A stretch of DNA of 64,000 nucleotides, taken from positions 2,604,001 to 2,668,000 of the forward strand of contig NZ_CP029463.1 in the NCBI RefSeq assembly GCF_003148385.1, read 5' to 3'. The first letter of the stretch is position 1; each line of letters starts with the position of its first letter. The notes under the pieces are model-generated. The model made no database searches. It was not told where the DNA came from and saw nothing but the letters and a program-made list of their open reading frames with translations. This document shows positions 1 to 64,000 of the stretch, piece by piece. The stretch is from Flavobacterium sediminis (GTDB lineage Bacteria; Bacteroidota; Bacteroidia; Flavobacteriales; Flavobacteriaceae). A program made the translations under genes and the position numbers.

Positions 1-1
1 G

Positions 2-466
2 GTTTTAGATACTCGTAAAACGACTCCCGGAATAAGAGCTATAGAAAAGTGGGCTGTAAAAATAGGCGGCGGTGAGAACCATCGTTTTGCTTTGTATGAT
101 ATGATTATGCTAAAAGATAATCATATTGATTTTGCCGGAGGTATTACAAAAGCAATTGAAAAAACACAGAATTATCTGAAAGAATATCAAAAAGATCTAA
201 AGATTATAGTTGAAGCCCGGGATCTAGAGGAAGTAAAAGAAATATTACAGTCGCAAGGAGTATATCGTATCCTTTTGGATAATTTTGATTACGAAATGAC
301 AAAAGAGGCAGTACGATTAATAGGAGACCAATGCCAAACAGAGTCTTCCGGCAATATCAATGAAAAAACAATTCGGGAATATGCAAATTGTGGAGTAAAC
401 TATATTTCTTCCGGAGCTTTAACCCATTCAGTATATAATATGGATTTAAGTTTAAAAGCTTTTTAA
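2..466 (+). CDS. nadC: Nicotinate-nucleotide pyrophosphorylase (carboxylating), 3' part
   Basis: This is the C-terminal part (about 154 residues) of quinolinate phosphoribosyltransferase. The enzyme converts quinolinate and PRPP to nicotinate mononucleotide, CO2 and pyrophosphate in cytoplasmic de novo NAD synthesis. The reading frame is open from the window edge. It begins with the family hallmark DTRKTTPGIRAIEKWAVKIGGG, shown here as DTRKTTPG followed by a GGGENHR motif, then LKDNHI, the substrate-binding EARDLEE stretch, LLDNFD, and the C-terminal SSGALTHS motif. The full enzyme is about 285 residues, so roughly 130 N-terminal residues lie outside the window. The stop is 4 bp before the next gene, which suggests co-transcription. 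Identification is firm; only the start is missing. Confidence 0.95.
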   Translation, partial: VLDTRKTTPGIRAIEKWAVKIGGGENHRFALYDMIMLKDNHIDFAGGITKAIEKTQNYLKEYQKDLKIIVEARDLEEVKEILQSQGVYRILLDNFDYEMTKEAVRLIGDQCQTESSGNINEKTIREYANCGVNYISSGALTHSVYNMDLSLKAF

Positions 467-470
467 AGAA

Positions 471-1397
471 ATGTCGGAAGCAATTGAAAATAAACTGAAC
501 AAAATTCCTGTAGTCAAACAATTGGTGGCTATTGCAAAAAAGATAACCCTGAAATCATTAGAAGGACTTTCCCTTTATGATATTGTAGAGCTTTATGTAA
601 TGGGAATTTTAAAAGGTGCTTTCTCTTACAGGGCGAGTGCTATTGCATTCAGTTTCTTTATGGCCTTGTTTCCGTTTGCTTTATTTATACTAAACCTGAT
701 TCCTTATATTCCGATTGATAATTTTCAGGATGATTTTTTAGAATTTGTGTCTCAGAATGTCCCGCCTAATACGTTTGATGCTATTAAAAATACTATTTAC
801 GATATTCTGAACAATAGTTATAACGGTTTATTGTCTTCCGGTTTTATCTTGTCTATCTTCTTGATGACTAATGGAATAAATGCTATTCTGGGAGGTTTCG
901 AAATGTCAACGCATATTACTATAACCAGAGGCTTTTTCAGGCAGTATTTCATTGCTTTGGCTATATCCTTAAGTCTGTCATTTATTTTGCTGTTTACAGT
1001 AGCGGCTATCGTTACATTTGAAGTGGTTATTCAAAAAATTAAATTACAGGGACTCATCAATGACGATGTAGAACTTATTGTTTGGGGACGTTATCTGTTT
1101 GTATTGCTGATGGTTTTGATAACCACTTCGATCTTGTATAAATTCGGAACCAAAGAAACCTATTCGATCTCCTTTATTAGTTATGGAGCAGTCTTTACTA
1201 CGATTCTGATTGTTATTTCATCCTATATTTTTGGTATTTATGTAGAAAAATTTGCTAGATATAATGAACTGTACGGTTCAATTGGTACACTTCTTGTACT
1301 GATGTTTTATATTTGGATCAATTGTATGGTTTTATTACTCGGATTTGAGTTAAACGCCACAATTAGTAAATTAAAAAGAAAAAATTTATATATTTAG
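471..1397 (+). CDS. YihY/virulence factor BrkB family inner-membrane protein
   Basis: This 308-residue integral membrane protein belongs to the YihY/BrkB family, formerly mis-annotated as ribonuclease BN. The sequence shows about six hydrophobic helices and the typical N-terminal signature in which an amphipathic segment leads into FSYRASAIAFSFFMALFP at about residues 45-65. Further hydrophobic segments follow, ending in LLLGFELNATISK, where the G-x-E/N-A motif near the end is typical of the family. Its molecular role is not established; transport has been proposed. It starts 4 bp after nadC and was probably transcribed with it. The family call is firm and the function is unknown. Confidence 0.88.
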   Translation: MSEAIENKLNKIPVVKQLVAIAKKITLKSLEGLSLYDIVELYVMGILKGAFSYRASAIAFSFFMALFPFALFILNLIPYIPIDNFQDDFLEFVSQNVPPNTFDAIKNTIYDILNNSYNGLLSSGFILSIFLMTNGINAILGGFEMSTHITITRGFFRQYFIALAISLSLSFILLFTVAAIVTFEVVIQKIKLQGLINDDVELIVWGRYLFVLLMVLITTSILYKFGTKETYSISFISYGAVFTTILIVISSYIFGIYVEKFARYNELYGSIGTLLVLMFYIWINCMVLLLGFELNATISKLKRKNLYI

Positions 1398-1418
1398 CAA
1401 AAATTAAAATCAAAAATT

Positions 1419-1982
1419 ATGAAAAAACAAATTGCTTTAATGTTGTTAGTGATAAGTTCGTCACTTATGTCTTTTGCGCAAACTACGATTAGCGGAGTAA
1501 AGGTAGATGGTAAACTTTCAATTGACGGACAGGATTTGATCTTAAACGGAGCCGGGCTGAGAGAGAAGTTATGGATAGACTTGTATGTAGGGGCGTTGTA
1601 TCTTCCTAAAAAATCGAACAGTGCAAATGATATTATGGCAAGTGCAGACGGCGCAGCAATAAAATTAACGATTGTTTCAGGAATGATTACTTCTGAAAAA
1701 ATGATCAATGCCGTTAATGAAGGATTTGAAAATGCAACAAAAGGAAATACAGCATCGATAAAAACAAAAATTGAAAAATTTAAGTCTTTTTTTAGTGAAG
1801 AAATTAAGAAAGGAGATCAGTTTTTAATTGTCAACGTACCGGGAACCGGAATTGTAGTATATAAAAATGGTGTTAAAAAAGGTTCTATCGATGGACATGA
1901 CTTTAAAAAAGCGCTTTTCGGAATCTGGTTATGCGATAAGCCGGCTGATAAAAATTTAAAAGCAGGTATGTTGGGAAAATAA
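1419..1982 (+). CDS. Secreted chalcone-isomerase-like domain protein
   Basis: This is a 187-residue protein with a clear N-terminal signal peptide (KKQIALMLLVIS core, cleavage probably after SFAQ at about residue 20). The mature part resembles bacterial chalcone isomerase-fold proteins: an LNGAGLREKLWIDLYVGALYL segment, abbreviated here as GAGLREK and DLYVGALYL, followed by a KLTIVSG strand and a conserved FGIWLCDKPADKNLK-like end (GIWLCDKP). In such proteins the fold usually serves in binding, for example of fatty acids or haem; plant-type isomerase activity is not expected. The likely location is the periplasm. A strong hairpin terminator follows, so this is the last gene of its unit. The fold call is fairly secure and the ligand unknown. 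Confidence 0.8.
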   Translation: MKKQIALMLLVISSSLMSFAQTTISGVKVDGKLSIDGQDLILNGAGLREKLWIDLYVGALYLPKKSNSANDIMASADGAAIKLTIVSGMITSEKMINAVNEGFENATKGNTASIKTKIEKFKSFFSEEIKKGDQFLIVNVPGTGIVVYKNGVKKGSIDGHDFKKALFGIWLCDKPADKNLKAGMLGK

Positions 1983-2006
1983 ACCTGTTGGTATAAAAGA
2001 TAATCT

Positions 2007-2036
2007 GAAGCGTTCTTAATTGAGAACGCTTTTTCT
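2007..2036 (+). terminator. Rho-independent terminator after the chalcone-isomerase-like gene
   Basis: An 8-bp perfect stem (AGCGTTCT at 2009-2016 with AGAACGCT at 2023-2030) and a 6-nt loop are followed by a T-rich run. It lies 26 bp after the stop codon. Confidence 0.8.
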
Positions 2037-2099
2037 GTAAAATGTACTATTGCTATCCAAAATCTTTTCCTCTGTTTTTCTTTTCTCTTTTTTAAAAAC

Positions 2100-2107
2100 T
2101 ACCTTTG
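2100..2107 (+). promoter_or_regulatory. Putative -7 element of the priA promoter
   Basis: TACCTTTG matches the Bacteroidota -7 consensus TAnnTTTG. No good TTTG is seen 18-20 bp upstream. The priA ATG begins only 4 bp after the element, so if it is used the transcript would have essentially no leader. Confidence 0.4.
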
Positions 2108-2111
2108 TTAA

Positions 2112-4565
2112 ATGTTGTATTTTATAGAAGTAGTTTTGCCATTGGCGGTTGCCAAAACTTTTACATACCAGGTTTCCGAAGCAGAGTTTGACTTCGTACA
2201 AATTGGTATGCGGGTTGCTGTCCCCTTTGGTAAAACCAAAATTTATACAGCTTTGATCGTCGGAAAACACAATACACCACCGCAATTATATCAACCCAAA
2301 GAAATTCATCAGATATTAGATGAGAAACCTATTGTAAATGAATTACAAATTCAACATTGGAATTGGGTTGCGGATTATTACATGTGTACTATAGGAGATG
2401 TGTTTAAAGCGGCGGTGCCGTCCGGATTTATTCTGGAAAGTGAAACACAACTACTGCCTAAAGAAGTAGAAAACCTTCCGGATCATCAATTAAAGGATGA
2501 TGAGTATCTTATTCTGGAAGCGTTACGACATCAGTCATCTATAACGTTACAGGAAGTTGTTAAGATCTTAGGGAAAAAAACAGTAATACCGACAATTAAC
2601 TCGTTATTGTCAAAAGGGGCAATTGCGCTACATGAAGAAATGACAGAGCAATACAAGCCTAAATTGGTTCGCTATATTAAGCTTCACGTTATTTACCATC
2701 AACAAGAGCACTTGGTGGAATTGCTGGAAATACTGTCAAGAGCGCCTAAGCAACGAGAGTTGGTTCTGCATTATTTTCAATTGCATGTAAGAGAGCGAAA
2801 ACCTATTGCTGTTAAAGAATTAATAGAGAGTTCAGGAGCTAGTATAGCAGTGATAAAAGCCTTAATTGATAAAGATGTATTTGAAGAATATTATATTCAT
2901 GAAGATCGAGTACAATTTGAGAAAAAAGAAGATGCTTCTTTTGAATTGAGTTTGGCACAGGCTGCCGCTTTTTCAGCCATTGAAAAAGGATTTCAGCAAC
3001 AGAATGTAATGCTATTGCATGGCGTTACAGCATCCGGTAAAACGGAGATTTACATCAAGCTTATAGAGCAGTTCTTAAAAGAGGAACAGCAGCAAGTGTT
3101 GTTTCTGTTGCCGGAAATTGCTTTGACAGCTCAATTGGTACAACGGCTGACGGCTTATTTCGGAAATCAGATTGCTGTTTTTCATTCAAAATACTCTAAC
3201 AATGAAAGGATAGAGGTCTGGAATAATTTATTACAGAATTCTGAAAATGCACGGGTTGTAATAGGGGTCCGAAGTGCTTTATTTTTGCCTTTTTCTGATC
3301 TGGGGTTAATCGTGGTAGATGAAGAACACGAGCAAACATTTAAGCAAAAAGATCCGGCACCGCGTTATCATGCCAGAGATGCTGCTGTCGTTCTAGCTAA
3401 ATTGCACAATGCAAAAGTCTTATTGGGAAGTGCTACACCAAGCCTAGAATCGTATTACAATGTGAAAACAGGGAAATACGGTTTAGTGGAGTTGAAAGAA
3501 CGTTACGGAAATGTTGTGCTGCCTGAAATTCAGCTAATCGATCTGAAAGATAAATATTTCAGAAAGCGAATGACAGGGCATTTTTCGGATGTTTTACTGG
3601 AAAATATAAAAGAGACGGTTCATAACGGAGAGCAAGTGATCTTGTTTCAAAACAGACGAGGCTTTTCTCCTTATGTAGAATGTTTAACCTGCGGACATGT
3701 TCCGCATTGCCCGAATTGCGATGTCAGTTTAACGTACTATAAGTATAAAAACCAGCTTAAATGTCATTATTGCGGGTATAATATCGCTAATCCGACCCAT
3801 TGTCATAGTTGTAATTCTTTAGATTTGAATGCAAAAGGCTTCGGAACGGAGCAAATAGAACAAGAATTGGTACGACTATTTCCGGATAAAAAAATAGGAC
3901 GAATGGACCAAGATACAACCAGAGGAAAGTTTGGTTTTGAAAAAATAATCGATTCATTCAAGAACAGAGAATTTGATATTTTGGTGGGAACCCAAATGTT
4001 AGCCAAAGGTCTGGATTTTGATAATGTAACTTTGGTCGGTATACTGAATGCGGATAACTTACTGAATCAGCCCGATTTTAGAGCTTATGAAAGAGCTTTT
4101 CAGCTATTGACACAAGTATCGGGCAGGGCAGGGCGAAAAGAGAAAAAAGGGAAAGTACTGATCCAGACCTATAATCCGTATCACAATACAATACAGCAAG
4201 TGGTTAATAATGATTATGCAGCAATGTTTCAGGAACAACTATACGAACGAAAGAATTTTAAATATCCTCCTTTTTATCGCATCATCCGATTAACCTTGAA
4301 ACACAAGGATTATGATAAATTGAAAGAAGGTTCGCTTTGGATGTATAATGTGTTGAAACAACATTTGAATATTCCTGTTTTAGGACCGGAGGAACCAATG
4401 GTGAGTAAGATTCGAAACGAATACCTGAGAACTATTTTGGTTAAAATTCCGGCTGAGAACCACTTGGGAAAAACAAAAAAAACTATCCAAAAGATTTTGA
4501 ATAGTTTTGAAGCGGTTTCACATTACCGAAGTATAAAAGTTTCGGCTAATGTAGATTATTACTAA
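2112..4565 (+). CDS. priA: Primosomal protein N' (replication restart helicase PriA)
   Basis: This is a 3'-to-5' superfamily 2 DNA helicase that recognises stalled forks and reloads the replisome. The 817-residue length is normal for Bacteroidota PriA. An N-terminal 3'-end-binding domain (about 1-105) is followed by the helicase core with Walker A GVTASGKT at 304-311 and the DEEH box at 403-406. The eight-cysteine zinc region spans about 524-567 (CLTC, CPNC, CHYC and CHSC pairs), and the C-terminal helicase lobe contains GTQMLAKGLDFDNV and QVSGRAGR. The start at MLYFIEV fits homologues, which begin close to this strand. It converges with the LytTR regulator gene and overlaps it by 4 bp at the 3' end. 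Confidence 0.97.
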   Translation: MLYFIEVVLPLAVAKTFTYQVSEAEFDFVQIGMRVAVPFGKTKIYTALIVGKHNTPPQLYQPKEIHQILDEKPIVNELQIQHWNWVADYYMCTIGDVFKAAVPSGFILESETQLLPKEVENLPDHQLKDDEYLILEALRHQSSITLQEVVKILGKKTVIPTINSLLSKGAIALHEEMTEQYKPKLVRYIKLHVIYHQQEHLVELLEILSRAPKQRELVLHYFQLHVRERKPIAVKELIESSGASIAVIKALIDKDVFEEYYIHEDRVQFEKKEDASFELSLAQAAAFSAIEKGFQQQNVMLLHGVTASGKTEIYIKLIEQFLKEEQQQVLFLLPEIALTAQLVQRLTAYFGNQIAVFHSKYSNNERIEVWNNLLQNSENARVVIGVRSALFLPFSDLGLIVVDEEHEQTFKQKDPAPRYHARDAAVVLAKLHNAKVLLGSATPSLESYYNVKTGKYGLVELKERYGNVVLPEIQLIDLKDKYFRKRMTGHFSDVLLENIKETVHNGEQVILFQNRRGFSPYVECLTCGHVPHCPNCDVSLTYYKYKNQLKCHYCGYNIANPTHCHSCNSLDLNAKGFGTEQIEQELVRLFPDKKIGRMDQDTTRGKFGFEKIIDSFKNREFDILVGTQMLAKGLDFDNVTLVGILNADNLLNQPDFRAYERAFQLLTQVSGRAGRKEKKGKVLIQTYNPYHNTIQQVVNNDYAAMFQEQLYERKNFKYPPFYRIIRLTLKHKDYDKLKEGSLWMYNVLKQHLNIPVLGPEEPMVSKIRNEYLRTILVKIPAENHLGKTKKTIQKILNSFEAVSHYRSIKVSANVDYY

Positions 4566-5257
4566 AGACTTTCTATAGCTTTAGTGATTGTGTCCTTTTT
4601 GTTTCTGCTGATTGGTATTTTTGTGCTGCCGATTTCTGCAAATTTACTGTTGAACTTGTCTATGCGTTCCACATTGACAATATACGACTTGTGAACGCGT
4701 ACAAATTTGCCGTCCGGAAGTTCATTTTCAAAAGATTTCATAGTCGACAGGACTAAGTGGTTGTCATCGTCTGTAATGATCTTAATATAATCACCGAAGG
4801 CTTCTACCCATTTTATTTTAGCGGTGTAAATTTTTAGTTTTTTAAGATTACTCTTGATGATGATAGCCTCTCCGAGATCTTCATGCGAATCGGTTCTTAA
4901 CTGGTGTAATTCCAGAGCTTTTTTGACCGCTTTTAAAAAACGTTCTTTTGAAATAGGCTTTTGTAAAAAATCAGTAGCTTCATAATCAAAAGCTTTTACA
5001 GCATAATCTGCTTTTGATGTGATAAAAATAATTTGAGGTTTAATTTTTAATCCGTCTAATAAATCAAAGCCGTTGATCAACGGCATTTCAATGTCTAAGA
5101 AAATGAGATCTACAGTATTATGGTTAATACAATTCTTAGCTTCGAGAGCATTGGCGAAATCACCTATCAAATGAAGATTAGGCGATTCGTTAACAAGTTT
5201 TGTAATAGTTACTCTTTGAATAGCACTATCATCAACAACGATACAATTCAATTTCAT
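4562..5257 (-). CDS. LytTR-family response regulator
   Basis: This two-domain cytoplasmic regulator has an N-terminal CheY-like receiver and a C-terminal LytTR DNA-binding domain. In the receiver, VVDD acidic residues are near position 9, the phospho-acceptor is Asp55 in FLDIEMP, and a Lys lies in the FLQKPI motif. The LytTR domain (about 130-231) shows the KWVEAFGDYIKI and FVRVHKSYIVN features typical of AgrA/LytR-type regulators. ATG codons at 5263 and 5257 are both possible. I prefer 5257 because MKLNCIVVDD fits the usual receiver start. No partner sensor kinase is adjacent, so the LytS-type partner must be elsewhere. The family is certain and the target genes unknown. Confidence 0.92.
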   Translation of the reverse strand: MKLNCIVVDDSAIQRVTITKLVNESPNLHLIGDFANALEAKNCINHNTVDLIFLDIEMPLINGFDLLDGLKIKPQIIFITSKADYAVKAFDYEATDFLQKPISKERFLKAVKKALELHQLRTDSHEDLGEAIIIKSNLKKLKIYTAKIKWVEAFGDYIKIITDDDNHLVLSTMKSFENELPDGKFVRVHKSYIVNVERIDKFNSKFAEIGSTKIPISRNKKDTITKAIESL

Positions 5258-5346
5258 AGGCATATAAATTTACTGTTAAATATAGTGATTTTTATTTTAC
5301 AAACTAAAGCAAATAAATAAAAAAATAAGAAAAAATATAAAGGTGC

Positions 5347-5377
5347 TTTGGATATTAAATAGAAACCATTACCTTTG
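5347..5377 (+). promoter_or_regulatory. Bacteroidota-type promoter of the rpsF-rpsR-rplI operon
   Basis: The -33 motif TTTG (5347-5350) and -7 motif TACCTTTG (5370-5377) are separated by 19 bp, the spacing of the Bacteroidota housekeeping sigma factor promoter. Transcription would begin near 5383, giving a leader of about 28 nt before the rpsF ATG at 5411, so there is no room for a long S6/S18-type leader RNA. Confidence 0.75.
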
Positions 5378-5410
5378 CAGCCAATTTTAAATAATTTAAT
5401 TATTTTTTGT

Positions 5411-5752
5411 ATGAATCAATATGAATCTGTTTTCATCTTAAATCCCGTTTTGTCTGAGCAACAGATAAAGGAAACAGTAAGCAAGTTTGAAGATTTTCTT
5501 ACTTCAAGAGGAGCTGAGATGGTATCGAAAGAGGATTGGGGCTTAAAAAAATTAGCTTACGAGATCCAACACAAGAAAAGTGGTTTTTATCACTTATTTG
5601 AATTCAAAGCACCTGGCGAAATTATTGCTGCTTTTGAAACTGAATTCCGTCGTGACGAACGCATTATGCGTTTCTTAACTGTAGCATTAGACAAACATGC
5701 TGTAGCTTGGGCAGAGAGAAGAAGAGCAAAATTAAAATCTAAATCAAACTAA
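5411..5752 (+). CDS. rpsF: 30S ribosomal protein bS6
   Basis: This 113-residue component of the small ribosomal subunit binds together with bS18 on the platform. The sequence shows the bS6 start [15 protein letters not shown], the central [21 protein letters not shown] strand region (abbreviated [13 protein letters not shown]) and the [12 protein letters not shown] motif. I chose the ATG at 5411 rather than an upstream in-frame codon at 5375. The upstream one overlaps the -7 promoter element and would add residues not found in the family, whereas [10 protein letters not shown] is the usual start. It is the first gene of an rpsF-rpsR-rplI operon and is followed after 2 bp by rpsR. Confidence 0.97.
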
Positions 5753-5754
5753 TT

Positions 5755-6051
5755 ATGTCAACTTTAGAGCAATCTGCAAAAGGAAAAAAAGAGGGAGATA
5801 TCAGATATCTTACTCCACTAAATATTGAAACTAACAAACAAAAGAAATATTGTCGTTTCAAAAAATCAGGTATTAAGTATGTAGATTATAAAGATCCTGA
5901 TTTCTTATTGAAGTTTGTGAATGAGCAAGGTAAAATTTTACCTCGTCGTTTAACAGGTACTTCTTTGAAATATCAAAGAAAAGTGTCAGTAGCAGTTAAA
6001 AGAGCTCGTCACTTAGCTTTAATGCCGTATGTGGCTGATTTATTAAAATAA
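5755..6051 (+). CDS. rpsR: 30S ribosomal protein bS18
   Basis: This 98-residue partner of bS6 in the 30S subunit contains the bS18 signature: [36 protein letters not shown] and the C-terminal [12 protein letters not shown]. The N-terminal extension relative to the E. coli protein (75 residues) is typical of Bacteroidota. The gene begins 2 bp after rpsF, indicating translational coupling. It is followed by a 68-bp gap containing a paired RNA element before rplI. Confidence 0.97.
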
Positions 6052-6065
6052 TATTAATATTATAG

Positions 6066-6119
6066 GTTGTTGTCTCGCTTGCAGCGGGACTAACTTCTAC
6101 TAATTATAAGGACAACAAC
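6066..6119 (+). promoter_or_regulatory. Structured leader between rpsR and rplI (candidate autoregulatory RNA)
   Basis: Two pairings can be drawn. A hairpin joins 6072-6079 to 6083-6090 (8 bp with one G-U pair and a 3-nt loop). A second pairing joins GTTGTTGTC (6066-6074) with GACAACAAC (6111-6119), whose 3' arm ends exactly at the rplI ATG. The two share 6072-6074. Either the hairpin sits inside a 6-bp closing stem, or the full 9-bp pairing opens its base. The translation start of rplI would be occluded when the long pairing forms. Regulation by bL9 or another ligand is inference. Confidence 0.5.
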
Positions 6120-6563
6120 ATGGAACTTATTTTAAAACAAGACGTACAAAATTTAGGGTTCAAAGACGATGTTGTAACTGTGAAAAACGGTTACGGTCGT
6201 AATTACCTTATTCCACAAGGTTTTGCAGTATTAGCAACACCTTCTGCTAAAAAAGTTTTAGCTGAAAATTTAAAACAAAAAGCTCATAAAGAAGCTAAAT
6301 TGATCGCTGATGCTAAGGCTATTGCTGAAGCTATCAAAGCTCTTGAGATTAAAATTACAGCTAAAGCAGGTGGTGATAAATTATTCGGTTCAGTTACTAA
6401 TGCAGATATTGCTGCAGTTTTAGAAGGTAACGGACATGCAATTGAGAAAAAATTCATCACTAGCGGTATCGTTAAGAGATTAGGTAAATACAATGCTACT
6501 GTAAGATTACACAGAGAAGTAGTTGTAGAATTGCCTTATGAAATTGTTGCTGAACAAGCATAA
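6120..6563 (+). CDS. rplI: 50S ribosomal protein bL9
   Basis: This 147-residue large-subunit protein binds 23S rRNA at the base of the L1 stalk. The N-terminal domain shows the bL9 signature ELILKQDVQNLGFKDDVV followed by VKNGYGRNYLIPQGFA. A long charged helix (about 40-75) leads to the C-terminal domain with GGDKLFGSVTNADIA and the ending RLHREVVVELPYEIV. It is the third gene of the rpsF operon. It is preceded by a paired leader and followed by a strong terminator, so it ends the operon. Confidence 0.97.
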   Translation: MELILKQDVQNLGFKDDVVTVKNGYGRNYLIPQGFAVLATPSAKKVLAENLKQKAHKEAKLIADAKAIAEAIKALEIKITAKAGGDKLFGSVTNADIAAVLEGNGHAIEKKFITSGIVKRLGKYNATVRLHREVVVELPYEIVAEQA

Positions 6564-6584
6564 TTCATAATAAAATATTTTTTG

Positions 6585-6613
6585 AAAGCTCCGCAATTAG
6601 CGGAGCTTTTTTT
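6585..6613 (+). terminator. Rho-independent terminator of the rpsF-rpsR-rplI operon
   Basis: A 10-bp stem AAAGCTCCGC / GCGGAGCTTT with a 5-nt AATTA loop is followed by a T-run. It starts 22 bp after the rplI stop. Confidence 0.9.
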
Positions 6614-6690
6614 ATATTTACCTTTTGTAACCTTATACTATAGTTTGGAGGGAAATTGTTCTTCTCTTACCAAGAAAAAGCCTCTTTTTT

Positions 6691-7164
6691 ATGAAATATA
6701 TAAGATTAACCAAAGAACAACTGGAAGAACTACATCCTGAATTTATAACTTTTTTGGCTACTCAGTCTATTGATAAAAAAGAGTGGGATGTGCTAAAAGA
6801 AACCAAACCGGAAATAGCAGAACAGGAAATAGATGTGTTTTCGGATCTGATCTGGGATAGAGCACTGACTAATATTAATTTTATAGATCACTTCTCTGAA
6901 GATTATATTTTTCTGTTTAAATGTGTGGGGACAACTGTTTTTTCTTACGTGATCAATGCAACAAGTCAAGACGTTAATTTTTTAAGTGCTGAAGGGATCA
7001 ATTGGCTGAGTGAGAACATAACGACCAGTGAAGTGGAGATACAAAAAGGGAAAAAAGATATCTCTATAGACAGGAATGGCTCTTTGTTTGAGATCATTAA
7101 ACAAGGAGGGATAATCAGTAAGGGAGAATTGTTTACTAAATTAGAATTTCTTTTAAATCAATAA
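6691..7164 (+). CDS. Conserved flavobacterial protein (DUF6495-like)
   Basis: This is a 157-residue soluble, acidic protein with no signal peptide or membrane segment. It begins MKYIRLTKEQLEELHPEF, a start I recall from the DUF6495 family of Flavobacteriaceae; that assignment is from memory and tentative. The interior has a DVFSDLIWDRALTNINFIDHF-like region (seen as WDRALTNINFIDHF), a strand-rich centre and a C-terminal amphipathic helix. It sits 6 bp upstream of ligA on the same strand and may be co-transcribed with it. Its function is unknown. Confidence 0.7.
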   Translation: MKYIRLTKEQLEELHPEFITFLATQSIDKKEWDVLKETKPEIAEQEIDVFSDLIWDRALTNINFIDHFSEDYIFLFKCVGTTVFSYVINATSQDVNFLSAEGINWLSENITTSEVEIQKGKKDISIDRNGSLFEIIKQGGIISKGELFTKLEFLLNQ

Positions 7165-7170
7165 ATATTT

Positions 7171-9172
7171 ATGGATGTTTTAGCTAGAATTAAAGCTTTA
7201 CGAGAAGAGTTAAATCAGCATAATTACAACTATTATGTCTTAGATAATCCCACGATCTCTGATTTTGAATTTGATCAAAAATTAAAACAATTACAGGATT
7301 TAGAAGCTCAGCATCCGGAATATTTTGATGAGAATTCGCCTACGCAGCGAGTAGGAGGGCTATTACTAAAAATTTTGAAACAATTGCACATGAGTATCGC
7401 ATGTATTCTCTGGATAATTCATATTCGAAAGAAGATGTAGTGGATTGGGTAAACAGATGTCAGAAAATATTAGGTGATGTTCCGTTAGAGTTTACCTGCG
7501 AATTAAAATATGATGGTGCTTCCATCAGTATCTTATACGAAAACGGAAAATTAAAAAGAGCATTGACCAGAGGTGATGGTTTTCAGGGAGATGATGTGAC
7601 GAATAATGTAAAAACGATCAAATCGGTACCGATTCGTTTAAAAGGAGATTATCCGGATAGATTTGAAATTCGCGGTGAAATTATTTTGCCGTTAGCGGGT
7701 TTTGAAAAAATGAATCAGGATTTGATAGAAATCGGTGAAACACCATATTCTAATCCGAGAAATACAGCATCCGGAAGTTTGAAATTACAGGATTCGGCAG
7801 AAGTAGCCAAACGTCCGCTAGATTGTTTGTTGTATTCGCTAATAGGAAATAATTTACCGATCAGCACTCAGTTTGAAAGCTTACAGAAAGCCAGAGACTG
7901 GGGATTTAAAGTGCCTACACAGTCAAAATTAGTAAAATCTGTAGAAGAAGTTTTTGAGTTTATCGATTATTGGGATACCCATCGTCATGACATGCTTTTT
8001 GAAACAGACGGAGTGGTGGTAAAAGTGAATCAGGTTCAATATCAGGAAGAATTAGGCTATACGGCAAAGTCTCCTCGTTGGGCTATTGCTTATAAATTTA
8101 AAGCAGAGCAAGCTGTAACAGTTTTAAATTCTATAGCTTATCAGGTAGGAAGAACCGGTGCTATAACTCCGGTTGCAAATTTAGAACCGGTTCAGTTGGC
8201 CGGAACTATCGTGAAAAGAGCGTCATTACATAATGCCGATCAGATCGAAAAATTAGATATCAGAGTCGGAGATACTGTTTTTGTGGAAAAAGGGGGGAAA
8301 TTATACCTAAGATCATTGGGGTAGATACAACTCAAAGAAAGTCAGATTCGCAGAAAACCGTTTATATTACACATTGTCCGGAGTGTCACACGGAATTGGT
8401 AAGAAATGAAGGGGAAGCACAGCATTATTGTCCGAATTTTTACGGTTGCCCACCACAGATTATCGGACGTATTCAGCATTTTATAACCCGTAAGGCAATG
8501 GATATAGAAGGTTTGGGAGGGGAAACGGTAGCTTTGCTTTATAATGCCGGATTGATCGAAAATTATGCTGATTTGTACGAATTAAAAAAAGAACAGGTTA
8601 TTCCTTTAGAACGCATGGCAGAAAAGTCGGCAGACAATCTGATTAAAGGGGTTGAAAAGTCAAAACAGATTCCGTTTGAAAGAGTTTTATATGCACTAGG
8701 GATTCGATATGTGGGTGAAACGGTGGCTAAAAAGCTGGCGAAGCACTATAAGAATATTGATGCTTTAGCCAATGCTTCTTTGATGGATTTGATTTTAGTC
8801 GATGAGATCGGAGATAAAATTGCGCAAAGTGTAATACAGTTTTTCGAAAATCCGAATAATGTTATTCTGATTGACCGTTTAAAGGGATACGGACTTCGCT
8901 TTGAAATTGAAGAGAAAGAATCAACTATGGTTTCTGATGTTTTGGGAGGAAAAGTATTTGTAGTATCCGGAGTTTTTGAAACGTATTCCCGTGATGATCT
9001 GAAAAAAGTAATTGAAGATAATGGCGGAAAAGTAGGAAGTTCAATTTCGTCGAAAACTGATTATGTGGTGGCGGGCGCTAACATGGGACCGTCTAAATTA
9101 GAGAAAGCAAATAAATTAGGGATACCGATTATCTCTGAGTATGAGTTTAATGACCTGATAAATGAAAATTGA
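7171..9172 (+). CDS. ligA: NAD-dependent DNA ligase LigA (two frameshifts, probably sequencing errors)
   Basis: This essential replicative ligase seals nicks using NAD+. The frame is broken after the G-run at 7357-7359 and again at the G-run at 8292-8297. One extra G at each place restores a single 667-residue protein, the normal LigA length. The restored protein has the Ia and adenylation domains with catalytic Lys113 in ELKYDGAS and an OB-fold reaching VEKGG. A four-cysteine zinc finger (CPEC, then CPNFYGC) and helix-hairpin-helix repeats ([14 protein letters not shown]) follow. A C-terminal BRCT domain begins at about [13 protein letters not shown]. As LigA is normally essential and both breaks lie in G homopolymers, base-calling error is the best explanation. 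The end overlaps the next gene by 11 bp. Confidence 0.93.
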
Positions 9173-9847
9173 CGCTCCTTTAATAGTATATGGTTTAGCG
9201 AGTTTAATTCTGGTACTGGCAGTCGGCTTGGACAATTACGACCTTATGTTGCTTGTTAAACCTGTTATTATGCCATCAATCTTTTTTGCATATTATACAT
9301 GTGTAAAAGGGCAAGTAAATGTTGCTTTTACTTTGTCGTTGATCGTATTTTTTTTAGGGGATATGTTTTTGTTGATAGGCGGGGAAGAGTTCTATGAATT
9401 GATTCTTACCATCTTCTTGATACCTTATCTTTTTGTGTTGTATTTTATTTGGGGGATTTTAAGGAAATTATGAGAACCAAAAGGAGAAGAGTGCTCGACT
9501 TTACTTTTTTTCTGGTTTTAGTTGTTTTAACGGTGTTGATTCTTTTAACACTTGATTTTCTGGAAGTAAAATCAACCATGGAATTTATCTTGTATACGTT
9601 TTTTGGCTTAGAATTAGAATTAATGGGCTGTTTAGCGGCAATGGTTTATTATAATTCAACGAATAAACGAAATTTTTATTTAACTTTGACTATCTCAACT
9701 TTTATTCTGTCAGACTTGTTTTTTGTGTTGTACAGAAGTCTTGATGAGATTATTCTGCTTAGAATAATAAATACTGCTACCCAGACCCTATCATACTATT
9801 TCTACATGAAATATTTTGTGGAAAGAGAAAAGATGTTAAATAATTAG
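9162..9847 (+). CDS. YhhN-like integral membrane protein, first copy (one frameshift)
   Basis: The frame breaks at the G-run 9451-9455. One additional G fuses the two halves into a 228-residue protein with about eight hydrophobic helices. YhhN-family features are visible: a VKPVIMPSIFFAYY segment near residue 30 (the family has a K-P-x3-P type motif here), FFLGDMFLL at about 65, and a second Asp motif FILSDLFFVL in the C-terminal half. The family includes eukaryotic TMEM86 lysoplasmalogenases. Activity here is inferred only from family membership. It starts inside the ligA end (11-bp overlap) and is followed 1 bp later by a related gene, so the two arose by tandem duplication. Confidence 0.7.
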
Positions 9848-9848
9848 T

Positions 9849-10567
9849 ATGATTGTAAAATTAAGAAACCCGGCACTGCTGCTATATTTTTTGTCATATA
9901 TAATGTATTTGTTTTTTTTTAAAATTTATGCTGACAAAGAAATAGCGTTGATCTTTAAGCCAATGATCGTAACTTCGATCTCCTTTTATTATTTTTTTAC
10001 AACGAAAAAAAAGTAGAAGATTACAAAGGAAAGTTACATTTTGTTATTTTGCTGTTATTGTTCATTGCAGATAATATGGCGCTGATGTTAGAAGAAATTT
10101 TTAACTTTTGGGCGTTGTTCATATACCTTGTGGTATTGATCTTACTGTTTTATATTTTGTTAGTAGATTCAAAACTATTGGAAAGAAAACAAAAGAAACT
10201 TCAATATGTAAAAGCCGGTTTGTTTTCTGTTTTTGCTTTTTCTGTTGTAGCAAAGATTATTTCGGTTTATTGGTTAACCAAAATTTTCAGCAGTTATTAC
10301 AATATTTTAGCTTATATTGTTTTAGCCATAGGAGTTTTGGTTTTAGGTTTTTATAATTTTTTGAAAAACAAAACAACCAGTTCTAAGTTTTTGCTGATTA
10401 CATTTTTATCCCTTTTCGGTTCTGATATTTTCTATGTACTATATAAGTATTATACTCAAAATACATTGTGGTTGTATTTGAGCTGTGCAGTCGAAATACC
10501 GTGTTATTACTTACTTGTACGCTATTTTATCTCCAGAGATAATGAAAAGAGATTGACTATACAATAA
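9849..10567 (+). CDS. YhhN-like integral membrane protein, second copy (one frameshift)
   Basis: An open frame of 55 codons from the ATG at 9849 stops at 10016. One extra A in the eight-A run 10005-10012 continues the frame to 10567, giving 239 residues. The N-terminal part has LIFKPMIVTSISFYYFF, matching the KP motif of the preceding gene. The later half has LFIADNMALM and LFGSDIFYVLYKYY, matching its two Asp motifs. About eight hydrophobic helices are expected. It lies 1 bp after its paralogue. Its 3' end overlaps by 11 bp with the convergent metallophosphoesterase gene. Lysoplasmalogenase activity is possible but unproven. Confidence 0.65.
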
Positions 10568-11471
10568 TGTTGCGGGTTGTATTGTCAAATTTTTTGTCGT
10601 TAGTAAAATAAAAATCAATTCTTCCCAGATTGATCCCGTAACATCCTACCTGATTGATGAGAACCGGCTTTCCTTCTGAATTCTTCTCAATGATCGGTTT
10701 GTCTAAGAAAGTATGAGTGTGTCCACCAATGATCAGGTCGATATCTTTAGTTTTTTGAGCTAATAAAATATCGCAAACTTTTTCAGGTTCGTTTCTGTAT
10801 TTAAAACCAAGATGGGATAAGCAGATGATCAAGTCACAATGGTGTTCTTCTTTTAATTCCTTTACAATGTCTGTGGATACTTCAATCGGATCGTTGTAAA
10901 CGGTTTCTTTAGATAATTTTTTATCAACTAAACCTTCTAATTGCACACCTAAGCCGAAAATACCTATTTTAACTCCGTCTTTGATAAGTATTTTATAAGG
11001 TTTTACAATTCCGTTTAATATTGTATTCTTGAAGTCGTAGTTAGCGGAAACAAAATCAAAAGCAGCATGAGGCAATTGTGCATAAAAGCCATCTATACCA
11101 TTGTCAAAATCATGATTTCCCATAGTAGCTACATCATATTTCATTAGGCTCATTAGTTTGAATTCTAATTCTCCGCCATAATAGTTGAAATAAGGTGTTC
11201 CCTGAAAAATGTCGCCGGCATCTAATAGCAAAACATTTTTTTCTTCACTTCTGATCTGATCGATTAAGGAAGCTCTTCGGGCAACCCCACCCATATTCGG
11301 GTTTTTAGGATGATCTGCCGGGAACGGGTCTATGTGGCTGTGAACATCATTTGTGTGAAGAATAGTAATCTTTTTAGTTTCGGTTTTGTTAAAACTACTC
11401 AATGAAAGTCCGCCTAAAGGTAACAAAGCAGAACTAACAGCTGTTTTTTGTATAAAATCTCTTCTTTTCAT
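10557..11471 (-). CDS. Metallophosphatase subunit/domain of a 5'-nucleotidase (UshA N-terminal type)
   Basis: This protein of about 304 residues has the catalytic calcineurin-like metallophosphoesterase domain of the UshA/5'-nucleotidase family. An N-terminal twin-arginine motif RRDFIQKT followed by a hydrophobic stretch suggests Tat export. The metal-binding motifs are visible in order: LHTNDVHSH, LDAGDIFQG, MGNHDFD, CLSHLG and GGHTHTF. The C-terminal substrate-specificity domain is absent; it is encoded by the upstream gene, whose stop codon is 6 bp from this ATG. A GTG at 11477 is an alternative start. It probably releases phosphate from nucleotides outside the cytoplasm, acting with its neighbour. 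Confidence 0.88.
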   Translation of the reverse strand: MKRRDFIQKTAVSSALLPLGGLSLSSFNKTETKKITILHTNDVHSHIDPFPADHPKNPNMGGVARRASLIDQIRSEEKNVLLLDAGDIFQGTPYFNYYGGELEFKLMSLMKYDVATMGNHDFDNGIDGFYAQLPHAAFDFVSANYDFKNTILNGIVKPYKILIKDGVKIGIFGLGVQLEGLVDKKLSKETVYNDPIEVSTDIVKELKEEHHCDLIICLSHLGFKYRNEPEKVCDILLAQKTKDIDLIIGGHTHTFLDKPIIEKNSEGKPVLINQVGCYGINLGRIDFYFTNDKKFDNTTRNIIV

Positions 11472-11477
11472 GTTCAC

Positions 11478-12260
11478 TTATTCTATAATGATTTTTTTAT
11501 CAGTTAAATTAGGAAGTGTATCAACACTTTTAAAATAGTCGATTAACAAGTTACGTAACTTGTAATCCAGATCGTATTTTTTTGGACTTTCTGTGAAAAA
11601 AGTCATGTTGTCACCGCCATTGGCTAAGTAATCAGATGTAGCAACATAATAGGTCTTTTGGTCTTCTAAAGGTTTGTTACGGATCAGGATTTTATCAACT
11701 GATTTTTCGTCTTCAGAAATGTAAATAGTGATTCCGGCTAACGGATGAGGTTTTCTGTTCTCTAAAAGATAATCAGCTATTTCTCTGATCTGAGAGCCTT
11801 TCAATTCAGCAACAATCAGACTGTTTTCAAAAGGCATTACTTCATAAGCCGTTCTTGTCGTTACATTACCTTTCGGAATTACAGATCGAATTCCGCCGTG
11901 GTTTAAAATACAAAAGTCAATAGATTTGTGTTCTCTCATCTCGAAAACTTTATCGCCTAAAGCTAAAGTAGTTTCGGCAAGCAGATTTCCGATGTTAGAT
12001 TGCCATTTTCCTTTGCTTTTGTCTTGATCGACCGGATTGTAAGCTAATATACTATCAAGGTCTTTGTTGATATGATTCCGGAAAGGAGCTACAAAATTTT
12101 CAATGTCGTTTCGAGAATGTTGATTTTCATTTATATTGATATTTGAACCCTTTACTTCATAAATCTTTCCTTTGTAAGATTCGCAAGAAGTCAAGGAAAA
12201 AAATGTTAATAATATAACAAAATAGATAAATTTGATTGTATTCTTTTTTACTTTTACCAT
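11478..12260 (-). CDS. 5'-nucleotidase C-terminal domain lipoprotein
   Basis: This 260-residue predicted lipoprotein has an N-terminal hydrophobic helix and an LTSC lipobox. The rest corresponds to the C-terminal substrate-binding domain of UshA-type 5'-nucleotidases. It shows NLLAETTLALGDKV, LNHGGIRSVIPKGNVT, the MPFENSLIVAELKG segment and YLANGGDNMTFF (the nucleobase-stacking region in the family). It lacks the metallophosphatase domain, which is encoded by the next gene downstream. In many bacteria the two are fused; here the order is C-domain gene first and catalytic gene second. The ATG at 12260 is preferred over an upstream TTG at 12266. Confidence 0.87.
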   Translation of the reverse strand: MVKVKKNTIKFIYFVILLTFFSLTSCESYKGKIYEVKGSNININENQHSRNDIENFVAPFRNHINKDLDSILAYNPVDQDKSKGKWQSNIGNLLAETTLALGDKVFEMREHKSIDFCILNHGGIRSVIPKGNVTTRTAYEVMPFENSLIVAELKGSQIREIADYLLENRKPHPLAGITIYISEDEKSVDKILIRNKPLEDQKTYYVATSDYLANGGDNMTFFTESPKKYDLDYKLRNLLIDYFKSVDTLPNLTDKKIIIE

Positions 12261-12309
12261 GTTCAAGATGGGTTTAAATGCTTAATTTTGCCGAAATTGT
12301 AAAATTACT

Positions 12310-12828
12310 ATGTTTTATAAAATTATTAGCCGCTTTTTTCTAAAAAAAATAATTAATAAAAGGTTAAGTATACTTAAAGAAGATTCGTCAGAAGGAAAAA
12401 TACAGACAATAGGGATTATAATTGATGAAACGGAAAAAGGATATAAAAAAGAGTTGCTGAAACATATCGCAGACAGCGGTATTCCGTTAAAACAACTTAA
12501 AGTACTTACATTTAAAGATGCCGTAAAGAAAAAAGGAGCAATAGAAAAACCCGGTTTTTCCGGTAAAGATATAAGTTTAACAGGTTCTGCGAAAAAGGAA
12601 GAAGTAGCTGCTTTTTTGGCAACACCATTTGACGTATTGGTCAATTATTTTGATGAGAACAAACCGGAATTATTATGGGCAACAACCAGCTCAAAAGCTA
12701 AATTCAGAGTGGGGTTGGATAGTGTGGATTATCGGGCTAACAATGTTATTGTAAAAACCGACATGCAGGAAACCAAGTTGTTTACGAATGAATTGTTTAA
12801 ATATTTAAGAATACTAAAAAAAGTGTAA
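12310..12828 (+). CDS. Conserved flavobacterial protein upstream of dapA (DUF6913-like)
   Basis: This is a 172-residue basic protein without signal peptide. It has an N-terminal lysine-rich helix, an [15 protein letters not shown] strand, a central [21 protein letters not shown] region (seen as [13 protein letters not shown]) and a C-terminal [16 protein letters not shown] stretch. I recall such proteins next to dapA in Flavobacterium under DUF6913, but this is a tentative memory. The stop codon overlaps the dapA start by one base (TAATG), so the two are translationally coupled. A TAATTTTG -7-like element lies at 12283-12290. Function is unknown. Confidence 0.65.
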
Positions 12829-13705
12829 TGCAAAAATTTTTAGGAACTGGTGTAGCATTGGTAACACCTTTTAAAAAAGATTTTTCGGTTGATACCGAAG
12901 CCTTAGTACGAATTGTTGATTATGTGATTGAAGGAGGAGTGGAATATTTAGTTGTATTGGGTACAACGGCAGAATCTGCTACATTGAACAAGCAGGAAAA
13001 AGAATTAGTGATAAAGACGGTTGTAGAAGCTAATAAAGGGAGAGTGCCAATGGTTTTGGGAGTTGGTAGTAACAATACAGCTGCAGTAGTGGAAGAATTG
13101 AAAACAAGTGATCTTTCTGCTTTTGATGCAATTTTGTCGGTTTCTCCATATTATAATAAGCCAACTCAGGAGGGAATTTACCAACATTTCAAAGCAATTG
13201 CTGAAGCATCGCCTGTTCCGGTTATCTTATATAATGTGCCGGGAAGAACTGCTAGTAATATGTTGCCTTCAACAGTGATACGTTTGGCTAAAGATTTTGA
13301 AAATATCATAGGGGTTAAAGAAGCAGCAGGGACATTGTGCAAGCGATGCGTCTGATTCAGAATAAACCAAAAGACTTTTTAGTGATTTCTGGAGATGATA
13401 TGATTGCATTACCTATGGTTTTGGCCGGAGGTACAGGAGTGATCTCTGTGATCGGACAAGGGTATCCTAAAGATTTTTCAGCATTAATCCGTTTCGGTTT
13501 AGAGCGAAAAGTAGAAGAAGCTTATGCGTTACAATATAAATTAGCCGAAAGTATTGATATGATTTTTGAGCAAGGAAATCCGGCAGGAATTAAAGAAATT
13601 TTTAAATCCTTAGGAATAGCGGAGAATACCGTTCGTTTACCATTGGTAAATACAGATGAAGATTTAGCTAAAAGACTAGATGCTTTTACTAAAAAAATAC
13701 AGTAA
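12828..13705 (+). CDS. dapA: 4-hydroxy-tetrahydrodipicolinate synthase (one frameshift, probably a sequencing error)
   Basis: DapA condenses pyruvate with aspartate semialdehyde in the first committed step of lysine and meso-diaminopimelate synthesis. The frame breaks at the G-run 13329-13331. One extra G gives a single 292-residue protein, the normal length. Visible motifs are [24 protein letters not shown], Tyr135 in LYNVPGRT, and the Schiff-base Lys164 in IGVKEAAG, just 10 bp before the break. The continuation starts with AMRLIQNKP and [10 protein letters not shown]. It is coupled to the upstream gene through TAATG. An intact enzyme is expected because peptidoglycan synthesis depends on it. 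Confidence 0.93.
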
Positions 13706-13714
13706 AAAAAGATT

Positions 13715-13744
13715 TTTGTAGTAACTAAATAATATCTAAATTTG
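13715..13744 (+). promoter_or_regulatory. Bacteroidota-type promoter of the bamD operon
   Basis: TTTG at 13715-13718 and TAAATTTG at 13737-13744 are separated by 18 bp. This fits the -33/-7 consensus and lies 49 bp before the bamD ATG. Confidence 0.65.
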
Positions 13745-13793
13745 CATTTGCTTTTTTAGATGCCTGATTTTTAAAAAAGTTAAAACCGGATAA

Positions 13794-14594
13794 ATGAGAA
13801 AAATAATAAGTTTAGTAATAGTATCTGTTGTGTTGATTTCTTGTAGTGAATATCAAAAAGCGCTGAAAAGCGATGATGTAGCACTGAAGAATAAAGTGGC
13901 GGAACAGATGTATGAAAAAGAAAAATACAACAAAGCGATCCGTTTGTATGAGCAAGTAGCACCTGCTTTTAAAGGCAAACCCAGTGCAGAGCGAATGTTT
14001 TATTTTTATTCAAAATCATACTATAACTCTAAACAATACTATTTAGCAGGATATCAGTTTGAAAATTTTGCGGCAACTTATCCTAAGAGTGAAAAGAGAG
14101 AAGAAGCAGCGTTTTTAAGTGCAGAATGTTATTATCGATTATCTCCGGTATTTAGTTTAGATCAGTCAGATACAGATAAAGCATTGATGAAGTTGCAGAG
14201 ATTTATCGATACGTATCCTAATTCAGAATATTTACCACAAGCTAATGCGTATGTAAAGGAGCTTAATGAAAAGTTAGAAAAAAAAGCATTTGAAATCGCA
14301 AAGCAATACAATACGATTTCTGATTTTAAAGCGGCATTGAAAGCGTTTGATAATTTCTTGGCAGATTATCCGGGAACGACTTATAAAGAAAAAGCTTTGT
14401 ATTATCGTTTGGATTCGGCTTACAAATTAGCGGTAAATTCAGTTCCGAGTAAAAAAGAAGACCGTTTAAATTATGCAAAAGTTACGTATACGAGCTTAGT
14501 GAAGTTTAAACCGGATACAGAATACAAAAAAGAAGCTGACGATATGTTGGCAGTTATTGAAAAAGAGTTACAACAATATTCTAATATAAATTAA
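13794..14594 (+). CDS. bamD: Outer membrane protein assembly factor BamD
   Basis: This 266-residue lipoprotein of the BAM complex inserts beta-barrel proteins into the outer membrane. It shows a signal peptide with an LISC lipobox (Cys at about residue 17) and then tetratricopeptide-like helical repeats. Examples are EQMYEKEKYNKAIRLYEQV, YLAGYQFENFAATYPKS and the LMKLQRFIDTYPNSEYLPQA repeat, the last being the typical BamD F-x3-P-x-S motif. Length and repeat order match Bacteroidota BamD (YfiO). A good promoter lies upstream. It is the first gene of a run with rpoZ (3-bp gap), coaBC, a PorD-like gene and recN. Confidence 0.92.
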   Translation: MRKIISLVIVSVVLISCSEYQKALKSDDVALKNKVAEQMYEKEKYNKAIRLYEQVAPAFKGKPSAERMFYFYSKSYYNSKQYYLAGYQFENFAATYPKSEKREEAAFLSAECYYRLSPVFSLDQSDTDKALMKLQRFIDTYPNSEYLPQANAYVKELNEKLEKKAFEIAKQYNTISDFKAALKAFDNFLADYPGTTYKEKALYYRLDSAYKLAVNSVPSKKEDRLNYAKVTYTSLVKFKPDTEYKKEADDMLAVIEKELQQYSNIN

Positions 14595-14597
14595 ATC

Positions 14598-14912
14598 ATG
14601 GATTTAAAAAAGACAACTGCTCCTGTAAATACAATTACGTATAACAAAGCTAAAATTGAAGCCCCTACCGGAAATGTTTATGAGGCTATCACAATCATTG
14701 CCAAAAGAGCAAGTCAGATCAACACTGAAATCAAAAAAGAGTTGTTAGAAAAATTAGATGAGTTTGCTACTTATAATGACAGCTTAGAAGAAATTTTTGA
14801 GAACAAAGAGCAAATCGAAGTATCTAAATTTTATGAAAAATTACCTAAACCACACGCTCTTGCCGTACAAGAATGGTTAGAAGGTAAAATTTATTATAGA
14901 GAAGCAAAATAA
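14598..14912 (+). CDS. rpoZ: DNA-directed RNA polymerase omega-like subunit
   Basis: This 104-residue small soluble protein corresponds to the omega/Rpb6-like subunit of Bacteroidota RNA polymerase. It contains APTGNVYEAITIIAKRASQI, the conserved region in which omega contacts the beta' C-terminus, followed by NTEIKKELLEKLDEF and the YNDSLEEIFEN segment. Divergence from the proteobacterial omega is usual in this phylum. It lies 3 bp after bamD and 7 bp before coaBC, an arrangement in which a small omega gene precedes coaBC as in many bacteria; this supports the call. Confidence 0.85.
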   Translation: MDLKKTTAPVNTITYNKAKIEAPTGNVYEAITIIAKRASQINTEIKKELLEKLDEFATYNDSLEEIFENKEQIEVSKFYEKLPKPHALAVQEWLEGKIYYREAK

Positions 14913-14919
14913 TTAGCTT

Positions 14920-16131
14920 ATGTCTGTTCTATGCGGTAAAAAAGTTATTCTGGGTGTATCTGGAGGTATTGCTGCATACAAAACAGCTCATTTGGTAAGA
15001 CTTTTTATAAAAGCAGGTGCTCAGGTTAAAGTTGTCATGACACCTGCTTCTAAAGATTTTGTGACACCTTTAACACTCTCTACCTTATCTAAAAACCCCG
15101 TTGTTTCAGAATTTTACAATGAAGAAGAAGAGAATGCGGTTTGGAATAACCACGTTGAATTAGCTCTTTGGGGAAATTTGATGGTCATAGCTCCGGCCAC
15201 AGCCAATACTTTGGCTAAAATGGCAAACGGAAATTGTGACAACTTACTTATAGCAACATATCTTTCGGCAAAATGTCCGGTTTATTTTGCTCCTGCAATG
15301 GATCTGGATATGTACAAACATCCGTCAACTTTAGATAGTTTTACTAAATTACAAAAGTTCGGAGATACCATTATTCCGGCTGAAAAAGGAGAATTAGCAA
15401 GTGGTCTTTCGGGAGAAGGCCGAATGGCAGAGCCAGAAAATATTATTGCTTTTTTAGAAGACGATTTATTGCAAAAACTTCCTTTGCGAAATAAAAGAGT
15501 GTTGGTGACAGCCGGGCCTACATACGAGGCGATTGATCCGGTTCGTTTCATCGGGAACCATTCTTCAGGAAAAATGGGGTTCGATATCGCTCAGAAAGCT
15601 GCAGAGAAAGGAGCAGAAGTGATCTTAGTGTCCGGTCCGACGCATTTGCAGCTCGATAATAGTCAGGTTAAAATTGTTCGGGTACAATCGGCTCAGGAAA
15701 TGTATGATGCTTGTCATGAATATTTTGATTCTGTTGATGTAGCAGTTGCTGCGGCTGCAGTTGCTGATTATCGTCCGAAAATTGTTGCGGATCAGAAAAT
15801 AAAAAAGAATGATGCTACGTTTAATATAGAGTTGGAAAAAACAAAAGATATCTTAGCGTCATTGGGAGAAAATAAAAAACACCAGCTTTTAGTTGGCTTT
15901 GCTTTAGAAACAGAAAATGAAATTGAACACGCTAAGCAAAAAATTCAGAAAAAAAACTTAGATTTGATTGTGCTTAATTCGCTGAACGATTCAGGAGCCG
16001 GTTTTGGACATACTACTAATAAAGTAACATTTATAGATGCACAGTTTAATATACAGGCTATGGAATTGAAGTCAAAAGAAGAAGTGGCACAAGATATCAT
16101 TAATAAAATTTTGGAGATACAACATGCGTAA
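14920..16131 (+). CDS. coaBC: Bifunctional phosphopantothenoylcysteine decarboxylase / phosphopantothenate-cysteine ligase
   Basis: This 403-residue fusion enzyme carries out two successive steps of coenzyme A synthesis in the cytoplasm. The N-terminal FMN-dependent CoaC half (about 1-185) has GVSGGIAAYKTAHLVR, the catalytic His78 in NNHVELALWG, and the APAMDLDMY motif. The C-terminal CoaB half begins with KRVLVTAGPTYEAIDPVRFI and contains GNHSSGKMGFDIA, AAAVADYRP and the KKNDATF region with the ligase lysines. Both halves are complete. It overlaps the following PorD-like gene by 8 bp. Confidence 0.97.
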   Translation: MSVLCGKKVILGVSGGIAAYKTAHLVRLFIKAGAQVKVVMTPASKDFVTPLTLSTLSKNPVVSEFYNEEEENAVWNNHVELALWGNLMVIAPATANTLAKMANGNCDNLLIATYLSAKCPVYFAPAMDLDMYKHPSTLDSFTKLQKFGDTIIPAEKGELASGLSGEGRMAEPENIIAFLEDDLLQKLPLRNKRVLVTAGPTYEAIDPVRFIGNHSSGKMGFDIAQKAAEKGAEVILVSGPTHLQLDNSQVKIVRVQSAQEMYDACHEYFDSVDVAVAAAAVADYRPKIVADQKIKKNDATFNIELEKTKDILASLGENKKHQLLVGFALETENEIEHAKQKIQKKNLDLIVLNSLNDSGAGFGHTTNKVTFIDAQFNIQAMELKSKEEVAQDIINKILEIQHA

Positions 16132-17017
16132 CGTTTTAAGAATTCTGGTTTTAGTTTTAGGTTTTATATCGGTAAGTTCTGCTCAAGAACTGAATGCAAC
16201 TGTTTCGGTTAATTACCAACGAATGACAGATGTAAATCCCCAAATTTTTAAGAATTTAGAAACTAAGGTCAGAGAATTTCTTAATAATACCCGTTTTACA
16301 GACCTGAACTTTGAACAGCACGAAAGAATCGAATGTAATTTCTTTATCAATGTTGCGGAGTTTAATTCTAATAATATTCAGGCAACATTACAAGTACAAT
16401 CGTCCAGACCTATTTATAATTCCACCTATAGTTCACCGGTTTTAAATATTAATGATAAAGATTTCGGATTCCAGTTTTTGGAATATGAACAGTTGGTTTA
16501 CGATCAAAATAATTTTACGTCAAATTTGATTTCCGTTTTAGCTTTTTATGCCAATATCATTATTGCGGTAGACAGAGATACTTTTGAAGAAAAAGCGGGT
16601 ACAAAATATTTACAGTCTGCTTTAGCAATATTAAATTTAGCACAACCTAAAGGTTATAAAGGTTGGTCGCAAAATGAAAATACAAATACCAATCGTTACT
16701 TTTTGGTCTCAGATATGATGTCTAATACCTATGAAGCGTTTAGAAAAGCTATGTATGAATATCATTTACTGGGGTTGGATACTATGGCAGCAGATCAAGC
16801 TAAGGCTAAAGAAGAGATTGGCAAAGCAATAGAAACATTATCTGCTATTCAGAGTTTCAGACCTAATGCTTTTCTGACACGTGTGTTTTTTGATGCCAAA
16901 GTAGATGAAATAGTGTCTGTTTTTTCAGGCGGACCAAATTACAATACCGTTACACTAAAAGAAACATTGAATAGAATTTCTCCGTTAAATTCTGCAAAAT
17001 GGAGTAGAATTCGTTAA
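16124..17017 (+). CDS. DUF4835 family secreted protein (type IX secretion PorD-like)
   Basis: This 297-residue protein has a signal peptide (LVLVLGFISVSSAQ, cleavage near residue 20). The mature protein starts ELNATVSVNYQRM and includes FNFE-type strands, a YNSTYSSPVLNINDKDF region and a C-terminal domain with LNRISPLNSAKW. These match my recollection of the DUF4835 family, which is conserved in Bacteroidota and in some annotations named PorD, a component linked to type IX secretion. The window's T9SS cargo genes fit that context, but the role is from family knowledge. It overlaps coaBC by 8 bp and precedes recN by 16 bp. Confidence 0.78.
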   Translation: MRNVLRILVLVLGFISVSSAQELNATVSVNYQRMTDVNPQIFKNLETKVREFLNNTRFTDLNFEQHERIECNFFINVAEFNSNNIQATLQVQSSRPIYNSTYSSPVLNINDKDFGFQFLEYEQLVYDQNNFTSNLISVLAFYANIIIAVDRDTFEEKAGTKYLQSALAILNLAQPKGYKGWSQNENTNTNRYFLVSDMMSNTYEAFRKAMYEYHLLGLDTMAADQAKAKEEIGKAIETLSAIQSFRPNAFLTRVFFDAKVDEIVSVFSGGPNYNTVTLKETLNRISPLNSAKWSRIR

Positions 17018-17033
17018 AAATCAGTTTTTTGCT

Positions 17034-18686
17034 ATGCTTTTAACTTTAGCTATAAAGAACTATGCACTTATCGATTCGTTAGAAATTAATTTCTCGGATC
17101 GTTTTTCCATTATTACAGGAGAAACCGGTGCGGGTAAATCAATCTTGTTAGGAGCTCTTGGACTGGTTTTAGGAAATAGAGCCGATTTAAGTTCGCTTAA
17201 AGATGAAGAACAAAAGTGTGTGGTAGAAGCACATTTTGATGTAAGTAAATACGATCTGAAAAGCGTTTTTGAAGCTAGTGATTTCGATTATGAAGAGGTA
17301 ACGATCATCAGGAGAGAGATATTGCCTTCCGGTAAATCCAGAGCCTTTGTAAATGATAGTCCTGTAAATCTTCAGGAGTTACAAGGCTTGGCTAATTTTT
17401 TATTAGACATACATTCCCAGCACCAAACCCGTGATTTGATCGATGAAAGTTACCAAATACGGATTTTAGATGCAGTTGCTCAAAACAAAGAGCTTTTGGC
17501 TGTATTTAAAAAAGATTTGGGTGTTTTTAAAAAATTACAGAAAGAACTGCAAAGATTACAAGCCGAAAAACAATCTCTTTTAAACGAACAAGAATACAAC
17601 AACTTCTTATTGGAGGAATTGGTTCAGGCTAATTTAAAAGAGTCTGAACAGGAAGAGCTTGAATCAGAGCAGGAAGTTTTAAGCAATATTGAGTTTGTTA
17701 AAGAAAATATCGATAAGGTTTTGGCTTTAGCCAAAGAAGAAGAAATAGGTATTCTTTCTTCAGTCAATGAAGCTAAGAACAGTTTACAGAAATTAGCCTC
17801 GTTGTCAAAAGAATACCAAAGTTTATTTGAGCGAATCAATAGTATTTATATAGAACTGGATGATGTTGTAGAAGAATGTGTCGGGAAGCAGGAACAAATC
17901 GTAGACGATCCGGGGCGATTAGTTTATATTAATGAAAGACTTCAGTTCATTTATAATTTACAAAAGAAACATAACGTAAATACAGTTGCGGAACTTCTGG
18001 ATATACAAAATCAATTAAGTGAAAAAGCGACTAAGTTTGACGCAATTGATTCGGAGATAGATCAGGCAGAAGTGCAAAAAGAGATCGTTTTTAACCGATT
18101 AGAGAAAACAGCCGATGAAATTTCAGGATCACGTCAGCTAACGGCGCCTAAACTGGAACAGGCATTGCTGGAAATTGTAAGACCATTAGGAATGCCCGAT
18201 GCGCAGATACAGTTTGAAATAAAACCACTTGAGCAATTTTCGGAAACAGGGAAAGACAGTGTTAGTTTGTTGTTTTCGGCTAATAAAGGGATGAAACCCG
18301 GTCCGATCAAAAAAATGGCTTCGGGAGGAGAGATGTCGCGTGTTATGTTGGCAGTAAAAGCTGTATTAGCACAGTCAATAGACTTGCCGACGATTATTTT
18401 TGACGAAATAGATACCGGAGTGTCCGGAGAGGTGGCATTAAAAATGGGAGAGATCATGAAAGAGATGAGTAAAAAGATGCAGGTATTTGCCATTACTCAT
18501 TTACCACAGATCGCTGCAAAAGGAAATCAGCATTACAAAGTATTTAAAAATGAAGTAGGGGGAGTGGTGAATTCTGAAATCAAGCAGTTGGATGCAAACG
18601 AAAGAGTTGTAGAGATTGCAGAAATGTTGTCAGGAAAGAATATTACTGACTCGGCATTGGCACATGCTCAGACATTATTAAATTAA
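17034..18686 (+). CDS. recN: DNA repair protein RecN
   Basis: This 550-residue SMC-like ATPase acts in double-strand-break repair. It has an N-terminal Walker A GETGAGKS at 29-36, a DIHSQHQTRDLID segment and a long central coiled-coil region (about 150-370). The ABC signature MASGGEMSRVMLAVKA begins near 428, Walker B IIFDEIDTGVSG near 452, and an AITHLPQIAAKG motif follows. The length matches RecN. It is the last gene of the bamD run. There is no obvious terminator before fabV 40 bp downstream, so some read-through is possible. Confidence 0.96.
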   Translation: MLLTLAIKNYALIDSLEINFSDRFSIITGETGAGKSILLGALGLVLGNRADLSSLKDEEQKCVVEAHFDVSKYDLKSVFEASDFDYEEVTIIRREILPSGKSRAFVNDSPVNLQELQGLANFLLDIHSQHQTRDLIDESYQIRILDAVAQNKELLAVFKKDLGVFKKLQKELQRLQAEKQSLLNEQEYNNFLLEELVQANLKESEQEELESEQEVLSNIEFVKENIDKVLALAKEEEIGILSSVNEAKNSLQKLASLSKEYQSLFERINSIYIELDDVVEECVGKQEQIVDDPGRLVYINERLQFIYNLQKKHNVNTVAELLDIQNQLSEKATKFDAIDSEIDQAEVQKEIVFNRLEKTADEISGSRQLTAPKLEQALLEIVRPLGMPDAQIQFEIKPLEQFSETGKDSVSLLFSANKGMKPGPIKKMASGGEMSRVMLAVKAVLAQSIDLPTIIFDEIDTGVSGEVALKMGEIMKEMSKKMQVFAITHLPQIAAKGNQHYKVFKNEVGGVVNSEIKQLDANERVVEIAEMLSGKNITDSALAHAQTLLN

Positions 18687-18726
18687 AGTAGTATTTTTGT
18701 TTATTAATTACGTAAAAGAATAAATT

Positions 18727-19920
18727 ATGATTATAGAGCCTAGAATGCGTGGTTTTATATGCTTAACAGCTCATCCAGAAGGTTGTGCGCAAAGCGTAAA
18801 AAATCAAATAGAATACGTTAAATCTAAAGGAAAAATTGAAGGAGCTAAAAAAGTATTGGTTATCGGAGCTTCAACAGGATTTGGTTTGGCTTCCAGAATT
18901 ACGAGTGCTTTTGGTAATGGAGCTGCAACAATAGGAGTATTCTTTGAAAAAGAACCGGCAGAAGGGAAAACAGCAACTCCGGGATGGTATAACTCGGCTG
19001 CATTTGAAAAAGAAGCAACAGCAGCAGGTTTATATGCTAAAAGTATTAACGGAGATGCGTTTTCAGATGAAATTAAGCAACAAACAATAGACTTAATCAA
19101 ACAGGATTTAGGGCAAGTAGATCTTGTAATCTATAGTTTAGCCTCTCCTGTTAGAAAAGATCCTAAAACGGGAGTTTTATATCGTTCAGTCTTAAAACCG
19201 ATTGGAAATAAATTCACAGATAAGACTGTGGATTTTCATACAGGTAAAATGTCTGAAGTTTCTATAGAGCCTTGTAATGAAGAGGAAATAGCAAATACAG
19301 TTAAAGTAATGGGGGGTGAAGATTGGATGCTGTGGATTGAAGCAATGAAAGAAGCCGGCGTCTTGGTTGATGGTGTGTTAACCTTAGCATATTCATACAT
19401 AGGACCAGAAGTTACCGAACCGGTTTACAGAAAAGGAACTATTGGTAGAGCAAAGGATCATTTAGAAGCGACTGCATTTGAAATTACTGATGAATTGAAA
19501 GATATTCAAGGAAGAGCCTATGTTTCAGTTAATAAAGGATTGGTAACACAAGCAAGCTCAGCTATTCCTGTAATACCTTTATATATATCATTATTGTATA
19601 AAATAATGAAAGCAAAAGGATTGCATGAAGGCTGCATTGAACAAATACAACGTTTGTTCCAAGATAGATTGTATTCTGGAAATGAGATCCCGACAGATGA
19701 AAAACATAGAATCCGTATTGACGATTGGGAAATGAGAGAAGATGTTCAGGAAGAGGTTAAAAAACTTTGGGCAATTGCTTCTACTGAGAATCTACAGGAG
19801 ATCGGTGATCTGGCAGGGTATAAACAGGATTTCTTAAATTTGTTCGGTTTTGGTTTTGATGGAGTAGACTATTTAGCTGATACTAATGAAGTTGTAAGAA
19901 TTCCTAGTATAAATAACTAA
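18727..19920 (+). CDS. fabV: Trans-2-enoyl-ACP/CoA reductase FabV
   Basis: This 397-residue NADH-dependent enoyl reductase catalyses the last step of the fatty acid elongation cycle. It shows the FabV start MIIEPRMRGFICLTAHPEGC, the dinucleotide-binding GASTGFGLASR motif (from residue 47) and SLASPVRKDPKTG. The extended FabV active-site spacing Tyr-x8-Lys is Tyr234 and Lys243 in YRKGTIGRAK, and the C-terminal FLNLFGFGFDGVDY is typical. FabV enzymes are known to be weakly sensitive to triclosan compared with FabI. A TATTTTTG -7-like element is at 18692-18699. A strong terminator follows. Confidence 0.96.
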   Translation: MIIEPRMRGFICLTAHPEGCAQSVKNQIEYVKSKGKIEGAKKVLVIGASTGFGLASRITSAFGNGAATIGVFFEKEPAEGKTATPGWYNSAAFEKEATAAGLYAKSINGDAFSDEIKQQTIDLIKQDLGQVDLVIYSLASPVRKDPKTGVLYRSVLKPIGNKFTDKTVDFHTGKMSEVSIEPCNEEEIANTVKVMGGEDWMLWIEAMKEAGVLVDGVLTLAYSYIGPEVTEPVYRKGTIGRAKDHLEATAFEITDELKDIQGRAYVSVNKGLVTQASSAIPVIPLYISLLYKIMKAKGLHEGCIEQIQRLFQDRLYSGNEIPTDEKHRIRIDDWEMREDVQEEVKKLWAIASTENLQEIGDLAGYKQDFLNLFGFGFDGVDYLADTNEVVRIPSINN

Positions 19921-19982
19921 GGAAAAATCATTTTGTAGTTATTTTTAGTTGCTATAATTTAACTTTCAGATAGAAATTTGTT

Positions 19983-20010
19983 AAAACCCCATGTTTTTAC
20001 ATGGGGTTTT
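19983..20010 (+). terminator. Rho-independent terminator after fabV
   Basis: A perfect 12-bp stem AAAACCCCATGT / ACATGGGGTTTT with a 4-T loop is followed by a T-rich tract. Confidence 0.92.
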
Positions 20011-20090
20011 ATATTTCAATGTTAAATAAGTGTAAAAGTAATGCTAAAATTTAATAAATTAGCAACGCTTAACAAATTAATAATTATAAA

Positions 20091-23000
20091 ATGAGAAAAA
20101 TTACGCTATTTTTTGCGCTGTTTTTTGTTTTCTTACAAATGAATGCGCAAACAGGTACGGTTTTGGTGGGGGCAGACGACGGTTCGCCTAACACGACTAC
20201 TGGTTACCCAAGTCCATTACAGGATTATTATAAAACAGGTAGGTCTCAATTTTTGTATCTGGCTTCTGAATTATCAGCCTCAGGATTGGTAGCAGGAGAT
20301 ATTACAGAGATCGGTTGGGTAGCTACCTCTATTGGGACCAGTGGTTTGGAAGAGAATTATACAATTTCTATTCTTCAAACCTCTTTAACTGCTTTAACAT
20401 CAACTTTTGAATCAGGAGCTACTGTAGTTTACGGTCCGGTGGATTTTACTCCGACAGCAGCCGGTTCAATTGTTTTTCCTTTAACAACTCCTTTTACATG
20501 GGACGGAACTTCAAATTTGATTATTGAAGTTTGTGCCGGTAATGCATCGGGATCTTGGACTCAAAATGTTCAATGTTCTAATTCAACATTGTCATTTAAC
20601 GGGTCTGTTTATTACAGATCAGATACAGCAACGTCTCCTTGTACAACAGCTACAGGAACTACATCAACTACAAGACCGCTAGTTTCTATTACAGGAAATG
20701 TAGCATCTTGTTTACCACCGACTTTCTTGACATATACAACTTTGGCTTCTGATAGTGCAGTTGTGACTTGGACAGAAAACGGTTCTGCTACTCTTTGGAA
20801 TATAGAATACGGACCAGCCGGGTTTACTCCTGGAACAGGAACTGTTCTAACAGGTGTGTCTAACCCTACAACTATTGGTTCGTTAACAGCAAATACAGAT
20901 TACGATTTTTATGTACAGGCTGATTGTGGCGGTGGTACAGTAAGTAGTTGGTCAGCAGCTGGTTCATTTACAACTTTATGTTCAACATTCACTGCACCTT
21001 GGTTGTATGATGTTGAAACTGCAGCTACGACTACAAGTTCTGTTATTGAAGATTGTTGGTCATCAAATCCTTCGGGAACTACATCGTCATTCCGATGGAA
21101 TGTTGATGGTAGCGGATCAACACCTTCATCATTAACAGGTCCTTCTGGTGCTTATAGCGGAAGTAATTATTTCTATACAGAAGCGTCTTCAGGAACTACC
21201 GGAGATGCAGCGGAATTAGTTACACCTAATGTTGATATCAGCGGATTGACTACTCCTGTAGTTCAATTTTATTATCACATGTACGGATCAACAATGGGAG
21301 ATTTACATGTGGATGTTTATGATGGCACAACATGGACCAATGATGTTGATGTAATCGTTGGACAGCAACAAACTGACGGGGCAGATCCTTGGTTACAAAG
21401 AATAGTAAGTTTATCAGGTTATACTGGAGTGGTTCAGGTAAGATTCAGAGCAATCAGAGGAACTGATTATTATGGAGATATGTCTTTAGATGATATCGAG
21501 TTTACAGAAGCACCTTCTTGTTTTACACCAACTAACTTAGCGGCAAATAACGTTACTTTTAACTCAGTTTTGTTGTCATGGTCAGATTCTTCTGGAGGAG
21601 TTCAGAATGATTATGAATATGTAATTCAGCCAGCAGGAACAGGAACGCCAACAGCTGCCGGAACAGCAGTTACAGGTTTGTCGGTTACGGATTCTTCATT
21701 AACTCCGACTACTGATTACGAAGTGTATGTAAGAGCTGATTGTGGAGGAGGAGATTACAGTGGATGGGCAGGACCTATTACTTTTACAACAGGCTGTGCA
21801 CCGGTTACAGCACCATGGTTATATGATGTAGAATCTGCAGCTACAACTACAAGTTCTGCTATAGATGATTGTTGGTCATCAAATCCTTCAGGAACTACAT
21901 CATTATTCCGATGGAATGTTGATGGAAGTGGATCAACGCCTTCGTCGTTAACAGGGCCTTCAGGAGCTTATAGTGGGGTTAACTATTTTTATACTGAAGC
22001 TTCTTCCGGATCAACCGGTAGTGAGGCAGAATTATATACACCTTTAGTAGATATTAGTGCTTTAGTATCACCAGTAGTTCAATTCTATTATCACATGTAC
22101 GGATCTACAATGGGAGATCTTCATGTTGATGTTTTCGACGGAACAACTTGGACAAATGATGTAGATGCTATCTTAGGTGAGCAACAAACATCGGATACTG
22201 ATCCTTGGTTACTAAAAATAGTAAACTTATCAGGGTATACAGGGGTGATTCAGGTACGGTTCAGAGCTGTAAGAGGAACTGATTTTTATGGAGATATGTC
22301 TTTAGACGATATTGAGTTTACAGAAGCTCCGGCATGTTTCCCGCCTAGTAATTTTGCAGCATCTAATGTTACTGATTCCCAAGTACAATTAGATTGGACT
22401 GATCCTACAGGATTCCAGTATGATTTTGAATATGTAATCCAACCGGCAGGAACAGGTACTCCTACAGGAAACGGAACTCCGGTTGCGGACTTTTCAGTAG
22501 TGGACAATACACTATCTCCGGTTACAACTTATGAGGCTTATGTAAGAGCTGACTGTGGAGGAGGAAGTTATAGTTCATGGGTAGGACCAGTGACATTTAC
22601 TACAGCTTGTGCCGTTTATTCTGTCCCTACGTTAGAAGATTTTACAACTTATGTTCCTGACTGTTGGGAAGAAGCAGATAACGGAGATTTAGTAGCTGGA
22701 CCAGCTTCATTCGGTTCTAGTTCATGGTCTGCGGACGGTTTCGGAAATAATGGTACAACAGGTGCATTTAAGTACAATATTTATACAACAGGTGCAAATG
22801 ATTGGGTGTTATCACCGCTTTATGATATCCCTACAACTGGCTATGAGTTGAAATTTGATGCAGCAGCAGCACAATATGCAAGTACTTCTGCACCAACAAC
22901 AGCGTGGGAAGCAGATGACTATGTACAAGTATTAGTGTCTACCAGTACAGATAACTGGACAGTGTTGTATACTTATGATAATACAAATGTTCCGTCAAAC

Positions 23001-24122
23001 ACAGGTACGGTAAATATCATTGATTTGGATGCTTATGCCGGTATGGTCGTAAGATTTGCATATAGAGCGGTAGAAGGATCGTCAAACGGTTCTGCGGATA
23101 TCGACTTCTCTATTGATAATTTTGAGATTAGATTGTCACCGGTTTTACCACCGGATTGTGCTACAAATGTAGTTGCTACACCTGATGCATCATGTGGTAA
23201 TAATCCAACTGTTTTATCTTGGGATAGTGTTTCCGGTGCGAATGGTTATAAATTAACTATCGGAACTACTTCAGGAGGAAATGATGTTTTAGATAATGTA
23301 GACTTAGGTCTTGCAATTACATATGATTTCACAGGGTTGATTAACACAACATATTACTTTACAGTTACTCCTTATAATGACAACGGAGATGCTGTAGGAT
23401 GTTCTGAAGTTACATTTACTACAACTGCAACAGGTTGTTACTGTGATTCTGTACCGACTTCTAATGATGATTTAGGAATTACGAATGTAACTATTAATTC
23501 AACAGGTTTTGGAACACCGGATGTTACATATTATGATCATACAGCGACATCTGTTGATTTAGAACAAAATGTAACGGCTTCTGTTTTAATTGATTTCGCA
23601 ACAGGTTATACTTACGATACAAATATTTGGATCGATTTTAATGATGATTATAACTTTGATAACGTAACTGAAAAAGTATACACAGGAACAAGCACGTCTG
23701 CTAACCCTACCACACTTGATGCTTCATTTTATTTAGCACCTGGTGCAACATTGGGGCAACATAGAATGCGTATAGGAACAGCTGATTCCGGACAAGTACC
23801 ACCTGATCCTTGTTTTTCAGGTTCTTATGGTGTAACTCTCGACTTTACAGTTAATATCATAGCTCAGTTAAGTGCAGAATCATTTGAATCAAATGGTTTC
23901 ATGGCTTATCCTAACCCGGTAAAAGATGTGTTGAATTTGAAATATTCAACTGAAATTACTGACGTAAAAGTCGTTAATTTATTAGGTCAGGTCGTTATCA
24001 ATAAAAATAATGTAGATTCAACAGATGTACAAATTGATATGAACGATTTAAGTGCAGGTACTTATATTGTAAATGTAACTGTTAATGATGCAGTTAAAAC
24101 AATTAAAGTAGTTAAGCAGTAA
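20091..24122 (+). CDS. Giant T9SS-secreted adhesin-like protein 1 (FN3/MAM/GEVED)
   Basis: This 1343-residue secreted protein has a signal peptide (FFALFFVFLQMNAQ). The modules, by my reading, are an N-terminal beta-sandwich (25-200), FN3 (205-297), MAM-like (300-472), FN3 (473-565) and MAM-like (567-745). FN3 (750-840), a cleaved-adhesin-type jelly roll (840-1020), FN3 (1020-1115) and a GEVED-type domain (1120-1256) follow. The T9SS type A C-terminal sorting domain (1265-1343) contains AYPNPVKDVLNL, LLGQVV and DLSAGTYIVNV. MAM features include VQFYYHMYGSTMGDLHVDV and YGDMSLDDIEF. Such proteins are exported by the Por machinery and attached to the cell surface. Adhesion or matrix binding is inferred; no catalytic motif was recognised. 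Confidence 0.88.
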   Translation: MRKITLFFALFFVFLQMNAQTGTVLVGADDGSPNTTTGYPSPLQDYYKTGRSQFLYLASELSASGLVAGDITEIGWVATSIGTSGLEENYTISILQTSLTALTSTFESGATVVYGPVDFTPTAAGSIVFPLTTPFTWDGTSNLIIEVCAGNASGSWTQNVQCSNSTLSFNGSVYYRSDTATSPCTTATGTTSTTRPLVSITGNVASCLPPTFLTYTTLASDSAVVTWTENGSATLWNIEYGPAGFTPGTGTVLTGVSNPTTIGSLTANTDYDFYVQADCGGGTVSSWSAAGSFTTLCSTFTAPWLYDVETAATTTSSVIEDCWSSNPSGTTSSFRWNVDGSGSTPSSLTGPSGAYSGSNYFYTEASSGTTGDAAELVTPNVDISGLTTPVVQFYYHMYGSTMGDLHVDVYDGTTWTNDVDVIVGQQQTDGADPWLQRIVSLSGYTGVVQVRFRAIRGTDYYGDMSLDDIEFTEAPSCFTPTNLAANNVTFNSVLLSWSDSSGGVQNDYEYVIQPAGTGTPTAAGTAVTGLSVTDSSLTPTTDYEVYVRADCGGGDYSGWAGPITFTTGCAPVTAPWLYDVESAATTTSSAIDDCWSSNPSGTTSLFRWNVDGSGSTPSSLTGPSGAYSGVNYFYTEASSGSTGSEAELYTPLVDISALVSPVVQFYYHMYGSTMGDLHVDVFDGTTWTNDVDAILGEQQTSDTDPWLLKIVNLSGYTGVIQVRFRAVRGTDFYGDMSLDDIEFTEAPACFPPSNFAASNVTDSQVQLDWTDPTGFQYDFEYVIQPAGTGTPTGNGTPVADFSVVDNTLSPVTTYEAYVRADCGGGSYSSWVGPVTFTTACAVYSVPTLEDFTTYVPDCWEEADNGDLVAGPASFGSSSWSADGFGNNGTTGAFKYNIYTTGANDWVLSPLYDIPTTGYELKFDAAAAQYASTSAPTTAWEADDYVQVLVSTSTDNWTVLYTYDNTNVPSNTGTVNIIDLDAYAGMVVRFAYRAVEGSSNGSADIDFSIDNFEIRLSPVLPPDCATNVVATPDASCGNNPTVLSWDSVSGANGYKLTIGTTSGGNDVLDNVDLGLAITYDFTGLINTTYYFTVTPYNDNGDAVGCSEVTFTTTATGCYCDSVPTSNDDLGITNVTINSTGFGTPDVTYYDHTATSVDLEQNVTASVLIDFATGYTYDTNIWIDFNDDYNFDNVTEKVYTGTSTSANPTTLDASFYLAPGATLGQHRMRIGTADSGQVPPDPCFSGSYGVTLDFTVNIIAQLSAESFESNGFMAYPNPVKDVLNLKYSTEITDVKVVNLLGQVVINKNNVDSTDVQIDMNDLSAGTYIVNVTVNDAVKTIKVVKQ
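20986..22330 (+). repeat. Two MAM-FN3 repeat units inside adhesin gene 1
   Basis: The MAM-like blocks at about 20986-21510 and 21790-22330 are very similar at DNA and protein level. Both encode SSNPSGTTS, NVDGSGSTPSSLTGPSGAYSG, shown as NVDGSGSTPSSL, and FYYHMYGSTMGDLHVDV. The high identity suggests recent internal duplication or gene conversion. Confidence 0.8.
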
Positions 24123-24154
24123 ATTCTTTTTAAAGATTTAAAATCTAAATACTA

Positions 24155-24183
24155 AGCTCCATCCGTAAGGATGGAGTTTTTTT
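24155..24183 (+). terminator. Rho-independent terminator after adhesin gene 1
   Basis: An 8-bp stem CTCCATCC / GGATGGAG with a GTAA tetraloop is followed by a seven-T run. Confidence 0.9.
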
Positions 24184-24330
24184 ATTTAATAAACTAATAA
24201 TTGTTAAATAGATTATCTTTTTCTATTTTGTAGTAAAAAATTTACTTACTAAAAGTTAATATGTTTTAAAAAGTGATTTTAAAATATTTAAATATGTATT
24301 TTAGCGCACTTTATTAAAAAAATAACATAA

Positions 24331-27300
24331 ATGAGAAAAATTACTTGTTTTTTAACAATTTTAACATTGCTTGTGACAGTTAATATGTTTTCACAAGCAG
24401 GCTGTGCAGGGGCGGTCTTATTGACACCCGGAACACAGCAATGTGGTAATACTTCTGAAGGAGGTGATACCAATAGCAGTAATCCTTGTTTAGGAAATTA
24501 TGATGGAGGAGATGATTATTTGTTCTATTATGTGGCTTCTGAAACAGGAGAGACTCTTAGTTTTGTATTAACTGGTCATGATGATTGGACAGGTTTTGGA
24601 CTGACAAGTGGTTGTCCGGAGTCTGGTACTGCTACCTGTATGGGATATGCAACTACATCAGGAACAGAAGATATTACTTTTGATTCAGATCCTCTTGTTG
24701 CCGGAGAAACGTATTATTTACAGATTTCTACTTGGCCTTCTCCGCAATCAACAGATTTTTGTTTAACGACAACTTTAATTCCGGCGCCAACATGTTTGGA
24801 TCCTGAGAATTTTATGGCGTCTAATTTGACAACAACTTCTGTAGATCTTTCTTGGACGGCAAATCCAAGTACTCAGAATGATTTTGAATATGTGATTCAG
24901 GCAGCAGGAACCGGAGAGCCTACGGCTAATGGAGTGGCAGTTTCCGGAACATCAGTTTCTGAAACATCATTAAATGAAAATACTACTTATGAAGTTTATG
25001 TAAGAGCTAATTGTGGCGGAGGAGATTACAGTGCTTGGGTTGGTCCGATTACATTTACAACTTTGTGTTCAACATTTGTAGCACCGTGGTCTTATGACGT
25101 TGAAACTGCTGCGTCAACAACAAATTCTTCAATAGGAGATTGTTGGTCATCTAATCCTACAGGAGATTCTTCAGTATTCCGATGGGATATTGACGGTAGT
25201 GGATCAACACCTTCATTCTCAACAGGACCTACAGGTGCCTATAGCGGAAGTAAGTATTTCTATACGGAAGCTTCTTCAGGATCTACCGGAGATATAGCAG
25301 AATTATATACTCCTGATGTTGATATCAGTGGATTGACTACTCCTGTGGTACAATTCTATTATCATATGTATGGAGCAACTATGGGAGAGTTACATGTGGA
25401 TGTTTTTGACGGTACAACTTGGACTAATGATGTAGATGTGATTATCGGACAACAACAAACTGATGGAGCAGATCCTTGGTTGCAAAGAATAGTAAGTTTA
25501 TCGGGTTATACAGGGGTTGTTCAGGTAAGATTCAGAGGAATCAGAGGAACAGATTATTACGGCGATATGTCTTTAGATGATATTGAAATCACGGAAGCTC
25601 CTTCTTGTTATACACCTTTAGATTTAGCAGTAGGCAATATTACATACAATTCTGTTTATTTATCATGGACAGATCCTTCTGGAGTTCAGAATGATTTTGA
25701 ATATGTGATCCAACCGGTAGGAACAGGAGTGCCAACAGGATCGGGAACAGCAGTTTCAGGTTTTTCAGTTACGGATTCTTCTTTAACACCGGCTACAGAT
25801 TACGAAGTGTATGTAAGAGCTAATTGTGGTGGTGGAGATTATAGTGAATGGACTGATTCTGTTATTTTTACAACAAGTTGTGCACCTGCTTTAGCTCCGT
25901 GGTTGTATGATGTGGAATCAGCATCCACAACGACAAGTTCATCTATTGCAGATTGTTGGGTATCAAATCCGACAGGAACTTCGTCACTATTCCGATGGAA
26001 TGTTGATGGTAGTGGATCAACACCTTCATCATTAACAGGGCCTTCAGGTGCTTATAGCGGAACCAACTATTTTTATACTGAAGCTACTTCAGGATTAGCA
26101 GGAGATGTAGCAGAGCTATATACTCCGTTTGTAGATGTTAGTGCTTTAACATCTCCGGCAGTACAGTTTTATTACCACATGTACGGATCAACAATGGGTG
26201 ATTTGCATGTTGATATTTTCGACGGAACAACATGGACAAATGATCTAGAAGTTATTTCAGGAGAACAACAAACGGCTGAGACTGATCTTTGGGAGTTCAA
26301 GGCAGTAGATTTGTCAGGTTATACAGGAATAATCAGATTAAGATTCAGAGCTGTAAGAGGGACAGATTCTTATGGGGATATGGCTCTAGATAATATTGAG
26401 GTAACAGAAATGCCAACTTGTATTCCTCCGAGTAATTTCACAGTGTCAAATGTTTTAGCATCAGAAGCACAATTAAATTGGGTTGACCCTACAGGTTTCC
26501 AATATGATTTTGAATATGTTATTCAGCCACAGGGAACAGGAGTGCCTACCGGTAATGGTACAACTGTTTCAAGTAGTTTCACTGTAACAGATAATTCTTT
26601 AAATTCAAATACAGCTTATGAAGCGTATGTAAGAGCAGATTGTGGAGGAAGTTATAGTGTTTGGGTAGGTCCAATTAATTTTGACACACCTTGTAATCCT
26701 TATACAATTCCTTATTTTGAAGGCTTTGAATCAGGGTATGCAGATGCAACTACTGTTGCTGGTTGTTTGTATCAGGAATCATTGAGTGGATCAGGGGTAT
26801 GGACGGCTAATACTTCAGCGACAAGTTATAATAGAACACCGAGAACCGGTTCTTGGAATGCATATCTAGGATATTCTAATGAAGATTGGTTATTTATTCC
26901 GGTTGAATTGATAGGTGGTACAAGTTATACAGTAGACTTGTATGCGCGTCAAGACGGTGCAAATGCTGCAAATGCAGATATAGCTATAAGCTACGGTCTT
27001 AATCCGGACGATGCTTCGATGACAAACGCGATAGTGGCAGCAACAGGAATCGTAAACGGAGACTATCAACAGATACAGGGTAATTTTACACCTTCAGCAG
27101 ATGGTGTATATTATGTAGGAATAAAAGGAAACATCAATAGTGCTCCATGGTATATTTCATTGGATGATATTTCTATAGATCTAACTCCTGCCTGTCAACC
27201 ACCTTTTAGTGTAGTTGTAAGTAATATTACCGATACTACTGCAGATTTTACTTGGGGTGCAACTACAGGAAATTACGAATATGTATTAGATAATAGTGCA

Positions 27301-28521
27301 ACTGATCCTACAGGAGCAGGAACACCTATTTCAGGAGAAAGTTACAATGAAATATCTTTAACACCTGAAACAACTTATTATTTCCATGTCAGAACAGATT
27401 GTGGAAGTGATTGGGTAACAATCTCATTTACAACAACTGCAGTACCACCGGCTAATGACGAGTGTGATAATGCTGTAGCGTTGACTGTAAACGCTGATTA
27501 TTCATGTGCAGTTGTTACTTCAGCTACAAATGAAGCAGCCACTGATTCAGGAATTGAACCAACATTTAGCGTGTCTGGTACACCTGATAATGATGTATGG
27601 TTCTCTTTTGTAGCAACCAGTACACAACATAGAATTACATTATCAAATATTGTTGCAGTAGTAGGAACTTCAATAGATATGGGAATGGCAGTTTTTGACG
27701 GAACAAGCGGATGTTCAGCATTATCTCTAATAGGTAGTAGTGATCCTAATACTTATGATGTAACAGGCTTAACGATCGGGAATACGTACCTTGTAGCAGT
27801 TTACGGTTGGAGCTCAACAAACACTGAGCAAACTACATTTGATATTTGTGTAGGAACACAGCCACCTGCACCGGCTAACGATAGTTGTTCTACAGCAATT
27901 GAAATAACATCATTACCTTATACAAATTCGCAAGATGCTTTAGGAGCAACTAATAATGCAGGAATGGTAACAGCTTGTGGAAGCGGAATGAATGATGGTG
28001 TTTGGTATACAGTAGTAGGGAATGGTAGTGATATAACTATTGAATTAACGAATATGAGTTATTGGGATGCCGAGATTGGAGTTTATACAGGTTCTTGCGG
28101 TACATTTACATGCGTAGGAAATGCTGATTCAAACAGTAGCGGAACAGGAGAAACTTATACAATTACCGGATCTACACTCGGAGAAACATATTATATAAAC
28201 ATTGGTCATTATAGTAGTTTTTCAGATTCTTCAGAAGGACAGTTTACTATCGATGTGACTTCTACATTATCTAACGCTACATTTGATAATGAAGCTCAGT
28301 TTGTAGCTTATCCAAATCCGGTAAATGATATTCTGAATTTAGAATATGAAGCTACTATTGATGAAGTAAGAGTACTTAATTTATTAGGTCAGGAAGTATT
28401 TGCTAAAAAGGTAAATGCTACATCTGCAAAAATAGATATGACTTCATTAAGTGCCGGAACTTATATTGTAAATGTTCAGGCAGGTGATTTGATCAAGACA
28501 ATAAAAGTTATTAAACAATAA
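24331..28521 (+). CDS. Giant T9SS-secreted adhesin-like protein 2 (PPC-like/FN3/MAM)
   Basis: This 1396-residue secreted protein has a signal peptide (residues 1 to about 22). The apparent order is a PPC-like beta-sandwich (25-150), FN3 (154-243), MAM-like (246-425), FN3 (426-515), MAM-like (517-697) and FN3 (697-787). A jelly roll (789-954), FN3 (954-1037), two more PPC-like sandwiches (1042-1178 and 1180-1312, with NDECDNAVAL and ANDSCSTAIEI starts) and a T9SS sorting domain (about 1320-1396, AYPNPVNDILNLEY, LLGQEVF) follow. The MAM and FN3 blocks closely resemble those of the preceding gene, so the two are paralogues. It has its own terminator. Surface binding is inferred; no enzymatic motif was found. 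Confidence 0.87.
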   Translation: MRKITCFLTILTLLVTVNMFSQAGCAGAVLLTPGTQQCGNTSEGGDTNSSNPCLGNYDGGDDYLFYYVASETGETLSFVLTGHDDWTGFGLTSGCPESGTATCMGYATTSGTEDITFDSDPLVAGETYYLQISTWPSPQSTDFCLTTTLIPAPTCLDPENFMASNLTTTSVDLSWTANPSTQNDFEYVIQAAGTGEPTANGVAVSGTSVSETSLNENTTYEVYVRANCGGGDYSAWVGPITFTTLCSTFVAPWSYDVETAASTTNSSIGDCWSSNPTGDSSVFRWDIDGSGSTPSFSTGPTGAYSGSKYFYTEASSGSTGDIAELYTPDVDISGLTTPVVQFYYHMYGATMGELHVDVFDGTTWTNDVDVIIGQQQTDGADPWLQRIVSLSGYTGVVQVRFRGIRGTDYYGDMSLDDIEITEAPSCYTPLDLAVGNITYNSVYLSWTDPSGVQNDFEYVIQPVGTGVPTGSGTAVSGFSVTDSSLTPATDYEVYVRANCGGGDYSEWTDSVIFTTSCAPALAPWLYDVESASTTTSSSIADCWVSNPTGTSSLFRWNVDGSGSTPSSLTGPSGAYSGTNYFYTEATSGLAGDVAELYTPFVDVSALTSPAVQFYYHMYGSTMGDLHVDIFDGTTWTNDLEVISGEQQTAETDLWEFKAVDLSGYTGIIRLRFRAVRGTDSYGDMALDNIEVTEMPTCIPPSNFTVSNVLASEAQLNWVDPTGFQYDFEYVIQPQGTGVPTGNGTTVSSSFTVTDNSLNSNTAYEAYVRADCGGSYSVWVGPINFDTPCNPYTIPYFEGFESGYADATTVAGCLYQESLSGSGVWTANTSATSYNRTPRTGSWNAYLGYSNEDWLFIPVELIGGTSYTVDLYARQDGANAANADIAISYGLNPDDASMTNAIVAATGIVNGDYQQIQGNFTPSADGVYYVGIKGNINSAPWYISLDDISIDLTPACQPPFSVVVSNITDTTADFTWGATTGNYEYVLDNSATDPTGAGTPISGESYNEISLTPETTYYFHVRTDCGSDWVTISFTTTAVPPANDECDNAVALTVNADYSCAVVTSATNEAATDSGIEPTFSVSGTPDNDVWFSFVATSTQHRITLSNIVAVVGTSIDMGMAVFDGTSGCSALSLIGSSDPNTYDVTGLTIGNTYLVAVYGWSSTNTEQTTFDICVGTQPPAPANDSCSTAIEITSLPYTNSQDALGATNNAGMVTACGSGMNDGVWYTVVGNGSDITIELTNMSYWDAEIGVYTGSCGTFTCVGNADSNSSGTGETYTITGSTLGETYYINIGHYSSFSDSSEGQFTIDVTSTLSNATFDNEAQFVAYPNPVNDILNLEYEATIDEVRVLNLLGQEVFAKKVNATSAKIDMTSLSAGTYIVNVQAGDLIKTIKVIKQ
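25066..26415 (+). repeat. Two MAM-FN3 repeat units inside adhesin gene 2
   Basis: The MAM-like blocks at about 25066-25600 and 25880-26415 are near copies of each other and of the blocks in adhesin gene 1. All four share the DGSGSTPS, GAYSG, FYTEA, VQFYYHMYG and YGDM motifs. Confidence 0.8.
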
Positions 28522-28544
28522 GGATGTTAATTGATTAACTCTTG

Positions 28545-28576
28545 AAAAACCCCGTCTTTTTAAAGACGGGGTTTTT
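28545..28576 (+). terminator. Rho-independent terminator after adhesin gene 2
   Basis: Complementary arms AAAACCCCGTCTT / AAGACGGGGTTTT form a long hairpin followed by T residues, just after the stop codon. Confidence 0.9.
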
Positions 28577-28733
28577 ATTTTATATGAATATATATTTGGG
28601 CGGTATGGTAGATCTTAAAAGGTTGTAATAATGTTATTTTTTTCTTTTTAAGTTAAAAATAGTCTATTTTTTATTTTTTTGTTATTTTATTTATAAATTG
28701 CGTAAAAAAAATAATAATAAAATAACAATACGT

Positions 28734-31352
28734 ATGATTAAAAAAATTACCCTTCTTTTAGTTCTGTTCCTATCGGGTATATCCCTTCAGGCTCAATATT
28801 CATTTGGGACAATAGCAGGACCTATAGTAGTACAGGAAGGTTCTCCTGTGACTTTGAACATTAATGATGCTGCAAATAGTGCCGGAGTTCCAACGTCCGC
28901 AACAGGATCATATTCTTCTTTTCAGGTAACGCTAGATTGGTCAGAAGTGAGTGGTTTTCCTTATTCGGAAGAAGCTCAGTTAACTGCTACAACAGCAGCC
29001 GGATCTGTTTTTTTTGCAACAGCAACTTCAGGTGGAGCAAGTAGTAATTCAAGCACGACTTTAACTTTTGAAGGTACTTTTTTCGGTCCTTATGATCCTA
29101 GTGTAGACGGAACTTTGGATCTAGAGTTCAATCAGACTTATTCCGGGTCGTCGGCTAATTGGGCTAATATTTTAGTTACGATTTATGAATCACCGACTTG
29201 TATTGATCCGAATACTTTTGCGGCAACTATAATTTCATCGACTTCTGTTCAGTTGGATTGGAATGATCCTACCGGATTTCAAAATGATTTTGAATATGTG
29301 ATTCAGGCTGAGGGAACCGGAACGCCTACAGGTAGCGGAACACCTGTGTCAGGTTTTTCAGTAACAGACAATAGCTTAACCCCTAATACCGCTTATGAGG
29401 CTTATGTAAGAGCCGATTGCGGTGGTGGAGATTATAGTTCTTGGGTTGGACCAATTACATTTACAACTCCGACAGAAATAGTTTGTGGTACGCCATCGAA
29501 TATAGTTTATTGTTATGATGATAATGATACAACAACATGGTCATTTATTTCTAGTGACGGAAGTCCGCTAAGAATTACATTCAACGGAGGAGATATCGAA
29601 TCTTGTTGTGATGATATTTTAATTTATCAAGGTAGTGATAACACAGGAACATTATTGTACCAAGGGAATAACGGAGGAGATTTAACAGGCTTAACTTTTG
29701 ATAGTGCTTCCGGTTTAATTTATGTAGAAATCGATTCAGACGGTTCGGTTAGTTGTGTAGATGGCTCGTTCACTACTCAGTGGGATTTTACAGTGATTTG
29801 TGCTACTTGTGTTAGTCCGAACTCTTTTACTGCGACAGCTCTTTCACCGACTTCGGCTCAGTTGGATTGGAATGACCCTACCGGATTTCAGAATGATTTT
29901 GAATATGTGATTCAACCACAGGGAACCGGAATACCGACAGCTAATGGTACAGCTGTGTCAAGTTTTTCAGTAACAGATAATAGTTTGACTTCTAATACAG
30001 CTTATGAAGCTTATGTAAGAGCCGATTGTGGTTCAGGAAATTATAGTTCATGGGTAGGGCCTGTGACTTTCAGAACACCGGCGCAAATAATTTGTGGTAC
30101 GCCATTGAATACTGTTTACTGTTATGATAATAATGATACAACAACATGGGTGTTTATTTCTGACGACGGAAGCCCGTTAAGAATTACATTTAACGGAGGA
30201 GATATCGAATCTTGTTGTGATGATATTTTAATTTATGATGGTACTGACAATACAGGAGCACTACTATACCAAGGAAATAACGGAGGGGATCTAACGGGAT
30301 TGACTTTTGATAGTACTTCTGATGCTATTTATGTAGAGATCGATTCGGATGGTTCGGTTAGCTGCGGAGATGCTTCGTTCTCTACACAGTGGGACTTTAC
30401 TGTAACTTGTGCTACTTGTGTTAATCCTACGGCTATATTTGCTGTTATTCCGGATTGTAATAATACACAATTCTCAGTTGATGTAGATTTAACCGATTTA
30501 GGAACGGCTACTTCAGTTTCTATTACTGATGGTACAACGACTTTGACAGCTATTTCAGCAACAGGAGTTCAGACTTTCGGTCCTTATGCTGAAGGAGCAT
30601 CGCTATCGTTCTTAATTACAAATGAACAAGACGGGTCATGTACGTTGTCTTCAGGGACAATAACATATACTTGTCCGCCAGCTAATGATGAATGTGCAAA
30701 TGCTACGGTATTAACGCCGGGAGGTGTTTTTGCTGATAATGCAGTAATCGGATATAATACAGCGGCAACAGACTCAGGAGAAACAGCACCGGGATGTGCT
30801 CTTTATCTCGGAGGAGATGTTTGGTATACTGTTACAGTTCCGGCTTCAGGAAGTATAACAATAGAAACCAATAACGATTCGGCAAACGGAAGTTCGGTAA
30901 CAGATACAGGAATGGCTGTTTATAGTGGCTCTTGCGGATCACTAACTTTGATTGAATGTGATGATGATGATAGTGCAGACGGAAACTTTTCTTTAGTTGC
31001 ATTAACAGGTCAAACTCCGGGAGAAGTATTGTATGTAAGTGTTTGGGAATATGCTAATGATACAGAAGGATCTTTTCAGGTTTCGGCGTATGACGCATCT
31101 TTAAGTGCAGCATCGTTCGGTAATAATACATTTAAAGCTTATCCTAACCCAGTAAAAGATATTTTAAATTTAGAGTATTCGTCTGATATTACAGCAGTAC
31201 GTGTTATGAATCTTTTAGGGCAAGAAGTTCTGGTTCAAAAAGCTAATGCGGCTTCAACTCAGGTAGATATGACATCCTTAGCTGCCGGTACTTACATTGT
31301 AAGTGTTCAGGTAGGAGATAACACAAATACTTTAAAAGTAGTGAAACAATAA
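28734..31352 (+). CDS. T9SS-secreted multidomain protein 3 (FN3/CUB-like/PPC-like)
   Basis: This protein of about 872 residues has a signal peptide (KKITLLLVLFLSGISLQAQ). After an N-terminal beta-rich region (25-155) come FN3 (156-246), a CUB-like domain (250-358), FN3 (360-449) and a second CUB-like domain (454-560). A short Ig-like segment, a PPC-like domain (649-793, ANDECANATVL) and a T9SS sorting domain (800-872, AYPNPVKDILNLEY) complete it. The CUB-like blocks have FNGGDIESCCDDILIY and VEIDSDGSVSC motifs. I start at the ATG 28734, since the signal peptide follows directly; an upstream in-frame TTG at 28698 would add a lysine/asparagine-rich stretch. It is paralogous in style to the two preceding genes. 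Function is probably surface binding. Confidence 0.85.
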   Translation: MIKKITLLLVLFLSGISLQAQYSFGTIAGPIVVQEGSPVTLNINDAANSAGVPTSATGSYSSFQVTLDWSEVSGFPYSEEAQLTATTAAGSVFFATATSGGASSNSSTTLTFEGTFFGPYDPSVDGTLDLEFNQTYSGSSANWANILVTIYESPTCIDPNTFAATIISSTSVQLDWNDPTGFQNDFEYVIQAEGTGTPTGSGTPVSGFSVTDNSLTPNTAYEAYVRADCGGGDYSSWVGPITFTTPTEIVCGTPSNIVYCYDDNDTTTWSFISSDGSPLRITFNGGDIESCCDDILIYQGSDNTGTLLYQGNNGGDLTGLTFDSASGLIYVEIDSDGSVSCVDGSFTTQWDFTVICATCVSPNSFTATALSPTSAQLDWNDPTGFQNDFEYVIQPQGTGIPTANGTAVSSFSVTDNSLTSNTAYEAYVRADCGSGNYSSWVGPVTFRTPAQIICGTPLNTVYCYDNNDTTTWVFISDDGSPLRITFNGGDIESCCDDILIYDGTDNTGALLYQGNNGGDLTGLTFDSTSDAIYVEIDSDGSVSCGDASFSTQWDFTVTCATCVNPTAIFAVIPDCNNTQFSVDVDLTDLGTATSVSITDGTTTLTAISATGVQTFGPYAEGASLSFLITNEQDGSCTLSSGTITYTCPPANDECANATVLTPGGVFADNAVIGYNTAATDSGETAPGCALYLGGDVWYTVTVPASGSITIETNNDSANGSSVTDTGMAVYSGSCGSLTLIECDDDDSADGNFSLVALTGQTPGEVLYVSVWEYANDTEGSFQVSAYDASLSAASFGNNTFKAYPNPVKDILNLEYSSDITAVRVMNLLGQEVLVQKANAASTQVDMTSLAAGTYIVSVQVGDNTNTLKVVKQ
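29478..30418 (+). repeat. Duplicated CUB-like/FN3 unit in adhesin gene 3
   Basis: The CUB-like copies at about 29478-29812 and 30087-30418 share a stretch of more than 40 identical bases (in the region encoding GGDIESCCDDILIY). The FN3 copies before them share most of their sequence. This indicates a recent tandem duplication or conversion event. Confidence 0.8.
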
Positions 31353-31372
31353 CTTTAATAAAACACTAATTT

Positions 31373-31401
31373 AAAAGCTCCGATACTTTCGGGGCTTTTT
31401 T
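31373..31401 (+). terminator. Rho-independent terminator after adhesin gene 3
   Basis: An 8-bp stem (31376-31383 with 31389-31396, one T-G pair) and a 5-nt loop are followed by a T-run. Confidence 0.85.
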
Positions 31402-31416
31402 TATTTCCAGATATCT

Positions 31417-31424
31417 TATATTTG
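31417..31424 (+). promoter_or_regulatory. Putative -7 element before the GT2 gene
   Basis: TATATTTG matches TAnnTTTG and lies 13 bp before the ATG at 31438. No clear -33 TTTG is present because the preceding terminator occupies that place. Confidence 0.4.
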
Positions 31425-31437
31425 TTAAAAAAACGGA

Positions 31438-32430
31438 ATGCACTTTTCTTTTATAATTCCGGTTTATAACCGTCCGGATGAAATAGATGAACTTTTGGAA
31501 AGTTTATCAAAGCTTGATTATAATAAGCCCTTTGAAGTTGTTGTGGTAGAAGATGGCTCAAAGATTGATTGCAGATCGGTCATAGAGAAATACAAAGGGA
31601 AGCTAAACGTCAGCTATTTTTATAAAGACAATTCAGGACCCGGAGATTCCAGGAATTTCGGGATGCAAAAGGCACAAGGTGATTACTATATTATCCTTGA
31701 TTCAGATTGTATTATTCCTGAACAATACCTAAAGAAAGTAGAAGAGTATTTAAATGTAGAATATGTAGACTGTTTCGGAGGTCCGGATGCAGCTTTGGAT
31801 ACCTTTTCTGACGTACAAAAAGCTATTAATTTTTCCATGACTTCTTTTTTGACAACAGGAGGGATACGGGGAGGAAGTGAAAAAATAGGGAAGTTTCAAC
31901 CCAGAAGTTTCAATATGGGACTTTCTGCTAAAGCTTTTCAGGCTTCCAAAGGATTTGGGAACATACACCCAGGAGAAGATCCGGATTTGTCAATTCGTCT
32001 TTGGAAACTCGGCTATAAAACCCGATTGATTTCAGAAGCCTATGTATTTCATAAAAGACGTATTGACTGGAATAAATTTTTTATTCAGGTGAATAAATTC
32101 GGAAAAGCCCGTCCCATCTTAAATTTCTGGTATCCGGAATATAAAAAACTGACTTTCTGGTTTCCTACACTTTTTTTGTTTGGCTTCATTGTGTCAATTC
32201 TTTTAACCGTTTTCGGAGTGTATATAGGTATTGAAGTTTACCTGTTTTACATTATAGTACTTTTTTTTTCTTCTTTATTTGTAACCAAAAGCATAAAAAT
32301 TGCTACATATAGTATAATAGCTGTAATAATACAGTTCTATGGATATGGGATAGGTTTTTTTAAATCTTTTTGGAATATAAACGTTTTGAAGAGAGCACCG
32401 GAGGAAGCGCATCCGGAATTGTTTTTTTAA
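31438..32430 (+). CDS. Family 2 glycosyltransferase with C-terminal membrane segments
   Basis: This is a 330-residue GT-A fold glycosyltransferase. The N-terminal catalytic domain shows FSFIIPVYNRPDEIDELLESL (abbreviated FIIPVYNRP), VVVEDGS (nucleotide-sugar Asp), GDYYIILDSDCIIP with a D-S-D metal-binding motif, and NPGEDPDLSIRLW-like GEDPDLSIRLWKLGY. From about residue 235 two or three hydrophobic segments follow, so it is membrane anchored. The donor and acceptor cannot be read from sequence; a role in surface glycan synthesis is likely. It is followed 11 bp later by coaE. Confidence 0.88.
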   Translation: MHFSFIIPVYNRPDEIDELLESLSKLDYNKPFEVVVVEDGSKIDCRSVIEKYKGKLNVSYFYKDNSGPGDSRNFGMQKAQGDYYIILDSDCIIPEQYLKKVEEYLNVEYVDCFGGPDAALDTFSDVQKAINFSMTSFLTTGGIRGGSEKIGKFQPRSFNMGLSAKAFQASKGFGNIHPGEDPDLSIRLWKLGYKTRLISEAYVFHKRRIDWNKFFIQVNKFGKARPILNFWYPEYKKLTFWFPTLFLFGFIVSILLTVFGVYIGIEVYLFYIIVLFFSSLFVTKSIKIATYSIIAVIIQFYGYGIGFFKSFWNINVLKRAPEEAHPELFF

Positions 32431-32441
32431 AAGATAAAGAA

Positions 32442-33029
32442 ATGACAAAAATAATCGGTTTAACAGGAGGAATAGGTAGCGGTAAAACAACGGTAGCTCG
32501 TTATATTGCTCAAAAAGGGATTCCTGTTTATGTTTCCGATTCAGAAGCTAAAAAAATAGCTGAGTTACCGGAGACGGTTTCAGAAATAATACAATTTTTC
32601 GGAAAAGAGATTTTAAATACTGAAGGACAGATAGATCGTAAAAAACTGGGAAATATAGTATTTAATGATTCGGAAAAGTTAGAAAAGCTTAATCAGATTA
32701 TACATCCTAAAGTTAAACAGCATTTCTCCGATTGGTTGCAAGAACATAAAGAGCAGCCTTTTGTAGTGAAAGAAGTGGCGATATTATTTGAGACCGGAGG
32801 TCATAAAGATTGTGATTATGTTATTCTGGTGACAGCTCCGACAGAATTGCGAGTGGAACGAACAATGGCTAGGGATGGTCTGACAAGACAACAAGTTTTG
32901 GACAGGATTCAGAACCAAATGTCGGATGAAGATAAAGCTAAAATGAGTGATTTTGTAATTCAGAATATTGAATTGCAGGACACTTTAAAAAAAATTGATA
33001 ATATTTTCTTAAAAATAAGAAAATCGTAA
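32442..33029 (+). CDS. coaE: Dephospho-CoA kinase
   Basis: This 195-residue enzyme performs the final step of coenzyme A synthesis, ATP-dependent phosphorylation of dephospho-CoA. It has an N-terminal P-loop GLTGGIGSGKTT, the SDSEAKKIAE motif, NQIIHPKVKQHF, VKEVAILFETGGHKDCDYVI (seen as AILFETGGHKDCD) and the RDGLTRQQVLDRIQNQM lid region. I start at the ATG 32442, because the extra residues from an in-frame ATG at 32370 lie inside the preceding glycosyltransferase gene and are not part of the family. Its length and motifs are normal. Confidence 0.95.
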   Translation: MTKIIGLTGGIGSGKTTVARYIAQKGIPVYVSDSEAKKIAELPETVSEIIQFFGKEILNTEGQIDRKKLGNIVFNDSEKLEKLNQIIHPKVKQHFSDWLQEHKEQPFVVKEVAILFETGGHKDCDYVILVTAPTELRVERTMARDGLTRQQVLDRIQNQMSDEDKAKMSDFVIQNIELQDTLKKIDNIFLKIRKS

Positions 33030-33087
33030 AAAAGCATCTTTTTGTTAATCTTTGGTTAATGTTTTTTAACAAGAAATGTTAAAAAGT

Positions 33088-33095
33088 TAAATTTG
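33088..33095 (+). promoter_or_regulatory. Putative -7 element of the histidine kinase gene
   Basis: TAAATTTG matches TAnnTTTG and lies 5 bp before the ATG at 33101, so a transcript from it would be nearly leaderless. The -33 motif is not convincing. Confidence 0.4.
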
Positions 33096-33100
33096 TATTG

Positions 33101-34684
33101 ATGAATAAGACAAGGTTTAGGTTGCTGGCTCTTTTGATGAGTTTATCCTTAATAGGAATCATTACGGTTCAGCTTTATTGGATAAATACATCATTGAGGA
33201 TCAATGATGAACAATTTAAGTATCAGGTACAACAAGTAGTAAGTCACGTGGCAGAAAATGTAAATTCACGTGAATTAAAAAACTTTATAACTGAATACAA
33301 TAAAATTAAAGACAGCATTGGTAAAGAACCGGAAACTAATGTATTAAAAGAAATTCTCTTTTATGAGAAAGATATTAAAACCAATGAAACTATAATTTAC
33401 ACCAGTACATTAGTATCTGAAAATTATGGAATTAACGGTTCGTTCTTTGATAAAAATGCAGATTCGTTATGGGTAAAGAATATTGTTTCTAACCGAAAAA
33501 CAGAAGTCTATAACGGAGATGTTTTTGATAATAATCACAGACAACTGAATAAAACCCCGGATATAACGATACGGAAATCAGGTTCACTGTCTAGTCTGGA
33601 TAAAGCTAATTTTGAGTTGGCGATGAAAGATATTGTTTCTGCAAGACCGATCCAGTCCCGAATAAGTGCTGAAGAATTACATCATTTATTAAAAACGGAA
33701 CTAGATAATTACGGAATTAAAACACCGTTTGAATTCGGGATTTACAGTAATGGCTTGGCAACAAAAGTTCGTTCAGAGAGTTTTAAATATGATAAGAATA
33801 AAACGTACGGCATACCGATCTTTAAAGACGGAGACGGAAAAGTAAATTACCAGTTACTGGTTTCCTTTCCGCAAAAAAGTAAATTCGTTTTTTCTAAAAT
33901 ATTTGGTCTAACGTTACTTTCACTTTTGTTTACTTTGGTTATAGTGTTGACCTATATGAGTGCGTTGAAGCAATTGATTAAACAAAAACAGATCTCAGAG
34001 ATTAAGACTGATTTTATCAATAACATGACGCATGAGTTTAAAACGCCTATTGCAACGATCAACTTAGCTTTAGACGCAATTAAGAATCCTAAAATTATTG
34101 AGGATAAGGATAAGGTTCAGCGTTATCTTCAGATGATTAAAGATGAGAACAAACGAATGCATGCTCAGGTTGAAAACGTATTGCGAATTTCGAAATTAGA
34201 GAAAAACGAATTGGATATCAATAAAGAGCCGACAGATGTAATGGAAGTTCTGGAGAATGCTATAGAACACGTTAGTTTATTGATTGAAGATCGGGATGGA
34301 ACAATTACCAAGCATTTAGAGGCTACAAGAACAACCATATTATTAAACGAATCGCATTTTACAAATGTTTTGGTGAACATTTTGGACAATGCCATCAAAT
34401 ATTCGCCGAATGCTCCTGTGATTGATGTATATACAGAAAATATCAAAGACTATATACTCATCAAGATTCAGGATCAGGGAGCAGGAATGAGTAAAGTAGC
34501 CCAAAAAAGAGTGTTTGAAAAATTTTATAGAGAACACACGGGCGATTTGCATAATGTAAAAGGTCATGGACTGGGCTTAGCTTATGTGAAACAAATAGTA
34601 GAAGACCATAACGGTCAGATCTATGTAGAAAGTGAAAAAGGAAAAGGAAGTACATTTATAATTAAAATGCCATTAATAAATTAA
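33101..34684 (+). CDS. Sensor histidine kinase (RprX-like)
   Basis: This membrane-bound two-component sensor of 527 residues has an N-terminal membrane helix (about 8-30), a periplasmic sensor region (about 31-265) and a second membrane helix (about 268-290). A HisKA domain with phospho-acceptor His311 in NNMTHEFKTPIATI follows. The HATPase domain has N-box ILDNAIKYSP, G1 QDQGAGM, the F-box FEKFYRE and G2 VKGHGLGLAYVKQI. It precedes an OmpR-family regulator gene by 12 bp and resembles the RprX/RprY pair of Bacteroidota; the signal sensed is unknown. The ATG at 33101 is preferred over TTG at 33098. Confidence 0.93.
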   Translation: MNKTRFRLLALLMSLSLIGIITVQLYWINTSLRINDEQFKYQVQQVVSHVAENVNSRELKNFITEYNKIKDSIGKEPETNVLKEILFYEKDIKTNETIIYTSTLVSENYGINGSFFDKNADSLWVKNIVSNRKTEVYNGDVFDNNHRQLNKTPDITIRKSGSLSSLDKANFELAMKDIVSARPIQSRISAEELHHLLKTELDNYGIKTPFEFGIYSNGLATKVRSESFKYDKNKTYGIPIFKDGDGKVNYQLLVSFPQKSKFVFSKIFGLTLLSLLFTLVIVLTYMSALKQLIKQKQISEIKTDFINNMTHEFKTPIATINLALDAIKNPKIIEDKDKVQRYLQMIKDENKRMHAQVENVLRISKLEKNELDINKEPTDVMEVLENAIEHVSLLIEDRDGTITKHLEATRTTILLNESHFTNVLVNILDNAIKYSPNAPVIDVYTENIKDYILIKIQDQGAGMSKVAQKRVFEKFYREHTGDLHNVKGHGLGLAYVKQIVEDHNGQIYVESEKGKGSTFIIKMPLIN

Positions 34685-34696
34685 GACACAACAAAT

Positions 34697-35395
34697 ATGG
34701 AAGCTAGAAAAATTTTATTAGTTGAAGATGACCCCAACTTTGGTGCAGTATTAAAAGACTATTTAGTAATCAATGATTTTGAGGTAACATTGGCTAAAAA
34801 TGGTATGGAAGGTTTTGAAAAATTTAAAAAAGATAATTTCGATTTATGTATTCTTGATGTAATGATGCCGTATAAGGATGGTTATACCTTGGCTCGTGAG
34901 ATCAGAGAGAAGAATCAGGAAATCCCTATCATATTTTTAACGGCTAAAACATTAAAAGAAGATGTTTTAAAAGGTTACAAAGTAGGTGCTGATGATTATT
35001 TGAACAAGCCTTTTGATTCCGAAGTGTTGTTGATGAAGATCAAAGCAATTGTGCAACGCAAAGCTTCAGAAACGAAGCCGGACAATACACGATTTGAATT
35101 TCAGATCGGAAGATTTCATTTGAACTCTAAATTGCGTTTTCTTTCTTTCCAGAACGAGGAGCCGATTAAGCTTTCTCCGAAAGAATGTGAATTGTTGAAA
35201 ATGTTAGCACTTCATGAAAATGATTTGATGCCTAGAGAATTAGCATTGACTAAAATTTGGAGAGACGACAACTATTTTACATCTCGTAGTATGGATGTTT
35301 ATATTGCTAAATTGAGAAAATACCTGAAACGCGATGAAAATGTGGAAATTTTGAACATTCACGGAGAAGGATTCCGTTTGGTAGTTAAAAAGTAA
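34697..35395 (+). CDS. OmpR/PhoB-family response regulator (RprY-like)
   Basis: This is the 232-residue partner of the preceding sensor kinase. The receiver domain (1-120) has acidic residues in LLVEDDPNFG, phospho-acceptor Asp54 in CILDVMMP, Thr in IIFLTAKT and Lys in DDYLNKPF. The C-terminal winged-helix DNA-binding domain (about 135-232) has LSPKECELLKMLALHEND, RSMDVYIAKLRKYLK and the ending GEGFRLVVK. The kinase-regulator gene order and 12-bp gap indicate one operon. A strong bidirectional terminator follows. Confidence 0.95.
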   Translation: MEARKILLVEDDPNFGAVLKDYLVINDFEVTLAKNGMEGFEKFKKDNFDLCILDVMMPYKDGYTLAREIREKNQEIPIIFLTAKTLKEDVLKGYKVGADDYLNKPFDSEVLLMKIKAIVQRKASETKPDNTRFEFQIGRFHLNSKLRFLSFQNEEPIKLSPKECELLKMLALHENDLMPRELALTKIWRDDNYFTSRSMDVYIAKLRKYLKRDENVEILNIHGEGFRLVVKK

Positions 35396-35418
35396 ATAAA
35401 TAGATCATAAATCATAAA

Positions 35419-35445
35419 AAAAGCTACTCTAATAGAGTAGCTTTT
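35419..35445. terminator. Bidirectional terminator between convergent genes
   Basis: A perfect 12-bp stem AAAAGCTACTCT / AGAGTAGCTTTT with a 3-nt AAT loop carries A-tract and T-tract flanks on both sides. It can serve the response regulator gene (+) and the GNAT-like gene (-). Confidence 0.92.
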
Positions 35446-35455
35446 AGCTTTTTAG

Positions 35456-36574
35456 TTATATATCTTTCTTATAAGTCCGCCTTCTTTTATGGATTCTCGG
35501 ATTGAAATTTTTCCATAAATTATGCATGGCGTGATTTTCTTCCAATTCGGGAGTTCGTACACAAGTGCGAATGTTTTTAGCTTTAAAAACTTTGTAATAT
35601 TCTTCAAAAATAACAGCTGTAACCCCTTTTTTCTGATATTCCGGTAAAACACCGATAAGATAAAACACCGCTTCTTTAGAATGCTTTTTGGCTTGCAGTA
35701 AATGCCACCAGCCAAAAGGAAATAATTTGCCCTTTGCTTTTTGAAGAGCCTCAGCAAAACCGGGCATAACGATAGTAAAAGCAATCATGTTGTTATGTTC
35801 ATCCATAATAAACTTAATATATTCCGGATTGATAAAACTGATATGCTTTCTTTTGACATACTCAATCTGTTGCGGTGTAATGGTAACATAAGATTGCAGT
35901 TTTTCGTAAGTCGTGTTGAAAACAGCAAACATTTCATCAACATAAGGTATAATATCGGCAGAATTGTCAAAATTCATTACCTTAAGCTTGTAACGTTCTT
36001 TTATCATTTTGCTGGCTCTCATAAATCCTTTCGGATCTACATCAAGCATGGAGAAAATACTTTCAATGTATTCTTTTTCTTTGTCCATTCCCAATTTTTC
36101 GAAATGCTCTACATAATAAGGTAAACTATACCAGGAGATCATAGTACTGATTTCGTTGAACCCTTCTGACAAGACCCCGACTTTATCAAGATTAGAAAAG
36201 CCTAACGGACCTTCTATATGATCCATTCCTTTTTCTTTACCGAATTCGGCAACTTTATCTAAAAGTGCTTTCGTTACGTCAAGATCATCAATGACATCAA
36301 ACCAACCGAAACGAGTTTTCTTCTTGCCTAATTCATTGACTTCATCCCAATTGACGATAGCGGCAACCTTTCCGACAATTTTATTGTTCTTGTAGGCTAA
36401 AAAGAGCTTTAAATCACAATTCTCCAGATTGGGATTCTTTTCTTTGTCAAAAGTTTCCATCTCCTCAGAGATCAAAGGCGGAACCCAATAAGGATTATCT
36501 TTGAAAAGCTCAAAAGAGAATAAGATAAAATCTTTTAACTCTTTTTTATTTGTAACTTCTTTGATTGTAACCAT
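35456..36574 (-). CDS. GNAT-like acyltransferase-fold protein
   Basis: This 372-residue soluble protein has no signal peptide. The N-terminal region has DNPYWVPPLISEE, the LFLAYKNNKIVGKVAAIVN strand pair and EGPLGFSNLDKVGVL. The C-terminal part carries a GNAT-type acetyl-CoA motif, VFYLIGVLPEYQKKGVTAVIF (abbreviated GVLPEYQKKGV). Proteins of this layout are common in Bacteroidota and sometimes mislabelled as GTP cyclohydrolase. Acyltransferase activity is inferred from fold and the substrate is unknown. It forms a likely operon with the upstream outer-membrane protein gene (3-bp gap). Confidence 0.75.
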   Translation of the reverse strand: MVTIKEVTNKKELKDFILFSFELFKDNPYWVPPLISEEMETFDKEKNPNLENCDLKLFLAYKNNKIVGKVAAIVNWDEVNELGKKKTRFGWFDVIDDLDVTKALLDKVAEFGKEKGMDHIEGPLGFSNLDKVGVLSEGFNEISTMISWYSLPYYVEHFEKLGMDKEKEYIESIFSMLDVDPKGFMRASKMIKERYKLKVMNFDNSADIIPYVDEMFAVFNTTYEKLQSYVTITPQQIEYVKRKHISFINPEYIKFIMDEHNNMIAFTIVMPGFAEALQKAKGKLFPFGWWHLLQAKKHSKEAVFYLIGVLPEYQKKGVTAVIFEEYYKVFKAKNIRTCVRTPELEENHAMHNLWKNFNPRIHKRRRTYKKDI

Positions 36575-36577
36575 ACG

Positions 36578-37549
36578 TTATTCTTCTATCTCAACTGCGT
36601 CTTTGCGTTTTTTCTTTTCTTTATCGGCTTTTTTCTTCATCTTTTTGTCCATCTTACTACCGTTGTCTTCTTCCAGTTTCACATCCTCATGTTTCTCGGC
36701 AAAGCGCCATGAAAAACCGATGCCGGCAAAGAACAGGGAAGGAGTACTTTTGATATTCTTACCGATAGAAGCGTCTAACTGCATGTTCTTATCAAACAAA
36801 TAGGCAGCACCTATTCTGAAAACACCATCGGAATAATAATCACCACTATAGCCTTGGTTTTCAATGAAACCGGACCATTTAGCGTTAAAACCTCTGGTTA
36901 AGGTTAAAATATAATTAAGGCTTTTAAAATCAGAGGTGAATTTGTCATACGTAATGTTAGTAACCAAAACCCAGTGACGACCAAAATGGTTTTGAGCAAT
37001 GGCAGTGATCTTAGGGCTTATTGACGGTTCTTCAATGTATGAAGGAGCGTAATTGAACGGTGTATCACCCAGAGCGAAATTGGCTCCGGCATATACGGCT
37101 ACAGCCGGAATGAATTGTCTCCATTTAAAACGGTGATTAGCTTTCCAACTGTAAATATTTTCTTTTTCAACATAATTTTTAAACGGGTCGTAAACTAAAT
37201 ATTTTGCACCTAATGTCAATTGTTTGAAACCACTTCTGTTTTCCTCTAAAAAGGTAGACGTGTATTTATCTGTTTGGTACTGTATATCAGCAACTACTTC
37301 TAATTCTTCTTTCCAGACGCCATAGCGCAATTGCAACTCACCTATAATACCGTTGGCATCATATTTTAATTTGTCATGATTTTCAGTTTTATACATTAAA
37401 CCGGTTTCAGCTTGTATAACTTTTTTACCTACTGAATATGCCATCATAGAACGTCCCGGGCGGTTAGAATTGATTTCGTCTGTGAATTGAGCAAATAAGA
37501 ACGGACTGCTTAATAAAAAGAAAATCAAAAAAATAGAAATACGCTTCAT
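36578..37549 (-). CDS. Outer-membrane transporter-like protein (phenol MetA-pathway family type)
   Basis: This 323-residue protein has a signal peptide (FLIFFLLSSPFLFAQ) and alternating beta-strand pattern. It begins TDEINSNRPGRSMMAYSVGK and has QAETGLMYKTE, features of the transporter/putative MetA-pathway family of outer-membrane barrels. Strands such as LTLGAKYLVYD and FRIGAAYLFDKNMQLDASIG support a barrel. The last 40 residues are highly charged and lysine-rich (KMDKKMKKKADKEKKKRK), which is unusual for a barrel end and probably periplasmic. It is co-directed with the downstream GNAT-like gene. The substrate is unknown. Confidence 0.72.
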   Translation of the reverse strand: MKRISIFLIFFLLSSPFLFAQFTDEINSNRPGRSMMAYSVGKKVIQAETGLMYKTENHDKLKYDANGIIGELQLRYGVWKEELEVVADIQYQTDKYTSTFLEENRSGFKQLTLGAKYLVYDPFKNYVEKENIYSWKANHRFKWRQFIPAVAVYAGANFALGDTPFNYAPSYIEEPSISPKITAIAQNHFGRHWVLVTNITYDKFTSDFKSLNYILTLTRGFNAKWSGFIENQGYSGDYYSDGVFRIGAAYLFDKNMQLDASIGKNIKSTPSLFFAGIGFSWRFAEKHEDVKLEEDNGSKMDKKMKKKADKEKKKRKDAVEIEE

Positions 37550-37658
37550 TAGAGAAATTTTTTATTTCCAAAAATAGCACTTTTATCATAATTTTAAGAA
37601 ACAATTCAGCTAAAATAAACACTTATGTAGTATATTTGAATTTTAAAAAAATACGAAA

Positions 37659-37916
37659 ATGGAATTGGCTTCGTTTACAGGATTTATAAGAGTATTGTTT
37701 TATATTATTTTGTTCTACTATCTGTTCCGCTTTTTGGCTCGGATTTTTGCTCCTATAGTAATGCAAAAAGCTGTTGACAAAGTACAGGAAAGAATGCAGG
37801 ATCAAATGAAACAACAAAACTATCAAAATTACAACAATCAGAATACTACTAAGAAAGATATGCCTAAAGAAAAAGAAAAGATTGGTGAGTATATTGATTA
37901 TGAAGAGATTGAATAA
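37659..37916 (+). CDS. Small membrane protein, DUF4834 family
   Basis: This 85-residue protein has one hydrophobic segment (about 8-38: VLFYIILFYYLFRFLARIFAP) followed by a hydrophilic glutamine- and asparagine-rich tail and an acidic end (GEYIDYEEIE). It matches the DUF4834 family of small Bacteroidota membrane proteins. A TATATTTG -7-like element lies at 37631-37638. A terminator follows, so it is probably monocistronic. Function is unknown. Confidence 0.78.
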   Translation: MELASFTGFIRVLFYIILFYYLFRFLARIFAPIVMQKAVDKVQERMQDQMKQQNYQNYNNQNTTKKDMPKEKEKIGEYIDYEEIE

Positions 37917-37941
37917 TTATTAATTCGCACAAATTACCCTG

Positions 37942-37972
37942 AAAAGGATATTGCTTCTACAATATCCTTTTT
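37942..37972 (+). terminator. Rho-independent terminator after the DUF4834 gene
   Basis: A 12-bp stem AAAAGGATATTG / CAATATCCTTTT with a 6-nt loop is followed by T residues. Confidence 0.9.
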
Positions 37973-38045
37973 TTATTTACCTTAGCGTCCTGATTATTAC
38001 TTAAAGTACTACAACTGATAGATTAATAACTCTAAAAACAAATAG

Positions 38046-40475
38046 ATGAAAAATATAAAATCGTATGTGCCGCATGCTTTAGCTGTATTAGGCTTTGTTA
38101 TTGTTGCTCTGATCTATTTTTATCCGGTTATGCAAAATAAAGTGATTTTTCAATCGGATATTGCGCAATATACCGGAATGGCAAAGGAACAAAACGATTT
38201 TAGACAAGAAAAACAACAAGAACCGTATTGGACGAATAGCGCTTTCGGAGGGATGCCAACCTATCAGTTAGGGGCAAATTATCCACATAATTATGTAAAA
38301 AAAATAGATAGCCTATTACGATTTTTACCGCGTCCGGCTGATTATTTGTTCCTTTATTTTATAGGGTTTTATATTCTCTTAATGGTGTTAAAAGTAGATC
38401 CGTTAAAAGCGTTCTTCGGAGCCTTAGCATTTGGTTTTTCTACTTATTTGATTATTATATTAGGGGTCGGGCACAATGCTAAAGCACATGCTATTGCTTA
38501 TATGCCTATGGTTTTAGCTGGAGTTTTACTGGTTTTTCAAAAGCGATATTGGTTAGGGGGAATTTTAACTATGATCGCGGCTGCCTTGGAAATACAAGCC
38601 AATCACCCGCAAATGACATATTATTTACTGATTCTGTTATTGGTTGTAGGTATTTTTTATGTTATCCGATTCATTAAAGAAAAAGCATTTGTCGATCTGG
38701 CTAAGGTTGCGGGTGTTTTTGCAGTGACCGGGATTTTGGCTATCGGAGCTAATGCAACCGGATTAATGGCTACTTCTGAATATGCTAAATTTTCAACCAG
38801 AAGCAATAGTGAATTAACCTATGAAGCTGATGGCTCAAGAAAAGAGAATACAAATGCAATGAGCTATGATTATATTACGCAATATAGTTATGGTAAGGCT
38901 GAAAGTTTAAATTTAATTGCGCCGCGTTTATTTGGCGGGTCAAATCACGAAGATCTGGGAGTTGATTCGGAAATGTATCGTTTTGTTACCTCTCAGGGAG
39001 TTCCGCCTTACGAAGCAATGCAATTGGTAAAACAAATGCCGACCTATTGGGGTGACCAACCTATAGTGGCTGCCCCGGCTTATATCGGAATTGTAGTGTT
39101 TTTCTTTTTTGTATTGGCTATGTTTTTGCCGCAAAACCGAAAGATAAAATATATCCTGTTTACAGGAGCTTTGGTATCGTTATTCCTGTCGTGGGGTAAA
39201 AACTTTGCCTTATTGACCGATTTTTTCATCAATTATGTACCCATGTATAATAAGTTCCGTGCCGTTTCTTCTATTCAGGTGGTATTGGAGTTGTGTATAC
39301 CGGCATTAGCTGTTTTAGGGTTTTATGAATTTTTTAAACTGGAAGACAAAAAACAGCAATGGGATTTTTTATGGAAATCTACGGCAGTTACATTTGGTCT
39401 TTTGGTAATGTTATTTGTTTTCAAAGGGGCTTTTGATTTTGCAGGAGGTAGCGATGCTTATTACAATGAGGCTTACGGACCGGAGTTCATGCGTGTTCTG
39501 AGAGAAGACAGAGCTTCTTTATATACTCAGGATGTATTGCGTTCTATGGGCTTTGTTATAGCTGTTTTTGTGATTCTGTTTTTGGTAACCAAAGAAACAC
39601 TAAAATCCGTAACAGCAGTAATTTTAGTCGGAGTTTTAATGGTCGGTGACTTGTTTTTTATTGACAAGAATTATGTAAATAAAGAGAATTTTGTTTCTAA
39701 AAGAGAAATGGAGCAGCCTTTTCAACCTACACAAGCTGATAAACAAATTTTACAAGATACTTCTCAATACCGTGTTTTTGATTTTGCCGGTAATATGAAT
39801 AGTGCCCGGGCGTCGTATTTTCATCATTCAATAGGAGGGTATCATGCGGCTAAACCTAGAAGAATGCAACAGTTGTTTGATTATCAGATCGCTAAAAATA
39901 ATGTGAGAACATTGAATATGCTAAATGTTAAATATGTAATTCAGACAGATGAAGAAGGACAGCCTATAGCCTTGGAAAATCCGTCGGCAAACGGAAATGC
40001 ATGGTTTGTTGAGAAAGTACAGATCGTCAATTCGGCAGACGAGGAGATGAAAGCATTAGATGATTTAGATACTAAAAAAGTAGCGATTTATAATCCGGAT
40101 TCTACTATAAAGATGAAAGCTAATTTTAATACTCTCGGGAAAGATTCTTTAGCAGCCGTTCAATTAGTAAAATACGAACCGAATTATTTAAAGTATACGT
40201 CAAATAATAGTAAAGACGGTTTTGCGGTTTTTTCGGAGATGTATTATAAAAACGGGTGGAAAGCGACCATTGACGGTGAAGAAACGCCGATTTACAATGT
40301 CGATTATGTTTTAAGAGGTTTGTATGTCCCTGCCGGAAAACACACTATTGAGTTTAGATTTGAACCACAAGTAGTAAAAACAGGAAGTACAATTGCTTTA
40401 TTCAGTTCAATTGCGATGATCTTGGTTGTTGCCGGTGGAATTTATGTGGAACGCAAAAAGAAAATACAAGCTTAA
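38046..40475 (+). CDS. YfhO-family integral membrane protein
   Basis: This 809-residue protein has about 12-13 membrane helices and a large extracytoplasmic loop and end. It contains the YfhO-type features VIFQSDIAQYTGM near residue 38, WTNSAFGGMPTYQLG and the LGVGHNAKAHAIAYMPMVL segment (seen as GHNAKAHAIAYMP). A C-terminal beta-rich part includes EMYYKNGWKATIDG and VPAGKHTIEFRFEP. The family belongs to the GT-C-like membrane glycosyltransferases; in Firmicutes YfhO members modify wall polymers. It is followed after 5 bp by a glycosyltransferase gene, suggesting a shared role in surface glycan synthesis. The precise reaction is unknown. Confidence 0.88.
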   Translation: MKNIKSYVPHALAVLGFVIVALIYFYPVMQNKVIFQSDIAQYTGMAKEQNDFRQEKQQEPYWTNSAFGGMPTYQLGANYPHNYVKKIDSLLRFLPRPADYLFLYFIGFYILLMVLKVDPLKAFFGALAFGFSTYLIIILGVGHNAKAHAIAYMPMVLAGVLLVFQKRYWLGGILTMIAAALEIQANHPQMTYYLLILLLVVGIFYVIRFIKEKAFVDLAKVAGVFAVTGILAIGANATGLMATSEYAKFSTRSNSELTYEADGSRKENTNAMSYDYITQYSYGKAESLNLIAPRLFGGSNHEDLGVDSEMYRFVTSQGVPPYEAMQLVKQMPTYWGDQPIVAAPAYIGIVVFFFFVLAMFLPQNRKIKYILFTGALVSLFLSWGKNFALLTDFFINYVPMYNKFRAVSSIQVVLELCIPALAVLGFYEFFKLEDKKQQWDFLWKSTAVTFGLLVMLFVFKGAFDFAGGSDAYYNEAYGPEFMRVLREDRASLYTQDVLRSMGFVIAVFVILFLVTKETLKSVTAVILVGVLMVGDLFFIDKNYVNKENFVSKREMEQPFQPTQADKQILQDTSQYRVFDFAGNMNSARASYFHHSIGGYHAAKPRRMQQLFDYQIAKNNVRTLNMLNVKYVIQTDEEGQPIALENPSANGNAWFVEKVQIVNSADEEMKALDDLDTKKVAIYNPDSTIKMKANFNTLGKDSLAAVQLVKYEPNYLKYTSNNSKDGFAVFSEMYYKNGWKATIDGEETPIYNVDYVLRGLYVPAGKHTIEFRFEPQVVKTGSTIALFSSIAMILVVAGGIYVERKKKIQA

Positions 40476-40480
40476 TTGTT

Positions 40481-41773
40481 TTGAATAAACCGACAAAAAA
40501 AGTACTCATTGTATCGTATTATTGGCCACCTGCCGGAGGTCCGGGAGTACAACGTTGGTTGAAATTTGTGAAATATTTGCCCGACTTTGCTGTTGAACCA
40601 CATGTTTATGTTCCTGAAAACCCTACATATCCTCTGGTCGATGAAAAGTTAGTTGCCGAAGTTTCTGAAAAAGCAATTATTCTGAAGCAACCTATTATAG
40701 AGCCGTATGGTTTGGCAGCTTTTTTATCCAAAAAGAATACTAAAAAGATAAGTTCAGGGATTATAACTCATAAAAAGAAGCAATCTTTTGTAGAAAGAGC
40801 CATGCTTTGGGTGCGAGGCAATCTTTTTATTCCGGATGCCCGCGTGTTGTGGGTGAAGCCTTCTGTACAATTTTTAAAAAAATATCTGATTGAAAATCAA
40901 ATAACTACAGTGATTACTACAGGGCCACCACACAGTTTGCATTTAATCGGATTAGAGCTTAAGAAAGATTTGAACGTACACTGGATAACTGATTTTAGAG
41001 ATCCCTGGACAACAATTGGCTATCACAAAGAATTAAAGTTGAGTCATCGTGCGGCTCAGAAACATAAAAAACTGGAAAAAGAGGTACTTAAATCCTGCGA
41101 TAGGGTAATAGTAACTTCTCCAACGACAAAGAAAGAATTTAAAAACCTGACCGATCGACCGATCTCAGTTATAACTAACGGATATGACGTAGAGAATATC
41201 AAGTCGAAACCGATGGATGAAAAATTTACGGTAGCGCATATCGGTTCTTTATTGTCAGAGAGGAATCCGAAAGTTTTATGGGAAGCATTAAGTGAATTGA
41301 TAGAAGAGAACACTGCTTTTGCGGAAGCATTTCAGTTAAAGCTTATCGGAGCGGTAAGTAGTGAAGTATTGGACAGCTTAAAAGAAGAAGGTTTAGAGGC
41401 TTATTGTAATCTTTTAGGGTATATGTCTCATGAAGAAGCTTTACAGGAACAGCGATGTTCTCAGGTATTGTTGCTTATAGAGATCAATTCGCAGGATACT
41501 GCTTGTATCATTCCCGGAAAATTATTTGAATATATGGTTTCAGACCGGCCAATTATAGCTTTAGGTCCTGAAAATGCTGATTTTTCACAAATAGTAACTG
41601 CTACAAATACCGGAAAGTTTTTTACGTATAAGGATAAAGAAGCGGTTAAAGAATATGTTTTGCAACTTTTTGAAAACTATAGACAAGGAAGTTTAAAGGT
41701 GTATCCTGTGGGGTTACAACAGTATAGCCGAAAAGCATTGACTCAGAGTTTAGTTTCTTTATTACCGGAATGA
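40481..41773 (+). CDS. GT4-type glycosyltransferase (GT-B fold), TTG start
   Basis: This 430-residue cytoplasmic or membrane-associated glycosyltransferase has the GT-B N-domain VLIVSYYWPPAGGPGVQRWLKF and ITTGPPHSLHLIG. A DFRDPW motif, SPTTKKEF and the domain-2 motifs VAHIGSLLSERNP and PGKLFEYMVSDRPIIALGP, abbreviated GKLFEYM, follow. The only start consistent with the conserved N-terminus is TTG at 40481; no ATG lies just upstream in frame. It begins 5 bp after the YfhO gene. Acceptor and donor are unknown. Confidence 0.88.
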   Translation: MNKPTKKVLIVSYYWPPAGGPGVQRWLKFVKYLPDFAVEPHVYVPENPTYPLVDEKLVAEVSEKAIILKQPIIEPYGLAAFLSKKNTKKISSGIITHKKKQSFVERAMLWVRGNLFIPDARVLWVKPSVQFLKKYLIENQITTVITTGPPHSLHLIGLELKKDLNVHWITDFRDPWTTIGYHKELKLSHRAAQKHKKLEKEVLKSCDRVIVTSPTTKKEFKNLTDRPISVITNGYDVENIKSKPMDEKFTVAHIGSLLSERNPKVLWEALSELIEENTAFAEAFQLKLIGAVSSEVLDSLKEEGLEAYCNLLGYMSHEEALQEQRCSQVLLLIEINSQDTACIIPGKLFEYMVSDRPIIALGPENADFSQIVTATNTGKFFTYKDKEAVKEYVLQLFENYRQGSLKVYPVGLQQYSRKALTQSLVSLLPE

Positions 41774-41796
41774 AACAGTCAGTATGAATAAAAAAA

Positions 41797-41830
41797 TCCT
41801 GCTTTGCTAATATCGCTCCGCAGGACTTTT
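41797..41830 (+). terminator. Possible hairpin terminator after the GT4 gene
   Basis: TCCTGC (41797-41802) pairs with GCAGGA (41820-41825), with a 17-nt loop that could pair further, followed by CTTTTT. It is weaker than the other terminators in the window. Confidence 0.5.
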
Positions 41831-41861
41831 TACAAACTAACCAACCAAAAACTATTTATTT

Positions 41862-42557
41862 TTATTTTCTTGTTTTATTCTCTTGAGTTTCTTTCTTAAT
41901 TTCTGAAATATCCGTTTCACTCATTTTGGCTTTTGAGCCGTCTTTTCTATAATAATAGAAATCATTGTCGTTATTGTAACCGTAGTCGTTGTCTTCATAA
42001 TGATAAACAGTTGTTGTGTCATAATGATTATTCGTCGTTGGGGTGTAAGCATAATGTTGGCTGTAAGCGTTTACGAACCCTCTTATGTCTATGATACGTC
42101 CTCTACGGTCATAAATAATGCGTAAATTTCCGACTTGTTTTAAAGCAAAACTGTTATAGCTCATATAAACAGATCCAATGCGTTTAACACGTCCCAATGC
42201 ATCATAGTTTATAAAAACGTTACCCACACGTCTTACCCGTCCCATATTATCATGTTGTACCAAAACACCACGAGGACTATTAGTATTGTAATATCCGTGA
42301 TAAGTGCGCGGAGCACCGTAAGTACTATTTCTTGGCTGAACTGTATTTGATCTTACGGTATTAAAATCAAAATCTCCGTTAGGAAAAACTAAGAACTCAA
42401 CTCCTCTTTCCGTGAAAGCAATTGGCTCTGCATATCGATAATCGATAGGAGGAAAGTTATTGTGATTTACACCGTCAGAAACCTTTTCCGTTGATGCTTT
42501 TACTATTCCGGTTCCTAAAAGAACAAACGTTGCTAATGCTAAAGTAATTTTTTTCAT
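41862..42557 (-). CDS. Secreted protein with RHS/YD-like short repeats (unknown function)
   Basis: This 231-residue protein has a signal peptide (ITLALATFVLLGTGIVKA). An N-terminal part has ERGVEFLVFPNGDFDFNT. The middle carries three to four short repeats of about 18-20 residues of the pattern xxGRVRRVGNVFINYDxLGR, seen as NMGRVRRVGNVFINY, ALGRVKRIGSVYMSY and the RRGRIIDI end. A Tyr/Asn/Asp-rich tail (NDFYYYRKDG) precedes a lysine-rich end. The repeats resemble minimal YD/RHS strands, which fold into beta-structures. I do not recognise a named family. It stands alone, transcribed toward the GT4 gene. Confidence 0.7.
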   Translation of the reverse strand: MKKITLALATFVLLGTGIVKASTEKVSDGVNHNNFPPIDYRYAEPIAFTERGVEFLVFPNGDFDFNTVRSNTVQPRNSTYGAPRTYHGYYNTNSPRGVLVQHDNMGRVRRVGNVFINYDALGRVKRIGSVYMSYNSFALKQVGNLRIIYDRRGRIIDIRGFVNAYSQHYAYTPTTNNHYDTTTVYHYEDNDYGYNNDNDFYYYRKDGSKAKMSETDISEIKKETQENKTRK

Positions 42558-42662
42558 AACACATCATTTTAAGGTTGAACATTTTTTTGTTTTTAAAACA
42601 TATCGTTTGGTAATAGATATCCAATTAGCGTGCCAAAAAAATAATCGATGGGTTATAAAAAG

Positions 42663-42690
42663 AAAAAGAGAGCACTCAGGCTCTCTTTAT
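42663..42690 (-). terminator. Rho-independent terminator of the CCC-motif gene unit (minus strand)
   Basis: A 9-bp stem AAAGAGAGC / GCTCTCTTT with a 6-nt loop has its T-tract on the minus strand, just after the 42709 gene end. Confidence 0.8.
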
Positions 42691-42708
42691 AAAAATAAGA
42701 TTTTTTTC

Positions 42709-43044
42709 TTATTCTATTCCAAAATATTCATTCATTCTATGTTGAAGTAATTGTTGGTCTTGTAGGGTTTCAAAACCGAAAGTAGCAATCATCCAGATAA
42801 CAAAAAGAAGGTAAATAACGCTAAGGATAATTCCGATAATGGCTAAAACTTTACCTACTTTAAGGTTATTGTAATTGGTATAAAGTTCCGGTGATTGTTT
42901 ATAAAGAGCAGTGTCTTTTTTAGCTAAAATAAGCGCTACGATCCCTGAAATAAGACCTAAGATTCCATAACAGCAACATCCCAAAATGGAGACAATTCCT
43001 AAAATTAAAACAGGGGTTGCATTGGGTAATTTTTGATTTTCCAT
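42709..43044 (-). CDS. CCC-motif / DUF4190-like small membrane protein
   Basis: This 111-residue protein has two hydrophobic helices. The first contains LGIVSILGCCCYGILGLISGIVALILA with three adjacent cysteines (seen as ILGCCCYGILGL), then a polar loop (KDTALYKQSPELY) and a second helix (VLAIIGIILSVIYLLFVIW). This is the DUF4190-type double-helix layout found in Bacteroidota and often named for its CCC motif. It lies 23 bp downstream of the DUF2752 gene on the same strand and probably shares its transcript. Function is unknown. Confidence 0.78.
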   Translation of the reverse strand: MENQKLPNATPVLILGIVSILGCCCYGILGLISGIVALILAKKDTALYKQSPELYTNYNNLKVGKVLAIIGIILSVIYLLFVIWMIATFGFETLQDQQLLQHRMNEYFGIE

Positions 43045-43067
43045 AAGAAAAAGTATTTAATTTTTGA

Positions 43068-43343
43068 TTAGTATACCATTTTATAAAAGTAAGAAACTAC
43101 CATTATAATTAAATTTACAATGGCCAGACTAATGACTATTTTAGTGTAGTTTCTACTCTTGTCAATTACATGTAAAAAGATAAACATGAAGAGTAAGATG
43201 AGTGTGTAAATTGCAGGGTACATTTTAAAAGCTGCTACAAAATCGCCCTGTAAAAGTAAGGCGAGTGAACGTTGGGTTCCGCATCCTAAACATTCCACAC
43301 CGAAGAGTTTTTTGCTCATGCAGGGAATCATGTATTTTTCCAT
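43068..43343 (-). CDS. DUF2752 family small membrane protein
   Basis: This protein of about 91 residues carries the DUF2752 signature: KKLFGVECLGCGTQRSLALLLQG (seen as ECLGCGTQRSLALL), then GDFVAAFKMYPAIY and two hydrophobic helices. The C-x2-C-G-x2-R-S motif is the family hallmark. I take the start at 43343 (MEKYMIPCMSKK) because homologues begin there; an upstream in-frame ATG at 43406 would add about 21 residues lacking family similarity. It is followed by the CCC-motif gene, a pairing frequent in Bacteroidota. Function is unknown. Confidence 0.8.
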   Translation of the reverse strand: MEKYMIPCMSKKLFGVECLGCGTQRSLALLLQGDFVAAFKMYPAIYTLILLFMFIFLHVIDKSRNYTKIVISLAIVNLIIMVVSYFYKMVY

Positions 43344-43438
43344 TTTTCTGTAGTTTAAAACTGCATTTTTGTAATTAAAAGTAAATATAAAAAATCTTTC
43401 TTTCATAGTTTATTATATTTGAAAAAAATACAGTTTTT

Positions 43439-43612
43439 ATGAAAAAAATAGTGTTGACAATCTTGTTTTTCGGAGCAGGTTTTTTAGCCATTTGGGAACA
43501 GTCAAAACCCCAACCCAATCCGTTTTTAATGATAGGGGCAATGGCAATTTTTATGATAGGCTTGTATCAAATAATGAAAAAAATACCGAATAAAAAAGAA
43601 GACGATGAATAA
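43439..43612 (+). CDS. Small membrane protein of 57 residues, coupled to the Smr gene
   Basis: An ATG at 43439 opens a 57-residue frame. It has a hydrophobic N-terminal segment (KKIVLTILFFGAGFLAIW), then QSKPQPNPF, a second hydrophobic stretch (LMIGAMAIFMIGLYQI) and a charged tail ending KKEDDE. It overlaps the next gene start (43605) by 8 bp, which implies translational coupling. A TATATTTG -7-like element lies at 43414-43421, 17 bp before the ATG. I do not recognise a family. Two-helix topology, promoter-like sequence and coupling make it a likely real gene. Confidence 0.65.
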   Translation: MKKIVLTILFFGAGFLAIWEQSKPQPNPFLMIGAMAIFMIGLYQIMKKIPNKKEDDE

Positions 43613-44168
43613 AGAAATGATAAAAGTAGGGGACAAAGTTGCTGTTTTAGATGAGCCGATTGAAGGAGTGGTTTTAAAAATAGAAAAGCAAGAAATTACG
43701 ATCAAAACTTCTGACGATTTAATGATGACATTTTTTGTCAACGAGGTGGTTAATATTAATGAAATGAATAATTTAACTGATTTATTCGGAAGTAAAAGTT
43801 TAAATGATGTTTTGAATGATAAAAGAGAGCCTAAAAAGCGTAGTTTCACCAAAGAAAAGAAGTCTAAAAAGGATGAATATGTTGTAGAAGTTGATCTGCA
43901 TATAGAGAAATTGGTGCCCTCAAGTAAAGGGTTGACAAACTTTGATATGCTGAATATCCAAATGGAAACGGTTAAGCGTCAATTAGAGTTTGCTATTAAA
44001 AATCGCATTCCGAAATTAGTGTTCATTCACGGCGTTGGTGAAGGTGTTTTGAAATCGGAAATAGAATATTTCCTGTCTCGATATGATAACGTGAGTTTCC
44101 AAGAAGCAAATTTCAGAAAGTATGGTTTGGGAGCAACGGAAGTTTATATTAAGCAGAGTTTGGGATAA
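43605..44168 (+). CDS. Smr-domain protein (DUF2027 type)
   Basis: This is a 187-residue cytoplasmic protein. A small N-terminal KOW/SH3-like part (VGDKVAVLDEPIEGVVLKIE) is followed by a basic linker (KKRSFTKEKKSKK) and a C-terminal Smr domain (about 95-187). Smr motifs are VDLHIEKL and VFIHGVGEGVLKSEI, with the HG-x-G-x-G-x-L loop, and the ending ATEVYIK. Smr domains occur in MutS2 and act as nicking or RNA-cleaving nucleases in some proteins. Activity here is inferred. The start overlaps the small upstream gene by 8 bp. Confidence 0.88.
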   Translation: MNKEMIKVGDKVAVLDEPIEGVVLKIEKQEITIKTSDDLMMTFFVNEVVNINEMNNLTDLFGSKSLNDVLNDKREPKKRSFTKEKKSKKDEYVVEVDLHIEKLVPSSKGLTNFDMLNIQMETVKRQLEFAIKNRIPKLVFIHGVGEGVLKSEIEYFLSRYDNVSFQEANFRKYGLGATEVYIKQSLG

Positions 44169-44171
44169 AGA

Positions 44172-44199
44172 AAAAGGGAAGCCAACGGGCTCCCCTTTT
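44172..44199. terminator. Hairpin terminator after the Smr gene, possibly bidirectional
   Basis: An 11-bp stem AAAGGGAAGCC / GGCTCCCCTTT with one mismatch and a 4-nt loop has a T-run after it on the plus strand and an A-tract before it. Confidence 0.7.
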
Positions 44200-44223
44200 G
44201 TGTTTTTTTAGGACCTATATAAT

Positions 44224-44730
44224 TTAATTGTCTACTTCATAATTTCCGAAAATATAGGTTTCGAAATTGAATGTTTCATCGCCACTTGAAAAGCTTACAT
44301 TTTGAAAAGTGATATTGTGAGTTAAACCGATTATGGTTGTGTTATCTGTGTCATAAATATAATTGGAGATGATGATAATTTTTCCGCCGGAAGCATTCCA
44401 TTCTTTTGAAACTATAGGAGAAGCCGGAGGAATATCCCCGCAAAAAGAAGATGAAGTTACAGTTCCAGAATATTTTCTGTAGATGATCTGATTGGTAGTG
44501 CTTACATTTAATTCAACAGGCGTGTCTTCAGGAGTAGCATCCGTTGGTAAACTGCTTTCCGGAATATCTAAAAGTAAAGCTTCACTATCATTGATTTTAA
44601 AAAGCAAATTAGTGTCAGAGCATTTTTGGATAGATTGGCTGTCAAAATTAAAAGATTGTAATGTGATATCACCATCATCACATGAATGTAGTGAAAAAGT
44701 AAGAAGTACTAAGCCTATGATTTTTTTCAT
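44224..44730 (-). CDS. Lipoprotein of unknown function
   Basis: This lipoprotein of about 168 residues has a signal peptide (KKIIGLVLLTFSLHSC) with lipobox LHSC. The mature part is acidic and beta-rich (LLFKINDSEALLLDIPESSLP, abbreviated FKINDSEALLLDIP; later NQIIYRKYSGTV and FETYIFGNYEVDN). The ATG at 44730 is chosen because it opens directly into the signal peptide; an in-frame upstream start at 44775 adds residues without support. It is divergent from the PUL regulator gene. No family is recognised. Confidence 0.72.
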   Translation of the reverse strand: MKKIIGLVLLTFSLHSCDDGDITLQSFNFDSQSIQKCSDTNLLFKINDSEALLLDIPESSLPTDATPEDTPVELNVSTTNQIIYRKYSGTVTSSSFCGDIPPASPIVSKEWNASGGKIIIISNYIYDTDNTTIIGLTHNITFQNVSFSSGDETFNFETYIFGNYEVDN

Positions 44731-44802
44731 CGTTTTGCTGATTTTAGTTAGCACAAAAATAAGTTTAATATTCAATTTTCCGTTAGTGTGGAATTAGTTT
44801 TT

Positions 44803-44810
44803 TAACTTTG
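44803..44810 (+). promoter_or_regulatory. Putative -7 element of the PUL regulator gene
   Basis: TAACTTTG matches TAnnTTTG and lies 18 bp before the GTG start at 44829. The alternative TTG start at 44808 lies inside this element, which argues against it. Confidence 0.5.
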
Positions 44811-44828
44811 GTAATAAATATTTGCTCA

Positions 44829-47576
44829 GTGAAGTTACATTTTTTTATCCTGATATTCTTTTTTCAGCATTTCCTATTTAGTCAGGAAACATTACCGTTT
44901 GTAGAAAACTTTTCCAAACAAGATTACAATGGAGATAATCAGGTTTGGAGTGTTTCGCAGGGTGATGATAATGCGTTGTATTTTGCGAATAATAGTTTTT
45001 TGATCCGTTATGACGGAGTTAAATGGGAGAAATATACATTACCTAATAAGACGATCATTCGATCGGTTTTAGCTTTTCAGGGAAAAGTATTTACCGGCTC
45101 TTATAATGAATTCGGTTTTTGGGTAAGAGAGAATGGGGTGATGAAATATACATCACTTTCGGCTGATAAAGATTTTTTTGAGGGAAACACGCGTAGTGAA
45201 GAGGTTTGGAAAATATTTTCCCTGAATAAAAAGATTTATTTTCAGACATTCAATGAACTTTACATTTATGATAGTGAAAAAATAGTAAAGAAAAATTTTC
45301 CGTATCAGATATCCTATTGCTTTGTAGTTAGGGATCGTTTGTTTGCAGCAACCGTTCATAAAGGGATCTATGAATTTCTGGGAGGAGAATTTGATAAAGT
45401 AGCCGGACTGGAACCAATTGAAGATAATATTATTTACGGTATAGATGCTTATAAGAATCAAAATTTCTTTTTTACTCAAAAGAACGGTGTTTTTGTGCAA
45501 AACGTCAATGAAGAACTGCTGGCTTGGAACCACCCGATCAATGAGAAGTTAAAAACGCAGATTATTATTACGGCTAAAGTCTTTAAGGATAAAGTTTTGA
45601 TCGGTACAGCTTTCAATGGTATTTATGTAGTTAATTTAACATCAAATGAATATTTTAACATCAATCGGTCTAATTCCCTTCGCAATAATTCAGTTTTAAG
45701 TATCAGCGTCGACAAAGAACAAGATGTTTGGTTGGGGCTGGATAACGGAATTTCGCATATTATTCTAAATTCTCCTTATCAGATTTTTTCGGATCATTCC
45801 GGGCAGTTAGGTACCGTATACAGTTTAGCGTCGTATGGGGAGGGATATTTGTTAGGGACGAATCATGGTGTTTTTGAAAGTAAGGACAATAAGCTGACTC
45901 TTATTCCTAATAGTCAGGGACAAGTGTGGGATATTGAAAAAGTAGACGATAAATATGTCATTGGGCATAACGAAGGAACCTTTGAATATTCAGAAAATAA
46001 AGGATATAGAAAGTTAAATGATCTTACTGGAGGCTGGAATTTTAAAAAGGACAAATTTGCCAATCGATACATTCAGGCTAATTACACCGGCTTGTACCTT
46101 TTTCCGGATCCGAACGATTTTTCGGTATATAAAAAGATCAATGATAAAATGAAGCCGATTAAGGACTTTGTTCAGGTAGGGCCAAAAGCCTTTGTTTTGG
46201 CAGATAGCTATCGAGGTTTGTATAAAGTAGAACTTAATGAAAAAGACGAACCGGAAAAGATAACGAATATAACTCAGTTGAATGAAATACAGAATGATTT
46301 TGGGGTAAAGTTATTTCATTATAAAAATGCTGAACTGTATTATATCGATAATGTCTGGTATTTTTTAGAGTCGATTAGTAATAAGTTGATCCCGAATGAA
46401 GTCTTTAATGCTAATTTTAAAAATATACAGGAGATCATCTCATTGGATGAGGATGATTTTATAGTAAACAAAGACGGAAAATTATTTATTATCAATAATG
46501 TAGACAATAATTTTATTTGGGTGCCAATTCCGCAAGAATATTATTTAGGAAAACTGATAAACAATGAAACAAAAGTTTATAAAAAGGAGGGGAAGTATTT
46601 ACTTAATACAGACGACGGTTTCTTACAGATTAATTCTTTGAGAAGTCAATTTGCTAAACAAAATGTAAAAATAGAGTTAGCAAGTTCTAATAATACTTTC
46701 CTGAGGGAAGGAGGGAGTGTAGGGTTTAAAGAACAGTTAAAGCTTTATGTTATTTCGGAATACTACGGAAGTAAAAAGACACCTCTTTATTATAAAATTG
46801 ACGATGAGGCGTTAGTACCGCTTGAAAAGGGAGTAGTTGAATTAAAGAATTTGGTGAGTGATTCGCATAGTATCTCGGTATATTACAACGATGGCGAGAA
46901 ATTTGTCGAGGCATCAAAGTTTAGTTTTAAGGTTTCTGACCCTTGGTATTTCTCTATATGGATGAAATTGGTTTATGTTCTGATAATTGCATCGTTACTT
47001 TTGTTGTATTACAAATGGACCAAATATAAATATTACCAAAAATTAAAACTGAAAGAAGAAGAGCTAAAGCATAAGAATGAAATCCTGCGTTTGGAGATAG
47101 AAGCAGATAATAAATTGAAACTACAGGAATATGAAAAACATATTTTGGAGAATCAGGTTCAGGCTAAAGCAAATGAATTAGCCAGTAAGTCGCTTTCGAT
47201 AGTAAAACAAGGTGAATTGATAGATAGTATTCAGAAAATATTAGATTCAGAGAAAAACATAACTTCTTTAAAAGCTAAGATCAGTAAAGCTATAAAGATC
47301 AATGCGCTTAATAAAAATGAATGGAAATCATTTGAAGAAAACTTGCTGAAGAGCAATGAAGATTTTGTAAAACAATTAACATTGAAACATCAGAATTTAA
47401 CGTCAAAAGATATTAAATTATGTATCTATCTTAAGATGAATTTATCCTCTAAAGAAATTGCCCCTTTAATGAATATCAGCTATAGAGGAGTAGAACTTCA
47501 TCGGTACAGATTACGAAAAAAGATGGATCTGGATTCTTCCGTGAACCTTAATCTGTTTATGAATAATATAAAATAA
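44829..47576 (+). CDS. PUL regulator: secreted beta-propeller/Y_Y_Y sensor with TM and HTH domain
   Basis: This protein of about 915 residues has an N-terminal signal sequence (HFFILIFFFQHFLFSQ) and a long periplasmic propeller-like region with repeated strands (DVWLGLDNGISHIIL, YLLGTNHGVFE). A Y_Y_Y-type Ig-like domain (about 615-700), one transmembrane helix (about 710-732), a coiled coil (735-800) and a C-terminal helix-turn-helix of LuxR/GerE type (about 859-900, LTSKDIKLCIYLKMNLSSKEIAPLM core) follow. There is no kinase or receiver domain, so it is a one-component membrane regulator that would bind glycan fragments outside and DNA inside. It stands directly before the SusC/SusD genes. 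The GTG start at 44829 fits the signal peptide. Confidence 0.85.
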   Translation: MKLHFFILIFFFQHFLFSQETLPFVENFSKQDYNGDNQVWSVSQGDDNALYFANNSFLIRYDGVKWEKYTLPNKTIIRSVLAFQGKVFTGSYNEFGFWVRENGVMKYTSLSADKDFFEGNTRSEEVWKIFSLNKKIYFQTFNELYIYDSEKIVKKNFPYQISYCFVVRDRLFAATVHKGIYEFLGGEFDKVAGLEPIEDNIIYGIDAYKNQNFFFTQKNGVFVQNVNEELLAWNHPINEKLKTQIIITAKVFKDKVLIGTAFNGIYVVNLTSNEYFNINRSNSLRNNSVLSISVDKEQDVWLGLDNGISHIILNSPYQIFSDHSGQLGTVYSLASYGEGYLLGTNHGVFESKDNKLTLIPNSQGQVWDIEKVDDKYVIGHNEGTFEYSENKGYRKLNDLTGGWNFKKDKFANRYIQANYTGLYLFPDPNDFSVYKKINDKMKPIKDFVQVGPKAFVLADSYRGLYKVELNEKDEPEKITNITQLNEIQNDFGVKLFHYKNAELYYIDNVWYFLESISNKLIPNEVFNANFKNIQEIISLDEDDFIVNKDGKLFIINNVDNNFIWVPIPQEYYLGKLINNETKVYKKEGKYLLNTDDGFLQINSLRSQFAKQNVKIELASSNNTFLREGGSVGFKEQLKLYVISEYYGSKKTPLYYKIDDEALVPLEKGVVELKNLVSDSHSISVYYNDGEKFVEASKFSFKVSDPWYFSIWMKLVYVLIIASLLLLYYKWTKYKYYQKLKLKEEELKHKNEILRLEIEADNKLKLQEYEKHILENQVQAKANELASKSLSIVKQGELIDSIQKILDSEKNITSLKAKISKAIKINALNKNEWKSFEENLLKSNEDFVKQLTLKHQNLTSKDIKLCIYLKMNLSSKEIAPLMNISYRGVELHRYRLRKKMDLDSSVNLNLFMNNIK

Positions 47577-47640
47577 TACTATAATTTTTATAATATCTTT
47601 ATTTTATTTCTTTTAAAATTATCAAATTATAATACATCAT

Positions 47641-47748
47641 TACTACATCACTATGTTATTATGTGTAGGGTGTTTTACAATATATTAACATTTGTAAAAT
47701 TTTGTATTATAGTTACTTATGTGTTTTTTATCTCTAAATGATGTAGTA
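47641..47748. promoter_or_regulatory. Regulatory region of the PUL with a 10-bp inverted repeat
   Basis: The 251-bp gap 47577-47827 holds TACTACATCA at 47641-47650 and its exact reverse complement TGATGTAGTA at 47739-47748. A second TACATCA begins at 47633, 11 bp before the one within the first arm. More TTGTAGT copies occur at 47749 and 47781. These are candidate binding sites for the adjacent HTH regulator. No gene is seen here. Confidence 0.5.
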
Positions 47749-47827
47749 TTGTAGTGTCTCGTTTTGTTGTTATTACAACGTTGTAGTTGTACTTTTATCG
47801 CTCAAAACCTTAACATGAATTAACAAA

Positions 47828-50821
47828 ATGAGACAAATTTTAGTAATTATTTCAATGCTCTTTATTCCGATAGTTTCCTTAGCGCAGGAAATTAAAGGAA
47901 ATGTAGTAGATGAATTCGGGACACCTCTGTCAGGGGTAACCATACAAGTTCTGGAAACAGAAAAGTATTCCATTACTGATTTTGATGGGAATTTTACAAT
48001 AGAGGCTAAAGAAGGCCAGGATTTGAAATTTACCATGATAGGTATGGAAGATTTGGTAGCCAAAGCGACTACTAATATGAATGTTGTCATGAAAGAAAGC
48101 TTGACACAATTAAATGATATTGTAATGGTAGGTTATGGTGTCAGAAAAAAAATAGATAATACTTCTTCTATAGTTTCTTTAAAAGCAGAAGACATTTCAG
48201 AACGTAAAGTACAAAATGCTGTACAAGCCGTTCAGGGTAAAGTAGCCGGGGTAAATATTACATCAAGTGATGCTCCGGGAAGCCAACCTTCTGTAATTAT
48301 AAGAGGTATTAATTCAATTGAGGGCGGTCGTAGCCCTTTGTATGTTGTGGATGGTGTTTTTATGGACGATATTACAAATATCAACTCTTCGGATATTGTA
48401 ACTTTTGATGTTTTGAAAGACGCTTCTTCATTAGCAATATACGGGACACGTGGAGCAAATGGTGTTATAATTATTACGACCAAACAAGGGAAAGGTGACA
48501 AAATGGATGTTACAATTGACTCAAATTACGGAATAAGAATGCCATTGAAAAAAGTAAAGATGTCCGGTAGTAATTTATTTGCCCTTTATAATAATACAGC
48601 TTTAGGAACCATTACTTTTTCTCAGGATCAACCGGTTAATACTAATTGGTTTGATGAAATTACCAGAACAGGTACTTATTCTCAGAACAATATTACATTA
48701 TCAGGATCAACTAAAGCAGTTGATTATATGTTAAGTAGTAATTTTTATGATGAAGATGCTATTTTAAACGGTCAAGGGTATAGCAGAGTGACCATTAGAA
48801 ATAACAACAAATTTAAATTTAATGATAATATTTATTTAAAACAAAATATTAATGTTGCTTTTGTAAATAATACACCTAAACCATACGGTGCATTTACAGC
48901 AGCATACAAACAATCTCCGGCGGTTCCGGTTTACTTTAATACAGGTCAATATGGTGTGCCTTTAGTTGGAGATGACGGTTTTGTGTCTACATCGGGTACA
49001 AATCTGTTTAATAATGTAGGTAATCCGGTAGCAATGCTTAATTTTCACAATGAGCAACAAAAGAATCTGAATTTAATTGGCGCATTTGAATTCGGTGCCA
49101 AACTATTTGACGGATTAAAATTTACTTCAAATTTCGGTATCGAGTACAATACTTTCAAATCATACAATTTTGTAGATTCAAAAAATATCTGGTTAGCAGC
49201 TGATCCTACCAGAACAAGTGAGGCTTATGATGCATTAGATCCAGCTCAACCTGTGAATTTATTGACTAAAACACGTAATAGTAATTACAAATACAATTGG
49301 TCAGGTTATTTTACTTATTCTAATGTTTTTGCAGATATTCATGATGTGGAATTAACAGCCGGTGTTGAAACGGTTTATGATGACGGAAATGAGTATCTGG
49401 CTGTAACTTATCGCGATGTGCCGGCTAATGAAAATTATTGGTATTACAGTTTTTCAACCTCTGATTTAAGCAATACTATCAATGAAGTGAAAAATAATTC
49501 CAATAGAATATTATCTTATTTCGGAAGATTGCAGTATAAATTGATGGATAAATATCTAGTGTCTGCAACGCTTAGAAGAGATGGTTCTTCCAGATTTCAG
49601 AAAGATTACAGATGGGGAACTTTTCCTTCTGTAGGAATAGGATGGATTGTTTCAAGAGAAGATTTTTTAGCAGATATCAATTTTGTTAATTTCTTAAAGG
49701 TAAGAGGTTCTTGGGGTAAACTTGGTAACCAGAAAGTACCTTTGAACCAATTGCCGTTTACTTCGGGTTTAGATTATTCTTATGGGAATGGGTATCCGTC
49801 AGCAGGGATAACAGTTTCTTCCATTGTTGACCCTGAATTAACATGGGAAGTTGTAGAAGAATTATCAGGAGGAGTAGATTTTGAAGTTTTAGATTCAAGA
49901 TTGAAAGGATCTTTTGATTTATATCATAAGAAAACAGATAAGATTATTATCCCGATTTCAGCATATCTGACTTCAGGAACGGCTAGTGCAACTTATGCTT
50001 ATGCCGGTTCTGTTTCAAATAAAGGTTATGAAATAGCATTGCGTTGGGATGATAAGATCAATGATAATTTATCGTATTGGATATCAGGGAACCTAACCCA
50101 AAATAAGAATGAATTAACCAGTTTAAGCGATAATATATCAGCTCAGACAGGTGGAGGTTTAGGGAATGGGCAATATACAAAAGTATTGAATCAAGATGCA
50201 GTAGGGCAGCCTTTAGGTAGTTTTTATTTATGGGAACAAGCAGGTTACGACGATCAGGGAAATATGACTTTTTATGACAAAGACGGAAACGTTGTGGCTC
50301 AGGATCAATTAACAGAAGATGATAGAAAATTTGTTGGTTCTGTTATGCCGAAAACTATGTATGGTTTTAGCGTGGGAGTTAAATATAAAAATTTCGATCT
50401 ATCTGTTGATGCTTACGGAACTGCCGGAGCAAAAATATATAATGGTAAGAAAGCACAACGATTTGGCGGAGAAAATGTGGAGTATGATGTAGCATCTGAT
50501 TTTTGGACATCAACAAATACAAATGCAGGTAATCCTGCCCCATTTAATACTGTGCCTATTGCTTCAACATATTACTTAGAATCAGGAGATTTCTTAAGAA
50601 TTAATAATATCTCTTTCGGATATACTTTACCTAAGTTTACGAAAGTTATTTCTTCAGCAAGAATCTATTTTAACGCGATCAATCCATTTATTTTCCAAAA
50701 ATATTCCGGTTATTCACCGGAGATCAATGGTGACGGAAACCCTTTCAATATGCAAGGGATAGAATTAGATGCTTATCCTACATTACGTTCATTTGTATTC
50801 GGAGTTAACTTAAAATTATAG
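47828..50821 (+). CDS. SusC/RagA-family TonB-linked outer-membrane transporter
   Basis: This 997-residue outer-membrane barrel imports oligosaccharides with the help of TonB and a SusD lid. It has a signal peptide (SMLFIPIVSLAQ), a carboxypeptidase-regulatory-like domain (22-100, GNVVDEFGTPLSGVTI), a TonB-box-like region (LNDIVMVGYG), a plug domain (GKVAGVNITSSDAPGSQPSV, then VVDGVFMDDI and SLAIYGTRGANGVI) and a barrel ending in FVFGVNLKL. The length is usual. It follows the regulator gene and precedes the SusD gene by 2 bp. Confidence 0.96.
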   Translation: MRQILVIISMLFIPIVSLAQEIKGNVVDEFGTPLSGVTIQVLETEKYSITDFDGNFTIEAKEGQDLKFTMIGMEDLVAKATTNMNVVMKESLTQLNDIVMVGYGVRKKIDNTSSIVSLKAEDISERKVQNAVQAVQGKVAGVNITSSDAPGSQPSVIIRGINSIEGGRSPLYVVDGVFMDDITNINSSDIVTFDVLKDASSLAIYGTRGANGVIIITTKQGKGDKMDVTIDSNYGIRMPLKKVKMSGSNLFALYNNTALGTITFSQDQPVNTNWFDEITRTGTYSQNNITLSGSTKAVDYMLSSNFYDEDAILNGQGYSRVTIRNNNKFKFNDNIYLKQNINVAFVNNTPKPYGAFTAAYKQSPAVPVYFNTGQYGVPLVGDDGFVSTSGTNLFNNVGNPVAMLNFHNEQQKNLNLIGAFEFGAKLFDGLKFTSNFGIEYNTFKSYNFVDSKNIWLAADPTRTSEAYDALDPAQPVNLLTKTRNSNYKYNWSGYFTYSNVFADIHDVELTAGVETVYDDGNEYLAVTYRDVPANENYWYYSFSTSDLSNTINEVKNNSNRILSYFGRLQYKLMDKYLVSATLRRDGSSRFQKDYRWGTFPSVGIGWIVSREDFLADINFVNFLKVRGSWGKLGNQKVPLNQLPFTSGLDYSYGNGYPSAGITVSSIVDPELTWEVVEELSGGVDFEVLDSRLKGSFDLYHKKTDKIIIPISAYLTSGTASATYAYAGSVSNKGYEIALRWDDKINDNLSYWISGNLTQNKNELTSLSDNISAQTGGGLGNGQYTKVLNQDAVGQPLGSFYLWEQAGYDDQGNMTFYDKDGNVVAQDQLTEDDRKFVGSVMPKTMYGFSVGVKYKNFDLSVDAYGTAGAKIYNGKKAQRFGGENVEYDVASDFWTSTNTNAGNPAPFNTVPIASTYYLESGDFLRINNISFGYTLPKFTKVISSARIYFNAINPFIFQKYSGYSPEINGDGNPFNMQGIELDAYPTLRSFVFGVNLKL

Positions 50822-50823
50822 TT

Positions 50824-52275
50824 ATGAAAAAGATACTTTATACAATTACAATTATTTCATCATTATGTATCTACAGTTGTAGTGATGATTATTTAGATGA
50901 AAAACCAACGGAATCAATATCTACTTCTGATCTGGAATTATTGAATAACGATGAAGGAGCTAAATCATTTGTAACTTCTATCTATTCAAAGTTCACAGAG
51001 TGGAATATGAGTTCATTCTCTTGGGTGGGTATGACCAGTATTGCATCGGACGATGCAGACAAAGGATCCTCTCCGGGAGATACAGGTACCGATAAAGATT
51101 TGATGGATAATTTAACATACAATGCATCCAGTTTATCGGTTAAGGAAGTATTTCAAGGAAATTATCAAGGAGTTAGCAACTGTAATCAGGCTTTGTTCTA
51201 TATTCCTCAATTAACTAATGCAAATTCGGATCTGAAAGAGCGTTTAATGGCAGAAGCCAAGTTCTTAAGAGCTTTTATGTATTTCAATCTTGTTAGATTG
51301 TATGGAGGAGTGCCAATTGTGGATCATGTGCCTAACCCGTCTTCAGATGAAGATAAAGCAATGCAGTTGACCAGAAAATCAGTAGCTGAAGTGTATGATT
51401 TTATCAAACAAGATTTAACCGATGCAATTGATGTTTTACCGTATATTAATCAATATGGATCTGAAGATGCCGGTAGAGCATCAAAAGAAGCGGCTTATGC
51501 ATTGATGGCAAAAGTAGCTTTATATGAGCAAAATTGGACTGATGTTTTAAATTATGCAAATCAAATTACCAGTCGTTCTCTAACACCTGATTATATTGAA
51601 ATATTCAAAGTAACAGGAGAAAATAATCAAGAATCAATCTTTGAAATTCAAGGTAGAGGAACAAATCCCGTAAAAGGAATTCAAGGATACTCAGCTTGTC
51701 AAGGTGCCAGAGGTGCCGGAGGCTGGGGCTGGGGTTTTAATACACCGTCTCAAAGTTTGGTAAATGCTTATGAAACCGGTGACGTACGTAAAGATGCTAC
51801 AATTATTTTTGCAGGTACAACTTTATACGACGGAAGAGTCGTTCCTAATACTGTCGAGAATCCCAGATATAATTACAAGGCTTATTCTTCTGCTAATTCC
51901 GATGCATGGGAAACAGATACTAATATTCGCTACCTGAGATATGCTGAAGTATTATTAATGATAGCTGAGGCTAAGAATGAATTAGGACAAGATCCTACAA
52001 CGGAATTGAATATGGTTAGAAACAGAGCCGGTTTAACTAATACAACAGCAACTGGGCAAACTGCTCTTAGACAGGCTATTTGGAATGAAAGACGAGTAGA
52101 ATTGGCTATGGAACACGATAGATGGTTTGATTTGGTTCGTACAGGACAGGCTGAAGCTGCATTTGCTGCAGACGGTAAAACATTTATAGTTGGCAAACAC
52201 GAAGTTTTCCCATTACCGCAACAGTTTATCAATGAATCAATAGGATATTCGATCCAAAACCCTATGTACAACTAA
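50824..52275 (+). CDS. RagB/SusD-family glycan-binding lipoprotein
   Basis: This 483-residue surface lipoprotein forms the lid of the SusC channel. It has a signal peptide with lipobox (IYSC) followed by SDDYLDEKPTESIS, the SusD start motif. TPR-like helices show LKERLMAEAKFLRAFMYFNLVRLYGGVP (abbreviated AEAKFLRAFMYFNLVRLYG) and the C-terminal RYAEVLLMIAEAKNELG, RLVELAMEHDRWFDLVRTG-like RRVELAMEHDRWFDLVR and PLPQQFINESIG. It is coupled to susC by a 2-bp gap. The bound glycan is predicted from context to be a beta-glucan. Confidence 0.95.
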   Translation: MKKILYTITIISSLCIYSCSDDYLDEKPTESISTSDLELLNNDEGAKSFVTSIYSKFTEWNMSSFSWVGMTSIASDDADKGSSPGDTGTDKDLMDNLTYNASSLSVKEVFQGNYQGVSNCNQALFYIPQLTNANSDLKERLMAEAKFLRAFMYFNLVRLYGGVPIVDHVPNPSSDEDKAMQLTRKSVAEVYDFIKQDLTDAIDVLPYINQYGSEDAGRASKEAAYALMAKVALYEQNWTDVLNYANQITSRSLTPDYIEIFKVTGENNQESIFEIQGRGTNPVKGIQGYSACQGARGAGGWGWGFNTPSQSLVNAYETGDVRKDATIIFAGTTLYDGRVVPNTVENPRYNYKAYSSANSDAWETDTNIRYLRYAEVLLMIAEAKNELGQDPTTELNMVRNRAGLTNTTATGQTALRQAIWNERRVELAMEHDRWFDLVRTGQAEAAFAADGKTFIVGKHEVFPLPQQFINESIGYSIQNPMYN

Positions 52276-52289
52276 TTTAGATTTAAATC

Positions 52290-53179
52290 ATGAGAAAATA
52301 TAATAAATTACTTTTTGCTTTAGCACTAACTTCGGTTTTTGTTGCATGTCAGGATGATGAAGATCCAAATAATCCGATTCCGTATACTCCGATTGGGGAT
52401 ACGTTAATTCAGATGAGATTAGTTCTGATAATTTAGTCTGTAAATTGAGTTTTGAAAATTCATTTGATGATGAGAAATCAGGAATTATAAATCCTACATC
52501 ATATGGAAATGTCTCATTTGTTTCAGGGATCAAAGGAAATGCTTATCAAGGAGCAACCGATGCTTATGTAAAATATGAAGATGTTGCTACACAAGTTTCA
52601 GATTTACAAAGTATGACAGTTTCTACTTGGATCAATACAACACAACATACCGGTGGGGCACAGGCTTTGTATATGTTACCCAAAACATCCGGTTTCTGGG
52701 GAAACAACTTCATGTTAATTGAAGGTACAAGTACTGATATGATGACTCTTAAAGTTCATTTCCAAAAAAATGTGACTCCTTCAATTCCTTATGCAGAACA
52801 ATGGTTGGTTAATGACGGTACTAATGCTTTAGCAGATATGTATGGCAATCAATGGAAGCATATTACTTGGACGTATAATGCTGATACCTCTAAATATCAT
52901 ATTTATGTTGATGGTACAGATGTAACACCTGCTGCAATAATCAATAGATATACAAATGATCCGGATTCAGGAGGAACGCCATTAGGAGCTTTATCTTTTG
53001 CAGATGTGCAAAACTTTGTATTGGGAGGCTACCAACAATTCTTAGGATCGCCTTGGAGTGCTCCGGATAGCTGGATGTTGCCTTATACAGGGGCTATGGA
53101 TGAATTCAGAATTTATAATGTAGCATTATCACAAAATGATATCAATGCCTTATATCAGTTAGAAAGACAAGGTAGATAA
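52290..53179 (+). CDS. PUL surface lipoprotein with LamG domain (one frameshift)
   Basis: The frame opens at ATG 52290 with a signal peptide and lipobox (TSVFVAC) and stops early at 52436. One extra G in the four-G run 52395-52398 changes the path to GYVNSDEISSDNLVCKLSFE and continues to 53179, giving 296 residues. The restored protein has a single laminin-G/concanavalin-like domain (about 55-290), with SMTVSTWINTTQHTG, NQWKHITWTYNADTSKYHIY (abbreviated WKHITWTYN) and GAMDEFRIYNVALSQ. It sits in the place of SusE/SusF-type surface glycan-binding proteins and would bind the target polysaccharide. Confidence 0.8.
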
Positions 53180-53192
53180 ATCATTAAATAAT

Positions 53193-53220
53193 AGTAAACT
53201 CCGGTTTTCCGGAGTTTACT
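53193..53220 (+). terminator. Hairpin inside the PUL between the LamG and GH144-like genes
   Basis: A perfect 12-bp stem AGTAAACTCCGG / CCGGAGTTTACT with a 4-T loop is followed by a T/A-rich tract. It may partly terminate transcription, so that binding proteins are made in excess over enzymes, or stabilise the upstream message. Confidence 0.75.
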
Positions 53221-53240
53221 TTAAATTTTCAAAAAAACGC

Positions 53241-54620
53241 ATGAAAAAACTAAAATTAGCTTTATTGAGTGTAATTCTTGCCGTGTCTTGTAGTTCAGAA
53301 TCGGGAGGAGGAAATGACGGTTCAGGGACACCACTGCCTACAAACCCTTCTGCGTCTTTATCTGATGACGAATTAATGACACAAGTACAAAGAGAATCTT
53401 TTCGTTATTTCTGGGATTTAGCACACCCTGATTGTAAATTAGCAAGAGAACGTTACCTGATAGATGATCCGACATACGATCAGAATATTGTTACCACAGG
53501 AGGTTCAGGATTTGGTTTAATGACTATTTTAGTTGGTATTGAAAGAGGTTTTGTTCAAAGAGCAGAAGCTGTTACAAGATTAACTACAGCACTGAATTTC
53601 TTAGAAAATGCCGATCGTTTCCACGGCGCCTGGCCACATTGGATGAACGGTACTACAGGTGATGTTATCCCTTTCGGGACAATGGACAACGGAGGAGACT
53701 TAGTAGAAACAGCTTTTTTATGTGAAGGATTGATCTGCGTTAGAGAGTATTTTAAAAATGGAAGTGCTGCAGAACAGGCTTTATCTCAAAAAGCAAATGC
53801 TTTATGGGAAGGAGTAGAGTGGGATTGGTATACTAAAGGAGAGAATGCTCTATACTGGCATTGGTCTCCCGATTATGAGTGGCAAATGAACTTTAAACTG
53901 GAAGGCTATAACGAATGTCTGGCAGCTTACATTATGGGGGCAGCTTCGCCGACTCATCCTATTCCTAACGAAGCCTATCATCAGGCTTGGGCCAGAAACG
54001 GGGCTATTGTAACTTCAGGGACTAAATATGGAATCCCTTTGATTTTCAATCACAACGGAGCGACTAATAATGTAGGACCGCTTTTCTGGGCTCATTATTC
54101 TTATTTAGGATTAGACCCCAGAGGACTTTCAGATCAGTATGCAAACTATTGGGATCTGAATAAAAACCATACGGAAATTATATATCAACATTGTGTGACG
54201 AACCCTAATAATTGGAATGGGTATAGTGATAAATGTTGGGGACTTACGGCAAGTTATACCCGAAATTCAGACGGTTCAACAGGCTATACCGCTCATCAAC
54301 CTAATAATGACACAGGTGTCATTACCCCTACGGCAGCTTTATCTTCATTTCCGTATACTCCGACAGAATCCATGCGTTTTTTACGCTATTTATATGAAGA
54401 AAAGAAAGCTACACTGGTAGGCTATGCCGGACCTTATGATGCTTTTTCGCCACCATATAACTGGGTAACAAGAAGATATTTAGCTATTGATCAGGGAACT
54501 ATTGCTCCGATGATCGAAAATCATAGAACCGGATTGCTATGGGATTTATTCATGCAGGCAACCGAAGTTCAAACCGGATTACAAAACTTAGGATTTTCAT
54601 CAACTCAACACGGATTTTAA
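53241..54620 (+). CDS. GH144-like glucoamylase-family lipoprotein (putative endo-beta-1,2-glucanase)
   Basis: This 459-residue lipoprotein (signal peptide with VSCSS lipobox) belongs to the family labelled glucoamylase (PF10091), which founds GH144. Characterised GH144 members are endo-beta-1,2-glucanases. Motifs seen are RESFRYFWDLAHPDCKLARER (abbreviated FRYFWDLAHPDC), a GFGLM segment, FHGAWPHWMNG, the NGGDLVETAF core, YWHWSPDYEWQMNFKLEGYNE (abbreviated LYWHWSPDYEW), FWAHYSYLGLDPRG and CWGLTASYT. It likely cleaves beta-1,2-glucan at the cell surface or periplasm. Its stop overlaps the next ATG (TAATG). Family assignment is confident; the linkage cleaved is inferred. Confidence 0.85.
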   Translation: MKKLKLALLSVILAVSCSSESGGGNDGSGTPLPTNPSASLSDDELMTQVQRESFRYFWDLAHPDCKLARERYLIDDPTYDQNIVTTGGSGFGLMTILVGIERGFVQRAEAVTRLTTALNFLENADRFHGAWPHWMNGTTGDVIPFGTMDNGGDLVETAFLCEGLICVREYFKNGSAAEQALSQKANALWEGVEWDWYTKGENALYWHWSPDYEWQMNFKLEGYNECLAAYIMGAASPTHPIPNEAYHQAWARNGAIVTSGTKYGIPLIFNHNGATNNVGPLFWAHYSYLGLDPRGLSDQYANYWDLNKNHTEIIYQHCVTNPNNWNGYSDKCWGLTASYTRNSDGSTGYTAHQPNNDTGVITPTAALSSFPYTPTESMRFLRYLYEEKKATLVGYAGPYDAFSPPYNWVTRRYLAIDQGTIAPMIENHRTGLLWDLFMQATEVQTGLQNLGFSSTQHGF

Positions 54621-55315
54621 TGAAAAATATAATTGTTCTTGCAGTATTCTTATGGTTTAATATCACTTTGGCTCAAGAGGTAACCGGAAATTTTGAGACC
54701 ACTGTTTCAACGAGTTATTCGTATCAATATACTTTGCATAAACCTAAAGGTAAGGATAAAAAACCGCTTATCATTTTTTTACACGGATCAGGTGAAAAAG
54801 GACACGATATTGAATTGGTAAAGGTTCACGGACCTTTTAAATATTTAAAGACACATGAATTGGACGCTTACGTTTTAGCCCCTCAGTGTCCGAAAGAAGC
54901 ATATTGGGAACCGGAATCACTATATCGCTTGATTCAAAATATAATCAAAGAAAATAAAAATATAGACGAATCACGAATTTACTTGACAGGTCTAAGTATG
55001 GGAGCCTGGGGAGCCTGGAATCTAGCTTTTGCTCACCCTGAAAGCTTTGCTGCTTTAGTGCCCATTGCAGGTTTTGTAGATCGTGTACCAATGATCGAAA
55101 ATTGTAAAATAAGCAAAATCCCAACACGAATTTTTCATGGATTGGTTGATGATGTTGTAGATGTTCGATATTCCATTGAGATCTATAAAAAATTAAAGAA
55201 TTGCAATGAAGATATCGAACTAACCATTTTTGATGACGCAAATCATGATAGTTGGACAAGAGTCTATGATGACCCCGAAATTTACAATTGGATGCTTGCT
55301 CAACAAAAGAATTAA
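54620..55315 (+). CDS. Secreted alpha/beta-hydrolase (esterase-like)
   Basis: This 231-residue protein has a signal peptide (VLAVFLWFNITLAQ). It has the alpha/beta-hydrolase fold with LIIFLHGSGEKGHD (oxyanion loop), the nucleophile Ser126 in GLSMGAWGAW, the Asp in FHGLVDDVVD and the His in DANHDSW. Such proteins are often annotated phospholipase/carboxylesterase or dienelactone hydrolase-like, and in PULs may remove acyl groups from glycans. The ATG 54620 overlaps the GH144 stop by one base. It is followed by the GH3 gene 24 bp later. The true substrate is unknown. Confidence 0.85.
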   Translation: MKNIIVLAVFLWFNITLAQEVTGNFETTVSTSYSYQYTLHKPKGKDKKPLIIFLHGSGEKGHDIELVKVHGPFKYLKTHELDAYVLAPQCPKEAYWEPESLYRLIQNIIKENKNIDESRIYLTGLSMGAWGAWNLAFAHPESFAALVPIAGFVDRVPMIENCKISKIPTRIFHGLVDDVVDVRYSIEIYKKLKNCNEDIELTIFDDANHDSWTRVYDDPEIYNWMLAQQKN

Positions 55316-55339
55316 TCTACTATAAACAAAAACAAACCA

Positions 55340-57649
55340 ATGAAATTAAAGATAATAAGTATACTATTAGCAACAATAACGATCTCCGGTTCTGCTTTGG
55401 CTCAAAAGAAGAACAAACAGAGAACTGTTCCGCCTAAAGATATTTTGGTCAATGAATTGATCGCTAAAATGACTTTAGAAGAAAAAATCGGACAGTTAAA
55501 TCTGCCAAGTGCCGGAGAATTTACTACCGGACAGGCTACAAACTCTGATATAGGAGAGAAAATCGAAAAAGGACTAGTAGGAGGTTTATTCAATATAAAA
55601 TCTGTAGCACGCATCAGAGACGTACAAAAAGTTGCTATTGAAAAAAGCCGACTGAAAATTCCTTTGATCTTTGGTATGGATGTTATTCACGGCTACGAAA
55701 CTACGTTTCCTATACCTTTAGGTTTATCATGCAGTTGGGATATGGATAATATCAAAAGATCAGCGCAGATTGCAGCTAAAGAAGCCAGTGCCGATGGAAT
55801 TAACTGGACCTTTTCTCCCATGGTCGATATTTCTCGTGATCCGCGTTGGGGAAGAGTTTCAGAAGGTTCAGGCGAAGATGCTTATTTAGGAAGTCAAATT
55901 TCTAAAGCCATGGTGCAAGGATATCAGGGAGCAAGCTTAATGGATAACAATACAATTATGGCTTGTGTGAAACATTTTGCATTGTATGGTGCTCCGGAAG
56001 CCGGTAGAGATTACAATACGGTTGATATGAGCCGTATTCGTATGTATAATGAATATTTCCCGCCATACAAAGCAGCTGTTGAAGCCGGAGTAGGTTCGGT
56101 TATGGCATCATTTAATGAAATCGACGGAATTCCGGCTACGGGAAACAAATGGCTAATGACAGATGTATTGCGTAACCAATGGAAATTCAATGGTTTTGTA
56201 GTAACTGATTATACCGGGATCAATGAAATGATAGCACACGGAATGGGCGATTTACAAGCCGTTTCTGCTTTAGCAATGAATGCCGGAATCGATATGGATA
56301 TGGTTGGAGAAGGCTTTCTGACAACCTTGAAGAAATCAATTGAAGAAGGAAAAGTACCCATAGATCAGTTAGATGCTGCCGTAAAACGAATTTTAGAAGC
56401 AAAATACGATTTAGGCTTGTTTCACGATCCATATAAATATTGTGATGTAAAACGTGCTAAAACAGAAATTTTTACGAAAGAAAATCGTCAGATTGCTCAA
56501 AATATCGCGGCTGAATCTTTTGTTTTGTTGAAAAACTCAAATTCAGTTTTACCATTACAAACCAATCAAAAAGTGGCTTTAGTTGGTCCTTTGGCAATTG
56601 CGCAAAAACACATGCCGGGAACTTGGAGTGTGGCGACCAATTTTGATACACCAATTACTTTAAAAACTGCTTTAGAAGCTAAATTAGGCAAAGCAAATGT
56701 TAATTATGCAATGGGCTGTAATTTTGATTATGATGATGCGTTTGTTGAAAAAGCAGGTTTCTTCGGAAAACCATTACCAAGCGATAACAGAGCAAAAGAA
56801 GTGCTTTGGGCAGAAGCTTTAGAAGCAGCAAAAAGATCAGATGTAATTGTATTTGCTATCGGAGAAGGAGCCGAACTAAGCGGAGAATCGAGTAGTAGAA
56901 CAAACCTTTTGATTCCCCAGGCTCAGAAAGACTTATTGAAAGAATTGAAAAAAGCGAACAAGCCGATTGTTTTGGTATTGTTTAATGGTCGTCCTTTAGC
57001 AATTACTGAGGAAAATGAATTAGCAGATGCTATTTTAGACGTTTGGTTCCCGGGAACTGAAGCAGGTCCTGCCATTACTGATGTACTGTATGGAACGGTA
57101 AATCCTTCAGGAAAATTATCAATGACTTTCCCTAGAAATGTTGGACAAGTGCCAATTTTCTATAGCCATAAGAATACGGGTAGACCTTTAAGTTTGGAAA
57201 AAACACAAAAAGGCGAATTCGAAAAATTCCGTTCTAATTATTTAGACGTTCCAAACACACCATTATTCCCGTTTGGTTATGGATTGAGTTATACGACCTT
57301 TGAGTACTCAAACTTAAAGTTGTCATCAAATACGTTGTCGAAAGGCGAGAAAATTACCGTTTCGGTAGAGGTTAAGAACACAGGAAATTATGACGGAAAA
57401 GAAGTCGTTCAATTATATATCAGAGATTTAGTAGGTTCAGTAACAAGACCGGTTAAAGAATTAAAAGCATTCCGAAAAGTTACTCTTAAAAAAGGAGAAA
57501 CACAAACACTACAGTTTGACTTAACTGAAGAAGATTTGAAGTTCTACAATTCTAATTTAGATTTTGTAGCGGAACCCGGAACGTTCGAAGTTTTTGTAGG
57601 AACCAATTCTGATACCCAGATGAAATTAAAATTTGAGTTAGTAAAGTAA
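55340..57649 (+). CDS. bglX: GH3 beta-glucosidase (BglX-like)
   Basis: This 769-residue exported glycosidase has a signal peptide (ATITISGSALAQ), the GH3 N-terminal barrel and the alpha/beta sandwich domain. A C-terminal FN3-like domain contains FPFGYGLSYTTFEYSNL. Motifs are EEKIGQLNL, FGMDVIHGYETTFP, SEGSGEDAYLG, CVKHFALYGAPEAGRDYN, and the nucleophile Asp290 in VVTDYTGI. The acid/base region contains GESSSRTNL. GH3 enzymes of this type release glucose from beta-gluco-oligosaccharides. In the context of a GH144-like enzyme it is a candidate beta-1,2-glucosidase, as described for BT_3567 of Bacteroides thetaiotaomicron; this linkage is inferred. Confidence 0.95.
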   Translation: MKLKIISILLATITISGSALAQKKNKQRTVPPKDILVNELIAKMTLEEKIGQLNLPSAGEFTTGQATNSDIGEKIEKGLVGGLFNIKSVARIRDVQKVAIEKSRLKIPLIFGMDVIHGYETTFPIPLGLSCSWDMDNIKRSAQIAAKEASADGINWTFSPMVDISRDPRWGRVSEGSGEDAYLGSQISKAMVQGYQGASLMDNNTIMACVKHFALYGAPEAGRDYNTVDMSRIRMYNEYFPPYKAAVEAGVGSVMASFNEIDGIPATGNKWLMTDVLRNQWKFNGFVVTDYTGINEMIAHGMGDLQAVSALAMNAGIDMDMVGEGFLTTLKKSIEEGKVPIDQLDAAVKRILEAKYDLGLFHDPYKYCDVKRAKTEIFTKENRQIAQNIAAESFVLLKNSNSVLPLQTNQKVALVGPLAIAQKHMPGTWSVATNFDTPITLKTALEAKLGKANVNYAMGCNFDYDDAFVEKAGFFGKPLPSDNRAKEVLWAEALEAAKRSDVIVFAIGEGAELSGESSSRTNLLIPQAQKDLLKELKKANKPIVLVLFNGRPLAITEENELADAILDVWFPGTEAGPAITDVLYGTVNPSGKLSMTFPRNVGQVPIFYSHKNTGRPLSLEKTQKGEFEKFRSNYLDVPNTPLFPFGYGLSYTTFEYSNLKLSSNTLSKGEKITVSVEVKNTGNYDGKEVVQLYIRDLVGSVTRPVKELKAFRKVTLKKGETQTLQFDLTEEDLKFYNSNLDFVAEPGTFEVFVGTNSDTQMKLKFELVK

Positions 57650-57665
57650 TGTTTTAGTTTAAGTT

Positions 57666-57698
57666 AAATACCCTTTGGAATATCACTAAAGGGTATTT
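57666..57698 (+). terminator. Hairpin after the GH3 gene, within the PUL
   Basis: An 11-bp stem AAATACCCTTT / AAAGGGTATTT with an 11-nt loop is followed by T residues, 17 bp after the GH3 stop. It may be a partial terminator. Confidence 0.75.
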
Positions 57699-57718
57699 TT
57701 TAGTAAAGGAAGTAACTC

Positions 57719-59536
57719 ATGAAAAAAATAATTGTAGCAATACTAACCATGATCTCTGTTTTTCAGGGATTTGCTCAGCAAAAGACATTTTGTAATCCGG
57801 TCAATATCGATTATGGTTATACACCTATTCCTAATTTTACGAAACAAGGAAAGCATCGCGCAACAGCAGATCCGGTTATTGTTAATTTTCAGAATAAATA
57901 CTTTTTGTTTGCAACCAATCAATGGGGCTATTGGTGGAGTGATGATATGCTACATTGGAATTATATCCAACGGAAATTCTTAAAATCGGAAAACGAATAC
58001 CCTTCATTGAATGATGGTGTAAAAGCCGACCATAAGCTTGATGAAAAGAACAAGGTATATGACGAGCTATGTGCTCCGGCTGTCTTTGTTATGAAAGGAT
58101 ATATGTACGTAATTGGTTCCACACACGGACCTGATTTTGCTCTATGGAGAAGTAAGGATCCTTTAGCAAACGAATGGGAAAAAGCAGTTGACAACTTTAA
58201 AGTAGGAGCCTGGGATCCGGGTTTTTTATACGATGAAGAAAAAGATAAGTTATTCCTATATTGGGGATCCAGTAATGAATTTCCTCTTTTCGGAACAGAA
58301 ATAAATACGACAACTTTACAGTCAGAAGGTTTTGTAAAACCAATATTGACTTTAAAACCCGAAGATCATGGTTGGGAACGTTTCGGGGAATACAATGATA
58401 ATACGTTTTTGCAACCTTTTATGGAAGGCGCCTGGATGACCAAATATAAAAATAAATATTACTTGCAATATGCTGCGCCGGCAACGGAATTCAGCGGATA
58501 TGCAGATGGTGTTTATGTTAGTTCAAATCCATTGGAGGGCTTTGCTTACCAGCAACACAATCCCTTGTCCTATAAACCGGGCGGATTTGCTCGCGGAGCC
58601 GGTCACGGAGCCACATATCAGGACAATTTCGGAAACTGGTGGCACGTTTCAACCATTATTCTGGGACAAAAAAATAATTTTGAAAGACGGATCGGGATCT
58701 GGCCTGCCGGTTTTGATAAGGATGACGTGATGTATTGTAATACGGCTTACGGAGATTATCCTACATTTATTCCGGAATATGCTAAAGATAAAGATTTTAC
58801 ACAAGGATTATTTGCCGGGTGGATGTTGCTGAACTACAATAAACCGGTTCAGGTTTCTTCTACTTTGGGAGGATATGCTCCGAATTTTGCAGTAGATGAA
58901 GATATGAGAACCTATTGGAGTGCACAAACAGGAGAAAAAGGGGAATGGTTTCAAACGGATTTAGGTGAAATATCGACAATAAATGCTATACAGATCAATT
59001 ATGCTGATCAGGATGTAGAATTTATGGGAAAAAGCTCCGGAGTTGCACACCAATACAAAATTTGGGCATCTGATGACGGTAAAAAATGGAAACTGGCAGT
59101 AGATAAAAGCAAAAACAGAACAGATGTCCCTCATGATTATATCGAATTAGTAAAGCCTGTAAAAGCGCGTTACCTGAAATTGGAGAACATCAAAATGCCA
59201 ACCGGGAAATTTGCTTTGAGTGGTTTCCGTGTTTTTGGAAAAGGAAACGGGAAAAAACCTGAAAAAGTCGAAAATTTTATGGTTTTACGAGCAGATAAGA
59301 ATAAATTTGGCGAAAGAAGAAGTTCGTGGATCCGTTGGAAACAAAATAATCAGGCTGAAGGCTATGTGATCTATTTTGGTAAATCGCCTGATAAATTATA
59401 CGGAAGTATTATGGTTTACGGTAAAAGTGATTATTTCTTTACAGGGATGGATCGAACCGACACCTATTATTTCCAAATAGAGGCCTTTAATGCTAACGGA
59501 ATTAGCGAAAGAACTCCAGTTATAAAAGTAGACTGA
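57719..59536 (+). CDS. GH43-like glycoside hydrolase with discoidin (F5/8 type C) and FN3-like domains
   Basis: This 605-residue exported protein has a signal peptide (MISVFQGFAQ). The N-terminal five-bladed propeller (about 25-330) has GH43-like motifs: an Asp in TADPVIVNFQNKYFLFAT, then ELCAPAVFVMKGYMYVIGST, abbreviated ELCAPAVF, and WDPGFLYDEEKDKLFLYWG. A discoidin-like carbohydrate-binding domain (about 370-505) follows, with FAVDEDMRTYWSAQTGEKGE, abbreviated DEDMRTYWSAQ, and RYLKLENIKMP. A short FN3-like end (about 510-605) completes it. Which of the many GH43 subfamilies it belongs to cannot be read here, so the substrate is open. It overlaps the next gene by one base (TGATG). Confidence 0.82.
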   Translation: MKKIIVAILTMISVFQGFAQQKTFCNPVNIDYGYTPIPNFTKQGKHRATADPVIVNFQNKYFLFATNQWGYWWSDDMLHWNYIQRKFLKSENEYPSLNDGVKADHKLDEKNKVYDELCAPAVFVMKGYMYVIGSTHGPDFALWRSKDPLANEWEKAVDNFKVGAWDPGFLYDEEKDKLFLYWGSSNEFPLFGTEINTTTLQSEGFVKPILTLKPEDHGWERFGEYNDNTFLQPFMEGAWMTKYKNKYYLQYAAPATEFSGYADGVYVSSNPLEGFAYQQHNPLSYKPGGFARGAGHGATYQDNFGNWWHVSTIILGQKNNFERRIGIWPAGFDKDDVMYCNTAYGDYPTFIPEYAKDKDFTQGLFAGWMLLNYNKPVQVSSTLGGYAPNFAVDEDMRTYWSAQTGEKGEWFQTDLGEISTINAIQINYADQDVEFMGKSSGVAHQYKIWASDDGKKWKLAVDKSKNRTDVPHDYIELVKPVKARYLKLENIKMPTGKFALSGFRVFGKGNGKKPEKVENFMVLRADKNKFGERRSSWIRWKQNNQAEGYVIYFGKSPDKLYGSIMVYGKSDYFFTGMDRTDTYYFQIEAFNANGISERTPVIKVD

Positions 59537-60420
59537 TGAAAAAGGTATTGTTTTTATTTTTTTGCGTTTCAACCTTAGCATTTGCTCAGAACGATTTGAA
59601 TGTTATGTCGTATAATGTGCGTTTAGCTTCAGTAGATGACGGCGATAATAGTTGGGAGATACGAAAAGAAAGAGTTGCCCGTTTAATTGAATATTATGAA
59701 CCTGATTTTTTAGGAATGCAGGAAGTTCAGAAAGTACAATTGGATTTTTTGTTGGAAAACCTTCCGCAGTACCGATTTATTGGTTTACCAAGAGAAGAAG
59801 GAATTCATGCGGAATACTCCTGTATTTTTTACAATGCTGAAAAATACAAAGTATTAGAAGAAAAAACTTTTTGGCTTTCCGAAATTCCGGACGAAATGTC
59901 TAAAGGTTGGGATGCTGCTTGTCATCGAATTGTGACGTACGGATTATTTCAGGATAAAAAGAGCAAACAGAAATTCTGGATCGTCAATACCCATCTGGAT
60001 CATGTCGGTTTAAAAGCCAGAGAAGAATCGGCTAAAATACTGGTTCAATTGGCTAAAGAACTGAAGGCTAAAAAAGATATTCCGTTCATTCTTACAGGTG
60101 ATTTCAATGCCGAACCTAACGATACGGTTATTACAACTTTAAAAGAAGATCTAAAAGAAGCAAGTTCGGTTTCAAAAACAAAACCGTATGGTAACTCTAT
60201 CCATACCTGGAATGCTTTTCAGTTTTATAAAATACCTGATAAACAGATAGATTACATTTTCTTTGATAAAAAAACTTCAATTTACGTTCGAAAATTCAAT
60301 ACAATTAACGATTTTTATGACTTCAAATATCCGTCCGATCATTTACCGATTTTGGCAACGTTTTATTTGAACTACAAAAAAATAAATAACAAACCAATAA
60401 ATACGTTTTATACTATATGA
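59536..60420 (+). CDS. Endonuclease/exonuclease/phosphatase (EEP) family secreted protein
   Basis: This 294-residue protein has a signal peptide (FLFFCVSTLAFAQ). All EEP motifs are present: VMSYNVRLAS, LGMQEVQ, WIVNTHLDHVG, LTGDFNAEPND and the end SDHLPILATF. These are metal-dependent phosphoesterases; secreted Bacteroidota members are found in PULs, where the substrate has seldom been defined. Both edges are coupled: it overlaps the GH43 gene by one base and the permease gene by four (ATGA). This makes it part of the locus, and its likely substrate is a phosphodiester linked to the glycan. It is not a nuclease by location. Confidence 0.88.
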   Translation: MKKVLFLFFCVSTLAFAQNDLNVMSYNVRLASVDDGDNSWEIRKERVARLIEYYEPDFLGMQEVQKVQLDFLLENLPQYRFIGLPREEGIHAEYSCIFYNAEKYKVLEEKTFWLSEIPDEMSKGWDAACHRIVTYGLFQDKKSKQKFWIVNTHLDHVGLKAREESAKILVQLAKELKAKKDIPFILTGDFNAEPNDTVITTLKEDLKEASSVSKTKPYGNSIHTWNAFQFYKIPDKQIDYIFFDKKTSIYVRKFNTINDFYDFKYPSDHLPILATFYLNYKKINNKPINTFYTI

Positions 60421-61855
60421 GTACATCAAATAAACAGACTAATTGGGCTCAATTTATTCCTTTAGTTTCGGTATTTTTCTTTTGGGGATTCGTTGCAGCC
60501 AGTAATGATATTTTAATTCCTGTTTTTAAAAAAGCATTTGATTTAACGCAAGGTCAAAGTCAATTGGTGTCAGTTGCTTTTTATGTTGCCTATACGGTAG
60601 GTGCTTTACTTTATATGCTGATTTCAAGATTAATAAAAGTAGATGTAGTTCAAAAATTAGGATATAAAAACAGTTTGTCCTTAGGCTTACTGATTTCGGC
60701 CTTAGGAACGTTATTGTTTTATCCGGCTGCTAATACAGGTTCGTTTGCTTTAATGTTGTCAGGCTTGTTTACTGTAGGTTTAGGTTTTTCATTGCAACAA
60801 ACGGTTGCTAATCCTTTGGCAATTGTGTTAGGTCCTATTGCTACGGGTTCTCAGCGATTAACTTTAGCGGGTGGAATCAATAACTTCGGAACAACTATAG
60901 GTCCCTTAATTGTAACGTACGCAATTTTTGGAGCAAAGCCGGCTGTAAACCACGTAATTGATATTGCTACCGTAAAAGTTCCGTATTTAATTTTAGGTTT
61001 AGCTTTTGCATTAGTGGCTATTCTATTAAAATTTTCAAGTTTACCAAATAAAATTAAAGAACAAGGAGAGGAAGAAGTAGCAACTGTTAAAGACGTTCGT
61101 TCATCAGCTTTAAAATATCCGCAATTGTTAATGGGAATGTTAGCAATTTTTGTATATGTAGGAGTTGAGGTTTCTACGGCTAGTAATATGCCGGCTTATT
61201 TAGAGGCTGGTTTAGGAATGTCAATTAGTGAAGTAGCCCCTTATGTATCTTTATATTGGGGAAGTTTAATGATCGGACGCTGGACAGGAGCTGTAGAAGC
61301 TTTAGGACTTTCTGCCGGAATGCAAAAAGTAATGAAATTTATTATGCCTTATATTGCTTTTGGAGTGTTCTTATTGGCAAGTTACTTGGCAGGGAAAGAT
61401 TTACAACCATTTTATGTATATGCGGCTGTAATTTTAGTATTGATTGTTGCAGATTTTGCCAGTAAAGGAAATCCGGCTACGATGTTGTTGATCTTTTCAG
61501 GTTTAGGAATTACAGCTTTAGCAATTGGAATGGCTACTAGCGGAATGGTAAGCGTTTATGCGTTTACAAGTGTTGGTTTGTTCTGTTCTACGTTATGGCC
61601 ATGTATCTTTACATTAGCTATTAGTGGATTAGGAAAACATACTACTCAAGGAAGTAACTTTTTAATCATGATGATTATGGGGGAGGAATCGTAAGTTGGA
61701 TTCAAGGTTTTGTGGCTGATCTAACATCTCCTCATTTTAGTTATATCGTAGGAGTTGTTTGTTTTGCTTATTTAGCGTTCTATGCTTATACCGTAAAAGA
61801 TATCTTAACAAAACAAGGAATCAATTTTGATAAAAAAGTAAGTGGAGGTCACTAA
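60417..61855 (+). CDS. FHS-type sugar MFS transporter (one frameshift, probably a sequencing error)
   Basis: This is a 12-helix major facilitator of the fucose/glucose-galactose permease (FHS) family that imports sugars across the inner membrane. The frame breaks at the G-run 61679-61683. One extra G restores 479 residues, continuing as GGGIVSWIQGFVADLT and ending SGGH. Motifs are FFWGFVAASNDILIPVFKKAF, abbreviated FFWGFVAASNDIL, QTVANPLAIVLGP, LTLAGGINNFGTTIGPLI, abbreviated GINNFGTTIGP, and YWGSLMIGRWTGAVEAL. It is coupled to the EEP gene by ATGA. It probably takes up glucose or the sugar released by the PUL enzymes. Confidence 0.9.
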
Positions 61856-61874
61856 CAAGATAGAAAAAAATAAG

Positions 61875-61908
61875 AAAAAGCCGCTTTATGAACAAAGCGG
61901 CTTTTTTT
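61875..61908 (+). terminator. Rho-independent terminator of the PUL
   Basis: A stem of about 13 bp (AAAAAGCCGCTTT / AAAGCGGCTTTTT) with a 6-nt loop and T-run lies 20 bp after the permease stop. Confidence 0.93.
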
Positions 61909-61941
61909 ATGCAATGTTTCCAACATGTTTTAGGTGTTTCG

Positions 61942-61949
61942 TATCTTTG
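61942..61949 (+). promoter_or_regulatory. Putative -7 element of the cysteine desulfurase gene
   Basis: TATCTTTG matches TAnnTTTG and lies 17 bp before the ATG at 61967. The -33 region has only a weak TTTC match. Confidence 0.4.
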
Positions 61950-61966
61950 CTAAAAAATAATTGTTC

Positions 61967-63121
61967 ATGCAAAAAGTATATCTTGACAATGCTTCTACAA
62001 CCCGAATTCGTCCAGAAGTAATTACTCATATGGCAGAAGTAATGGCTCAGGAATTTGGGAATCCTTCTTCTACGCATAGTTTTGGTCGTAGTGCGAAAGT
62101 CATTTTAGAAACTTCAAGAAAAAAGATAGCATCTTCAATTGGTGCTAAATCCAGTGAAATTTTATTTACTTCTTGTGGAACAGAATCGAATAATTGGGTC
62201 TTGCGTTCGGCAGTCAAAGATTTAGGAGTTAAACGTATCGTAACGAGTAAGATTGAACATCATGCCATTTTACATACAGTTCTGGCTTTACAAAATGAAT
62301 ATGATATTGTGGTGGAATATGTTCCTCTGGAAGTCAACGGAGCGGTCGATTATCAAGGATTGGAAAATATTTTAGCAGATGAGGTTCAGGGAAAAACACT
62401 GGTAAGTTTAATGCACGTGAATAATGAAATAGGAACTATTCTCGATTTAGATAAAGTGGGTACATTGTGTCAAAATTACAATGCTTTATTTCATTCTGAT
62501 ACTGTGCAATCGGTAGGGAAAACCGAATTGAATTTGGAAGAACTTCCGGTTGACTTTATTACGGCTAGTGCGCACAAATTTCACGGACCCAAAGGTGTTG
62601 GTCTTTTATATGTAAAGAAAAATTATGTATTACAACCCTTGCTTTTCGGAGGCGAACAAGAAAAAGGATGGCGTGCCGGAACTGAAGCTGTTCATCAGAT
62701 AGCAGGTATGGCTAAGGCTTTAGAAATGTCTTGTCAAGAACTGAAAAAAGAGCGTTTACACATTCATGAATTAAAAATATACCTGAAGGAACAACTGACG
62801 GAGGCTTTTCCGGAAGTTATTTTTAACGGAGAAATTTTTGACGGAACGTATAGTGATACAACTTTTTACAACTTGGTGAATGTAATGTTACCTTTTTCAA
62901 CAGATAAAACGTCAATGATCTTATTTGCTTTAGATATGAAAGGAATTGCAGTTTCCCGTGGTAGTGCTTGTCAAAGTGGAAGTGTTCGTCCTTCACATGT
63001 TTTAGCTGAAATTTTAAGCCCGGAAGATTTGCAAAAACCAAGTTTACGTATTTCTCTAAGCCATGAAAATACAAAAGAAGAGATTGATGCATTGATTATG
63101 GCTTTGAAGACAATGGGGTAA
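61967..63121 (+). CDS. Cysteine desulfurase (NifS/IscS type)
   Basis: This 384-residue PLP enzyme removes sulfur from cysteine for iron-sulfur clusters or thiolation. It shows the start YLDNASTTRIRPEV, the GNPSSTHSFGRSAK motif, LFTSCGTESNNWVL, the HHAILHT His, SLMHVNNEIGTI and the PLP-binding Lys204 in ASAHKFHGPKG. The catalytic Cys335 is in SRGSACQSGS, and SLRISLSHENTKEEID is the C-terminal motif. The ATG at 61967 is preferred over an upstream in-frame TTG at 61961. It cannot be decided from sequence alone whether this is IscS-, NifS- or other class. It is followed by the FUSC gene. Confidence 0.95.
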   Translation: MQKVYLDNASTTRIRPEVITHMAEVMAQEFGNPSSTHSFGRSAKVILETSRKKIASSIGAKSSEILFTSCGTESNNWVLRSAVKDLGVKRIVTSKIEHHAILHTVLALQNEYDIVVEYVPLEVNGAVDYQGLENILADEVQGKTLVSLMHVNNEIGTILDLDKVGTLCQNYNALFHSDTVQSVGKTELNLEELPVDFITASAHKFHGPKGVGLLYVKKNYVLQPLLFGGEQEKGWRAGTEAVHQIAGMAKALEMSCQELKKERLHIHELKIYLKEQLTEAFPEVIFNGEIFDGTYSDTTFYNLVNVMLPFSTDKTSMILFALDMKGIAVSRGSACQSGSVRPSHVLAEILSPEDLQKPSLRISLSHENTKEEIDALIMALKTMG

Positions 63122-63133
63122 ATGATACAATAG

Positions 63134-64000
63134 ATGAGTGATTTTTTAGAAATTGTAAAGGCTGAAGCCAAAAGCCTTTTAACTTTAAAGAAAACGGAAC
63201 GCTTATGGCATGTTCCTCTTTTGGCATCTCTTTGTGTAGGTCTTCCGCTTTTAGTGGGCTACTTTACTGATAGATTGGATTATGGATTATTATCCTGTAT
63301 GGCCGGATTGGTTATTTTATATCTGCCTACAACATCTGTTGCCAGAAGAATGATTACTCTGTTGAGTTGTTCATTTGGTTTTATGATCTCTTTTACTATT
63401 GGGGTTCTGTTCAGTTTTAACCCTTATATATCAGCATTGGTTTTAGGGTTGTTTACGGTTGGAGTACATTGGGTTGTTCGCTATTTTGACATGAAGCCTC
63501 CGGGAAGTTTTTTCTTTGTAATGATAGCTTCAATAGCGAGTTGCATGCCTTTTGATTTTGATGTGGTTCCGTTGAAAGTAGGCTTGGTTGGAATGGGGGC
63601 TATGTTAGCGTGTTTGCTGGCATTGTTTTATAGTATCTTTATCACTAAGAACAGACAATTTGCAAAGGATGAATTAATTCTGTTAAAGAAAAATTCAACG
63701 GCTGCTATTTTTGAATCTTTAATAATAGGAACTTTTATAGGGATCTCGTTGCTGACGGGTAAGTTGTTGGAACTTACAAACCCTTATTGGCTACCTATTT
63801 CCTGTATGGCTGTATTGCAAGGGGTTTCGTTGCAACACGTTTGGAGCAGAAGTTTTCAGCGTATTTTAGGTACATTTATAGGCTTAGGATTGGCTTGGGG
63901 ATTAGTATCCTTACATTTTGAGGCTTTAGGGATTTGTCTAACCATTATGATCTTACAGTTTATAATTGAAATGTTGGTCGTACGGCATTATGGATTAGCG
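63134..64000 (+). CDS. FUSC-family inner-membrane protein, 5' part
   Basis: The frame opens at ATG 63134 and runs to the window edge (289 codons). An N-terminal soluble start (SDFLEIVKAEAKSLLTLKK) is followed by about six hydrophobic helices (LLVGYFTDRLDYGLLSC, then LVLGLFTVGVHWVVRYF). A second set resembling the FUSC repeat is seen in NPYWLPISCMAVLQGVSLQHVWSRSFQRILGT (abbreviated YWLPISCMAVLQG and HVWSRSFQRILGTFIGLG). FUSC proteins resemble fusaric acid efflux components and AaeB. The C-terminal part is outside the window. A role in export of small aromatic acids is only inferred. Confidence 0.8.
   Translation, partial: MSDFLEIVKAEAKSLLTLKKTERLWHVPLLASLCVGLPLLVGYFTDRLDYGLLSCMAGLVILYLPTTSVARRMITLLSCSFGFMISFTIGVLFSFNPYISALVLGLFTVGVHWVVRYFDMKPPGSFFFVMIASIASCMPFDFDVVPLKVGLVGMGAMLACLLALFYSIFITKNRQFAKDELILLKKNSTAAIFESLIIGTFIGISLLTGKLLELTNPYWLPISCMAVLQGVSLQHVWSRSFQRILGTFIGLGLAWGLVSLHFEALGICLTIMILQFIIEMLVVRHYGLA

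Follow-up and report, generated by a model that had tools for sequence, protein, structure and literature searches.

The window, a 64,000-nucleotide stretch of the Flavobacterium sediminis genome (contig NZ_CP029463.1), contains a polysaccharide-utilization locus (PUL) at positions 44808-61855, in which susC adjoins susD and genes of carbohydrate-active enzymes (CAZymes) lie on the same strand. The genes of the locus, with positions counted in the window, are as follows:

44808..47576, + strand, regulator with a C-terminal LuxR-type helix-turn-helix (PF00196, residues 864-914, 24.4 bits against a cut-off of 23.5)
47828..50821, + strand, SusC-like TonB-dependent outer-membrane transporter (TIGR04056, 717 bits; PF07715, PF13715)
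50824..52275, + strand, SusD-like glycan-binding lipoprotein (PF07980, PF14322)
52290..53179, + strand, LamG-type surface lipoprotein (PF13385 in 52445-53179)
53241..54620, + strand, GH144 beta-1,2-glucanase, predicted lipoprotein (5gzh, 5z06, PF10091)
54620..55315, + strand, secreted alpha/beta-hydrolase of esterase type (PF02230/PF00326; esterase 3doh, E=6.1e-25)
55340..57649, + strand, secreted GH3 beta-glucosidase (PF00933, PF01915, PF14310; 3u48, 1111 bits; 5xxl, 1037 bits)
57719..59536, + strand, GH43-fold enzyme with an F5/8C domain (Asp51/Asp166/Glu236 triad)
59536..60420, + strand, secreted EEP phosphoesterase (PF03372, 61.7 bits; 3g6s, 3mpr, 4c1r; five EEP motifs)
60417..61855, + strand, FHS-type sugar permease of the MFS (PF07690; TIGR01272, 176.8 bits, below the cut-off of 202.55)

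The regulator is listed with a TTG start, its N-terminal part gave no Pfam match, and homologues of this LuxR-type protein were detected in 79 of the 129 distinct GH144 loci surveyed below. The gene content of the downstream half agrees with the original prediction, which had named the GH144, alpha/beta-hydrolase, GH3, GH43-like, secreted EEP and FHS/MFS permease genes, all on the plus strand, and the overlaps it had described are present in the sequence (TAATG at 54618-54622, TGATG at 59534-59538 and ATGA at 60417-60420). The end coordinate 61855 that it had given needs correction, as it crosses an unmentioned frame break near 61680: the first frame, of 425 amino acids, stops at 61694 and the remainder runs in another frame to 61855, while the relatives in loci L037 and L049 have 477-478 amino acids in one frame. 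The upstream LamG lipoprotein, which probably binds glycans, is encoded by a gene that is also frameshifted, with two frames and a break near 52390-52440 that had likewise been missed; unbroken relatives of 287-307 amino acids are present in loci L035, L037, L049 and L134. The two interruptions may mean that the locus is decaying, or they may reflect indel errors in the assembly. The gene order is more than chance, since this set of genes is found repeatedly next to GH144 in the 129 distinct loci, and the GH43-like and EEP genes are tightly joined wherever the two are neighbours (five loci, junctions given below).

Regarding cleavage of the backbone, the membership of the first enzyme in GH144 is firm. 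It aligns over residues 25-454 to CpSGL of Chitinophaga pinensis (GH144, 5gzh/5gzk; E=3.9e-158 to 5gzh) and with E=3e-103 to 5z06, it matches PF10091 with 256 bits against a cut-off of 27, and its Glu225 aligns to CpSGL Glu211 (construct numbering), which we take to be the general acid. Its Glu156 aligns to CpSGL Glu142, named as a base candidate in a passage of PMC11842490. Both residues are invariant in 15 aligned GH144 sequences; the window protein resembles CpSGL over the catalytic domain and shares these acid and base-candidate residues with it, and a mistaken GH144 call is ruled out by this similarity, the Pfam match and the kept catalytic residues. Endo-type action is predicted, and a lipoprotein signal (..LAVSC) was recognized by eye. 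The alpha/beta-hydrolase has the motif GLSMG at residue 124 of its 231-amino-acid form. The GH3 beta-glucosidase is periplasmic by prediction, and its relative 5xxl is presumably BT_3567, a beta-1,2-glucooligosaccharide glucosidase.

Altogether 133 GH144 loci were gathered, 80 of them picked for closeness to the window GH144 and 38 taken from an even class sample (E up to 1e-60), and 129 distinct loci remained after four duplicates (L024, L135, L139, L140) had been dropped; as no flank extended beyond about 10 kb, the counts of accessory genes are minimum values. Genes encoding SusC and SusD were detected in 118 loci each, GH3 in 111, the esterase in 89 and the GH43-like protein in 65, with a sulfatase in 23, GH97 in 13 and GH2 in 6 loci. 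Counting again with the proteins of the window itself gave GH3 111 (108 at half coverage), SusC 117 (116), SusD 118, esterase 89, GH43-like 65 (64 at half coverage), EEP 11 and FHS 11 (10); the LamG count is soft, at 73 by profile versus 45 (41 at half coverage) by this recount. The core of the window locus is ordinary among GH144 loci. The CxPSR motif, which marks sulfatases, was found in 21 of the 23 sulfatase-like proteins, which argues against their being phosphodiesterases; of the other two, one carries SGPSR and the second lacks a motif within residues 1-130.

Regarding the GH43-like protein, the designation holds for the fold, a five-bladed propeller with an intact Asp51/Asp166/Glu236 triad; PF04616 was matched by 32 of 46 aligned family members and not by the window protein alone. 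That it is a mere F5/8C protein is excluded by the fold, the triad and the Pfam matches among family members. To our knowledge, no GH43 enzyme acts on glucosides, and periplasmic glucans have no non-glucose branch; the occurrence of a GH43-type enzyme in 65 of the 129 loci points to a non-glucose branch, and such an enzyme would fit an all-glucose polymer badly.

The window EEP carries the motifs SYNVR, MQEV, NTHLDH, GDFN and SDHLP, and all five motif patterns were found in five of the eleven GH144-locus EEPs (window, L035, L037, L049 and L134), the remainder missing one to three of them, with that of L061 cut by the locus end. The solved structures most similar to it are 3g6s, 3mpr and 4c1r, the last being named a mannosyl-6-phosphatase (E=2.2e-41); an assignment as exodeoxyribonuclease was rejected on these closest structures and on NCBIfam exodeoxyribonuclease models that scored far under their cut-offs. 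The protein would be expected to act on a sugar phosphate, either a mono- or a diester, and not on nucleic acid. A tree of 21 chosen EEPs has no bearing on the nuclease question, as no known nuclease is among them; it is compatible with a single origin, which the GH144-locus EEPs may have.

Related EEPs are also found in loci with GH30 and either GH5 or GH16 (L115-L120), and an EEP adjoins GH92 in L121 and lies 7-8 kb from GH92 in L124 and L125; the EEP is thus not specific to beta-1,2-glucan. These settings, the similarity to 4c1r and the GH43-like partner gene would suit a sugar-6-phosphate phosphatase of mannosyl-6-phosphatase type that several glycan loci have recruited, with a phosphorylated heteroglycan of fungal, algal or bacterial origin as its target, built on a beta-1,2-glucan backbone and distinct from osmoregulated periplasmic glucans (OPGs). 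We know of no phosphorylated heteroglycan with such a backbone, and the glycerophosphodiesterases (GDPDs) of sister loci suggest a diester instead; this explanation is possible but doubtful. The 4c1r enzyme, which we assign to the yeast-mannan loci of B. thetaiotaomicron, has the same EEP family, corresponding motifs and glycan-locus setting as the window EEP; the latter lies among GH144 and GH43-like genes, unlike the mannan-enzyme company of those loci. Phosphatases do serve in the breakdown of yeast mannan according to a passage in PMC10154615.

Counted on the same strand and within 10 kb, a phosphoesterase gene was present in 30 of the 129 loci (EEP in 11, GDPD in 15, calcineurin-like in 4), leaving 118 loci without EEP and 99 without any of the three; two EEPs were left out of the counts, that of L106 because it is encoded on the opposite strand and that of L161 because genes of the opposite strand intervene. 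The three families are unrelated and never occur two together within one of these loci. Under this rule, six phosphoesterases were present in the even class sample of 38 loci (L134, L135, L138, L139, L154 and L155), two of them in duplicates of earlier loci. A quickly built GH144 tree requires, by its starred branches, at least six changes of label (gains or losses) for EEP, at least five for GDPD and at least three for the calcineurin-like enzymes. A same-strand copy within 10 kb would be expected by chance in about 0.4% of loci for GDPD and about 1.2% for EEP, calculated from totals of 22 GDPD and 68 EEP genes over about 57 Mb.

The GH43-like gene was present in 22 of the 26 loci with EEP or GDPD versus 43 of the 103 others (Fisher p 1.2e-4, kinship ignored), and is the direct neighbour of GDPD in 14 of 15 GDPD loci and of EEP in 5 of 11 EEP loci, the GH43-like/EEP junction measuring -1 to +4 bases in all five. 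A sulfatase gene lies directly 5' of EEP in four loci (median gap -4, range -4 to 80). The presence of a phosphoesterase showed no association with the esterase (p 0.48) or with the sulfatase (p 0.78). As a control, SusD genes were compared in 13 of the 16 other GH144-bearing genomes (G003, G019 and G057 hold fragments): among the matches listed, 219 of PF07980 in all, a GDPD lay within 10 kb of 4 of 13 GH144-linked SusD genes versus 2 of about 206 others (Fisher p 1e-4, the 13 genomes being kin). Among the 18 GDPDs located elsewhere than in GH144 loci, five were inspected; of the two non-GH144 GDPD loci, L126 is a PF07980 locus and L129 has a SusD of PF12771, strictly outside the approximately 206. 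The contrast depends on the radius, since a count by eye adds nine GDPDs at distances of 13-17 kb from a listed SusD. Six other EEPs were seen by eye within 10 kb of a listed SusD, all in the GH30 loci L115-L120.

An ordinary locus for undecorated beta-1,2-glucan, for which GH144, GH3 and SusCD should suffice and in which the EEP and the esterase would be bystanders or broad scavengers, would agree with the 99 loci devoid of a phosphoesterase by the counting rule; the esterase in 89 and the sulfatase in 23 of the 129 loci, and the spread of three phosphoesterase families over the GH144 tree, make it unlikely.

GH144 loci have been called abundant in Bacteroidota, and for marine GH144 loci with sulfatase a decorated polymer was already suggested, the target being described as an unknown polysaccharide (passages of PMC6499787). 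The composition matrix in that work (Lapebie et al., 2019) covered CAZyme families, sulfatases and peptidases and would therefore not reveal phosphoesterases, and its phosphodiesterase passage concerns susCD loci without CAZymes. In the sections concerned, the known GH144 PULs (PMC6499787; Maribacter dokdonensis, PMC8072126; Bacteroides xylanisolvens Bxy_22780/22790, PMC11739564) combine susCD with GH144 as in the window, the M. dokdonensis cluster also having GH3 and a sulfatase; the window adds an EEP phosphoesterase directly 3' of the GH43-like gene. The GH144 passages of PMC10405439, PMC9122927 and PMC11748540 hold nothing on phosphoesterases of GH144 loci, and no report of these was found in the open-licence literature, which is mostly without subscription journals. 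The earlier view that such a combination had not been described therefore stands for the phosphoesterases within that literature and not for decorated beta-1,2-glucan PULs as such, which had been inferred from sulfatases (PMC6499787). The less ordinary element is the phosphoesterase in 30 of 129 loci.

Flavobacterium also has SusCD-like loci with phosphatases that are induced by Pi depletion (passages of PMC8115612), and the phosphate utilisation system (Pus) of Flavobacterium johnsoniae shares with the window a SusCD-like transporter and a phosphoesterase. The EEP, and GDPD elsewhere, might accordingly be enzymes of Pi starvation that became established in the operon and have no bearing on the glucan. 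This is very unlikely: the same passages set Pi-regulated PusCD loci, which co-localise with phosphatases and phosphodiesterases, apart from SusCD loci, whose neighbours are predominantly carbohydrate enzymes; such enzymes dominate the window locus, with GH144, GH3 and GH43-like genes in the operon, and the EEP lies inside this glycosidase operon with overlapping reading frames.

The original prediction proposed a periplasmic or cyclic glucan (OPG) of other bacteria as substrate, with the esterase removing succinyl and the EEP removing phosphoglycerol, a phosphodiester. OPGs bear phosphoglycerol, succinyl and phosphoethanolamine according to passages in PMC10514313 and PMC11842490, and the GDPD of 15 of the 129 loci is the enzyme type wanted. 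No match to the MdoG/OpgG family was found in the window genome, so such a glucan would indeed come from other bacteria. No GDPD was detected in the window locus, however, and the named relative of its EEP is a mannosyl-6-phosphatase; across the loci, the GH43-like (65), GH97 (13) and GH2 (6) genes fit a heteroglycan better than an all-glucose OPG, and sulfatases occur in 23 loci whereas we know of no sulfated OPG. The phosphoglycerol idea is in keeping with the GDPDs of sister loci, an enzyme that the window locus lacks, although its EEP might act on diesters; a periplasmic glucan as substrate is unproven and, in our judgement, rather unlikely.

With the families assigned, the catalytic residues intact, the genes tightly coupled and the set recurring across Bacteroidota, we give slightly better than even chances to the window being the common GH144-type beta-1,2-glucan utilization locus, here in a form adapted to a polymer with substituents; the substrate is likely a substituted beta-1,2-glucan. 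Speaking for it are the closeness of the GH144 protein to CpSGL and of the GH3 enzyme to 3u48 and 5xxl, the kept acid and base-candidate residues, the neighbourhood conserved in 129 loci, the three unrelated phosphoesterase families in 30 of them, the association of EEP and GDPD with the GH43-like gene and the EEP directly 3' of a sulfatase in four loci. Against it stand the accessory nature of the EEP, found also in GH30/GH5, GH16 and GH92 loci, the possibly single origin of the GH144-locus EEPs, the motifs missed by 6 of 11 EEPs, the lack of linkage of esterase and sulfatase to phosphoesterase, the interrupted LamG and permease genes and a GH43 family not known to act on glucosides.

For a substituted beta-1,2-glucan, the GH144 lipoprotein would cut the backbone at the cell surface and SusC/SusD would take up the fragments. 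Once these are in the periplasm, the esterase would take off acyl groups, and the GH43-type enzyme and the EEP, encoded by overlapping genes, would clear a phosphate-bearing branch or substituent, the phosphate presumably sitting on the glycan itself. The GH3 enzyme would then break down the stripped beta-1,2-oligosaccharides, and the resulting glucose would enter the cell through the permease. More tentatively, and with the odds against it, the loci may address a widespread, not yet isolated polymer of beta-1,2-glucan backbone with a non-glucose anionic branch, carrying a phosphoester (EEP, GDPD or calcineurin-like) in some habitats and sulfate with or without phosphate in mostly marine bacteria, of which the window would be the EEP version.

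The repeated presence of phosphoesterases next to a conserved GH43-like gene is a concrete and testable hint at the chemistry of the GH144 target, and some relatives, in which different enzymes that remove phosphate or sulfate replace the EEP or accompany it, hint at a decorated natural polymer. The polymer to look for would be a branched and acylated beta-1,2-glucan that bears phosphate or glycerophosphate groups, with GH144, GDPD, EEP, GH43-like and esterase proteins from these loci as candidate tools to dissect it. The GDPD of GH144 locus L046 matches residues 6-235 of the 479-residue beta-1,3(4)-glucanase chain 7wwc/7ww4 (E=1.7e-75), a GDPD-like N-terminal part of the same kind apparently joined to a beta-glucanase, an element that the window lacks. 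The GH5 proteins of the loci L115-L120, of approximately 580 amino acids, are assigned to this family by Pfam.

The host genome is a single contig of 3.44 Mb (window at G000:C1:2604001-2668000, G000:C1 being that contig), in which the genes of the locus form one run:

44808-61855, plus strand: in order, LuxR-type regulator, SusC, SusD, LamG lipoprotein, GH144, alpha/beta-hydrolase (esterase type), GH3, GH43-fold protein with F5/8C domain (GH43-like), EEP phosphoesterase and FHS-type permease

The TAATG, TGATG and ATGA junctions of the original prediction were confirmed in the window sequence, while the interruptions of two genes had been overlooked there. The LamG gene, between susD and the GH144 gene, is frameshifted at about 52390-52440, leaving signal peptide and domain in different frames, and the permease gene is frameshifted at a G run near 61680, so that its frame stops at 61694 and the tail continues in another frame to 61855. 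Intact LamG proteins of 287-307 aa are encoded in the related loci L035, L037, L049 and L134, and intact permeases of 477-478 aa in L037 and L049; the breaks may be assembly errors or decay. Another SusD match of the host genome (G000:C1:3207362-3207838) falls in an open frame just 174 aa long, so such breaks may be frequent in the assembly. Regarding localization, GH144 and LamG have lipoprotein N-termini and the esterase, GH3, GH43-like and EEP proteins ordinary signal peptides (read by eye), which suggests cutting at the surface and trimming in the periplasm.

Among solved structures (phmmer), the GH144 protein matched 5gzh (3.9e-158) and 5gzk, 5gzh being CpSGL of Chitinophaga pinensis, as well as 5z06 (BDI_3064, 3e-103) and 4qt9, 3eu8 and 4gl3, named putative glucoamylase. 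By these values it is nearer the endo-type CpSGL than BDI_3064, an exo-acting enzyme releasing sophorose. Glu225 and Glu156 are unchanged across 15 aligned homologs. An exo enzyme of the sophorose-releasing kind is assigned to GH144 in excerpts of PMC11842490.

Gene neighborhoods were compared using 80 named loci selected by GH144 profile (the best 80 of 592, among which those with the nearest GH144 are mostly Flavobacterium), 14 stretches taken from further GH144-bearing genomes (13 of the 16 such genomes), 38 loci from an even class-wide draw (296 genomes, 41 with GH144 at E up to 1e-60) and the window; removal of 4 duplicates from these 133 left 129. Partners were counted if they lay on the same strand as GH144, no more than 10 kb away and with no intervening opposite-strand gene above 450 bases, and representatives of accessory families were checked by Pfam. 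The core of the window locus is a common locus kind, given the frequencies of SusC (118), SusD (118), GH3 (111), esterase (89), regulator (79), LamG (73) and GH43-like (65); a recount using the window's own proteins agreed except for LamG (45). Accessory partners were sulfatase (23), a second alpha/beta-hydrolase (15), GDPD (15), GH97 (13), EEP (11), FHS (11), SGNH (10), GH2 (6) and calcineurin-like proteins (4). The window has a single GH144 gene; 57 of the 129 loci have at least two. GH97, an alpha-glucosidase or alpha-galactosidase family, is present at L041:14470-16569 and in 12 other GH144 loci, where it could cleave the alpha-1,6 linkage in alpha-1,6-cyclized beta-1,2-glucans or take off a branch attached in alpha configuration.

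Phosphoesterases of three families (EEP, GDPD, calcineurin-like) were found in 30 of the 129 loci, never two families together, which is not itself telling at such numbers. No published description of phosphoesterases in GH144 loci was found in the open-licence literature. GH43-like genes accompany EEP or GDPD in 22 of 26 loci, against 43 of 103 without them (p 1.2e-4, kinship ignored). Across the 129 loci, phosphoesterase presence was associated with neither the esterase (p 0.48) nor the sulfatase (p 0.78). GDPD immediately precedes the GH43-like gene in 14 of 15 GDPD loci (median gap 31, range 24-184), lying between GH3 and GH43-like in 14 Flavobacterium-type loci (L046:14489-15271 in L046), and directly follows GH144 in the distant L154. 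EEP immediately follows the GH43-like gene in 5 of 11 EEP loci (gaps -1 to 4). In four Flavobacteriaceae loci (L083, L091, L100, L104), of marine genera, EEP comes directly after a sulfatase gene, with gaps from -4 to 80 (median -4), coupling two ester-removing enzymes.

The starred branches of a quick GH144 tree require no fewer than six gains or losses of EEP, five of GDPD and three of the calcineurin-like family. The window EEP groups with those of L035, L037 and L049 (100/100), and a single origin for the EEPs of GH144 loci would be compatible with the EEP tree. The motifs HRG..EN[ST] and EFDV are kept in 15/15 GDPDs; all five EEP motif patterns were matched in only 5 of 11 EEPs. A GDPD representative matched 7wwc, named beta-1,3(4)-glucanase, over residues 6-235 of that chain (1.7e-75).

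Regarding EEP outside GH144 loci, six further genes (L115-L120, 13 genomes searched) no more than 10 kb from a listed SusD all occur with GH30, plus GH5 or GH16, and EEP adjoins GH92 in L121 and lies 7-8 kb from it in L124 and L125; EEP is therefore a general glycan-locus enzyme, which counts against a beta-1,2-specific role. L115-L120, with multiple GH30 genes, represent another Flavobacterium SusCD locus type in which EEP recurs. Among the matches listed in the 13 genomes, GDPD lies within 10 kb of 4 of 13 GH144-linked SusD genes vs. 2 of about 206 others, a contrast that depends on the radius, with nine more GDPDs 13-17 kb from listed SusD genes.

A GH144 locus for substituted beta-1,2-glucan is the most economical reading. 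The phosphate would sit on, or beside, the branch taken off by the GH43-like enzyme, and the ester could be a glycerophosphodiester, for which the GDPD of sister loci is the best hint. This GDPD fits the phosphoglycerol substituent originally proposed. Evidence against a plain periplasmic glucan comes from the sulfatases and from the partners GH43-like, GH97 and GH2. The earlier observations were mostly right and their interpretation half right. Substituents of osmoregulated periplasmic glucans are described in excerpts of PMC10514313 and PMC11842490; the MdoG/OpgG family had no match in the host genome. Sections of Lapebie et al. (PMC6499787) present GH144 PULs as abundant and marine ones as adding sulfatase, indicating a decorated polymer of unknown identity, and parts of two further sources describe clustered genes for two GH144, GH3, SusCD and sulfatase in Maribacter (PMC8072126) and GH144 paired with a GH35 beta-1,2-galactosidase in B. 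xylanisolvens (PMC11739564). The window locus is moderately interesting, since it offers a testable hint on the identity of the target polymer. A GDPD-like gene also occurs in a different locus (L129:2783-10173), whose large SusC-like transporter is accompanied by a PF12771-type SusD; this locus may serve to take up a glycerophosphodiester.
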